Part shown: positions 1 through 64,000 of the stretch, piece by piece
Position numbering within the stretch: position 1 is the first letter of the stretch
How the letters are laid out: every line of letters starts with the position of its first letter
NCBI GenBank assembly: GCA_012295275.1
Contig: CM022673.1
Span: 7,647,811 to 7,711,810 of the forward strand
Reading direction: 5' to 3'
Source of the DNA: Chrysomallon squamiferum
Taxonomy: Eukaryota > Mollusca > Gastropoda > Neomphalida > Peltospiridae
Length of the DNA stretch: 64,000 nt
Program-made: the position numbers and the translations under genes
The notes under the pieces: model-generated
What the model saw: the letters and a program-made list of their open reading frames with translations, nothing else
What the model was told of the DNA's origin: nothing
Database searches by the model: none

Positions 1-627
1 CTTAAGTCAATCTAACGTGATAATGTTGGTTTCACGTCAAAAAGTAATGAGGTATTTCGCGAATGGGTTGGTTAGAACGCGCGTGTGTGTGTGTGTGTGC
101 AAAATTGACCTTGCCAATTTTTTCACGAAACAGTTTATACAAATTTTCTTAATAAGGTAATTCATTCCATTTTGAAAATTATAATTATACTGATACCACA
201 ATAGCGAAAGCCCTTGCCATTACTCTGATTTTTGTTCCGCCCCTTATAACAGAAGATAGATTTTTTTTTACACCAAGTCAGAACGTACATAATTTATTAC
301 TGATTATATGATTAAACCTGACGAAAAAACAAACTCTTTACAGAATTGATTAAGGCTCGTTAACTAAATAATTAATTACCAGCTTGGTTATAAAATCGAA
401 CTTTAAAATATTTTTCTCTCTATGTCTGTCTCTCTCTTAGTTTCTGCTGCTGCTGCTACTACTAATACTATTACTACTGCTACTACTACTACAAATCCAG
501 AACATCTTCCGAATAATAATAAGAAGAGGAAAAAGAAGGTACTGCAGAAACTCTTGATCATGGAAGTTGTTTCTGTTAATTCAAATGATTCTGGTACAGG
601 TTTCTCGGTAGAGGTTGTAAATACATC

Positions 628-669
<42 letters not shown>

Positions 670-744
670 TCAAAAGCTGATACACTAGACCAAGTTTAAA
701 CATGTTGGAAAACCCCACCACCAGTATTGCGACAGGTGTTCGAA
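1..744. other. Non-coding sequence upstream of the first gene
   Basis: I see no supportable gene here. The stretch holds a short GT run near 85-99, a tract of CTG/ACT-type triplets around 445-495 and an (AAT)n run. The only open frame is low-complexity (Ala/Thr/Ile runs made by triplet repeats). Confidence 0.5.
629..669. repeat. (AAT)n microsatellite
   Basis: Perfect AAT trinucleotide repeat of about 13-14 units, read directly from the sequence. Confidence 0.95.
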
Positions 745-780
745 GTCACGTGACAATACTTTTCAATATGGCCACGATGG
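745..780 (+). promoter_or_regulatory. Possible promoter elements: palindromic E-box plus YY1-like motif
   Basis: Positions 745-754 are the perfect palindrome GTCACGTGAC, the core bound by bHLH-ZIP factors (USF/MITF-TFE type). About 15 bases downstream is AATATGGCCACGATGG, which resembles a YY1 start-site element. A plausible splice donor (AGAG then GTGAGG) follows at 888. Together these could mark the promoter and a non-coding first exon of the MAP3K19 gene. This is inference from motifs only. Confidence 0.3.
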
Positions 781-887
781 ATTAGCAGTTACTAAGCTGC
801 ACGTAAACAGTTGATGGTTACACTAATTGACTTAAACTAATGGCTACTCTGTGTTCACATAAGTACTGATCATAATGATGAGCAGAG

Positions 888-3800
888 GTGAGGTTATTGA
901 TTTTACCTTATATAATAATTTATATCTATGATGTTCCTTTAGATTTTTGTGGTTGCTGACGTTACTTGTAAGATTAGCAGCCGACGCTGAGAAGGGCATG
1001 ATTTTTTGTTTTCATACCATTGTTTCTTTAAACAATAATTATTATGATAATATCTGTAGAATTAATAATAGACTTTGGAGAATTAGTAATAGACTTCTTT
1101 ATATTTCGTCATACAAAAATTGTTTACAAACTGCTGAGAAATAAAACATTTGTGAGAAAGATAAAGATCTAACAATAATTTCCTTCACATGTTGTCGCAT
1201 GTCAGTATTGTCTCGTTAATTTTTACTAATATTAGGAGACCACATTTTTTGTTTATATTTTGAATTATTATTTTGTTAAAATATTTAATAGTGTACTTTG
1301 TTAATTGAAATGTGAAAATAAATAATTTTACTTTTGTAAAAAAAAAAAATTAATTAAAGGAATGTTTTGCTTGATTATTGCCAGCTCCAAGCTACTTAAA
1401 TAAATAAATAATGTTAATTACAAAAAAGCATCTAAATGTTTTCTTGTAGAAAATTAAGTGAACAAAAAAACTACATCAAAATGTTATATATATATAGAAG
1501 GTGTAAAAAAAATCCCACACAAGACCCCCATAAAAAACCCCATTGAACCCAGAAATTATTCATCTCAAATAGTTCCAAACAGTAGAAGAAAATAATAATA
1601 AAAATTCAAATTTAATAATTAAAAATTAAATAAAATGTTATAAATAAAATGTTGTTTTATAAAAAATTTATTTTATTTTATTTTAATTTGTATTTTTTCT
1701 TGCTTTTATATATAAAACTAACAGTTTACTTTGTACTTTAAAAAACAACCCCTAAGCAAATCAGCAGTCACTAAAAAAAAATACCAATATTATTTGTTGA
1801 TGTTGTTGTCTTCTTTTTCTTTTTTTAAATTAAAAATATATTAATATTAAAGTGAGGTGAAATTTTTTTTTCTGTAATATGTAAAATACAAATTGTTTGT
1901 CTTCAACAAAGAAAGATTGATTATTAAAATATATTTAAATACTACAGTGATATTTACCCTTTTGAAATGTTTATATATTTAAATTTATAACTGGAAAAAA
2001 GTCAATCAGATTTTCAAAACAAAACCTAAGTTATGCATTTTTAACTAGAAAAAAAACAAAACAAAACAAACAAATATGAAAAAAGAAACAAGAAAAAGAA
2101 AGAAAGAAAAATAAACAGCAGTTGTCTTTTAATAATATATCTCTTAGCTAGGCAAATATACCTAGACAGTGTACAATTCACAAGGTTTAAAAGCATGGCC
2201 CAGTTTTTCATTGTTGTTTATTTTCCAAAGTAGTTAATAAAAATAGGCTAAGTTGTCAGTCAGTGTTAGTGGTACCGTTCTGTAATAATAATATCCTGTG
2301 TGTCAGTGGTACTCTGTGTATTTAACCTTACTCTGCTAAGTGAAAAATACAGTCTTAAAAGAATGTTAGTGCCTAGTTTAATAAAAAGAAAAAGGAAAAA
2401 AAAGAATAACAATAAAGCTTGGTCAGTCAGTTCATTCAATTCATATTTTTTTTCTATATAGAGAGAAATAAATTAAACAACATTATATGGAGCAATAAAC
2501 AGTATATAATAGATCTGTGAGAAACATTAATTATTTTTAGATGACAAAAATATTTTTCTACTGTTTTTTTGTTAAAGTTGTATCAAAAATTTAAAAATAA
2601 ATAATAATAATAATAATAAAAATAACAAATAAATAGAAACATTGTTTTTTTATCTTTTGCAGTAATTTCAAAATATATGTTCTCTAAAATAGCTTCTCAT
2701 TTGAAGCATAGATTGAATATTGTAATAAGAATTACTGAATTAGTTAATTAACAGAAACCTGGTTTCTTTATTCCTATTGTTTTGGTATAGGCATGGAAAT
2801 GGACTGGCAAAAACAATAGATGTTAATTAATTTCTTTTCTTTTGTTTGTAAATTATGTTCATTTAAGCTTTAAGCTGAATGTGATAGGATTTATTTCATC
2901 ATCTTTTATTAAATGAACTACCAGCTAAATAGCATAATTAAATGCTATAGGTTTTACCTTTACTGGTTAATTGAGAATTGTAAGTTTGAGAAGAAGATTC
3001 AAGTTCTACTAATTGACTTGAATTACCGATATACCTGATATTACAGAAATAAATGTAAAAAATTATATATATATATAAATCTAAATTCTTCATCTGATAT
3101 TCTTACTTTTAACATAATTAATTAATGTGATCTGGTACCAATACCACTTAATTGATAATACAAAAAGGTAAAATTCTGTTTCTGGTGATACACTTTTGCT
3201 TGTAATAGAATATATTTTACCCCATTTTTGTGAAGTTATTTCATATACAGAAATTAAGAACATACTGCATGTAAAACGACAATGAGATCCTTTTATACTC
3301 AGTCTGTCAAGAATTATATATTTCTACATAAGAAATATTTCGTATCATGATAAAAACGAAAATGTTGGTTTACATACAACTCATTACCTTGACTTAAAAA
3401 ATGTGTTTTAAATTTGGGGTTAATAAATGCTATGTGGCAAACAAAACAAATTGGCAATTCTGAAAAGTTATTTAGGCCACTGACACTTAAGACCAAATGT
3501 GCATTCTGTTGTTAACCACAGCTGTCTTTCCATTAAGAAGTGATGTTAATTGCCTGATATTATTGAAGCAGATGTCAGGTATTGATCTTTTTATAAAGAT
3601 CTGAAGTAAGTGACACACTGACAAAGCTGTTGATCTAATTAATTAATTAGATGATATGTTTAAATTTCCATATGATTCTGATCTAACTACAACTGACGCT
3701 GATATTTTATTTTTTAATTGTTTTTCTCTTTAATTTATTAGTCAGAAGTTAATATTTTTAGTTGTTTTTCATTAGCTTTATTAAACATATTTAAATTTTT

Positions 3801-6800
3801 AAAAATTAAAATTAAATAAAAATATAATACAAATTAACAATTAAGAATATAAAATATAAAAAGTGATTAGGAATTATCTGATATTTTATATAGAAATTAG
3901 ATAATTTAAAAATTATGTGACTCTAGAATATCTAGAAAGAATGAGGTTTGATTTGAATCTGTAGACCTTAATATTTAATCTCTTTGACATGGCTTAGTAA
4001 GCTGTTTACATTACCCACCAAGACGAATTTTGTATAAGTATACTTATGTTCTTTTGTGGGTCATATTATCCAAAAGAAAGTTTATAAAAAAAAAAAAATA
4101 AAAAAAATATTTGCTAAAAAAGTCTAATCATAAAGGTTTTTTTTTATTATTATTATTTTTTTTTTTTTTTTTTTTTTTTTTTGCGTTTTGCATTTAAAAT
4201 ATATTTAAATATTTCACAAAGGAAATTAAAATTTCCATGACAGTCTCCACTGCCTAGTTGATTGTTGGGCAATCACAGCAGTTGAGGATATTTCATTTAA
4301 TTTTCAATACTTAGGGGTTTTTATTGATGAGAAAATACTTACAAAATATATTTTCTGCTATATGAAAATTATACTCCAGTATTTGATAACAATAATTATA
4401 TTCATGTCTAGGCAGTATTTATATATATTTATTTGAGTAATTCTAATATTCACAATCACACTAGAAAATCAAAGAGATATAATTAGAAAATAAGGAGATA
4501 ATTACATGTAACCCAGCCCTGTCCATTTTGACAAAGACTACATTTAATGAAAAATTTGCATTAAAGGATCTTCCCTAGCACAGGGCAGATATCTAGACAC
4601 AGTAAAGCTGAGATTTTCCTTTTTCAATACAGAGGCAATATATATCATTCTTTGTGACAAAGAACTTGGCAGTGAACCAGATATATATTTAGGTTTATTC
4701 AAACAAAGAGACATCAACTGCAAATAGAATTTAACTTTATTCAAGTCAGCAAACTGCATATGCATTTCATTGGTATTGGTAAGTTTATAAACTTAATTTT
4801 TTTAAAGTGTAAATTATTTAATAAGGTGCATTCTTAAAGTTAAATGTATTCACTGTAAGATATGTACATGCATGTATCCTCTATGGATTTTTAAGTATAT
4901 ATGTACTCATTTAAAAAAATAAAAAAATAAAATAAAATGAACAAGCTGTGAAGTTGTGTCTAAGTATTATGTACAATTTATTTATTTGTTGTTAAGAATA
5001 AGATTTATATACAATGGACCCTCTATTACATAATAACTGTTGAATATTAATAAATATATAATGAAGCAATAATTACTATCAAGACCAGGTCAAACAAGGT
5101 GCAGTATTGCAGCATTGTTTATTTAGATAATTTTGCCTAACTGTTAATTTAATAATGTATAAGATGTGGATATTATTTATATGTATGAGTATGTATTTAC
5201 CTTATTTAAATGTGCATTTTTCATGTTTTGCTCTTGTTCTGGATATCCAGAGAGTTTGACATTGATCCTCAGACATTCATGATATGTTTCTGAGGTCAAA
5301 ATTCACTATGGAGTTGTTGGGTGAAGGCATCAATTTTGAATTTTTAACTTTGTTGAACTAAAAACTATTCATTCTCAAAGAGAAAAAATATATCACCTGT
5401 TATGCATAATATATTAGCATTTTGCACAACACTTTTGAATACAGAAATAATTGAATTAATAATTCTAAATATTTTATGCATGTATCCACTACATAGAATA
5501 GTTTAATTTTATATTTATATCTATGTTTTGGTATATTGCTTTGTTTGAGGTATGGGGACTGAACACAGGTTTTGTCATATCTGGTTTCAGATTTTTGTAG
5601 TGGTGAGAATAAATAAACCAAGCATTCTATAAGATACGAAACTTTAAAATTTTATTTACATTTGTAATTAATGATATTTTTTTGTTCTGTTTATTAATTG
5701 ATATTTGATATGACTCAAAGTTTGAGAGACTTTAATGTATTAGTAAAATCAAAATGATTACAAAGCAAAACGTTGTTTCAGTTCATACAACATCGTCAAA
5801 TGTCTTTTTTTCTTTTTTAAAATTTTAATTTACATTATAGGATATCCCCTGTTATCATTCACTTGATTGAAGATCTAGACTTAAAATTTAATTCAACCAG
5901 TGTTAAGTAAACCACGTTTATAAAAGTGCACAACAGTTAAAAATGTAACAATAACTGTGTGGATAATTGTAACACTTGTGTCTGATCATTAATCAATTCT
6001 GTTGTTTTAGTATCAGAATTACAAAATAATCAATAACTAATGACATATTGTACTTTTCATTTTCCTGAATTATTTGTCTGACGTGAATATCTTAGATTTT
6101 AAGTATTTTGCTATTTCTTTCAGTTATTATTTTACATAGATTATTGATCTGACCTATAAACATACTTACATATAACCATGTATACATTTATAACCATATG
6201 ATTTAACTTAGTTGACTGATTTTATCAGTATGTTGCTCTTTGTTTTGCTATTGTTTTGGCTGATAGAACAACATTAAAATATACTATATTTGTAAATGGA
6301 AAGTTCCAAATGGGATCATATGTCATCTAATATATCTGTAACAGTCACTGCATACAGTAATGACCTAATTAAAATGTTGTTGGTCACATACTAAATCATA
6401 TGTTCATATATAATAACTTGTCTGGGGTTACCTCAGGTTCATTTGAGACACAGACACAAATTCGTTATTTGTCATAAAATGACTTCTTAGTGATAAACAT
6501 CATGAAAGGTAAATCTTTTGACAGTGAAATCTGAATATTCAGCTTCAGAGATTAGATGAGTTTTCACTTTTGATCATGTTTTTCAACCTCTAAGGTAAGA
6601 TATGTCTTAAAAATATCATTAATAATATTAACAAGTTTTTATTGAAAGACATCACAGTTAAATTTTTAAAACAAGCAGTAATGATTTATCCAGTCCTTTT
6701 GCTGGTTCATTATGTATACCTTTGTATTAATCAAAGAGTAAGGAACAAAACAACCATTCATGTTCTACCATTCATCTTACTTTTAATTAATATATTCAGC

Positions 6801-9800
6801 CAGACTAGATCAATATTAATGAAGGTTTAAGTAGGTACTTTTTTTCTTTTTTTCTTTGTGCCATAAAAATCCCAGTCAGAAAAGATAATTTAAAAAAGTA
6901 AAAATAATACAGTTTTTTTACTAAAACATAATAATAATAATAATTTATGTCTGCATGTATCAGTCTGTTTTTGTTTCTTTGAAAAATGCAAACCTTACTG
7001 TAATTTTATTACATATTTGTATAAAGGAAATATTTTAACTTTTTTTTTTTTTTTTTTTTCATTTTCATTTTAATTTTTAAATTTTATTTGTTATTATTTT
7101 ACTGGTTTAAAATAACTCCAAAATATAAATTAGCATTAGATTAATCTTGCTCCTTGTTCTTTTTGTAATGAGATTATAATGACTTGTTGTCACACTGCAA
7201 AATTCAATACATCTACATTATTATTACATTGATTTACTCACTGTAAAGTGCAGTTTATTTCTTTCTGAACACAAAAGATTTCAAAGAAAAGTCTTAAATC
7301 TAAAACATGCTGGAATTAGTAGCAATCAATGAAAGTTTAATAACTATCCAATCTCTGAACATTAAGTTTAACACACCAGTTCACTAATTCAGTTCTAGAT
7401 TTTTAGCCCATGAAAGCATACTTCAGTCTTAGCAGAATATAAACATGGCATAGTCTTTGAAACTGAATATGTTCATGACTTCATTTTGTCCTTGTGCCAA
7501 ACTGTGTTGATGTCATACTGAGTTCTTGTAAGGCCATTGACTAAAACATCCAGGCAACAAAGAGTAATTTGGGGATATATTGTCAGAAATAAACAAAGGC
7601 TTAGTTTTTTTTCATTCCTGTTAATTTATTTTACTATTAATATGGTTACAGTATGATTCTATTGAACATTACAGTTCCAAGCTATATATCCCAAGTGCAC
7701 AAGAGATTTTCTTTAGTCATTCAATAAATGGGTAAGAATTGATTAAATAATTAATTCAGGACAACAGTTGTTCTTGGTGTAACAATTGATTACTTGTAAT
7801 GCCAGGTGAAACTGTCTGGTTTCTTAAGGACATTCTGCAGACATTTGCAGGGAACTAAATGTTCTGGGTATTCATATGGAAAGGCTAAGTGTTTACCATG
7901 TTATTTAATTTTTCTTCCATATAATTATTTTTTAATCTGCAGTTAACTAAAGTTTCAAAACTTTCATAAATGGAGATTATATAAGCACATGGACACATGC
8001 AAACAAATAAACTATAAATAAAGGTAAAAACTAAACTATTTCACCAGATATTTATGTACATCTTTTTATTTTCAAATTGGATTTTTATGAAATAGCATAA
8101 TTATTGTTTAAAGACAATTGTAATGAAAGTAATAATTAAAATACAATTGGAAAATATTTTGAAAATTAAAGAAAAGAAGTTGATTTTGAAATGTTTTACT
8201 TTGTTATTTTTAAATATTGTTAATTTTCTTGAAAATAATTAATAAATGGACATGAATTCATTTTCTAATGGTATCTGGCAGAGATAAATTATTGGAAGGA
8301 AAGAAAGTGTATTATTAGTTTTAAATTGGTTAAAAGAGAGAAATATTGATTTAATCATCAAGATGACTTCTTTACTTCATTTCTTGTTTTTTTAAATTTT
8401 AAACTGGATAGAATAATACTGCCCCAAAACTGGCTTATTAAGATTCATGATTTATGTACTTCTGTTTGTTTTGTGTGGGGGTTTTTGTCATTTAAATTAA
8501 TCTTTGTGTACTGTGAGTCATTTGTCATTTGTCACTATTTTTATTTATTGCAGACTGTTGAATGTTTGAACTAGGAAAATCTTGGAAACCCACTGGCTTT
8601 TAAATTGTACAGTTGGCCATAAACATTAACATGCTCTAGAAAATCTTTTGTAGATTAGATCTAATTTTTTGTTTTTATCTTCTGTTGTTTTTTTTTTATC
8701 AAAAGGTAAATGAATGTCCTTTATTATTATTTGATTTTATTTTACATTTTTATTATATATATATTTTTTTTTTGTGCTGCTCATTTAACATCTGTTGTTT
8801 CATTATATCTATAAAATGATTTTTAACAAATATAAACAGCAAAGCCAGCTCATTTCTGTTGCAAGTCAACCTGATATTGTATCATTTTGTATGACCTTAG
8901 TTATTAAAATAGTGTGTGTATGCTTCTGTTTATATCTTTGTAAGACAGGTATATAAAAACATTGTGTCAGACGTGTTTGTATTAAACAGTTAATCTCTGG
9001 TTGTTTTATGTTCAAGTACTTGACTGTCCACATAAGAGTATATACAGTAGTAGGTTTGTTGACATATTTCTACCTATTTTTATATTTAAATAAATAACAA
9101 TAATCAGTAAGCATCCAAAGCACAGATCGTTGAGTAATAAAAGTTAGTTATGTAATAAACTTGTTCTTTGTGAAATTGGTAGAAGTTTGACTATGGTTTA
9201 AATATTATGGCTAATTAAAACAGTAAATAATAAAAGATATATACTAACTTTTATTGCTATTATTATATAAAGCTTTATTGGGATATTGAAAAGTTAAAAA
9301 GAGTAATCTTTCAATTGGAATTCCTTTGTGGCTACTGATAACCTGAAATGAATTTAGATTGTTTTAAACATCAGAAGCTTTATTTGGTATTTAAAACTGA
9401 ACTGAGGTTTGTTACTTCATCCTTTTTTAGCTGGCAAATTAATGGATGTTTTATATTCCAGATTTGGCTATTTAAATTTATTTTAAATTTATCTGTAGTT
9501 TTAGTATTTTTCAGATTATTTTGTAATCACTTAACTGCAATATACTTTATTACAGTTCTGGAATTTCTTTTCAAAACTGTTCATAAAAAAGGTCCTCTAA
9601 AATCATTACAAAAACTTAATCTTTCTTTAATACCATAAAATGTGGATAGTTTTATATTGTTTTTATTCTTCTCTATTTTTACTGGGCACTTGTCAATTAT
9701 ATCATGAAATAAGGCATGAAGAAATAGGCCTGTGGCTGTATTTCTAGCACCGAATATACGGTGTTACATAGTATTTCTTCTTTTCAAAGTAGTTATGTGT

Positions 9801-10830
9801 TATTAACTGGATGTTGATAAAGAGAGGTCTAAACATCACCTGGGGCTATGTGTACAGCAAGTAGTAATCTAGTAAAGCTGGAAATGTTTACACCAACACT
9901 GGATGTTCAGGATGAACACAATGAATTGTTTTTCATATGTTCAGGTTTGTGTAGAATTTATGGTAGCATGATAACTTAATGAAAGAAAAATAAAGGAAAA
10001 TTTAATCCATAATTTAAATCTAAGAATTAATCTTTAAAAATTATTAATAGTAGGCCAGAAGTAAATTTAACTGTCATCTTTGATGTTGGAAGCTTGTATG
10101 TCACATTTTCAAGAAGTTTAATTTTATTATGACAATTTTGTTATTTTTTATATATTTTTTATTATTATTTTTTTTTTAATGTCATAAAAGAAAAGAAAAA
10201 TGTCAAACTACACTAATCATGAATATTCATCATCACATACATTTATCAGTGTGAATATTATATGAAACAATTTCATATTCTGTTTACATGTTAACAGACA
10301 CCTAATGTATATTAAATATCAACTAATTATAATCTTTTAAGTTCATATATATATATAATTCACAATTTATTTATTATAAATAAAAATGTTGGTTTTTTGT
10401 ATTCATTTTTTAAGGAAGATAGCAAATAAATAAATATATTATAAGACCTTGGCAACTGGCCATGGTGATGTCATATGGCCTTATTTTGTCACTGAAAAGA
10501 GGGTTTATTTGTAAAACAAGATTATAATGTTCAATACTGGCAAATAATAAAAATAATCAACAGTGCATGAATAAAGGACTGACTCACTGGTTTGACGTAG
10601 TAAACAGACAAGACAATACTCATAAGGTTAGATTATCTATTTTGTTGAAACTTTTGTTTGCAACTTCCTTGGAACATTAACAAGATTTGGGTCTGTTCAT
10701 TTACTAACGAGAACTGTGAGTAATTTTACTGAAAGAGTCAGAAGTATCTTTTTCAAATTATATTTCATATGCTTGATTTAGTATCTGAACTTCTTTTGAC
10801 AGAAAGATATAATTAGACACACCTAGAATG

Positions 10831-10922
<92 letters not shown>

Positions 10923-11419
10923 TCACACACTCACAACACCTTTATATAGTAAGAAGTCACAAGAATTTTTTAACTTAGAAAAGAAAATGTTCAAATAACT
11001 CTATATCCAGTAGTTTATTGTTTATTTATTCCAAAGCAACAGAATTTATTATGACAATTTGCATATCCCAGTGATTTATTTTCTGTGTTTTTTTTTTTCT
11101 TTCTTAATATTATAAACAGATAAGTTTGTGAAATTTATTTATTTTTGATAGTTCAGTTTAATCTTTTTATCGTGTTAATTTACACTTACTGACAGCATTA
11201 ATATATGCCATTTAAATTATATACATGCAAAATAGTTCACCTACAGGCAGATTATTTACATCATATACTTAGATAACATTTTCAAATTTTTAATCATTTT
11301 CTGTATTTTACAATGTAAACACTTTTAGTTTTTGTTTAAGAAATAATACATAAAAAGATATTTCCTAATAAATAAATAAATAATGGGGTTTTTTTTTTTT
11401 TTTTTTTTTTTTTTTCTAG
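888..11419 (+). other. Probable 5'-UTR intron or intergenic DNA before MAP3K19
   Basis: About 10.5 kb without a supportable coding region. It is very AT-rich, with many poly-A and poly-T tracts (for example 4162-4182 and 7041-7059) and small hairpins such as 5263-5301. The right edge is a clear splice acceptor: about 25 T followed by CTAG at 11416-11419. At least one non-coding exon must therefore lie upstream. The donor at 888 is a candidate but unproven. Confidence 0.4.
10838..10936. repeat. (CT)n microsatellite with CACACT tail
   Basis: About 79 bases of uninterrupted CT dinucleotide (10838-10916) followed by imperfect CACACT units. It lies roughly 550 bp upstream of the first coding exon of MAP3K19. 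Confidence 0.95.
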
Positions 11420-11421
11420 GA

Positions 11422-11507
11422 ATGTTTTCTTTGAGGTGGCAGTCTTGATGTCACAAAACAATGAGGCTAGTACAATTGCATCATGCCAGAGTCATCACAA
11501 GACGTGA
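11422..11507 (+). promoter_or_regulatory. Upstream AUGs and short uORFs in the MAP3K19 leader
   Basis: Downstream of the acceptor at 11419, three AUGs precede the chosen start at 11483. The first (11422) opens an 8-codon ORF whose stop overlaps the next start in the string TGATG (446-450 of this kilobase block). The second (11448) runs to a stop at 11505-11507, past the main AUG. A third (11461) opens a longer overlapping frame. Such a leader usually lowers translation of the main ORF. No effect can be shown from sequence alone. Confidence 0.5.
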
Positions 11508-13329
11508 ATCAGGCTGGTGTAACATTATCATCAGGCAACACCTCTACCAGAGGATCAGCAGCATCATCATCTCACATAGTCTCGTCAGCTCAGCTTCTGG
11601 CTCAGCGCAGGCAGCGTTTGACTTCAGCCAAATACTATGACATAGCATCGACTCTGCTGGGTGGAGATTCAGATCTAAATGAACTGTTTCTGGCTGCGGC
11701 AAGAGTAAGTTGATTAGCTAGTGTCTGATGTTTTAGAAATGTGATCAATAAATTTTAATATTATTAATGAAAATGCCTTAATTTTCCGGTTTTGTTGTGA
11801 TAGCCATTCTAGTCTTTATTGGGAGGTTTAAACAAGGATAAAAAAATATATATTTTTATCATATTTAATAAAGAAGTAAAGTAAAGTATACAAAAGCTGA
11901 ATAAAGCTACTGATGGTTTGCATTTGAGTTGAATAAGATAATTTTGAAGTAAAATTGCAGATAAAAAAAAAATCATAAAACTTTAATAATACAGAATAAC
12001 ACATATGGTAATATTCTTGATATGTAGAAACATTTTGGACCTTCTTTTTCAGGAAGGGGATTACAACAAGATAGAATATTTTCTCCAGGGCAGAACTGAT
12101 GTAATAGTTAGTATAGATGTGAAAGATAAAAGGACAGGCAACACCCCACTAATCTGGGCTGTTAAGAAGGGGCATATCAAGGTAAGGGATAATTCATAAA
12201 TATGTAAAATTTGGATTAAAAATTTTGTTTGTAATATCAAGGTGTTTGATATAAAACACACACACAGACACAGACACACATAGACACACAAATACACATA
12301 CACACGCCAATACATACATATATAACGGCAGTTTTACAAATGCACAGGTACATTCAATCATCATTGTGTGTGTGTGGGAGGAGGCATACAAATCAAAATG
12401 AATTTTCTATTTACCTTGAACTTTAACATTTCAGATTGTTCATCTTCTGTTAAAACATGGTGCTGATCCTACCCTTCGAAACTATGAAGACCAGACAGCC
12501 CTGGAGGTGGCAATACCAACCATCAAAACTGTTCTCTTGGACTGTGTGGAAAAAATGTCATATTCACCACACAGGATGTTGCTACAGGCAGCCTGGCAAG
12601 GAAATGCCAAAGTGGTTCAGAAGTTGCTGGTCAGTAAATTTAGTATTGATATACCTTTGATATTCTGCATATTATTTTTCAGGTTTTTGGGGGGTTTTTT
12701 GTTGTTGTTTTTGATAAAAATCATTTGTTTATTGTGGTCCATTTTAATATTAATGTTAATATTTTTATTATTATTTTTATTAATATTGTTATGTTTTTTT
12801 TTTCTCATTTCATCATTCAAATTATTATTCACATATGAACAAACATAATTTCAGTTGCAGTATTGAATTTTTTAACAGTGGTCATTTTACAAATAAATCT
12901 AAATGCTAATTTAATATTATCATATATTTTTGGGGGTTAGAAAAAGCAAACCAAATTTCTATAGTTTAATTATTACTATTATTGTTGTTTATTTTTATTT
13001 TTAGTCTGAATAACAGTCAGTTACATGAACTGTTTAACATAACAACATGAATTCTATTTTGGCTTTATTTTGTTGCATTTAAATATAAATAATTTGGCAG
13101 TTAGCCCAAATCACATGTTCTGTTTTATGCTAACAGATCTTTAGTCAGTTAAATAAATAGAATCTGTCTATGAATAATTTATTACTATTATTTTTATTTT
13201 ATTTATTTATTATCATTATTCTTATATTACTAAATATACGCACTGTGTAATGTTGTATTATATAATTTATCATATTTGTTTAGAATAATATTCATTTACT
13301 GCTTACAAAACATCTTTTTTCTTTTTTCT

Positions 13330-13361
<32 letters not shown>

Positions 13362-16300
13362 TTTTTTTTTCTCTTTTTTCTCTTACTATTTTTATTTTTA
13401 TTTTTTTTTTTTTTCAAATGGGGTCTATTACAGAAATTCATTTTAGCAGTAGTGTATAAATGTATTACTATCTCAGAGAAGTAATGTTATTTAAATGTGT
13501 TATATAATACATCTGATTACTGTTTACAAAATTCATTGTTCATTTTGAGAACTGCTACAGCACTAAATTTGTAGTTGTTTCAGTTTGCATTATATATGGC
13601 TCTTTGTCTGGCTGGCTATATGGCTGTCATCTGTTAAATCAGGTTGGGGTGACTTGGTTCAGCAATTACTGGGTCATTAGTCCTTCCCTGCAAAGAGAAA
13701 TAAATCATATATTTTTATTTCTGAACTATTACACTCTGCCATTTATTGATTAGTAAAGATTTGTTACTGGCATTTATATATTTTAGCTACACTGAATTGA
13801 GAATCTTGGGGTATTTAATGAATTGCAGATAAATCTTAGAATACATATTCGAAATCAGAAACATTAACAGGTTTATTTATCATTTATTTTTGGTTAAGAA
13901 CAGCATTAACAACATATGATAATTTCAAGTTGGCATATGCATTTCAATATTAATTTGAAACTGAAATATTTTTGACATGAGATTTGTAAACGTTTTGGAT
14001 AAATATTTTTTATTTGACGGAATTGTTTAATTTTTTAAATGTTTATTTCAAATATATATATATATATAAACTAATTTGTGAAAGTTAATATCAAACTGAT
14101 TAACACTACATTTAAACAAATAAAATAACAAATACCTATTGGCATTAGCCAGTCAAAATACAACTTTGAATGATGTAAGCATATGCTCTGTATAGGCAGT
14201 ACTAAGCACAATAGTTCAGATGGAACGAAATATTGCCATGTCATATGTGGTGTTTTCAATATGTTGTGCAGATTGGTTTGTGAGGCATATAACATTAATC
14301 AAGTATGATGCAGCGCAGTTGCACTGAGGTCAGTATTTCTGATCTTGATCAGATTACATGGAAGCTGGCAACCTTCAATCACTGTGTGTTGTGTTAATAA
14401 GATATAACTCCCTCTGGACCTCAGCGAGTTTCATGTTGATCAGGAACAAGCTCTGATAAGACCAATGACCTGTAGATGAATTTTTTATCAAGGACACTTC
14501 ATCTACCACCATAGCTCTCTATATAAGATGCAACTTGCAAAGAAAATGTCATTTTTGTTTCTATTTTGTTTAGTTGTTTTTGTTTTTTTTAATGTTGAAT
14601 TAAAAAAATATTTTGATAAAGTTTTTTTTTTTTTTTAGATACTTATAATGTTTTTTAAATGTTGAAGAAAAATAGAATTTTCGCAGACATGACGTAAATA
14701 ATACATATTTGTTAAATATCTGTTATAAAGTTTATATCACACTTCATATTTGTATAGAGGACCCCAAAGCTTTTCCTAAACATGTAACAAAAGTTGTTTT
14801 TTTTCCATCTAAGTGAAAATAACATTTTTCATTTTCATTCAAGAAATTCTTATATCAGTTAACTTACTTTTACATAATGTTTCATCCTAAGTGTTAATTT
14901 TTTTGGAATGAAAATAACATCTCTGTGTTAAAGTTTCTTTTATTACTTTTTTTTAACAATATGCCTATATGTAAGGGAGTTAAAATAGATGCTAAGCATT
15001 GAGACTAATTGAAAATAACACCTCTTTGTTAAGGACACTTCAAATAACAATTCTCCATGTCATTTAAGGCAATTTGTTGCTATAAGAATAACAATAGGGA
15101 AATTAAGAATACAATTATGTATATGGGAGACAGAGATACTGTTTATTTTTAAGCTAAGTCTTAATCAACCAACAACATTTTACAAATTAAAAAGTGGTTG
15201 AATATGAAAAATACATTTAATATAATTATTATGTGGATATTTTCAGTAATTATATTATTTTTATAATAAAGAGATGATCTTTAATAATATTTGATATATG
15301 AATTTGTTTATATAGATATACATGTGTGTGTGTGTGTGTGGGGGGTTTAATCAAAAGAGAAAACAGTCATTTATAAAAACAGAAAATCAAACTTTTATTA
15401 TCTTAGCCATTTTAAAATGAATTAAAATGTTTGAGTGTCGGTATATTTTAGATGGAAAATAAAGTTATAGATATCAACTGTCAAAATGCAGAAGGATTAA
15501 CCCCATTGCTGTTGCTGACGAGGGACATGCAGTTGTTTGAAAGGATATCCACTCAGCTACACCGACCTTACAGTCCTGTTCATGTTCTGCAGGAATTACT
15601 AAGTAACAGAGCGTAAGTAAACAACAATAAAACCCAAATATCAGTTTCCTTGTATCAGTTCAAGATTCTAAGATTTGTTATGTTACTGAAATTTTGTCTG
15701 TAAAGTTTATTTTCTATATTTTTGTTCCTTTAGTTTTCAGTATAAAAGTTCTTTTTTTTAATAATTTTTATATATATATATATGTGGGTTTTTTTTATTC
15801 ATGTAAATGTATCTATTTATTAAGAAGTATAATTCTATGTTGAGACTCAATTCAACTTTAGTTTAATACAACAGGCCTAAAGAAGAGCATTTATGTTCTC
15901 TCCAGATTGGTAATTACAGCTTTCAAATCATTATTTTTAACATAGTGAAAATGATACACTACTCTTTTTTTTTCTCCATTATATTCATATTGTTGCCTTT
16001 TAATAGCATCATTATTAAATTTCTCCATTACCCTTTTCCAATAATGAGTCTTTTGTAGATCCTTGATAATTCACGTAGGATATTAGCCTAGTTTGACTGG
16101 TACAGTTTTACTAACAGAGCTGTCCAAAAATATAGGGACAGTTATATCTATTTGGAAATAGAAGTAATTAGAACTGTTAATAAAGGGTAGTAAAAATATA
16201 TTTGTAGAATCTTTTGCTGCCTTCCCAACAAAGGATATTATAAATAAACAAAAATAGAAAACAACCCCACCATTAAAATAACGTGTGTATGTTGGTTAAT

Positions 16301-17287
16301 ACCTCTTCTTTAAACAATAGGATTTAACATAAAAAGCTCTGAACACTAGTTTCATAGTTTTAACATTTTATATTATAATGTTTTTAATATTTTATTCTTT
16401 ATTTGTACTTTTGATTATTTATTGCTATTTTTATTGATTTTTAATTTATTTCAGGAATGTGCATGCTACAGATGACGATGACAAAACGTGTCTTCATTAT
16501 GCTTCCCAGTCAAAGGCCATGTTGGCTCAGTCTGTTGTGAATATGTTGATTAACAAAGGTTCATGTACAGGTGAGATTCTGGTAGAGAAATCAATATTAT
16601 TAACCTAGCAGAGACCTGGTCTTTCACACTATTTTCTTTACAGTCCACAGAAGCTAAATCCTGATTTACAAAATCTGATCAAAATTACTTCCTGATATTA
16701 AGGTAGATTTAGTTTCACGGCATAAACAAAAAAATGAAGAAGAATTCAATAATGAATAATTGTTGCAAAAACTGAATGAAAAAGAGAAGAAAAAGAAACA
16801 AGCATCTTTCCTACCTTATTATTATTATATTTGCATTTTCAGATGCCCCAGACAAACGCCACTTTATGCCAATTCACCTTGCTTCTAAATCAGGAAACAC
16901 AAACGTGATAGTGTCACTGGTTGAAGGAGGATCAGAGGTTAACTCTAGAGGTTATGCTGGTTTAACACCATTACATATCACTGTGAGTCTTAGATATTAA
17001 TGTGTCAGCTCTTAATATCAGTTAGAAGGTAGTGAGGAATTTTTGAAATTTTTACTATTTTTATTGGTTGGTTGTCTGCATGAATTATATTTCTAAAAGC
17101 TGATAATAAGAATCGTGTTGCACCGTAAAAGTATATTGTTTGCATTTAGCTATTAAAATATTATTTTATTAACATAATCATGATAATGGCATATTTTTAT
17201 TTCTTCACCTATCACTAAAGATCAATGCCTTTATGTTTTACATTCCTTTACATTTAATTTAAAAAGAAAAAACTGAAATAAACAAAC

Positions 17288-17318
<31 letters not shown>

Positions 17319-20300
17319 GTAAAAATATAATAAATATAAAACAAACAACATTATACTGAATTTTGGCCAAAATGATGACCATTATTAATGTGTTCAAAAA
17401 TATTGAAATACAGGGTGGTGCAAAAGTAAAAATACAATTATGAAAAAAGAAAACACTTACAGTACTCATGGCATTTATTATTCAAACAAAAAATGTATTT
17501 TTATTAATTTAAATAAAATATGATTAATGACACTCATAATAAGAAAAATGAGACCAACTATTTTAATGTGCTGCTAAATTCACTGATGTGATACTGCTGT
17601 ATACCCTCTTTTTGCACCCCCTCTGGATATCTCTTAACATAGGAAGATAATTATATAAAATTCTCTACTTCAGGCTTACAATGATCACCATCAGGCTGCC
17701 AAGATGTTGCTGCAACATGGTGCTCGACGTGACACTGACAGATGACAGTGGAATGAGAGCAGTTGATTTGGCAAAAAGTCGCAAGATGAAGACAACTCTT
17801 AAAGAAGCATGGACAGAAGCTGAAGAAAAGAAGCAACCAACAAACTTGTCTCCAGTAAGAGCTCCCAGTAGGGAGCATTCCAGACTGTCATCAGAAGGCT
17901 CCAACAAGAAACGGACAGGAGAAGTCATTTTTGATGTTAGTATTCTAGCAGTGTATTGGTCTTAAAACATAAAAATCTGATTTAAAAAAACAAAAATCAA
18001 CTGATTTTAATAAATATTTTATTGTTCAATGTACGGTATATTTGTTACATGTTATATTTTTATCTTTTGAAAAAGAGAACTGCATTTATGAATAATGAAC
18101 TTGGGAAATACATTTTTAAAACATTTTAATTGGATTTCATATGAATAAACAGTATGTTAATTCTAATTTAGTAAAACGTTTAGTAAAAGTATAAATTTAG
18201 ATAACTTTTTATATTTATTTATTTATAATTTGTATTTCTGTTTTTCAGGGATTGCAGATACATGCAGTTTCTTCTCAGGGCAGTATTTCACAAAGTATGT
18301 TAATATTTTATATTTAGTTCTGTTTATCTCTATATTTTTGCATTAGATGAGAAAACATTTGTTGTTCATTTTTTTCTCTGTTTATATGTCTTCATATTTG
18401 TCTAATAACTTTAACATATCTGAAATATTTTCTATGTTTTGGGTTTTTCAGGGTCAATCTTGACAAGATCTCTCAGTAATGCTGAAAAAGCTAGAAAGGC
18501 AGAACAACAGATGCTTAGAGACATTGAATCTGGAAGGTTCACACCAACACCTAAGTATGAACTGCTGGTTATTTGTTAATGATATAATACTGGTAGAATC
18601 TGACATCAGTATCTTTAATTTACAGGAATATAATAATGGTTTTACAAAAGTAGTTGATGTTTTACTGCAGTAGAGAATAAAATAAATTAGTATTACTGGA
18701 TAAAACAGTTCTTTTCATAAGCACCATTGAATGAATAGATATATGGACAAACATTTATTTAATTACAGTGAGACAGTTATTAAATTTGAGAGAGAACAAT
18801 ACAGCTACGACTTCATGAAAAACACATATCTATTCACAGCAATAATTCTTTTGAAAGCCAATATTTCCCAAAGACACAAAAATATTTTACCATAGTCTTT
18901 ACTTGAATAAGAAAATTCCAAGTGAATGCACTGAGAATACTTGATTCCCTGATCTGTAAACTCCTTAAATTATTGCTCTAACCATTTAGCATTTTCAAAA
19001 GCAGTCTTAACAAGATAGCCAAAGAAATTAAGAGTAAAAACAGTTTAAACATTTGTTAATAAAACTAAAATATCATTTTACCTTATTTTTAAATTTTGTT
19101 TTAGAAATGCTGGAATTCTAATAAAAACTGATATATTCTTATCATATAGGGATAACTTTCGAAAGCTTGGTCAGCTGAGGAATAAACCTCCTCCTATTCC
19201 TCAGATTTCACAAAGTAGTAATATACCCAGCAGTCCAGACAGTTTGTCACCTGCAACACCTGGTTTACCCAAACATGTGGATGATGTTCGCAGGTCGCTG
19301 GAAGATGGCAGACATATGTGTCAGAAAGGACAACTGACCATACTTTGTATGTATCAGTTTGAGTACTTTTATCTGATCTAATATAACATTCAGTAATGGA
19401 CTAAAGATTACTTGTTATTGTTTATTATTGGCTAAATTAAGATATTAAATAAAATTTTTTGTACACTTTAATCAATACTGAGGTCAGAAATTTAAATATA
19501 TTTTGTTAAAGAAAGTTTTAAGTATACAAAAAAATTGATACTGTTTTACTTTATTATTTGTTTATTTGTCAGTTTATTATTGTTATTTCTGTTTTAGTTG
19601 TCACTGCTTTAATTTTTGCAAAAATTGAAATATATCTGTTTTTCCTCTTTGTTTTTAATTATTTCTCTTTTTGCTTTCAGCTGCATCATCCAGTGCATTG
19701 AGTTCATGCAAGGATAAAGATGTCAGCTTTTGTATTAAAAATAACAGGTATGCAAAATCTTTTCAAACTGCAGTTAAAGGAACATTACTCTTAATGATTT
19801 TCATGTAATGTCATACATAATGAAAAGAAAAACGGAACTGACCTTTTTAGTGATTTATAGTGGATTCATGTTAAGAGAATATGATCTTTAAGAGAAACTT
19901 AAGAGAAAGAGAGGAGACAGAGAAAAATAAGAATTTGTGATTACGTCTCTTGATAATTATCTGAATATTCACCTAACATTTATTTAAGATAATTCCTTTT
20001 AACATTTAGTTCCTTTTAATATATTATTTATTAACATTTACTTAAAATAAATCATGTTTTAAAATAATAGCTAATTTCTTTCCACCCTCTATGCCGATGT
20101 TTACTATTGGCTTTTTTTTTTTTAAATAGACAACATTCTCACATAATCACAGAAGACAGCAAGGAGAAGAAACATAAACGAAGTGGATCTGATCCTTTCA
20201 CTGCCTGCATTGGTGATGTTGCTTTGTCCTGTGATCAATATCTGTCAAGAAAGGGTATTTTATTCTTCATTATTCTTTTATAAAAATCTAGAATTAAACT

Positions 20301-23300
20301 TGGTAGTTAAAATTATTTTTAAATAGTAGGCAGATACATTATACCTAAAGTTAATATTTACAGTTGTCTTTATTTCTGTTTAAGGATTGGACAAAACAGT
20401 TTTCATTATTTTAAAGTAGATCGTTGTCATTTAACAGAATTTTAATTTTTTTTTTAATTTTTTTTTTTTTTTTTTTTTTTAATTTTTTTCATTTTTAATT
20501 TTTTTTTTTTTTTTAAATTGTTTTTTCAGCACGTTCTCATTCAACCTCTTCTTATGAAGAAACTGATGATGACCCACTGAAGATGATGCCACTGGATAGA
20601 GAACTGACAGGCTTGAACATTCCCTCAACTATCCCAGAAGTCAACAGTCCAAGAGTTACTGCTGTCATCATGGGTGCAGGTGAGATGTGCTTTATGAAAA
20701 CAAATTCTCAGTGTATTAACTCATCCCTGAACTCAGATCTGAGGAAGATAAGCAGCATATTTTTTTCATAATATTCTTATAGTTTTAAATCTGATGTTTA
20801 TTGTTTTAATTTGAAAGTGTATTTTATTTATAAACAATATTTTTTTCTATTATTTTTCAGCTTTATTTTTTTGTATCAAAAAATGAATTATCTGAATCCT
20901 GTTAAATGTATTAAATTTATTAAATTTATTTAATGTTGAACACTGGAAGAGATTTGATAAAGGTCTAAAGCCTTCAAGAGATCTTAATTTAGGTAATTCT
21001 ATTTGTATAAAAATTTGTATTTTATTACTTTTGTTACATCATATGGTTTTATAATACATTATCTTGCTTTATAAATATTTATATCATATTTAAAATTTTT
21101 ATTGCTGTTTACAGAGGAGCATTCTGTTTCATCATCAGTGATACCTATTTATCCAAACTCTTCACGTGTGCTACCCCCAACACCGGTTCCTACATTTCTC
21201 ACCCAGAAGTCTTTCAGTCTGCTGGATGGGAAACTTGTCAGATCACAAGAAAAGGTAACTGTATAACAGAATAACGTAATTATTTTTATTTACCTTAATT
21301 TTTACTGATATACCACTATAGCAAACCACTAAGTCAAATGGATTTTGTAGCAGTACCATAAGTTTAATTGATTCTGGATCATTTCAGTTAAGTCTGTATG
21401 AATTAATGTAATAGGAATATTGTATCTAAGTTATGAACATACTGAATGTTATGTAAGACACTGTTGTATTTGAATCAAATTTTTATAATTTCAGGAGCTG
21501 TCTCCTAGGTCTAATGACGAACTTCCTAAAATATTACAGGATCCGGTGAAGGCTGTGAGTGGAAACAGCCTGCTACGCAGTCACTCTATTTTCAAGGAAG
21601 AGTTCATTCTGGAAGAAAGTCGGCCAAAAGATCCATTACTGCAGTCCTCGGGCAGTGATCCTATGTCCAGTCCTAGCAGTCTTTCATCATCTTCCCCAAG
21701 AGACATGACCAGTATTATCCTCATAAATAAAAATACTGCGAAAATTGCCAAAGGTAGGATGTCACCTTTGATAACATGTGACTCAAAGCAAATCAGTGCC
21801 TGTGAGAACACTGCTGATTCAGGGCAGCAAAATGGAATTAAAACTCGTTCTAAAGTTGGCAGAAGTCAGAGTTTCAATACTGCAGGGTCAAAGTCAGCTT
21901 CTGCTAGGAAGTTTTCTGTGCCTGATAGTGTAACAGTGCATAATAAGCATATATCACCTGGGGGAATGGAGAGTTCTAATTCTGCAGTCAAAGTGAAATT
22001 TTCCAGAAGTGATTCAGAACTGCACAAACAGTTAGAGAATGCTGTTTCTCAAAATGGTAAAAATAAATTTACAAAGACCAGACATTCAACTCCTGCTTCA
22101 ACAGAAGTGCTTGTATCTCAGAACTGTGATAAAACACATGTAAAGGACTGTGGTGCAAAGTCTAAGACTGTAGCATCAGAAACTACTGGTAAAGAAAATA
22201 TCAAAAGTTTGAATATTAATTTGAGTAAAAATCCACAAAGCAACAGCTGTGTAACGTCCTAAAAATAAGGAATCACAAGTATCAGATAAAAGTGCAGACA
22301 CTAAAACATCTGATAAAAATATTGTAGACAAGAAGCAAACTGTAACATCAAAGAATGCAGTAACAAATAAACCCAGTAACAATGATATGAAAGTTTCAAG
22401 TAACAGTGCCACTTCAAATAACAGTCTGAAATCAAAAACATCTGACAAAAATGACAAGGATAAACAGCAAATTACATCCAAGAATTTGGCAACCAAATCA
22501 TCAGATATTTCTAATGCAAAAAAGTCTGGAGAGAATGTTGCAGTAAGAAAAAGTTCAGATTCAAAAGTATATGATAACAAAAACAGTCCTCTACAACCAG
22601 TCAGAGAGGCAGTTATAAAAACAGAGACCAAAGAAAATAGTGCTGATCAGAAAAAAGATACAAAGCTGGAGAAAGAAAATGTTTCTTATAACGCTGAAGC
22701 GAAAAATAATGACAAGATTGTGAAGGGATATGATGCTGTTGACAAGGATCAGAAGAAAGACATAAAAAAAGAAAATAATACTCAAAACATTTCTACTTTT
22801 ACCTCACAAAACCTTTCAAAATCTTCTGGGACAACACAGAGCATTTCCTTTGTCAGTAAAAAGCAGATCGTCCCTTCAAAATCTACACAAATGACATCTA
22901 TTACCAATCAGAATAAGACTAAATTCGTAAATGCTTCAAAAAAGGTTGACTCTACTAATAGTCTTGTTAAAACTGTAGTTCACAAAACTCAACAAGTAGT
23001 TCAGGTATCAGTGGAGAAGAAATCTCAAGAGAAGGAAGATCAAACAAAGCCTGCAGTTGAAATATCCAGTGCATCAACTATTGTTTCTAAAAGAGAGATT
23101 ATTTCCAGTAAGTCTCCTAAACCTGCAGTAGTTGTTCCAAAAGCTGGAGTAACAAATAATGCAAATAATGTTCATTCATCAGTTTCTAACAGTGTGCCTA
23201 CATTTAAAACGGGACCTCTTGTTCCAAAGCATGATCCTGGTGGAGTAGTAACTAAAACTGTAACAACAACTGCAAATAGTGTACCAGTTACCTCAACAAT

Positions 23301-26300
23301 CCAGACTCAGAATTCTCCAACCACAGTTTCCCAGAACAATAAGTTGAAGTCATCAGTCTCCGCTGCTGTAAACCTTCAGCCTAAAACTTCCACATCTATT
23401 CCCTCCCAGTCTCAAAAGTCTTCTGCTCCAAACAGTAAATCATTTGAATCTGCTAAGAAAAGTGCTTCCAACCTTATTTCTTCCATTAAGAACTCTGTGC
23501 AAATGAAAAATGTAAAAAGTAGTGTTACTAGTGATCCTAATTCAAAGTCAGAACATTATAAACTTTCTGATCATCACCAGTTTGGACATGTTTCTTCAAC
23601 AAAGGTAAATAAAAGTGAAGCAACACCAGCTAGCAATAAAAATGATATAAATTCAAAGATAACAGTCATAAGTTCACAGCATGATTTAGATGCTGTCAAA
23701 AATAAACATGTATCAACTCCAAAAGAACCTTTAGTAAAGATTTTACTTACAGGAGAAGAACCAAAACCCAGGATTTCCAATATACCCACTGTTAATCCTT
23801 TCCCAAGTGAAACGATACAGACACCTCTTATAGTTAATCCATTTGAAGACTTTGCTTTACCAGATTACAATATTCCTACTGTTAAACCTGCAAAAATTGC
23901 CAAAGGTGTTCCTGTGACTTCCTTTGGTTATGTGGTTGGAAAATCAACAAAAGATGCCACATGTAGATATAAAACTGCATCTAAATCTCGTGTTATCAAA
24001 AGTGCCAAAAAGACTCAGAGTAGTAAAGATTCCAAGAGACCTGTGTCTAGTAATCGACAACCATCTGCCAGAAGACGAGGTGCAAAGTCAAAACCAGGAG
24101 AACAAGAAGAAGCTCATAAGGTTAAGAGTGCTAAGGGTAAAAGGTTACGTTCAGGTAGAAGGAAGAAATCTGACCAAGAACCTGCTGAACTTACTAAGAA
24201 TGCATTAAACCACGATGTTGCAGTTATAACTGGAATTGGCTGGCATGTTACCACTGATTGTTTTGATACATCTGATGTCAAAGTTGCTAAAATGATTGAT
24301 TTGTCAGATTCTGAAGACTCTGATGTTTCTGTTGTTGAACTGATAAAAGATGAAGATCCATACTTCAAATTAAAACCAAAATTAACAGATAGATCCGCCA
24401 GTCCAAGCACACCAAGATTTCAAGAAGTCAAAATGAAACCAAAACAGAAGTCTTTACTGCCTATAATGACCAATGATGGGTTTCCACCCATGAATCTTGA
24501 TATGACTCAAGAACCATTGCCTGGTGTCCAGATTACTGAAGCAACAACTTCATCAGTAAATAAAAAACCAAATTCCAAAGAGAATAAATTTTCTTCTAAA
24601 ATGGATGATATCACAGATGAAGTCCATAAGAAAACAATGTTAAAGAAAATAAATTCCATTCCTCAGTCTCCCACACTTGTCAGTACTACTGTGAATGCTA
24701 TTCACTATTTTGACCAGACTGTCACAGGAGAACAGTTAGATGAGCTTTTAGGAATTAATCCTGATGAAACCATTTTGAGTAGTCACTCTGCCATAATTAA
24801 GCAAGGCTTAAGAAATGAGGCACCATCTGGTAAAAAACATTCAAGTACTATGAAGAAGAAAGCAGATGGCAAAGCCACTTCTAATTCTCAGTCATTAGTG
24901 CCAGAGAATGAAGGAAAAACATCTGCTTCAATGGACCTTAATAAAGATACATCCAACTCAGAAGAGGATAAAAACAATTTACTTGAACCTGCACTTAACA
25001 GAGAGCCTAGTGAAGAAGAGATAACTAAGATCATTAAAAAATATGCAAGCTTGAAACATACCTCCTCAAAGCCTTCCAGAGAAAGAAATGATGCCATGGA
25101 CAACGATGATTTTATGTCCAAAAGATGTGAAAGAAAGTTTTCAGAAACTAAACGAGAACAACATGAGAATGACAGTGAAATTGATGAGGCTATTGAAGAG
25201 ATCCTCAATTCCACTGCTGGAACATCGACTCTGAATTCGACACTAAGATCTAATAGAACTGTGAAGTCAGTGAACAGTACACTTACTGAAGCAGACATGA
25301 GTGTTCTTCTACAACTGAAGCAGACTGATTCTGTTTTCCATGCAAAACAGTCACATGATGATGTGCATCAGACAGAAACATCTGTTGATGAAACCAATCT
25401 AAATCTTTTGAAAAGATTCCATGATGACAACTTCAAAATGGGTTCAAAACTGAAAGCTATGATAGATGCTGATGCTGATGAGTCCAAAGTAAAAGCAATG
25501 ATCAATGCAGATGATGAACACAAGCAGCTAGAAAAAGTAATGAACTGTGTACGCAACATGGAGCTGCAGGTTACCATGACAAATACTTCAGGCAAAACAT
25601 CAAGTAACATCAGTCCACAGAAAATTCCTGTTAGGTCTGAGCAGACTATGGAGAGTCCACACAAAAGTAAAAAGCCTCCAAGTTGTCATGGACTGCCACC
25701 ATTGTTCAAGGAACTCAAGAAAACAAGTGTCCAAAAAGGAAGAGCAATTTCAGAGGTAAAATATTAGATACATCATATTTGTAGTTTTTAACATTCCATT
25801 ACAGTCATATTATTGAGTGTCTATAAAAATTGTTCTGTTTTACATGATTTAATATTTTAAAATAAAATTTGACTATCACAAAATTATTTAAATTTTTACA
25901 GCATGAAGATCAGAGTCCTCGTATTGGTAATAAGGAAGAAGCCGTACTGGAAGCCATCAGTAAAGAGATCATTATAAACCCTTCAGAGGGAGAGGTGAGT
26001 TATTTTTCTACTTTAATATATTACAAAATATTTAACTCTTTTTTTCATTGACCTCATTTTACATACCTCTAATTTCACAAATATAAACATATATTTTCAA
26101 CAAATTGTCATCAGATGAGAAAAAATATTCAACTAAACTTAAAAAATAAACAATTTGTTTAGAAAATAAACAGTTTGTTTAAAACATAATAATTTTTATT
26201 ATTTTGTAGACAATGTGCAGTCACTTGCGTGGTCGTAGAGGCAGCAGAACAAGCAGTGCTGGGACAGTGGACAGCATTGCATCAGATTCTGATGAGATGA

Positions 26301-27431
26301 TAGAGTGGAAGAAAGGAAATGTTCTTGGAAGAGGAGCATTTGGAGTGGTAAGGAAGAATTTTTACAAAACGTTTTCATAGAAAACGATATCTTGAATTTG
26401 CCTTGGTCTGAATATTGGCATCCTAGAGGCAGATCTTGTGTGAAATACCCCCGAACCTTAATTGGATGTTAGTGCATTAATCAGGTTTTATTCTGGTACA
26501 GAAATAGTGTAATTTTTCAAATCAAATTTGGGCTTAAATAACATTTTATGGATATATTTTAGGATGTATGTATATGCTTGTGTGCTTGTGTCCATGTGTG
26601 TGTGTGTGTGTCCATGTGTGTGTGTGTGTGTATGTGTGGAAACATTTGTTTCTGTGTGTGTATGTATACATGTGTGTGTATATATATATATTTAGTTGTT
26701 TATTTCAAAAGTGATTTATCTTATAATACATATTAAATAATTACATTAGCAAACTTAACTTTGTTGTAATATTTGAAAATAGTTCTGGTTTAAGAATAAT
26801 TTGTCTGCAGTTATATTTTTTTTTAAATATGGGGTTGTTTTTTTTTTTTAAATATTTTCTACTTCATATTTGTTTCCTTCTCCAGGTTTGGTGTGGATTA
26901 ACAAATGAGGGGGAACTGATTGCTGTGAAGCAGATAGAACTGAATGCAGCTGATCACAGCAAGGCACAGCGAGAGTATGAGAAAGTTCAGGAAGAAGTGG
27001 AACTGTTGAAGAATCTCAGACACAAGAACATAGTTGGGTTTGTATTTTTTCCATTAACAGTTTACACAGCAATTTACACAAATAAAAAATATATATATTT
27101 ACTGTGGAAAAAATTGTTTTCAGGGCATCTCATGAGGCAAATTTATTGTTAATATGTTTGTACCTATTGACAATAAAAACTATTCATAAAAATTGGTATA
27201 TTATTCATGGCCATGAAATTGCCCTGGAGTATCAAAAACTGGGCATCCACTTCTATCTATAAACTAGCTGTTAAAAGCATTTGGACTCATTGCACCTTGC
27301 AATTTCTTTATTTTTATTAAAAGTCTTAAAACATTTATGTATTTATTATTTTATTTATAAGTGTTGTATCAAAAACTGATTGTAATTACAAAATGTTTCA
27401 TCTTCATTTATTTATTTTAAAATATTATATA

Positions 27432-27476
<45 letters not shown>

Positions 27477-29542
27477 TTGTAATTCTTTAATTTTATTTAT
27501 TGTTATATTTATTTTTTAGATATCTTGGAACAAGCTTTGAGAATGATATTGTCAGTATATTCATGCAGTTTGTACCTGGTGGCTCTATTGCTAGTATTTT
27601 AGCCAGGTTTGGTGCTCTGGATGAGAGTGTGTTCAGACGTTACACTAAACAGATTCTAGAAGGTGTTGAATACCTGCATGAAAATGACATCATCCACAGG
27701 TAAAGAGATTAACTGATACAAACAAACAAAATTTACAAAAATAAGTAAATAAATAAATGCATAAATAAATGAATCTTGAAGCATTCTTAATCCTGAATAC
27801 AAAAACAGAAATAATTTACTTGTTTGTTTTTTTTTTCTTTTTTTTTAACTCTTCTCATACTATAAGTAACAAGTTTGATTTTTGGTTGATTTCAGTAAAA
27901 TGTGAATGAAATTAAATACACACACACATACACACATATATATTATTTATTTATTTATTTTAATTACAGGGATATCAAAGGAGGTAATGTTATGTTAATG
28001 CCTAATGGTGTAATAAAGTTAATAGACTTTGGCTGTGCTAAACGGCTGTGTATAAACCTCAGTTTAAGCCAGTCACAGATTCTCAAGTCTATGAAGGGTA
28101 CACCATACTGGATGGCACCAGAAGTTGTTAATGAAACTGGACATGGGAAGAAATCAGATATATGGTAATAAAATTACATTTAACTAAAAAAATGTATATG
28201 TATATTTTTCAGTAATCATAACTAGTTTCAGATATATGAAAAGTATTGTATGTAAAAACACTTGTTAACATTAGTGGGTAGAATAATGATATGAAGAAAA
28301 CAATTGCTGCCATTTTGTAAGCTGCTATAATTGATTATATTTTCTCACAAACAAAACACACATCATAATCAGGGAACTCTGAAACTGGAATAGGAAAACC
28401 CATTTGTGTAGTTGAAAATCTATGAAACAATCACAGTTTACATTTATCTGTCATATTGTTTTTTAGTATCTACTAAAAGGAATAATTTTTATTAAAGATA
28501 TTTATTTATATTTGATTTGTTTTTATTCTATTTCAGGAGTGTTGGTTGTACTGTGTTTGAAATGGCAACTAAAAAACCACCATGGTAATGACAACTTTTT
28601 TTATTTAGTTATTTGGTTGTTAATAACATCAAATCATTTTATTTTAATAAGATTAAATTTTGAGAAAAAATGAAACTTGTTTCATGCTTATTTTTATGCA
28701 GAAATATGGTGCATTTTTTTATGCACATTTTTTTTTTTTGCTGGAATACTAAATATTTGTCTTAATTTATCAAATGTTTCTTTCAGGGCAAATGTCAATC
28801 CACTGGCTGCTATATTTGCAATTGGTTCAAATAAACCCATTCCTCCTTTACCAGAGCAGTTTTCTGCAGATGCTCGTAATTTCGTTGAAAGCTGTCTTAC
28901 CAGGTAAAAATATGTCACATAAAAATCATTGAAAATGTATTAGGCATTCTGAAACCAAATCATACCAAATGAATAAATAAGAAGTAAAAATGTGGGAAAA
29001 AAAGTAAAATGCATAGATACAAATTGTAAGAAAATTATAAAAAATATTTTTAAAAAGTTAGCCTCTCATTTCATGATTTTGATTTTCATGCTAGCATATA
29101 CTGATAATGATTCACCACCTTTTTGTTTGTTCTATCTTTGATCCTTGATTAAAATTATATTCATTTATAAAATTCAACCGAAAATTTGACTGAAAACAAC
29201 AACAAAAACAACAAAGGTATAATTACAGAAAAAGAAAAGAAATTGGATTTATAAATAAAAAGGTCACTGCATTTTGTTATCATTTATAGCTGTAATATTT
29301 TTTTCATAACTAACAGTTTCTTTATTTTCAATTAATAATTAACAAAACTATTAAAATATTGTTTGAGAAAGTAAAGGCTACTTAATAAAAGCATCATTAA
29401 TATATAAAATAGCCTGGTATTAAATGTGCCATTATAGTAATATTATAACTGTCATATTTTCAGAGACCAGAATAAAAGATTATCTGCCTCAGAACTGCTG
29501 CAGCATCCTTTCATTTTGAAGAAATCTCCATCAAGAAAATAA
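11483..29542 (+). CDS. MAP3K19: MAP3K19-type ankyrin-repeat protein kinase (23 coding exons, two apparent +1 frameshifts)
   Basis: Serine/threonine MAP kinase kinase kinase of the STE11/MAP3K19 (YSK4/RCK) family. Coding exons: 11483-11704, 12053-12181, 12435-12629, 15452-15612, 16455-16570, 16843-16982, 17674-17935, 18249-18294, 18452-18554, 19150-19346, 19681-19747, 20130-20254, 20530-20679, 21115-21254, 21495-25755, 25902-25994, 26210-26347, 26886-27037, 27520-27699, 27970-28164, 28537-28584, 28787-28903 and 29464-29542. All junctions are GT-AG and phase-consistent. The exons sum to 7316 nt, or 7314 nt (about 2437 aa) once the two extra bases near 17725 and 22257-22260 are discounted. The start at 11483 is the first AUG in frame after an in-frame stop at 11432. 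The kinase closely resembles vertebrate MAP3K19 throughout (for example FVPGGSI, YLHEN, NVMLMP, KLIDFGCA, GTPYWMAPEV). The protein is much longer than the roughly 1300-aa human one, mainly through the ankyrin region and linker. Confidence 0.9.
12256..12310. repeat. Imperfect (CA)n microsatellite
   Basis: Interrupted CACACA/GACACA repeat inside the second coding intron of MAP3K19. The antisense frames over it are repeat artefacts. Confidence 0.85.
12630..15451 (+). other. Intron of MAP3K19 with a less AT-rich block
   Basis: A 2.8-kb intron. It contains a long T-rich tract (13318-13414) and a compositionally distinct block around 14286-14540 that is richer in G and C than its flanks and may be a decayed transposable element. 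I recognise no gene in it. Confidence 0.4.
21495..25755 (+). other. 4.26-kb exon encoding the disordered linker of MAP3K19
   Basis: One exceptionally long exon encodes about 1420 residues rich in Ser, Lys, Asn, Thr and Val with no folded domain that I recognise. Notable segments are a motif with NPFEDFALPDYNIPTVKP (near 23840-23890), a strongly basic Arg/Lys stretch (about 23960-24175) that could act as a nuclear-localisation or nucleic-acid-binding patch, an acidic Ser/Asp block (near 24300-24350), and two acidic copies of K-AMI-AD (25455-25520). The frame changes by +1 at 22257-22261, where TCC TAA interrupts it and reading resumes as AAA AAT AAG. Human MAP3K19 also has a long poorly ordered N-terminal part, so fast evolution here is expected. 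Confidence 0.85.
26594..26640. repeat. (GT)n microsatellite
   Basis: Two GT runs separated by TCCAT inside a MAP3K19 intron. GT-rich sequence continues to about 26690. Confidence 0.85.
27435..27474. repeat. (TTA)n microsatellite
   Basis: Thirteen TTA units in the intron just upstream of the kinase exon at 27520. Confidence 0.9.
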
Positions 29543-32500
29543 AGAAAATTTCTTTGTAAACAGTGGAAATTCAAAAAATAAACCATCTTGCAGCCAGTAA
29601 CATCATTATGATAAATGTTGTGAAAAAGAGTGCCAGATAAAAGGAGTTATACTGCAGTATTTCATCTGTGTTATGCAGCTGTATTTCAGCCAGTTCATGC
29701 TTTTGTTATACAGCAGTGTGTCAGTCAGGCAAAGTTCTGTTTGTATGTGTATTAAACAGATGTATTTCAGCCAATTATACATGTATAGGTATACTTTAGT
29801 TGCTTATCTACTAGACAGACATATGGAATTTTTCAGTCATTTAATGATTTATATGCAATTTACTCATTGTGATTAAAGCCACGTGGAAATACAACGGTAT
29901 TACACTTAAAATGTGATTTTGGATGCACCATGATTTAATTATTCATATATTTAAAAAAAAATTATATGAATGTGCAAAATAAAGAATCAGATTTGGTTTT
30001 TAATTTTGTACATTAAGTTCAGTGCAGGAATAAATATTGCATTAAATCAGTATTTCCTCTTTATTAAATCACTGTATTAGTACCACCAAGCTAGCATTAA
30101 CATCTTTCTGACAGGAACATTCAACTTGAAAATCTTAAAGTTTTAAATAAGTACTGCATTGAACGAACATCAACATTTCAGTAATAAGAGTAATTATTGC
30201 AAACATTCAACAAATAGTATCAGTGATTATCAAATACATTAAAGAAGTTTTCAACAAACATTGAATAAGCACAAAAAACTTTCTCCAAGTTTTGAATTAG
30301 TACCAGAGATATTTAACAGTAACTGAATTAGCAATCACTCAGTTGGCATTATGTTAAAAAAATACTGAATCAGTGTATAAATTATTCAGCTAGAATTGAA
30401 TAAGTAGCTGAAGTATTCCCAAGTATTGAATCAACACCTTAAGTATTCCACAAGTATTGAATCAGCACCTTAAGTATTCCACAAGTATTGAATCAGCACC
30501 TGATGTATTCGTCAAGTATTGAATCAGCACCTGAAGTATTCCACAAGTATTGAATCAGCACATGAAGTATTCCACAAGTATTGAATCAACACCTTAAGTA
30601 TTCCACAAGTATTGAATCAGCACCTTAAGTATTCCACAAGTATTGAATCAGCACCTGATGTATTCGTCAAGTATTGAATCAGCACCTGATGTATTCGTCA
30701 AGTATTGAATCAGCACCTGATGTATTCCACAAGTATTGAATCAGCACATGAAGTATTCCACAAGTATTGAATCAGCACATGAAGTATTCCACAAGTATTG
30801 AATCAGCACCTTAAGTATTCCACAAGTATTGAATCAACACCTTAAGTATTCCACAAGTATTGAATCAGCACATGAAGTATTCCACATGTATTGAATCAGC
30901 ACCTGATGTATTCATCAAGAATTGAATCAACCACCTGAAGTATTCATACTAGTACTGAATCAGTGTCTCAAGTATTCAGCAAATATTGCGTAAATTTAAC
31001 GTTAAGAAAGAAAAGATAAACTGTACTATGTTCACATGGATGTACATAGTAATTTTCTTTTTGCAATAATGATTCGAATGGGTATTTTGTAAGAATGTTG
31101 GTTTTTTTACTGTGTTCTTTAACCTGAAATACAGAGATAACTGTTTAAAGTGTGCCTAACTTTTGTAATGGTGATGTGTGGTTTTGTGCAGCAAGAACTG
31201 TATGAAAATGGATAACTTGTCTTTTTACAAGTTCCTATTATTTGGCTGTTTTGGAATGAGTTTATGAAGATATGATCTCAAAAATGTAATACTCTGATTT
31301 TGTTTTTGAGATCTTGGACAAAGGTGCTAGAAATTTAGCACACTTCTGTGTTAAAGTGTTGTGATGGACTTGTTACTCTTGTGAGAGGATTACATTCTAT
31401 CGATTTTTCATTTAGTTAATTTATTTACCTTTTATTTGAAATTAAGAAAAGCAATGATTTTTGGGGAACAAAGATGTGTGTTTTTATTTTCAAAATATTC
31501 TTCATTTCTTTTTCTTTGTTTTTTATGAATAATTCTGAAAAATAAAACATTGGACACATTTGAGAATTTGAAACCTGGAGAGTAATTTCAGTCCAGTCAC
31601 CAACTGCTGATGGATTTTAATTGTGATATATCAACTATTCACTTAGATTTTCAACAAAAATGCAATCTTTTGTACTTGTTGTGACTTCACAAAATCATGA
31701 TCAATAATTCAGTGTGTGAAATTTTGTAACAATTAGTATTTTACAGGACTCAGTTTTTAATGTGTTGGTTGTAACAAAACTAAACATTCCATCTTTTTTG
31801 CTATTTACACAGTTGTGATATATATATAAAACGTTTTAGAATTATTTACAATGATTTTAATTTACTTTTGCTGTTCTGAATTTTGTTTTAACCAATAACT
31901 TTTGATAATATTTTAACCAACTTAATATTTGATCTTTGTACATGAGCACAAGCACACTCACATACATTAATTTCAAGTATATTCATTTACTTAACCTTGT
32001 AAAAATCTGTATAGAGAAAATTACTAATTTTATAAAACTAGGATCATTTTAATTTTATGTAATGGTTTTTACTCCACTTGGGTTTTATGATAATTTTTAC
32101 TGCTTTATGTAAATTACTTTTTTAACAATTTTGAATGAAATGATAAATTAAGACTGTATTGAATGGGCATTTCATGTAAATATTTTATGGCAGGAAATGT
32201 GTAAAAATATTACAAATATCTTCTATTGTGTAAATCTATAGTTTGATGTTTGTAACAAGATTTAGAATCTTTGACAGTTTTTCTTCATACAGTTTTGTGT
32301 TTTTTTCATTCTACCATTATATATTTGAATATTAATATAGAATTCATTTGTTTTAAATACAGTGTCTTCATTTGTATCACTTTTATAGTTTTTACAGTTC
32401 TTTGTAAATATACACCACCATTTTCCTTTTCTAAAGTATCTTTTAAATTTTAAAATCAATGAAAATATGTATACTGCTGATAATTTACATTTTTTGAGTG

Positions 32501-33520
32501 CTAAAAGAATAACTTTTTATGCAGAAATTTTACATTTTTCCACACCAGGTTTGTACATTTTATACAAAACCCTGAGAAGCAATCTAATTCACCTCTTTTT
32601 TTTTTGGATGTAACCTTTTTATTTCATTTGTCATGCAAAATGCCAATTATGCAATATTTGAAAAGCAATTTCAGATTTGTTAAGTACCTCTTTTTAAAAG
32701 GTTAAGAAATTAATACAAAAATAAACTTTTTAAACTTCTATGTATCACTGATATTTTGGGGAGTTATTTAGCTTTTGGATGCCAAAATTACCTTTATCTT
32801 TAGTTTTGGAAGTTGATCCTTTTATGTACATATATACGTATAATTTTATTGTTGTTTATGCACATTCCACTTTTAAACTTTATAAATTTATTTGTAATAT
32901 ATTTTGTAAATCATATCAAATCATTGTATTTAGCATTTATTATAAAATATAACCAAACTAGTACTAGTTACTATTCACCCATTACTAAGTGTTTCTGTGC
33001 TGACTGAAGACTGCAATTGTTTATTAACATATGAAATGTTTTAAATAGTTGGCTTGTTCAGCTTTTTTGAAAGAATAAAATAACTGTATTACACCAAGTA
33101 TTAATAAGTAAGCAGAATGATAGCAAACAATGGAAACAAAATCAGCTAAAGATTAAAATCTTACTTAAAATTCAGCACATTTATATTACCATTTGTATAT
33201 AATTTTTTAAAACATGTGGAAGTTTATTTTTGTCATACAACTGCTACCGATACCAACTAAGCCATGTGTACATTTTGTTCAGTGTAAATACCAGCGATAC
33301 TTACTAGCATGACAACAATGGTTAGAGCTAAATACAAGTAATTCACATTTTAATTTAATATTTTGTGTATTTTTATTTGCATCGTCCTCCCAATTCAGAT
33401 GTAAATAACTTCCTTACCCCAACTAACATCAATCATACAAGTATAACCATTAGCCAAAATTGTATTTTTGTATGTACCACATGTACAATCTTTAATAAAA
33501 ACATTTTGAATAATACTGTT
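29543..33520 (+). other. Probable MAP3K19 3' UTR with several poly(A) signals
   Basis: No coding potential is visible. AATAAA signals on the + strand occur at 29577-29582, 29978-29983, 31541-31546 and 33494-33499, so the 3' UTR could be short (under 100 nt) or as long as about 4 kb. The convergent RPS11 gene begins at about 33750. The 31-bp minisatellite would lie inside the longer transcript forms. Confidence 0.45.
30421..30965. repeat. 31-bp minisatellite, about 18 copies
   Basis: Direct tandem repeat with a 31-bp period (first two units start at 30421 and 30452) and a core like AAGTATTGAATCAGCACCTG. Variants alternate between CCTTAAG, CCTGATG and CATGAAG at one end and CCACA or CGTCA at the other. 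Whole variant blocks recur, which indicates multi-unit duplication. Diverged copies extend to either side (about 30200-30420 and up to about 31000). There are no spacers. Confidence 0.95.
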
Positions 33521-33748
33521 TTGTTTTGTCAGTAATAATATAATCTTTTTCCACACAAATAAAAACACTGATTACTGCTGTAAACAAGAATTGGACATAT
33601 GGACAAATACAAGTTTTAATTGGAGTGTAGCTGGAAAATTAAAATGGTTGGATGTATTAGTTCAACTGACCATACATTAAAAAAAAAAAAAAAAAAAAAA
33701 ATTAAAATTAAAATGAAAACAAATAACAAAAAAGTAAGATGTATACAT

Positions 33749-33754
33749 TTTATT
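33749..33754 (-). terminator. RPS11 poly(A) signal
   Basis: AATAAA on the minus strand, 17-22 bases past the RPS11 stop codon. A very short 3' UTR is usual for ribosomal-protein mRNAs. Confidence 0.7.
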
Positions 33755-33770
33755 TTCAGTCTGTCACTGT

Positions 33771-36700
33771 TTAAAATTTACGAAATGCTTTTTTAGATCG
33801 TGAAGTCTTCATAACTTTCAGAACATTGAAGCATACAGTTTTGGAGAGAGGTCTGCATTCACCAATTGTCACAACATCACCAACGGAAATATCCCTGAAA
33901 AATTAAAAACATTTGTTACAAATAAATAGTCATAAATGTATCAAAAGATAATAAATGGTTCTTTTATTCTGGAACTTTTTTTGGTAAATATTTGAAACAA
34001 GTAGTAATGGTTTAATAAAACCTGTTTGGTACAAGCTGGTGTAAAATCTTTCAGAGACTTCTGAAGTATCATCACAGGATTTATGAAGACCATCGTGATT
34101 ATCATTTCGGATAATGCACCAAGAGAAAAGGTTAACAAATATTTAGTGACATATGTTACTTTAGCAAACACTGTACTGCACCTTCAGTATTTAAGTATCT
34201 TTACTCACCTTTTTAAAAAATTTATTTCAACTTCAGTGGTAAAAATGTTTTTAACCATATGCTTATTTAATCTTAATATTATTGTAAATAGCAAAATATT
34301 TTCCATGAGAAAATTTAAAAAAATCTATGCATTTTAATATATTTCTACATCAAAACTGATCAGAATATTTAGACTAACTAAAATCTTAATTTTATTATCA
34401 TGGTTTGTTTCAAGTGCAACATCTGCAATCAGAAATTTAAATTTGTCATCAATTATATTTTATGAAGACCATCGTGATTAGATATCATCATTGCAGATAA
34501 TGCACCAATAAAAATGAAAAAACCAAGAAACAAATAAAATAAATTATTTTAATCAACATTACTCTGGATTGGTATTTAAAAAAGTAAACCAGCAGCAGTA
34601 TCTAATCAATTCCTGTGTATGTATGGAAATGTAATGTATTAGCTATTGTGTACTAATATTTATTTCTTTAGACATCTCCATCATGTGGAAATAGTCGCAA
34701 GAAAACTGACTGATCTACATAAATAAATCATGATAAAAATGGAACATTTTTGTTTAAAACACTTTATAGCTTAACATTTTCTTTCATGTTTATTTGTTTA
34801 CTGAATAACACAGCAATATTAATATTAAAAGATTTACTAAATGTAGTTTCAAACTGGATGTTGGATAATATACAAAATCATGCAAAGATTGAACTGCAAA
34901 AATTGACAGAAAATCTAAGATAAAATGACATAGTAAATTACTTCTACATATGTACAGATTTTATACATCAGTGCAATATCTGCATTGTCAGAATTTTAAT
35001 TTGTCATCAATTTTATTTTATGAAGACCATCGTGATTAGATATCATCATTACAGAACACACACTGATGAAAATTTTAAAAACAGCTTTAAACTAATACAA
35101 AACTGAATTCAAACCTTTAGAGTAGTGAGAATCAAAAGGATGATTTATTATAAATTTGCTTAAAAAATATGCTGAACAGATAGTCATAGGACCATTTATC
35201 TGGCAAGCTTGGGGCTTGATGTGATCTAGATTTCTGGTCCAAAACTGAAGATCAATATAAAATAATGAAAAATTGTGAGTGCAAAAGCTTTTAGAAGTGT
35301 AACATGCTGTGTATTATAATTTCATTAGAAAATGTGTTATTAGTGATTTATCTTACTTCAGAAACTGGTGAATATCTTCATGGTTTTTTTTAAGATAAAA
35401 TAATTTCATCACTGTAGATAAACTCACTGTTCATGTGTGCTGGAGTTAATACAGATTTTGATATATTCTATAGTAGTATTAGCTGTCAAATGCATTCAGA
35501 AAAGCAAATTACTAAATCTACATCCTGAAGAGCCATGCCTTGTTAGAACAGTCATAAACCAAATGTAGAACAATTAACAAACTGAGGATGACAGATATTC
35601 CTATTTCTTTACCAATAGATGAAATGTTTAGTAATTAGTACTTCTGAACTACTTTATATTCTTTAAATATATTTTATATATTAAATTGTACTGAAATTTG
35701 TCTATTAAAAATAATTTGAAAATTAAATATAATTTCAACATCTGCAATCAGAAATTACAATTTTGTCATCAACATGTTATGAAGACCACATCATTACAGA
35801 AAAAAACACTGTTAAAAATCATTAAACTTCAAATACTTTTCAAGCAATATATAGAATTTTATCTATGCTAGAATTTGGTTTGTATCCATATAAAAAATAT
35901 AAATCCTGTTCTTGCAATAACTTAAGTTTGTATATTTATTTAAATTTTATACTGCTGAATAAAATAAAGCATCTACAACGAGATATTTGAAAATGAAATT
36001 AATGATTAAATATATCTGTACAAAAACCCATTTTATTAAATATAAATATTGCAATAAAGCATCTACAACTATTTGAAAATATTAATGGTATATCTGCTGT
36101 CAGAAAGGTGAATATCATCATGACATTTAAGAAGGGGATCGTGATTGTTTCATCATTGCAGACATCAAAATTGTTAATTTATGATCAACAATGTTTTTAC
36201 AGACTAATAATTTTTTTTTAAAAAGGATGGCAGATAAATGAATGAAGATTCAGTAACACCAATGGAAAGAAAGATTTTTGCTATAGGTTGTTTAAGACTG
36301 AAAGCATGCCAATGAAGAAGCTAAACCCTCCAAACTAAATCCTGCATCCAAAGCAAAAAATGTGTGATGTTGCTTGAAACTACATTCCATTTACACTTAG
36401 ATACAAAAATAATAAAAGACTACTGTGATACATTTTTATCATTACAGACAGGAATTGAAATAATATCAATTTATTAGCATGCACATGCTAAAAAATTAAT
36501 TGTTGTTCTGAAGTACATGCCCTGAAATAATATCAAAGAAAAGAATTTACAAATGTTCTCAATGCTAGTTTCATCATACAAGTATCACAAGTAGTTATTT
36601 AACTATAAAAGGCTTCTACAATACTTCACAACGCACAGATGGATATTATAGGGAAATCTGTTTAATTTGCTTGTTAATATGTTCTTGGCAATATGATCCA

Positions 36701-39700
36701 TATTTAGTATAATCCTATCTTTAATAATTTATTTTCCTGTAATTTACTAATCTAATAAAATTGTTCATGTGTGCTGGAGTTAATTCAGATTTTGATATAT
36801 TCTATAGTAGTATTAGCTGTCAAATGTATTCAGAAAAGCAAATTACTAAATCTACATCCTGAAGAGCCATGCCTTGTTAGAGCAGTCATAAACCAAATGT
36901 AGAACAACTAACAAACTGAGGATGACAGATATTCCTACTTCTTTACCAATAGATGAAATGTTTAGTAATTAGTACTTCTGAACTACTTTATCTTCTTTAA
37001 ATATATTTTATATATTAAATTGTTTGGCCTGATCTAATTAGTGCTATCATGTAGTAAAATATTATTACATTTAAATTTCAAATAGGTTACAACCCAAGTA
37101 ATCTATTAATCATTGAATTATGAAAATTAACATTTATATACCAGTGCAACATCTGCAATCAGAAATTACAATTTTGTCATCAACATGTTATGAAGACCAT
37201 CGTGATAATGTATCATCATTACAGAAAAAACACTGTTAAACTTCAAATACTTTCAAGCAATATACAGAAGTAAATAGCTATCTATGCTAGAATTTGGTTT
37301 GTATCCATATAAAATGATGTTTGTATCAAGAATTACCCCATACACATGCCCCCCAAAAATCCTGTTCTGCTGATTAACCAAGTAACTTAAGTTTGTATAT
37401 TTATTTAAATTTTATACACCTGAATAAAATAAATCAACTGGACACAATTTCTTTCCGAGATGGAAATTTTATAAATGGTCTGAAAATAATTTGATTAAAT
37501 ATAATTTCTAACTGTTGTGTGTACAAAAACCCATTTTATTAAATATAAATATTGCAATAAAGCATCTACAACTATTTGAAAATATTAATGGTATATCTGC
37601 TTTCAGAAACGTGAATATCATCATGACATTTAAGAAGGGGATCGTGATCGTTTCATCATTGCAGACATCAAAATTGTTAATTTATGATCAACAAGCCTCT
37701 TATTAAATTTACTATGTTCTTACAGAATAATAATTTTTTTTAAAAGGATGGCAGATAAATGAAGGAAGATTCAGTAATACCAATGGAAAGACAGATTTTT
37801 GCTATAGGTTGTTTAAGACTGAAAGCATGCCAATGAAGAAGCTAAACCCCTCCAAACTAAATCCTGCATTCAAAGCAAAAAATGTGTGATGTTGCTTGAA
37901 ACTACATTCCATTTACACTTACATAGATACAAAAATAAAAAGACTACTGTGATAAATTTTTATCATTACAGACAGGAATTGTAATAGTATCAATTTATTA
38001 GCATGCACATGCTAAAAAATTAATTGTTCTAAAGTACACGCCCTGAAATAATATCAAAGAAAAGAATTTACAAATATTCAGAATGCTAGTTTCATCATAC
38101 AAGTGTCACAAGTGGTTATTTAACTATAAAAGGCTTCTACAATGGCTCGCAACACACAGATGGATATTAAAGGGAAATCTGTTTAATTTGCTTGTTAATA
38201 TGATCCATATTTACTATAATCCTATCTTTAATAATTTATTTTCCTGTAATTTACTAATCTAATAAAATTGTTCATGTGTGCTGGAGTTAATACAGATTTT
38301 GATATATTCTATAGTAGTATTAGCTGTCAAATGCATTCAGAAAAGCAGATTACTAAATCTACATCCTGAAGAGCCATGCCTTGTTAGAGCAGTTATAAAC
38401 CAAATGTAGAACAACTAATAAACTGAGGATGACGGATATTCCTATTTCTTTACCAATAGATGAAATGTTTAGTAATTAGTACTTCTGAACTACTTTATAT
38501 TCTTTAAATATATTTTATATATTAAATTGTTTGGCCCGATCTAATTAGTGCTATCATGTAGTAAAATATTATTACATTTAAATTTCAAATAGGTTACAGC
38601 CCAAGTAAACTATTAATCTATTAAATATTGAATTATGAAAATTAACATTTATATACCAGTGCAACATCTGCAATCAGAAATTACAATTTTGTCATCAACA
38701 TGTTATGAAGACCATCGTGATAATGTATCATCATTACAGAAAAAACACTGTTAGAACTTCAAATACTTTCAAGCAATATACAGAAGTAAATAGCTATCTA
38801 TGCTAGAATTTGGTTTGTATCCATATAAAATGATGTTTGTAACAAGAATTACCCCATACACATGCCCCCCCAAAATCCTATTCTTCTAATTAAGCAAGTA
38901 ACTTAAGTTTGTATATTTATTTAAATTTTATACGCTGAATAAAATAACGCAGCTGGACACAATTTCTTTCCGAGATGGAAATTTTATAAATTGTCTGGAA
39001 ATAATTTGATTAAATATAAATATTGCAATAAAGCATCTACAACTATTTGAAAATATTAATGGTATATCTGCTTTCAGAAATGTAAATATCATCATGACAT
39101 TTAAGAAGGGGATCGTGATTGTTTCATCATTGCAGACATCAAAATTGTTAATTTATGATCAACAAGCCTCTTATTAAATTTACTATGTTTTTACCGAATA
39201 ATAATTTAAAATAAAAGGATGGCAGATAAATGAAGGAAGATTCAGTAATACCAATGGAAAGACAGATTTTTGCTATAGGTTGTTTAAGACTGAAAGCATG
39301 CCAATGAAGAAGCTAAACCCTCCAAACTAAATTCTGCATCCAAAGCAAAAAAATGTGTGATGTTGCTTGAAACTACATTCCATTTACGCTTAGATACAAA
39401 AATAATAAAAGACTATTGTGATAAATTTTTATCATTACAGACAGGAATTGAAATAATATCAATTTATTAGCATGCACATGCTAAAAAATTAATTGTTGTT
39501 CTGAAGTACATGCCTTGAAATAATATCAAAGAAAAGAATTTACAAATATTCAGAATGCTAGTTTCATCATACAAGTGTCACAAGTGGTTATTTAACTGTA
39601 AAGTGCTTCTACAATGGCTCACAACACACAGATGGATATTATAGGGAAATCAGTTTAATTTGCTTGTTAATATGTTCTTGGCAATATGATCCATATTTAC

Positions 39701-42700
39701 TATAATCCTATCTTTAATAATTTATTTTCCTGTAATTTACTAATCTAATAAAATTGTTCATGTGTGCTGGAGTTAATACAGATTTTGATATATTCTATAG
39801 TAGTATTAGCTGTCAAATGCATTCAGAAAAGCAAATTACTAAATCTACATCCTGAAGAGCCATGCCTTGTTAGAGCAGTCATAAACCAAATGTAGAACTC
39901 ATAAACTGAGGATGACGGATATTCCTATTTCTTTACCAATAGATGAAATGTTTAGTAATTAGTACTTCTGAAATACTTTATCTTCTTTAAATATATATGT
40001 TAAATTTTTTGGCCTGATCTAATTAGTGCTATCATGTAGTAAAATATTATTACATTTAAATTTCAAATAGGTTACAAGTAATCTATTAATCTATTAAATA
40101 TTGAATTATGAAAATTAACATTTATGTACCAGTGCAACATCTGCAATCAGAAATTACAATTTTGTCATCAACATGTTATGAAGACCATCGTGATAATGTA
40201 TTATCATTACAGAAAAAACACTGTTAGAACTTCAGATACTTTCAAGCAATATACAGAAGTAAATAGCTATCTATGCTAGAATTTGGTTTGTATCCATATA
40301 AAATGATGTTTGTATCAAGAAGTACCCCATACACATGCCCCCCAAAAAAAACCTATTCTTCTAATTAAGCAACTTAAGTTTGTATATTTATTTAAATTTT
40401 ATACGCTGAATAAAATAAATCAACTGGACACAATTTCTTTCCGAGATGGAAATTTTATAAATGGTCTGAAAATAATTTGATTAAATATAATTTCTAACTG
40501 TTGTGTGTACAAAAACCCATTTTATTAAATATAAATATTGCAATAAATCATCTACAACTATTTGAAAATATTAATGGTATATCTGCTTTCAGAAATGTAA
40601 ATATCATCATGACATTTAAGAAGGGGATCGTGATTGTTTCATCATTGCAGACATCAAAATTGTTAATTTATGATCAACAAGCCTCTTATTAAATTTACAA
40701 TGTTTTTACAGAATAATAATTTTTTTTTAAAAAGGATGGCAGATAAATGAAAGAAGATTCAGTAATACCAATGGAAAGACAGATCTTTGCTATAGGTTGT
40801 TAAAGACTGATAGCATGCCAATGAAGAAGCTAAACCTTCCAAACTAAATCCTGCATCCAAAGCAAAAAATTAGGACATGTTCCTGTGTGATGTTGCTTAA
40901 AACTACATTCCATTTACACTTATATAGATACAAAAATAAAAAAAGACTATTGTGATAAACTGAAATAATATCAATATATAAGCATGCACATGCTAAAAAA
41001 TTAATTGTTGTTCTAAAGTACATGCCCTGAAATAATATCAAAGAAAAGGATTTACTAATATTCAGAATGCTAGTTTCATCATACAAGCAATTATTTAACT
41101 ATAAAGGGCTTCTACAATGGCTCGCAACACAGATAGATATTACAGGGAAATCAGTTTAAGTTGCTTATTAATATGTTCTTGGCAATATGATCCATATTTA
41201 CTATAATCCTATCTTTAATAATTTATTTTCCTTTAATTTATTAATCTAATAAAATTGTTCATGTGTGCTGGAGTTAATACAGATTTTGATATATTCTATA
41301 GTAGTATTAGCTGTCAAATGCATTCAGAAAAGCAAATTACTAAATCTACATCCTGAAGAGCCATGCCTTGTTAGAGCAGTTATAAACCAAATGTAGAACA
41401 ACTAACTGAGGATGACGGATATTCCTATTTCTTTACCAATAGATGAAATGTTTAGTAATTAGTACTTCTGAAAAACTTTATCTTCTTTAAATATATTTTA
41501 TATATTAAATTGTTTGGCCTGATCTAATTAGTGCTATCATGTAGTAAAACATTATTACATTTAAATTTCAAATAGGTTACAAGTAATCTATTAATCTATT
41601 AAATATTGAATTATGAATTTTATGAATCTGCAACCATCAACATGAATTATGAAGACCATCGTGATAATGTATCATCATTACAGAAAAAACACTGTTAGAA
41701 CTTCAGATACTTTCAAGCAATATACAGAAGTAAATAGCTATCTATGCTAGAATTTGGTTTGTATCCATATAAAATGATGTTTGTGTCAAGAAGTACCCCA
41801 TACACATGCCCCCCCCCAAAAAAACCTATTCTTCTAATTAAGCAAGTAACTTAAGTTTGTATATTTATTTAAATTTTATACGCTGAATAAAATAAATCAA
41901 CTGGACACAATTTCTTTCCGAGATGGAAATTTTATAAATGGTCTGAAAATAATTTGATTAAATATAATTTCTAACTGTTGTGTGTACAAAAACCCATTTT
42001 ATTAAATATAAATATTGCAATAAAGCATCTACAACTATTTGAAAATATTAATGGTATATCTGCTTTCAGAAACGTGAATATCATCATGACATTTAAGAAG
42101 GGGATCGTGATTGTTTCATCATTGCAGACATCAAAATTGTTAATTTATGATCAACAAGCCTCTTATTAAATTTACAATGTTTTTACAGAATAATAATTTT
42201 TTAAAAAAAAGGATGGCAGATAAATGAAAGAAGATTCAGTAACACCAATGGAAAGACAGATTTTTGCTATAGGTTGTTAAAGACTGATAGCATGCCAATG
42301 AAGAAGCTAAACCCTCCAAACTAAATCCTGCATCCAAAGCAAAAAATTAGGACATGTTCCTGTGTGATGTTGCTTAAAACTACATTCCATTTACACTTAT
42401 ATAGATACAAAAATAAAAAAAGACTATTGTGATAAACTGAAATAATATCAATATATTAGCATGCACATGCTAAAAAATTAATTGTTGTTCTAAAGTACAT
42501 GCCCTGAAATAATATCAAAGAAAAGATAAAGGGCTTCTACAATGGTTCATAACATATAGATGGATATTATAGGGAAATCAGTTTAATTTGCTTGTTAATA
42601 TGTTCTTGGCAATATGATCCATATTTACTATAATCCTATCTTTTATTTTCCTGTAATTTACTAATCTAATAAAATTGGAAACTTAAAATAAAGTGCATGA

Positions 42701-44817
42701 CTTAGATATGTATAGATTAGTCATCAATGAATATCTGAATAAATCTGAACAGCTACAAGGACAATTACTTTAAAAAACTTTATAGAGCAAGATAATGATT
42801 AATAACAGTAAAATGCTGTCTTTTAATAATGTATTTCAAAAAGTGAAATCTGCAGTCAGAAATTAATGCTGTCATCAAAGGACATATGAAGACCATCGTG
42901 ATATGGTATCATCACAGCAGATCACAAATTGAAAACATTTTGTCAGATTAAAAAATGACGAAACTGCAAAGGTAAACAAAATTTCAAGGTTTATTAGGAA
43001 AAAATCTTGATAAAACCCCTAAAGAGACCTAACAGTGAGCTATTAAAAAAAAAAAAAAGGCACTGTTTACCAGTTCTATAGGGTATATAGTGATGGTGTG
43101 ATTAACATTTACCTGAAACAAGGACTGCAGTGAACAGACATGTTTTTGTGACGTTTTTCAAATCGTTTGTACTTTCTGACGAAGTGCAGATATTCTCTTC
43201 TGATTACTATGGTTTTCTGCATCTTCATCTTGAGGACAACTCCTGACAGAATTCGACCTCGAATGCTCACATCCCCAGTGAAAGGACATTTTCTGTCAAT
43301 GTATGTTCCATCGATGGCCTGAAAACAAAATTACCAACAAAACAATAAAACAGAATAGAATAAACAACCAAATGAATACAAAAATCCTAAATACACATTT
43401 AATAAGTTTTTTCCTCTTAGATATCCAATATACATGTTTACGACAGCCATAAATGACAATTTATTTTTCTCTTTAAAAAAAAATACAAAATGTCTTTAAC
43501 ATTGCAGCCATTACCAAAATGTTAACCAGGTTTGCTTAAGCAAACCCCGTATAACCTTCTGTTCTTGAAATCAATTCCAAATCCATATCTGATAAATTAG
43601 TTGTAAAACAGTCCTGTAGTTTTAACAGAAATATTAAAATAAAAGCAAAATAAACTCAGAATGCTGCATTTAAATCATGTTGAACATTCTCAATGAACAT
43701 GTGCATGACATGATTTGCTAATCTTAAATTTTTGCTTCTAATTAGTACTTACTTCACGGGGTGTTTTGAACCCAAGGCCAACATTTCTCACATAGCGCAA
43801 GTTTTTTTTCCCCTTTCCAGACAGTAGGGATTTCTTGTTCAAAAACACACTTGGCTGCTTCTGAAAGGATCTTTCAACCTGAGAAAGATAAAATAGTACA
43901 ACTTCAAGTAAAAATAATCCAACAATTTATGACTTCACATATGCTAGGTATGTTACACACCAGAATTTTGCCAACATTTTTTTCCAATGGGACCCATTAG
44001 GACCCAGCTGAGTGTGCCGAGGGCTAGTCCTGAAACGCTGGGTTTCTGTATCATAACCCTGGCCCCCATTTTGTTTGGGTTTTTTCTAGAAAAAAAAAAT
44101 AATTTAAATTCAGCAATATGCTCATGAACTTCTGTTGTGTTAAATGTTTAACTGGAAGAAAATATGCACCAGTTACAGGATTTGAAATTACTGTGACTTC
44201 CTTAATATTCTCTATATTCACTTGGTCTTGGTATCATTTTAAATGGGTTTCTAAGCTCTTTCCACCTGTTGTGGAAAACAAATTCTGATTTCCGGTGTTT
44301 GAAGATTTTGTTTGCATGCCTATAAATTCATAACAAACATTACTGTGACATTTTGTTATTTGTTCAGTGCTCTTTATAAGGGATTAGGAAGTTTGTAATA
44401 TATCGAAATTTCATATTTTTTGTAATGTAATAAACCTATATATCATATATGCTGTTAATGATATATAAAAATCAAAAAATAAAGTATCGAAGATTAAAAA
44501 TAAAATAAGTTTAATTTTGTATTTGGAAAATTCCAGTTTGCTAATATTTAATGACTTCCAAAACATAAATCTTAATCCTTACTATAAATTTATTATTTAT
44601 AATTTACTTTTACTTTTAAAGTCTAGTCTAATTCTGTAGTGTCCGATTATTATTATTAAAAATTAAAAGTTCATTAAATAGAGATTTAATTTGGACACAT
44701 AACCGATATTGTTGTTACAATTAAGGAAAGGTTTGTGTTTATTCTGAGCTCTAACTGAACTAAAATTAAAGCACAGTAATGTCGAAAACTACAAAACATG
44801 TGTACCTGATCCGCCAT
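33771..44817 (-). CDS. RPS11: 40S ribosomal protein S11 (uS17)
   Basis: Structural protein of the small ribosomal subunit that binds 18S rRNA. Coding exons in transcript order: 44817-44806 (MADQ), 43878-43753, 43318-43113 and 33894-33771, totalling 468 nt and 155 aa against 158 in human. All introns are GT-AG and phases match. The protein is recognisable along its whole length: [58 protein letters not shown] and [17 protein letters not shown] are near-identical to animal S11. The leader contains a pyrimidine-rich CCTTTT (about 44843-44848) that could be a 5'-TOP start. The last intron, about 9.2 kb, is unusually large for a ribosomal-protein gene and holds the snoRNA array. In vertebrates RPS11 hosts SNORD35B, so the host-cargo pairing is old. 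Confidence 0.97.
34046..34110 (-). ncRNA. U35-like box C/D snoRNA candidate A1 (diverged)
   Basis: On the RPS11 strand: C box AUGAUAA (34099-34105, one change from consensus), guide UCACGAUGGUCUUC, an internal GUGAUGAU C'-like box, and D box CUGA (34051-34054). The terminal stem is weak. It lies only about 150 bases from the last RPS11 exon, so it may be poorly processed or decayed. Confidence 0.5.
34421..34498 (-). ncRNA. SNORD35: U35-like box C/D snoRNA candidate A2
   Basis: A complete structure on the RPS11 strand: terminal stem AUCUGCAA/UUGCAGAU (perfect 8 bp), C box AUGAUGA (34485-34491), guide UCACGAUGGUCUUC (34464-34477), C' box UGAUGAC (34445-34451), D box CUGA (34429-34432). The guide can pair 12 nt, with one G-U, to the conserved AGACCGUCGUGA segment of large-subunit rRNA, the known U35 target. 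Confidence 0.85.
34979..35055 (-). ncRNA. SNORD35: U35-like box C/D snoRNA candidate A3
   Basis: C box AUGAUGA (35043-35049), the same UCACGAUGGUCUUC guide, C' UUGAUGA and D box CUGA (34988-34991). The terminal stem is reduced to about 4 bp by substitutions. Confidence 0.75.
35349..35420 (-). ncRNA. Type-B-like box C/D candidate B0 with altered guide
   Basis: On the RPS11 strand: terminal stem UAUCU/AGAUA, C box GUGAUGA, and D box CUGA (35358-35361) preceded by GAUAUUCACCAGUUU, which matches the D-side of the type B copies. The segment after box C is now mainly A and U, so the C-side guide is lost. Confidence 0.45.
35740..35800 (-). pseudogene. Defective U35-like snoRNA copy A4 (unit 1)
   Basis: The D box, C' box and 3' half match the other type A copies. 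About 14 bases spanning most of the guide and part of the C box are deleted: the sequence goes from gaagacca straight to catcattac on the + strand. It cannot guide as U35. Confidence 0.8.
36093..36162 (-). ncRNA. Type B box C/D snoRNA candidate B1 (unit 1)
   Basis: Stem UCUGC/GCAGA, C box AUGAUGA, C-side guide AUCACGAUCCCCUUC, C' box AUGAUGAU, D box CUGA with GAUAUUCACCUUU before it. It shares box layout and the AUCACGAU core with type A, so it looks like a diverged duplicate whose guide now ends CCCCUUC. I do not recognise its rRNA target. Confidence 0.7.
37151..37225 (-). ncRNA. SNORD35: U35-like box C/D snoRNA candidate A5 (unit 2)
   Basis: Intact C box AUGAUGA, guide UCACGAUGGUCUUC, C' UUGAUGA and D box CUGA. 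The terminal stem is UCUGUAA against UUGCAGA, with one G-U pair. Confidence 0.82.
37596..37665 (-). ncRNA. Type B box C/D snoRNA candidate B2 (unit 2)
   Basis: C and D boxes and the UCUGC/GCAGA stem are intact. The guide core is GAUCACGAUCCCCUUC, with one base different from B1 at its 5' side. The D-side reads GAUAUUCACGUUU. Confidence 0.7.
38666..38740 (-). ncRNA. SNORD35: U35-like box C/D snoRNA candidate A6 (unit 3)
   Basis: All boxes, stem and the UCACGAUGGUCUUC guide match copy A5. No disabling change is visible. Confidence 0.82.
39067..39136 (-). ncRNA. Type B box C/D snoRNA candidate B3 (unit 3)
   Basis: Same C, C' and D boxes, terminal stem and AUCACGAUCCCCUUC guide as B1. The D-side differs (GAUAUUUACAUUU). 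Confidence 0.7.
40139..40213 (-). ncRNA. SNORD35: U35-like box C/D snoRNA candidate A7 (unit 4)
   Basis: Guide, C' box and D box are intact, but the C box reads AUGAUAA instead of AUGAUGA, a change at a kink-turn base that may weaken 15.5K binding. Confidence 0.65.
40582..40651 (-). ncRNA. Type B box C/D snoRNA candidate B4 (unit 4)
   Basis: Intact boxes, stem and AUCACGAUCCCCUUC guide. The D-side is as in B3. Confidence 0.7.
41626..41684 (-). pseudogene. Defective U35-like snoRNA copy A8 (unit 5)
   Basis: C box and UCACGAUGGUCUUC guide are intact, but a deletion of about 20 bases removes the D box and part of the C' region between ATCTGCAA and CATCAACATG (+ strand). Without box D it should not be processed. 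Confidence 0.8.
42059..42128 (-). ncRNA. Type B box C/D snoRNA candidate B5 (unit 5)
   Basis: Intact C, C' and D boxes, UCUGC/GCAGA stem and AUCACGAUCCCCUUC guide. The D-side is as in B2 (GAUAUUCACGUUU). Confidence 0.7.
42848..42922 (-). ncRNA. SNORD35: U35-like box C/D snoRNA candidate A9 (outside the array, near exon 3)
   Basis: One of the two best-formed copies: stem AUCUGC/GCAGAU, consensus C box GUGAUGA (42909-42915), guide UCACGAUGGUCUUC (42888-42901), C' box UUUGAUGA, D box CUGA (42856-42859). It lies about 190 bases downstream of RPS11 exon 3 and outside the 1.5-kb repeats, and its flanks are unlike theirs. It may be the ancestral locus. Confidence 0.87.
43985..44070. other. GC-rich hairpin element in RPS11 intron 1
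   Basis: A block much richer in G and C than the intron around it. It contains AATGGGACCCATT (43986-43998, self-complementary arms), CCCAGC (44003-44008) pairing with GCTGGG (44037-44042), and GGGTT...AACCC. I do not recognise a C/D or H/ACA snoRNA. A fossil SINE central domain or an unknown structured RNA are both possible. Confidence 0.4.
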
Positions 44818-45364
44818 CGTAACCGTGCCGAAGCAAAAGGACGGAACAGGTCCTCGTGCTTCCTGTGCAAGGCGTACTTTTCTGGTAAATATACATTACC
44901 ATAAAGTACGGCAAATAATGTTTAGCAATGTAGAGGGTTAGAACAGAAATAAAGAAAAATTGCGCGACATAATGCTAACAGTCATAAGCTAGGTTTATAA
45001 TATCAATTATATTTAAATTGCTATTTATTTAAAAATATATTTTTGACAGTATTGATATATATATATATATATATATATTTTCTTTTATTTCTTTAAATAA
45101 AATAATCGTCAAGATATCTCTTAACTCTTATGAAACTATAATAAAATAGTAATAAACAAACTAATAATCAATAATATTGATTATCTCAGAACAACTATGC
45201 TTTAAAAAATAAATAAATAAATAAAAAGCACAAAAATATAGCTGTTCTGTTTCAAGAGCCTAGTTCTTATTTTATTTGTTGCATTGTTGCTTTTACCGGT
45301 ATTTACGGGATCCATATTTTAATGTCCGTGGATATCCTTATGAACTTGTGAATTTTTATAAACA
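44818..45364. promoter_or_regulatory. Bidirectional promoter between RPS11 and NDUFV3
   Basis: The start codons of the two head-to-head genes are about 550 bp apart. The RPS11 side carries a GC-richer leader with a pyrimidine-rich TOP-like string; the NDUFV3 side shows no TATA box at a sensible distance. A shared promoter is inferred from the geometry. Confidence 0.5.
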
Positions 45365-45889
45365 ATGCATTTTTGCGTTCCTTTTGCTCGAGTAGCATTG
45401 GTGTCAAGATGCGTAAGTGTTATAACTCTATCACTGATAGTTATGGTTTTGCACAAATGATGAATTAAAATGTTTAGGTTTGTGTTATATTTTTTTATTT
45501 GTAAATTAAATGATCATCATGTCACTGACAAAGTGACGGTGACCGAAAACGGCGAATAGGGAATACCGAATAGCCATCATTATAACGGTCAAAACCAAAA
45601 TGTCAGTGTGAAAGTAACTCTTACTAGTGCATCATAATAGGGTATTATATCCGCCTGCACCGCCCCAAAATGTTTTTTATTTATTTATTTTTTTTATATA
45701 TATATATATATATATTTAAAAAAATAATAATAATAAAATTATTTTTTTATACACACAAGTGGCTAAATGCAGCAAATAGAAGCAACCAGTTCTTCAACAT
45801 TTCAATATTCAAGCGAAGTCCCATACAAAAAATCCCACTTTACATCGATGATAACCAGGGGGGGTGCAGGAGGAAATCTCTCCCATTCG

Positions 45890-45924
<35 letters not shown>

Positions 45925-47683
45925 CTATCAGTTAATTAATAACATTAATTAGCATTAATTTGACTTGTGACTTCATTATATTATATATAGATATAAAATT
46001 TTAAAAAAATCATAAAAGTCTAACATGCTAAGAACTGTCTTTGTAATCAAACTCTTTTTTAGAAAGAAAATATTATCTAAAACTGGAAAAGTATGCCACA
46101 TAATTACTAAACCACACAAAATAAACAAAACATGAAACTTTTCAGTATCCCAGATTATGAGAAAGATACATAATTTGTAACTTGTTTATGATTCAAGTCT
46201 TGAATAATCTTACCGTAGTCTTATGTTGATCATTTTGAAATGATAACCTTCCCCATTGTTTATCAAAGATCACGTGTCAAGAAATGAATATGATGATGTA
46301 GTTGACTATGTATAGTGTCATAATGTTTATTGTATAAGAAAATGTATAAAAATAATGATCAACAAAAGCATGCGATGAAGGAACCCCCACCTTAAAGGAA
46401 ATTAAAATTGGGCGACCTTCCCCAGTGGTGCAGTAGACAGTTTTATATAAAAATAGCACTGAAAGTGTAAGAAGAGGTTACTCATGTAGCACTGGCTTGA
46501 GGTACGACAGGTCACAAATTATTCATTATTAGTCAGATATATTATTATAAAGCTGTCATTGGTATGTTTCTTGGGGTTTTTTTTTTTTCTTTTTTTAAAA
46601 CAACAATGATAATAATACAAGGAAATCCCAAACAACCCAAAAGTATAAAAAAGTTGTTTAATTTTTTCTTTAAATATTTTGCTTTATTTTTTACTTTATT
46701 AATTAATGGCATACTTTTTAATTTGCAGGCTGTGTCCAGCTTTCGACTTTGTGCAGCATCTGCCAGTCAGTCCACAACACCAAAGGGTGGCTCAGATAAA
46801 AAGTCGGCAAACAAAAAGACTGAGCCTGCTCCCAAAATGGCAGGTAACATGAAAAATTCAGCAAACAGTATTTGTGTATTTATATATAAAAAAAATTATT
46901 TTCAACAGAAGAAATTAAGTATCTAGTAAAGGAAGAACTGAAATTATAAGAAAAATTTCCTTTTTTCAAACAAAAAAACAACAAAATATACTTCATGTTA
47001 TTGTTGGTAGTAGCTATTTTTTTAAAAGATAAGAATATGAGTTGAAAATAACAATTTAAAAAATCTACAGGTGTTTTGCTTATTAATTAATAAATTAAGG
47101 TGTTTTGTTTGTGCATTAGTTTTTTTTTAGTATTTTTTTTTTATATAAAAAGTCCAGTCAAGTCTATCCTTAACATATTTTGTATGTTTAAAAAAAGTCA
47201 TATTTTTTTTCTTAAATTTAATTAATTTTAAAATCAGTTTATAACAAATTTTGTGAATGTATTCCTATTTGGTAATCACAGTCCTGTTTTGTCCCAGTGC
47301 CAAGACATTTTGTATCCTTTAATTTTAATTAACAGCCTTAGGTTAAGCTACTTTTAGCATTTTGAAAGAATTTAATCAAATAAATTGTAGGTTAAAGGTT
47401 GTTTACCAAGTACTGCTCATAAACATCTTGTTCAATAAATGACATACACAGAAATGTAAACATATTTCTTTACTTTCTAGGTGCTAAGGAAAAGGAACCA
47501 AGTAAACCTATGAAGGAGAAAGAACCTGTTAAGACCTCTACAGGAACACAAACAGATTTTGACATTTCAACTTACAAAGTCCAAGCATATTTCTGCCACA
47601 ATGAATGGACATTTTATGATATGGAAAGTGTTTTATCAAAGCACAGACTTCCCCAGCCATCCAGTGTTAAAGGGTTTCCATGA
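45365..47683 (+). CDS. NDUFV3: NADH dehydrogenase flavoprotein 3, mitochondrial (complex I 10-kDa subunit)
   Basis: Accessory subunit of the NADH-oxidising module of respiratory complex I in the mitochondrial matrix. Exons 45365-45412, 46729-46843 and 47481-47683 join in frame to 366 nt and 121 aa, with GT-AG introns of about 1.3 and 0.6 kb. The first exon encodes MHFCVPFARVALVSRC and the second starts AVSSFRLCAASAS: an Arg/Ala/Ser-rich, acid-free N terminus typical of a mitochondrial presequence. A Lys/Pro-rich middle follows. The C terminus, FDISTYK...YDMESVLSKHRLPQPSS, matches the conserved end of animal NDUFV3 (F-D-x-x-T-Y-K and LSK-R-PQPSS). Length is close to the short human isoform (108 aa). 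A poly(A) signal lies at 47929-47934. Confidence 0.9.
45413..46728 (+). other. NDUFV3 intron 1
   Basis: A 1.3-kb intron with an AT repeat and poly-T near 45681-45720, a 28-base T tract at 45891-45919 and no recognisable gene. The open frames over these tracts are low complexity. Confidence 0.6.
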
Positions 47684-47928
47684 ATACAAACATGCATCAG
47701 TATTTTGATAAAAGATAAAATCCACATATAAACAAAATGATCTGGAATTACTGATAGCTTTGCTTGTATTTATTGTCTGGTTTTTATCATTTGAGAACCA
47801 TCAAGTATAGATTTTCTTTAAACATTAAAATAACACTCAGTTCATTTCAGTGAATCAGTGATCACATGTTATTTGACCTAAACTGTTTTAAGTTAACTGG
47901 GATATGATCTTGTAAACTGGAAGAATTG

Positions 47929-47934
47929 AATAAA
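47929..47934 (+). terminator. NDUFV3 poly(A) signal
   Basis: First AATAAA after the stop codon, giving a 3' UTR of about 260 nt. Confidence 0.65.
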
Positions 47935-48391
47935 TATTTGTTAAAAGAAAAAAAATTCTTCTTGTTATATTTTATCTAGACTTCAGAACATATTTTGATT
48001 TAAAATTTAATGTTTAAAATATTATAGCCTCATGAAATTCTATAATTATGTTTCCCTAACATAAAGTGAGAAATAATTAGGTTTTAGCAGAAGAAATGGA
48101 TTTTGTTTACTTCAGTGCATGAATGAATGTTAAGAAACCATAACACAATTTCACATTAAAAAATATTTAGGTTAAAAAACACTGCTACAAATTAAAACAA
48201 TGTTAAAATGCTAAAATCTGAAATTATATTTTTTTAAATCAACCTATTTATGTAGGTTTGAATGAAAATTAGAATTTCTCACTGAAATATTTTTGAAGTA
48301 TAATTAACGTGTAATTTTTATTAAGTATTTCAAATAACAGAAAACAAACTGCAAATTAGGAAAGCTAAACACAAAATACTGTTTAAAAATA

Positions 48392-48397
48392 TTTATT
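48392..48397 (-). terminator. CWF19L1 poly(A) signal
   Basis: AATAAA on the minus strand about 105 nt past the CWF19L1 stop codon. The two convergent transcripts would end about 450 bp apart. Confidence 0.55.
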
Positions 48398-48499
48398 TTG
48401 TCTTAAAAGATAATAAAAAACAATGAAAAATGTTTTATGATTGCTGCCATAGATAGTGATGAATAATGTTATTAAAATATTTAAAAGTTTTTGATGATA

Positions 48500-48860
48500 T
48501 TACGAAAAGTTAAAGTCATATTTTCTGAAGTCAGTTTTGAAAGATGCTGCACTTTCTGACTCTTCGTCTTTAGAAATGACACAGTTCTTCCAGTCTACTC
48601 TTTCTGGCATGTTCAGAAGACCTGGCTGAGATAAAGCTTCCCTGAAAAATAAATAGTCATCTATTTTTATCTTCAACACATTCTTTAATATCTTAACCCA
48701 CTTGATATAATGCATTTGATACTAAACGTGTTATTTTTAATTATATGCTGCCCATCTAGATAATGAATTTAAAAGCATTTTCTTCAATTGTAATTTTAGA
48801 TATTTATTTTTATTTCATAATTTTTTTTTTTTTTCTTCCTTCTTTGTTTATTATTATTAC

Positions 48861-48903
<43 letters not shown>

Positions 48904-51900
48904 TTTTTTTTTTTTTTTTTTTTTTAAATAAATTATTAGAAAATTATTAAGATTTTAAAACCCTACCCATCTGAATAAACCATCTTACCTCCCAAACTGA
49001 AGAGGGAATGATTTGGAGATTCTGTGCAACAATTTTTCTCCTGTTGGCATTTCAGCATAGAAGTAAGGAGCTCCATTCGGTACAATCTGAAATAAATAAT
49101 AATAAAAAGATTACACACACATATACATACACACATACATATGCCAAAAACAATCTCTCTTTTTAGAAGCAAATGAATTAATTTTCCAAACAAAGACATT
49201 TTTGCTACTATGAAATAATACTATGAACCAGAGGAAATTTATGAATTTCTTCTTTTTTTTTCATTTAACAATGCACTGAACACCTTTTAATAATAGTTAT
49301 AGGGTTCACAACCATTAAGATAAACACAAATAAAATATTAAAATACAAGTTAACCCAAGAACAGCACTGCACACCTGTTTCAGGTCAGAATGTTTTGGAA
49401 TCTCATACAGTTCAATGGAGTTGCCTTCAGCACAGTCCATAAACACATCTTTAGCATCAGTGATTGCATCTTCAGGAATTGGAACCACCTAAAACATTAA
49501 CGTATCAGAAATAATTCTCATCATTGAAAGAATATGAGACAACACTTTGCAAATCTGAATTCAATTAGCTTTTTTGATTTTGAATATCTAACTTGTAAAA
49601 ATTTAATTAACAAGTCTGTTTTGGGTTTCAAATTTAATGAAGAATATAAAATTTAAGAAGATCATGTGTTTATTGTAACAACTAATCTTTAAAAAGTTAC
49701 AATTATTTATTGTGATGAAAAACTACTACTCTGACATAAAAAAATATTAATCTTTCAAGTGTATTTCAGTATTACCTAGATATTCATCTGAATTATTGAA
49801 ATAAGTTTTTAACCTGAATTCAAAATTACTTACAGACATTAGGTACCAGAATTATTTATAAATAAAATAACAGAAGTGAGAACAAGAATTAACTGCAGGA
49901 ACTCTTTTTTTTTTTCTCAAGAGTTTTTTTTTATTTTGACCAACGGTTAAATATCTGGGTTATCTTATGTACTAGAGTTATCTGGAGAGATTATCTCTTA
50001 CAGTCATGTACCTGAATCTGAAGATGCTGAGTTCTGAAGTTTCTTTCAAAGAAGATGACTCCTTTTCCTTGAGACTTGTAAAATTTCTTCAAAGAAGACT
50101 GATACTTGACTCTGTTAAGGATTAATTTCTGATGTTTTTAAAAGATTGCTTTTTCATTTAATTTTTTGAATCTGAGATATTACTTAAACTGTAATAAAAT
50201 AACTAATATGTAATAATGAAAAAAAAAAATTTGGTTCTCTTTCAAAATTAGAACAATTTTAAAATTTGTGCTCAGTAAAAATTAAATTACAAAATGTCAT
50301 TAATGTAATCATAAGAAGGAAACAAAATACAAGTGAGTCATTTATTTTGATGACCTTGTTACCTCAAATGCTGTAGCATGTGTTCTCATGTCTGTGTGAA
50401 GTAGATAAAACCTTTTGTGCTGATGCACAAATTTAGCATATGTCATCTTAAAAACTTGTCAGAACAAATGTTTGACAAACCACTGGCCACAGATCAGTGT
50501 TTTAATATTTCAGTTTGAACTACTAAACAAAATGTGGATTGTAAAAGTAATTATAATGGTTTATCATAAAGGATATTTGATAATTTCTTCGTGGATTGCT
50601 TCCGGTGCTGAGACTATGGACTGATGATGACCTATGGGAAGTATCAACACATGATCAGGTACTAGACCACCTTTAGCTAGTGCTAAATATGTCTGAAAGC
50701 AGAAACTTAAAACATTTAGAAATTGTATCTAAAATAAAAATGAAGCATTTACAAATTTTATTTAAAATTAAAATATAGCATTCAGAAATTCTATTTAAAA
50801 TTAAAGTGAAGCATTTACAAATTTTATTTAAAATTAAAATGAAGCATTTACAAATTCTATTTAAAATTAAAATGAAGGATTTAGAAATTCTATTTCAAAT
50901 AAAAATGAAGTAATAGCTTTAAAAAGCAACTAAGAGTAATTTTGCTTCTATTTTGGGCATACAGTATTAACTGGGTTGATACTGCTGATGTTAAAGTGAT
51001 GTGTGATAACAGCAAAACATTTTATATATGTGCATATCATTGCTGCATTACATATTGGGTTTTTTTTTCCCCTGGTGAATAGTAATATAAAAATTATTCC
51101 CAAAGACTGAGTGTATCATGGCATGATAACCAACTCATCAGTGTAACTGAGACATCTGTACACCTTTCTTAACATTAGATACCATGATTGGTAAAATGAG
51201 AAATGTTTGCCTTCTTGCATCCTCACAGTTTCTGGTCTTTATTATCAGCAAAAACTGGATATGGGAAATAAAATAAAATAATATTCTGAAAGAAAATAAA
51301 ATGTATCTACCCTATTCGTTTACACCTTCAAAACTATATTTTAAGAAATGGAAGATAAACCATACATTGCAGCAATCTGAAAGTACACAAAACTTAAGTA
51401 CACTATTTGTTTATACCATCACTGGTATACATTAAGATGTGGAATATGATGCATTCAGTTTGTAAAGCCTGCAGTAAGAAATACTAACCTCAGTGCCAAC
51501 ACTGACAACTAAGTGTTTTTCTACTTGTGGACTACCAAGACAAAACCAACATGGTCCAGTGGGTTGAGCTGAAGGAAAAATACAATAACATAACAATACA
51601 GCTCAATACGGCCTGAATTTTAATTAAGGCACTTTAAAGTATGCCATTTTAGAGTGTAATCCATTTATTTCATGTGCTTTTCAAAAATCTATTTAATTAT
51701 CTTTTCTAACACTAGTCTGTTTATCTGTTAATAAATATACAGTTTATGTCAGTGTCTACTTCACAATCTGCTTTTACCAACCAAACATATTTCATGTTTT
51801 TATTCCAATAATTCTGAACTTATTAACTGGCTTTCCTGAGACTGGAAAGATTACTGATAAAAGCTTCTCTTTTTTTTTTTTTTTTTTTTTTTTTACGAGG

Positions 51901-52492
51901 TTTTCTTTTTCTTTCTCCACTATAATCACCTGATCCAGATTTTCTCTTTTGTCCAGAATAATCTTTCTTTACAGACATGTCATAAAAATACTGAGCTGAT
52001 TTTTCTTCTGGATTCTGCATTATACAAAAAAATAAAATAAAATAAAATAAAAAATAAATATATAAATAATTAATTAATAATTATAGTAAAAGAAAAAGTA
52101 CAGCAGAGTACAGTCAGGATGTAGCAAAGCATGTATTGATATAACAAAGATTTCTAAAATTCTCTGTTTTTTAGCATGAAGCATGTGAAAAATCCATTAT
52201 TATGAGATCTCTGTAGCACAGTAGCAATGGGTTTTACACCTCACATCATTATTTACAAGAATATATAATTTTTTATAAAGTACAACAGCCTTTGTATAGA
52301 CAACAGATTAGTGGAGCTGGACCATATTAGAATTTAGTCTTAGAAGTTTTTGTTGCAAAAAGACAATACTTAAGATTTATAAATCAAAGTCATGATATGA
52401 ATTTTTCTTTTTACAGGAGAGTTTTTCTAAAAGATGCGTTTCTGCTGAACCAGTTGCACTCCTTTGACTGAGAATCAGTCCTAATCCCACTG

Positions 52493-52590
<98 letters not shown>

Positions 52591-52817
52591 GGACTGCTTA
52601 CTTTGGAGCTAGATGTGTATGCAGAATTACTTGATGGTTGGTAAGGACATTCTGTGACATCAGATGGTTGTTTTACAAGCTCTGCTGCATTCATCTTGGA
52701 AAGAGGGATAATGTTGAATGCATACAAGAACTGCAACAGTAAGTTTCAAAATGTTATATATAATGATGTAGAAAGAAACAATTTATTCAGAGTTCCCCTT
52801 CTGAAACATTTAAATAG

Positions 52818-52875
<58 letters not shown>

Positions 52876-55800
52876 TTTTAATGAAAAGTGAAACTTTCAA
52901 ATGTAAGTTTGGATTCAATATTTAAAAAGTTTGAAAGAAGATTAATTAAAATATTTTACTCTTTTTTCAGTTAAATATCACTGAATTTGTCAATACATAA
53001 AGAATAGAAATGGTAATGGTTTATTATTACTATTATTATTTTTAAATGTTTATTTAGATGCAGTCTAAAGATTAGAAGTGACCACAAACCTTTTTCTTAT
53101 CAGCATTTCCAACTTTGGCCAAACTTATAAAACGAGTGACATGACGAGCAGATTCAGCAAGAACTTTGTGATTTCTGGAAAAAACAAATAAATAACACTT
53201 GCTTTTCAACACCATATCACAAAAAACACACACACTAGCCTGGAAGGTTATTAATGTTGGATTAAGCTAATGCGAAAGACAAAAACAGTGAGCTATTTTT
53301 ATTGATTTGCAGTAAAATAGCATTTAAACCAGGTTCTGTTTGTATTAGGAAACAGCCTAATCGACAAACAAGTGAGAATTGACCATGCCACACAGTATAC
53401 CTGAGACTAATGGCAGAATGAGACATGATGGCTACAAATACTTCAGATTCACTAAGTGTCATACATATGGGAATAAATTTACTGCATGAAAGTGTATATA
53501 AAAGATTCCTTGCATGGACCTTAAAAAAAAAATACCCTTGCTTGGCAGGCTTAGGTTTTCATCTAAGAAAATAATTAAGAAGTTCACATCACAACTGATG
53601 CCTTTCAATTATTAATATACATAATTAAGCAAATGTTAATTAATTAATCTGGAATATTCTGTAGCACCTGTACGGACGTCTCTCATAATGTATTCCATTC
53701 AAGCCACAAAAATGATATCTGGGTCGAAGAACACGAGCAACCTCCGCCACAGCAGCCGATCTTGTCGTAGAATTATCTGCCCCCTCCTGAAAATGAATAC
53801 GACAATATTTCTTCATCTTTCTTTTTAAATGGTACTTTTTAGTTACTATCAGACTGATTAAAACTGAAATGTTAAATCTCTTCAAAATATTAATCTCAAA
53901 AAGAGATAGCTTATGTTGTACTTATTTAAAACACACAGTATAATGTTTAGTTCAGAAAGGAAACTTTAAAAGTTTTTTTTTATGATTTCATAATAAGCTT
54001 GTAAAAGCTAATTCAGATATTAGTCTGAGAGTTCCATTGACTTTAAGAATGTCATAAAAGCACTGGAAGACAGATGAAAGACATTTCCCCTTACTGATCC
54101 TAATTTTATACAAAGAATGTATCTTAATGACATTTAATCTTTTAGTTTGATCTCACATTTATATATTAAAACCAAATATGAGAATTTTTTCTCTTTGTTT
54201 TGGTTGACAGTGAAGAATGATCGCTTACATTATCATCAGAATATTTTTCAACACCAACAGGCCATTGTGAAGTCAGTAAGATGTCCACTCCTTTAAACTT
54301 GCCGTCATCAATTACAGGTATTGTTAGAGAAGACACAGCCTCCATGTCAAATTCTGTTGGACCACAGGACGAACCAGAACTCTCCATTCCACTGAGGTAT
54401 GCAATTTGCAGACCTGAACTTCCTGTGAACATGCCTCGACTACCTGCACGTAATATAATAGATGATGAAAAAAAGAAAAAATAACTGAATGTAAAACAGA
54501 CCTAGTTAATGAATGAATTATCCAAAGCAAATAGGGAAGAAATGAGTAATTCTCAAGGTTAATATATAAAACATAGAAATCAGTTTATTTAAATGAATAA
54601 TATATATTTTTCTCTTGTGCAAACAAGTATTTTATAATGTTATATAATTACTATTGATAAAAGAAAAGAAGTGAAAACAGTTAAATCAACAGCAAAGTAC
54701 TATACATATATATAATATTCCATATTTTTATTTTTCTATTTTCAAAGTGATCTCAAGTAATAAATAAAAATGACATTTCCTCAGTATGTTACACCATTAC
54801 TATTACTAAAGATTGTTGTCTACAACAAACAAAACAACTAGAAGTAAAGAGGATGTATTTAGATGTTAGTTCATAAACAATAGGAACATATTATTATTAT
54901 TTTAAATTATTCTTATTTCTTTTTAGCCATATTTATATTTTATTTAAAAAAAAATTTTTTTTTTAGTTTGACAACTATAACATTCTGCTCTAGGTTAAAA
55001 AATGTTTTGATGTATGATGATCTTAAATTCTGAATGAAATTTTTTTTTGCGACTTCTATTTCTAAGTTCTTATTAATTTAGTTTATCATCTTAGACAATG
55101 TGAAACCATTTTGTATCTTTTAAAATCTAAAATAATTCTTTAAAAAAAGTAGCTTACCAAGGTATGTAATATTTTCATATAATTCTGTGCCATCTTTTCC
55201 ACTGTAGTATTTTGTATGTTCAGGTTTATTTGGTCCCAGGATCAGTGTGCAAACAGGTACTAATAAAGACAGATCAAAATAGATTATTTTTATTAATTAA
55301 AAACCAAACAACCATCCTCTCTCAACATACACACACACACACTATCTCTCTCCCCTATACTCTTTCTCTCTCTTCTTTAGGTAGTTATAACAATTAATTA
55401 TTTAGGAATTTTATTTATTTATAATTTATATATTAAATAATTAATTCTTCTTTCTTTCTTTTCCTTATTTTTATTAATTTTTAATAGAATTAATTATATA
55501 AAAATAATTAGTTATTATTATCAAACCAAATTTTCACCTTTGATCTTTCCTGACAAGATGTCTTCCCATTCTTCATCATTGTTTCCAAAGAAGTCACCAA
55601 CACAAAGCAGTAACTGGGATTATATATATATATATAAATAAACACACAGAGAAAATATATTAAAAATAAAATTTAGAAAAGGAAACTCAAAACACTGATT
55701 AAAAATAATATTTCTTAAACACTACAAGAAAATGTATATCAGCTGTTGTTGGAATATAAAAAAATATATTCGTTAACACTGTTAATACTAAAGATATAAT

Positions 55801-56730
55801 AATGTTTATAAGTTTTAATGAATTGCCAAAAACTTATTTGTGATACTTTAAAAATAATTTAAGAGCTTCCTGAAATTATTATTATTACTACTCTTATGTT
55901 TATTACTAGTTATCTCAAGAAATCTTCTAAACTTAGAAACATTATATTGATTACTGTATTTGAAGTTTAATAACATTCTAATTTAAAACTATTTTTAAAG
56001 GAATTCCTTTCCATATTAGATGAACTGCTTCCTTCAGGTAAACAACATAATACAATTTTAAAAGCAACCGTGTCTGAAAGTAAAACTGCAAAACTATACT
56101 ATATTTGTAAAACAAGCACAATTTATACCTAAATGTAAAAATATTATTACTCTTACATCAAAAGCTCCAGTTTTTCTTCTGTATGCTTGATACTCTCTTG
56201 AACAATGTGCTGAACTGGCCATTAACATCGCCACTAACCAAGCTGAAAACAGTATTACTATCTAAAATAAGATTTAAGTACATTTTCTTTTAATCTGATA
56301 TAATTTGATGTAAACTTAGTTGCATGTATTTCTTGGGATCTGTGTATGTATATAATATATAAATGTATATAATGTCCGATTCAGTGTATCTAGTAGTACT
56401 TGTATGTACATTCATATCAGACATATGTATTGTATGAAATAATAAACTAAAACTCCGTACTGTAGTGTATTTTAGAAATTAAAAATATCGAATAATCATA
56501 TTTAAAATGAATGACATTTAATTATTAATTATTGTTGCTCTATCGTCTGAGACAGTCACTCTCTGACATTGGAGGCTCTTACTTCTGATTCTGAATATGA
56601 GTGACTAATTTTAAATTTACTAAAACTGTAATTTATATAAACATTTACATTATACTTATAGCTTCATGATTTAACAAATAAATAAATAATACTTATCCAT
56701 AACATACATTTTTAAACTAGTCTGTTCCAT
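48500..56730 (-). CDS. CWF19L1: CWF19-like protein 1 (15 coding exons, one apparent +1 frameshift)
   Basis: Member of the CWF19/Drn1 family, linked to spliceosomes and intron-lariat turnover. Exons in order: 56730-56708, 56242-56157, 55613-55538, 55259-55158, 54443-54229, 53786-53668, 53174-53090, 52730-52602, 52014-51897, 51568-51489, 50692-50577, 50105-50012, 49488-49375, 49086-48989 and 48641-48500, giving about 531 aa after correction (human 538). The N-terminal metallophosphatase-like half shows [48 protein letters not shown] and RPRYHF. The C-terminal half shows the CwfJ zinc-type [18 protein letters not shown], the HIT-like [13 protein letters not shown] and QHLQIQVVPIP, and the terminal DFRKYDF. 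Most introns are GT-AG; the one between exons 11 and 12 looks U12-type. In exon 2 a run of five A where four are expected (56171-56175) shifts the frame by +1. Confidence 0.93.
48847..48925. repeat. (TTA)n microsatellite plus poly-T
   Basis: ATT/TTA units followed by about 25 T inside a CWF19L1 intron. Confidence 0.9.
50106..50576 (-). other. Probable U12-type (minor spliceosome) AT-AA intron of CWF19L1
   Basis: Exon 11 has no usable GT donor: without splicing the frame stops 5 codons later. The sequence after ...ATTATCAA is ATATCCTTT, a perfect U12 AT-type donor. Near the 3' end is TCCTTAAC (50121-50114), a perfect U12 branch site. Joining 9 nt beyond the branch A restores [16 protein letters not shown], the same length as the human protein here. 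The intron would then end in AA. Using the nearer AG, two bases after the branch C, adds two residues. Confidence 0.65.
50713..50909. repeat. 33-bp tandem repeat, about 6 copies
   Basis: Period 33 (GAAGCATTTACAAATT at 50742, 50808 and 50841, with a diverged copy between) inside a CWF19L1 intron. Confidence 0.9.
51870..51894. repeat. Poly-T tract (poly-A in the transcript) abutting a CWF19L1 splice donor
   Basis: On the CWF19L1 strand the intron after exon 9 begins GTA and continues with about 25 A. Exon 9 joined to exon 10 reads [12 protein letters not shown], matching the human protein, so the donor is real. Confidence 0.85.
52494..52587. repeat. (TG)n microsatellite next to a CWF19L1 splice donor
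   Basis: About 94 bases of TG with one TTG interruption. On the transcript strand it is (CA)n starting about 14 bases inside the intron after exon 8 (donor at 52601). Confidence 0.95.
52817..52873. repeat. (TTA)n microsatellite
   Basis: About 18 TTA units in the CWF19L1 intron between exons 7 and 8. Confidence 0.93.
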
Positions 56731-57876
56731 TTCTTCGTGGATTAATGAACTGTTACGTTAGGAAAACAAATGATTCCATTCACAAACTGAGAACCGTTTT
56801 CATAAATATGTCTATGGGCGCAGACATTACTACGCATCTGATGTGAATTCGACCACAGCCAAACGCACCAATTATTTTCTTGAAGACAGATATAAAGTTT
56901 ATACGACCGATTATTTTTGTACCGTTGTTTCAGAAAATAACTACGATAAACACTATACACATTCTTTTGTACCTAAAATCAACTCACGTATTAATTGACT
57001 AAACTTTTATATTTATGTTTAGAATTTTTTTTTTTTTTTTTTTAAATACGATTCTACCATTACGGCATCTAAATAAAACGATCGTTTTCAAACTGTATAT
57101 TAAAAGTGAACTTTGGAGTTGAATGTTATTAATTTAAAATATTAAAATAGTCTTAATACCGACTGAGGATTGCAACTGTACATGTAATAAAGAAGTATGT
57201 ACTTGTTACTGTCTCTTAATCATTTCTGCTTTAAAATGTAACAGTCTATTAACACTGTTCATAATGTTTGTGCGCGTGCTTAAATTAACCGAGAAACATA
57301 TACGTGTCGTATCACTTTCGTTGACAAAATATAACTATCATATTAAGATATCAAATTATTAATAAACAAAATAATTAAACAAATCCTTTATAAAAACACT
57401 TTTAAAAATATATATATATAATAAATTAAGCCTAAAACCTATAATACAATTTTCATATTTTTATAAATATTAGAGAAGACATATGTCGTTTTATATATTA
57501 TTACTGATTACTGAAAAGTAGGATTTAAGAACAAAATCCAGCTATAAATATATTCAGTATTAAGTACACTTACGTGAAAAAAGACAAAGATTTTTTTATT
57601 TACGTTAGTGGTTTGGTTTCTATCTTAATTAAAAGTGGAATCAATAGCTTTGATGTTGTTACAAAGACTGAACACGATTCACGTCTAAGCCCCGCAGTTA
57701 CACTTCAAACGGTGTTTACGGCCAAACTGGAAAACTATCACTATAAAAACTGGTTTACTTACGTATTAATTTACTATCCGTGTTTTGAACATTTTAAATA
57801 TGACATAGCCAATATGTGAAAGTAGTTAACTGTTTATGATTTTTTTTTTTTTCCACAACCAAGCACGTACGGGAAT

Positions 57877-57921
57877 GTACTCCTAGACGATTCTTAATAT
57901 TCGTCATATCCGTAGGAGTAC
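57877..57921. repeat. Palindromic hairpin, GTACTCCTA / TAGGAGTAC
   Basis: Perfect 9-bp arms, with an inner GACGA/TCGTC pair around TTCTTAATAT. Confidence 0.8.
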
Positions 57922-58130
57922 GGTTCAGTGAGTGGGGGTGTAGGAGTGATATCTGCCTTGCAAAATTCGGGCAAAATACCGGGTGAAATGTACGAAAAGC
58001 AAGAAGAAACTGGTGCCTATATTTTTATCTGGGTGAAACGTCGGTGCAAATCAACCCCCCTGGCCCCTCACCTCTTAATCAAAGAGTCATCGTAAGACCA
58101 GTATGTTCGTTGCTTTGGTATGTCCATACA

Positions 58131-58180
58131 CTGATCGGTGTTGGATCAACGTGTTGTTATTAACAACAATCAACGATCAG
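58131..58180. repeat. Nested palindrome, CTGATCG / CGATCAG
   Basis: Outer 7-bp arms enclose a perfect TGTTGTTA-T-TAACAACA palindrome, within the same GC-richer block as the hairpin at 57877. Confidence 0.8.
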
Positions 58181-59903
58181 GGGGGGCAAGTGTCCAATTA
58201 ACGTGGGATATTACAGTCGCACTGCACTACCTGATCTTCAGATATAAAAACGACTTAATTTAATCCTCTACCTACTCACAACTATAAATCTCACCTAAGA
58301 ATTGTTAAAACAACATTTTGGCATTGTGTACGCGTGCAGGAATTTCAAATATTCTTTGTCAAGAATATTCTCCATATTTAAAAAATGGGGTTAGTGAAAA
58401 CGTAAATTTATTAATTTTCTTTTTATTACCAATCACATTTTCGCTTAATTTATAACAGAACCTTGAATTTTACATTCATAATAAAAATCAATATTTCAGT
58501 GATAATAGCCACGAGGCAAGAACAAATTGTCCCAGTGTTTTGATCTAAAGTAAAGAATAAAAATTAATTATCTTTAAGGAAAGCCTCAAAGCACACTGAT
58601 TAATTTTCAGTGATAGTTTGATGGATTTCAAAAGTTTGTTATTTCTGATAACACTGACAACAAAGGAAGCTCGCTGTTTGCATTCAGTAACAACATTACG
58701 CATTTAGTTATTCCTTCTACTGAGCATATTATTATCTTTGATTATCAATATAAATCAAAAACTGTTGGCGAATTAATCAAATGGGTGTAGTTAAAAGGAC
58801 GGTGCCAGTGACTCATCACGGCTCAGACAACGTTTTATCTCGGTGTTGTCATCCCTGAATTATAACCTGTTTTTAAATGATTACAAACATTTGTCTTTCG
58901 CTGGGGTTTTATTCTTGACCAGATTCTGGTAGTAAAGATCGTTTGACGGAACCACTGAAAGAGCTTATTTCCTCAAATCACTGGAATACTTCGTGTATCA
59001 GTCTGTTTCTCGCCCTCCCTTTCTCTTTCTCATATATCTCTCTCTCTCTCTTTCTGTCTCACGCCCACATACGGGTATTCATATACATACACATACACAA
59101 AGAACATCAACTATGATTCACAAACAAGAGCCTGTTTAGAAGAATGAAGCAATTGATTTAATCAAATCGAGACGCAGTTTTAATTATAGAGATAAAATGT
59201 AGTGTTGTTTAAGGGAAGTGTATTTTGAAGTATTAAGAGCGATCAGCTTCTCAGAGATATTGTATTTGTCCTAATTAGGTCCTCACGGTAAATAATTTGG
59301 CTTTAAAGTGTTCAGATAACAGAGTTTTTATTTCTTTATTGTCGTCGACGTCGTGGTTATCGTTGTCATCGTCAACTACCGTATGTTTAATTCTCTCAGT
59401 TACTTATTTCTAAAAAAAAAAATCGACGCCTGAATTATTTAATTACTATTAACTATTTCTTTATTAACATAATAAAAGATTATCTGGATATATTGCTATG
59501 AGAAATAAATTTGATCTTTATCTGTCTTTTTATGTTTAATATTAATATAAACAAACAAATAAACAAGCAAACAAATATTTCTTCTTATTTTATTTGAGTT
59601 TAATGCTACGAAATTTTTGAAGGCATATTTTCAGCTAAAAAATATTTCCATAAAAAATTCAGCTAAAGGAACTGAAAAATAGCAATTCGCAATCCTCAAT
59701 ATAACAATAACACTAACAATATAACAGCGTTATTGTCCATTTTCGACCAAAAAAAAAAGACGATGATAAGACAACGTTTATTTATTGAAATGAATACTGA
59801 ATAAATTTATTGAATGGTTATTTGACTATACCACAACATATTCGATTATCAATGTCGATGTAGTGGTATTTTATTAAAATAAATAATTAAATAAACAAGC
59901 ATA

Positions 59904-59942
59904 ATAAATAAATAAATAAATAAATAAAGGGGGAACAAACAA

Positions 59943-59997
<55 letters not shown>

Positions 59998-59998
59998 G
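59904..59998. repeat. (AATA)n microsatellite, two runs
   Basis: AATA tetranucleotide runs of about 25 and 58 bases separated by a short GGGGGAACAAAC spacer. Confidence 0.93.
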
Positions 59999-61482
59999 GA
60001 GATTAATAATAATAATAAGATAAAATATTTAGAATCTTTCCTGTCTGACACGGAACATTTGTTTCAAACTGTTGCTATTTAATGAAGATAATATCAAAAC
60101 AATAATAAAAAAAAGTTGTTATGTATTTGTAAATAAATGACAATCATTCTTTGTAGCTTACTGTTTTTCAAAATCATTATTTCAATATTACGTATGTTTA
60201 TGAAACAGTGATTTCGCCTTGGCTAAAGTGGGATATATCACAAGATGGAAATTGTTTCTGTGACCAATCAAGCCGCACCTATCACCTCTCTGCTACAATT
60301 CATTGAAAACTCCAAAGAAAGAACGAAAGAAAGAAGATGATGGCAACGGTGACGATTATGATGACAGTGATGGTGACGACGATACGGAAACAACAGCAAG
60401 TAAAGAGCTTTATTTCTTACTTTCTTGAAAAAAAAAAAAAAAAGCTATAATTTTTTATTATCTTTTTAGTACTTCCTTTGATAATGGACTTCTATTGATG
60501 AAATAATTATTTCTTTTTCTAATAACTTTACGAAATGCATTTGCGAGAGTAAAGAACAATACTGGGTAACAAGAATCCATTAGAATCCATTTAAAACAAA
60601 AATTATAAAATATCGCTTAAAGTTCATTTAATAAGTTATTTATTCTGCATGTCAGGATTTCTGGTCAATCGACATTAATGGATTCAGAAAAAAGAAGACT
60701 TAATACATCATATTCAAATTGTCTCATTGTGGGGCGGACACACTACGCTGAGCAACACTGCACGAAAGAATCAAAGCTGTCTGACAGGGGAAAACAAATT
60801 TGGAACTCTGTTGTTAAGAATATTCGCTCATTCATTGTTTTTGGCGGTCTTTCTTTCTTTCTTTCAGTCTGTTTGCCTTTCCTTCTTTTTCGTTTGCATC
60901 GTCACAATACACTCTTTTCGAGACTTTTGGTTTAAATCTCGGTTTTCTTGAAAATCACAAAATTTTAACTTTCCGCCATTTCTTACTTGAAACCTCACCT
61001 CATAATTTATTCTAAGTCCCTTACCTCATAATTTATTCTAAGATCACGGCAACCCTCTATCAACTCACTTTCCATCACAGTAAGAGTACATTTTACAATT
61101 GCACTTACGACATTCCTAAACTAACAAACCTCAACCAATCTAGCCTACATTTTTCTGCCATACATTCTTTTCTTTACATACACTCAATGACATTTGTTTG
61201 TATCATTTTTGTATATTATTTTTACATTATTATATTACTGCATTACATAGCTGTTATGCTTATTAAAGTTAAAGCTTTGGGTAAATGTTAGGGTTAATAT
61301 GTATATTCCCAGACTTGCATTTTCCGGACTGGTGTTTTCCTCCATTATTAGTTCGTAAAACCGAGGGACAACAGTACGTAACAGATTTATAATAATTTGT
61401 TATATTGGTCATTGGTGATGAGGGTTGTAATACGTTCCAGTCATGCTAAAAGTTTCTCTTTTTCATCAGCAGCAAGTAATTT

Positions 61483-61648
61483 TTTTGCTCAGAGGCAATT
61501 TAGAATATATAGAATTGTACTGGTTTATTAAATGGCGGCGATGAAGTGCAATAAATATATATATATGATATATTTACATCGCCGCCATCTAATAAACCCA
61601 AAATAAACCAATACAATTCTATATATTCTAAGTTGCCTCTGAGCAAAA
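61483..61648. repeat. Long inverted repeat (foldback) with arms of 60-72 bp
   Basis: The left arm (61483-61543) begins TTTTGCTCAGAGGCAA and ends ATGGCGGCGATG. The right arm (61577-61648) is its near-perfect reverse complement, apart from a few substitutions and about 12 extra bases. An AT-rich, itself partly palindromic loop of about 33 bp separates them. This suggests a foldback/MITE element or a hairpin RNA. Confidence 0.9.
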
Positions 61649-62927
61649 GCCCTGCACTACACATACAAAAATTATATATATATATATAGACACACACACA
61701 GACACACTTGGATTAACGACAAACTGAATGGCAGACTCAGTTAATAAGATGAAAGGAATTCTGAAATACAGAAATTTCTGTGTTTTACGACATAAGAATA
61801 TTGTCTACACAAAGTACATTCTCATTATAAGATTTTTGTAAATATTTTGCAAACATGTTATAATTTTTGTTAACGGCAGGTTATTATTTGAATTTGTAGT
61901 AACACATGCTATAGTATTGGTTGCCGTAACAGCATCAGTAGTAATGGACAAAACAAAGTTATTTTTAACAAAATGTTAACACGTTATTGCTGAATGAAAT
62001 CATTATGTATTGAAAAACTATGCTAAAGATATTTTCACAAATAATGTTTATATCTGTAGTCTTCTATATCAGTTACATGACATAATGTTGTTGCAGCAAT
62101 TTAAAATTTGTTTCCCACCCATTCATATCCGTAGACTCGTTTTCGTGATAAAAAAAGTCCAATATCTACCAATGAAATGAAAGCAGAATCAATATTTATG
62201 ACACTCTGATATTACCACTGTAGCTGGCTGACAGATATTTAAACGTTAGGTTCAGCCCGAATTATCTTGTAAGTATAGATATTTAAAATATAACTGCTCT
62301 TTGTACCTGTAATATAATTATTATTCACTTAAGGTTATACGTATTAATTATATTTTTATACACTGTATAAGTGATGTTAAAAACCTGTATATAACTAAAT
62401 ACAATACACAACAAATGTTTTTTTCTAAAATGATCTTTTTTACTGTTAAAATGTTCGGTAATTTAAAAATTTCTTCTAAAGACAAAAGATCGGAATGCAG
62501 CAGTATTAGGTCTGTGAGGAGAGGCAGAGGCAGATATGAGAGCCAGTGTCACATTTGACTATAAACCAAGTTTAAAATGTTTACATATCAAAATTACATC
62601 ATTGCAACTGTAGTGCAGTATTCTATTTGAAAACTAATATTTGCAACTTGAATGAAATTAATTGTCCAAGAGATCACAATATCATCAGAAAATAACCAAG
62701 AGGATATTTTTATTTAAATTTATAAAAAGACATATTGAACAATCAACACTGTCAGATAAACTGATGAAAATCAAAGTTACTTAACAATGAATGTAACATC
62801 TGTCTTTAGTTAACCTCAAGCTATCAAAGGAAAGTTCAAATTGTTATTCCTAATTAATCTTGTTCAAGTTTAATATGATATGTTACCTTATTTGTAGAAA
62901 AAGCGACCACTCAGAGACACTTTTACA

Positions 62928-63941
62928 ATGAACAACACGTCGATTAATTGTGACGTCATTTTGGCGAAATTCCCGCCACCTCCGCCGCCTGTGTTACCAG
63001 TTGTGAAATCTTTGTACTGTTTGCTTATTTTGACGTTCTCGCTGATAACGCTTATAGGAAATATTCTGGTAATTACTGCTGTTGCAATTTTTAAATCTCT
63101 GCAGAAACGTATTTATGCATTCGTCGTATCCATTGCTTGTGCAGACATTGGCGTTGCCGCTATTGTGATGCCTTTTCGACTGTATGAAGAATGGAATGGA
63201 GCGTGGTACCTTGGAAATTGGTGGTGTTTGACGGTAAACATGTTGGACGGAATATTTTGCTCCGTGTCTATAGGCACTTTGTGCTGTCTAGCAGTTGAGA
63301 GATATCTGGCCGTCTGTAAACCATTTCTGTACACTAAGCTGACAGCATTTGTAACCATTCTTGTCATAGTTGCCTGTTGGAGCATTTCCGGCGTTCTTTG
63401 GTGTGTTTTGATATTCAAAGAATACAGCATCATTGGATTAGAGGATCTTGCATTTTGTGCTTCGTTTGGAGCTTGTCCTTTCGTTTTAAATGTTACTTCT
63501 GCACTCGGCCTCAGCTTGTTAACGTTCTGGACGCCGTCTGCGATGATGCTGTTTTGTTACTGGAAGATACTTGCCACAGCAAACAGACATCGTCGTGCCA
63601 TACGAGAAACCATGATTTCGGACGAAGAGAAAAGGGCACACAATTCTTTCAGTAAGAAGACGAAGGCAGCAAAGACATTGGGAATTGTGATTGGATGTTA
63701 TTTTCTGTGTTGGCTACCATTTTTCGTTGTGCTTGCAGGTGACGTGGTAGAGAATTACCAGTGGCCCGTGCGTCTTAAAATATTTGTAATGTGGCTTGGA
63801 TATCTGAACTCCATGATGAACCCCTGTTTGTATTATATTTTTAGCGCAGAATTTAAAAAAGCTTTTAAAGTTATTTTACACTGTAAGAAAAACGCATTTC
63901 AAGACATGTCGATCTTCACTACAAATGTCGGTGACACTTAA
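62928..63941 (+). CDS. Class A (rhodopsin-like) GPCR, aminergic type
   Basis: Seven-transmembrane receptor of 337 aa in one uninterrupted ORF. A short extracellular N terminus has an N-glycosylation sequon (NNTS) and a run of six prolines. TM1 has GNILV; TM2 has ACAD; TM3 has WWCLTVNMLDGIF, placing the conserved Cys at 3.25 and an Asp at 3.32, the amine-binding acid; its end is ERYLAV (ERY in place of DRY). TM5 has the conserved Pro (WTPSAMMLFCY). TM6 has CWLPFF. TM7 has WLGYLNSMMNPCLYY, with the aminergic Trp 7.40 and Tyr 7.43 and an NPxxY motif. Intracellular loop 3 is short. It resembles 5-HT4-like or trace-amine-like receptors, but I cannot name an orthologue. The C-terminal tail is short, with Cys for possible palmitoylation. 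It probably sits in the plasma membrane and couples a biogenic amine to G proteins. Confidence 0.93.
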   Translation: MNNTSINCDVILAKFPPPPPPVLPVVKSLYCLLILTFSLITLIGNILVITAVAIFKSLQKRIYAFVVSIACADIGVAAIVMPFRLYEEWNGAWYLGNWWCLTVNMLDGIFCSVSIGTLCCLAVERYLAVCKPFLYTKLTAFVTILVIVACWSISGVLWCVLIFKEYSIIGLEDLAFCASFGACPFVLNVTSALGLSLLTFWTPSAMMLFCYWKILATANRHRRAIRETMISDEEKRAHNSFSKKTKAAKTLGIVIGCYFLCWLPFFVVLAGDVVENYQWPVRLKIFVMWLGYLNSMMNPCLYYIFSAEFKKAFKVILHCKKNAFQDMSIFTTNVGDT

Positions 63942-64000
63942 CGTGTTTTATTGTTTTCCTGCAATTAAACAATCAGTTGGTTCTGGTAAAATGTTTTGAT

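Follow-up and report, generated by a model that had tools for sequence, protein, structure and literature searches.

Why should a ribosomal-protein gene carry an intron of more than nine kilobases? A sequence-only reading of the window (the whole 64,000-nt stretch of Chrysomallon squamiferum DNA analysed here) had put the last intron of RPS11 at 9.2 kb and proposed that it houses an amplified cluster of U35-like box C/D guide RNAs. Our measurement of the intron agrees, at 9218 nt (43112-33895); introns 1 and 2 of RPS11 measure about 930 and 430 nt. The gene lies on the minus strand in four coding exons, whose ends were set by eye on the printed sequence, and intron 3 has the splice ends GTAAAT...TTTCAG (Table 1). 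Over its full length, the protein joined from the window exons shares 92% identity with that of Gigantopelta aegis and 86% with those of two Haliotis species; these rank first for full-length identity among the best 120 of 4581 matches. A plain box search of introns 1 and 2 found no C/D pair. The genome around the window comprises 404.6 Mb in 22 contigs.

Several other features lie in the window. A minisatellite (31-bp unit, 19 copies, 89% matches, 30395-30988) is found between RPS11 and a kinase-like ORF. Exon-like ORFs extend across 12420-27149, with a weak ankyrin match at 12420-12845 and a protein-kinase match below cut-off at 26727-27149; between these two ORFs, a 1170-aa serine-/lysine-rich frame has no Pfam family at E 0.001. 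An uninterrupted 347-aa frame at 62898-63938 carries a rhodopsin-family GPCR domain (Pfam 7tm_1, E 2.9e-49).

U35-like copies in the last RPS11 intron

We scanned the window for the guide TCACGATGGTCTTC, allowing up to two mismatches, and found eight matches, each of them exact and on the minus strand, at positions from 34085 to 42901. In shuffled windows the mean was 0.07 matches and the maximum one, so a chance origin of the guide copies was rejected. Nine guide copies had been claimed, and eight of them stand: in the ninth (35794) a deletion removed the 5' part of the guide and left only TGGTCTTC. We call these nine segments family A. With RUGAUGA as the consensus of box C and CUGA as that of box D, both boxes and the terminal stem are present in seven of the nine, two of the seven having the degenerate form ATGATAA as their C box, and box C' (UGAUGA) was found in the intact copies. 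This confirms the earlier description of boxes C, C' and D with a terminal stem in most copies, the copy at 41664 being one without box D. The D' box is degenerate throughout, read by eye as CAUA in A and CUUA in the B copies described below, and C and D boxes are 55–63 nt apart.

Are these copies U35? U35 occurs once or twice in chicken and humans. An Rfam search at gathering scores returned nothing. Under relaxed settings, SNORD35 was the best family for seven of the nine A copies, at 20.2–26.6 bits against a cut-off of 36; two of these copies also drew weaker matches to other C/D families. A SNORD35 covariance search, suggested as a check with the original proposal, supports it as to family, whereas even the best A copy, at 26.6 bits, stays under the 36-bit gathering score. 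Across the whole genome, where 58 of 5686 candidates were scored, SNORD35 gave 12 matches, six in intron 3 and six elsewhere; the four best are copies of intron 3, all below cut-off, and the guide was absent from the three outside matches examined (L005-L007), so that further copies may lie elsewhere in the genome. Weak sub-threshold SNORD35 matches also occurred in 14 of 14 prokaryote control genomes. Amplified U35-like box C/D guides nevertheless remain the best reading of the intron, given SNORD35 as best family and a chicken RPS11 that, in the available text of PMC2653536, hosts a single U35. Judged from its sequence, the array in intron 3 appears to be a real amplification of a U35-type guide RNA inside RPS11.

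A changed-guide family and a recent tandem array

The earlier reading had overlooked a further level of organisation, namely a 1.5-kb array, five copies of a family B, five decayed copies of a family C and a remnant at 35439-35324. The unit of about 1.5 kb occurs five times in intron 3 (1237–1515 nt each, 86–97% identical), with one A, one B and one C apiece. In the direction of transcription the order is one A, five times C-B-A, the remnant and then three further A copies. Family B carries the guide TCACGATCCCCTTC in five copies (42110, 40633, 39118, 37647 and 36144), all of which have an intact box C, box D and 8-bp stem; C' is intact by eye. Identity between B and A is 72–78%. The C copies, recognised by TCACARTAGTCTTT, are comparably diverged (67–78%), and all five have lost box D.

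We built a covariance model from seven A copies, leaving the B copies out. It recovered all nine A copies and found all five B copies at E about 1e-8 to 1e-9, so B is a paralogue of A. The remnant and three of the five C copies scored at noise level (E 0.12–0.47) and the other two C copies were unmatched. The model also matched the plus strand at 34402-34524 (E 0.021), which is the antisense of an A copy. Because this antisense match outscores the C copies and the remnant, the model alone is no proof of these, and it is pairwise similarity, run without a shuffled control, by which they are assigned as probable relatives of A. A sub-threshold Rfam SNORD36 match (26.4 of 30 bits) falls on the remnant at 35352-35417.

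Table 1. Positions in the window of RPS11 and of the guide-like copies in its last intron
Feature	Position	Strand	Remarks
RPS11 coding exon 1	44817-44806	minus	
RPS11 coding exon 2	43878-43753	minus	
RPS11 exon 3	43113..43318	minus	coding
RPS11 exon 4	33771..33894	minus	last coding exon; stop codon 33773-33771
RPS11 intron 3	33895..43112	minus	array host; GT...AG; 9218 nt
A copy	42822..42941	minus	intact; outside recent array; Rfam SNORD35 26.6 bits
A copy (41664)	41598..41704	minus	guide whole; box D deleted
A copy	40113..40233	minus	C box ATGATAA; rest intact
A copy (38720)	38640..38760	minus	intact; array representative
A copy	37125..37245	minus	intact
A copy	35714..35820	minus	pseudogene; 5' guide part deleted
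A copy (35035)	34952..35075	minus	intact; long external stem, -20.0 kcal/mol
A copy (34477)	34395..34517	minus	intact; strongest external stem, -20.8 kcal/mol
A copy (34098)	34020..34131	minus	C box ATGATAA; weak external stem, -8.9 kcal/mol
B copy	42032..42143	minus	changed guide TCACGATCCCCTTC
B copy	40555..40666	minus	
B copy	39040..39151	minus	
B copy	37570..37680	minus	also a sub-threshold SNORD15 match (19.6 bits vs 75)
B copy	36066..36177	minus	
B-like remnant (assigned)	35324..35439	minus	boxes but no guide; pairwise similarity; model score at noise level
Decayed C copy (assigned)	36365..36467	minus	TCACAGTAGTCTTT; no box D; model score at noise level
Decayed C copy (assigned)	37893..37991	minus	model score at noise level
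Decayed C copy (assigned)	39333..39441	minus	model score at noise level
Decayed C copy (assigned)	40942..40955	minus	guide trace only, TCACAATAGTCTTT; no covariance-model match
Decayed C copy (assigned)	42419..42432	minus	guide trace only, TCACAATAGTCTTT; no covariance-model match

Constraint, external stems and predicted rRNA target

Five A lineages were told apart: 42901, the recent array (represented by 38720), 35035, 34477 and 34098. Their cores are 70–92% identical over the ten possible pairs, and in all ten the similarity of the 200-nt flanks falls to that of shuffled sequence. All 18 columns of the guide stretch are invariant across the five lineages, compared with 4 of 28 other columns between C and D (Fisher p = 2.6e-9) or, with gapped columns dropped, 4 of 18 (p = 1.6e-6). 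These values are inflated, since the A copies had been picked out by 14 of the 18 guide columns and changed-guide relatives were filed as B or C. Two figures are free of this circularity: (i) guide-side columns outside the recognition set, invariant in 4 of 4 (p = 0.002; gap-free 0.01); and (ii) box C', invariant in six of seven (p = 0.0008; gap-free 0.007). Box C is invariant in only four of seven columns owing to GTGATGA in 42901 and an alignment gap in 34098.

In the recent array, conservation of the A segment does not rise above that of the adjoining sequence: 41 of its 87 columns vary, deletions included, and 60% of windows vary equally or less; without gaps, 20 of 66 columns vary compared with 18% overall. 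The C segment varies in 20 of 72 columns (gap-free 6 of 58). Family B is the least variable segment, with 4 of 83 columns variable and 4.5% of windows equally low; since the five units are recent, an invariant guide in B carries little information, and the stretch adjoining box D differs among B copies.

For the external stems, we paired the 22 nt upstream of box C with the 22 nt downstream of box D and compared the energies with 3000 placements drawn at random elsewhere in the window (mean -4.4 kcal/mol, sd 2.6). Six of the seven A copies tested have stems of -15.4 to -20.8 kcal/mol, matched in strength by 0–0.1% of the background; the seventh, 34098, reaches -8.9 kcal/mol (5.5% of background as strong) and two B copies tested reach -11.5 kcal/mol (1.4%). 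In an alignment of the seven A copies, few and related sequences, four pairs of the outer helix are altered on both sides, a number equalled by 2 of 500 shuffles; other covariation measures were weaker, with 24 of 500 shuffles reaching the value for overall pairing, 27 that for the covariation score and 66 that for further pair types. External stems are tied to splicing-independent processing, and stems of this length would suit the release of RNAs from a long intron where most copies lie at a distance from the splice sites.

Where would the guides direct methylation? The A guide pairs over 12 nt, with one G-U, to GGTTTAGACCGTCGTGAGACA in 14 of 14 fetched eukaryotic LSU contigs, none from a snail. 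This reproduces the 12-nt pairing reported earlier, in partly circular fashion: the contigs were picked by a pattern that holds most of the site, so the pairing shows the register and is not an independent find. GGTTTAGACCGTCGTGAGACA is the best site for the A guide in five of five LSU segments, where 9–14 of 500 shuffled guides equal it; under scoring blind to bond strength, another place beats it in three of the 14 contigs (L015, L020 and L021) and ties with it in L012. Thirteen contigs filed as bacterial MAGs (L009-L021) are probably contaminants, as they contain eukaryotic 28S sequence.

The methylated nucleotide of a box C/D target faces the fifth guide nucleotide upstream of D'. With D' read as CATA, this guide nucleotide faces the first C of GACC. 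The positions of G4499, U4500 and U4502 in the accessible text of PMC4463414 put that C at 4506, and C4506 is given as the site of U35 and yeast snR73 in the parts available of PMC3511168 and PMC8817022; the yeast equivalent is Cm2959 in the latter and is printed as Cm2956 in the former. In the LSU rRNA of these other eukaryotes the A guide is complementary to the Cm4506 site with the correct spacing from D', and Cm4506 is its predicted target.

Family B differs in this respect. Its guide keeps UCACGAU but has CCCCUUC in place of GGUCUUC, leaving it unable to form the U35 duplex, and in each of the five LSU segments tested its best match lies somewhere other than the U35 site. Against eight rRNA segments from other eukaryotes, the B guide did no better than shuffled guides in seven (39–335 of 500). 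In one LSU segment (L018) it reached 10 of 500 shuffles, equal to A at its own site, and this place is not the best site in the other four LSU segments. We also rejected a B duplex at ATAGGGAACGTGAGCTG, which lies upstream of the U35 site by about 20 nt, as 335 of 500 shuffles equalled it (L009), or 285 of 500 for the L021 form. A possible B target would be a match to AAGGGGATCGTGA or a near form. The idea that the expansion served new guides gains a concrete candidate in B, as a putative guide. Of the genome's seven small contigs we scanned all except about 1.4 kb, and no rRNA words were found. These seven pieces (contigs C16-C22) measure 10.8–39.8 kb, compared with 20–49 Mb for contigs C1, C3, C9 and C14; G+C in the first 10 kb is 0.44–0.45 in C17, C19, C21 and C22 and 0.28–0.32 in the other three.

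Origin of the array and known snoRNA systems

What history would produce such an intron? Tandem duplication with birth-and-death amplification of U35, the guides directing methylation through a snoRNP, is in our view highly probable. An ancestral U35 (SNORD35) in the last RPS11 intron would have been copied several times long ago, giving the separate surviving A lineages; one copy would have altered its guide to become B, and one would have decayed to become C. Later, a segment of about 1.5 kb holding one A, one B and one C may have been tandemly duplicated into five units, some of them already breaking. RPS11 transcription would deliver all copies within one intron, external stems would join the ends of each copy, and snoRNP proteins could then bind while exonucleases trim to RNAs of about 60–80 nt. 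By pairing over 12 nt with LSU rRNA, the A RNAs would guide 2'-O-methylation to the C that corresponds to human C4506. What the sequence itself shows are the boxes, the stems, the guide retained in separate lineages and the pairing; transcription, processing, methylation and any dosage effect are steps that we infer. A stronger version, in which repeated U35 duplication within a highly transcribed ribosomal-protein intron makes it a working factory for new guides, B is neofunctional and directs methylation at a new site in this lineage, and copy number has been fixed for the dosage of both guides, strikes us as unlikely.

Alternatively, a satellite-like duplication could have happened to include U35, leaving one or two working A copies among passengers that add neither dosage nor function. 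The youth of the array, the unremarkable conservation of its A segment and the decay of copies (two of nine A broken, five C and one B-like remnant) all suit this reading. It has more difficulty with lineages 42901, 35035, 34477 and 34098, which together with the array keep the guide, the guide-side columns and box C' although most other positions between C and D are altered, and with external stems that persist through four compensated pairs. The retention of guide, box C' and stems across A lineages suggests that several copies have probably long been under constraint, and we hold the passenger explanation to be rather unlikely. A further reading, in which part of the array is an artefact of assembling a heterozygous genome from long reads, is very improbable: the likely source assembly did come from a highly heterozygous animal (1.38%, in the text available of PMC7142155), but the units differ by 3–14% plus indels, which long reads should resolve, and copies outside the array are far more diverged.

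The standing of B is more evenly balanced. It could be a dead-end copy with accidentally intact boxes and no new guide, consistent with rRNA matches at the level of shuffled guides in seven of eight segments and with the variation next to box D. Yet boxes and the 8-bp stem are intact in all five B copies while the comparably diverged C lost box D in all five, B is the least variable of the three array segments even when A and C are counted gap-free, and in one LSU segment its match equals that of A at its own site. We give the dead-end reading slightly less than an even chance.

New snoRNAs are thought to be born by duplication, and the intermediate stages are seldom seen side by side. In this single intron of a housekeeping gene, the ancestral guide stands next to a paralogue with a changed guide and to copies in decay, so that dosage, processing and guide birth become testable at a single locus. 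Among the papers listed in a literature search that covered few subscription journals, none describes an amplified U35 array in RPS11, and none such an array of any canonical rRNA guide within a single ribosomal-protein intron.

The closest known family is SNORD35/U35 (Rfam RF00211, clan CL00056; plant RF00328, yeast snR73 RF01207), with which the A copies share the guide UCACGAUGGUCUUC, the box architecture, the predicted Cm4506 target and, as far as the available account of chicken goes, the RPS11 host. They differ in their long external stems, in scoring under the Rfam cut-off and in numbering nine in one intron instead of one. The SNORD35 model is 88 long, compared with 55–63 nt from C to D here. 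For most members of the tandem box C/D arrays SNORD115 and SNORD116 (HBII-52 and HBII-85), no canonical rRNA target is known. They belong to an imprinted region of eutherian mammals, whereas the array described here has a ribosomal-protein host and a canonical rRNA guide. What they share with it, from the part of PMC4063771 available, is growth, partly in tandem, into large gene families, together with birth-and-death, pseudogenes and constrained functional elements. It is well known that snoRNAs duplicate inside host genes, and the accessible portions of PMC2653536 and PMC3412847 describe cis-duplicated snoRNAs of chicken and sponge inside one host gene, including ribosomal-protein introns. 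In those accounts the extra copies lie mostly in neighbouring introns; in RPS11 of this snail, a multi-unit array sits in a single intron, with a changed-guide paralogue in each unit.
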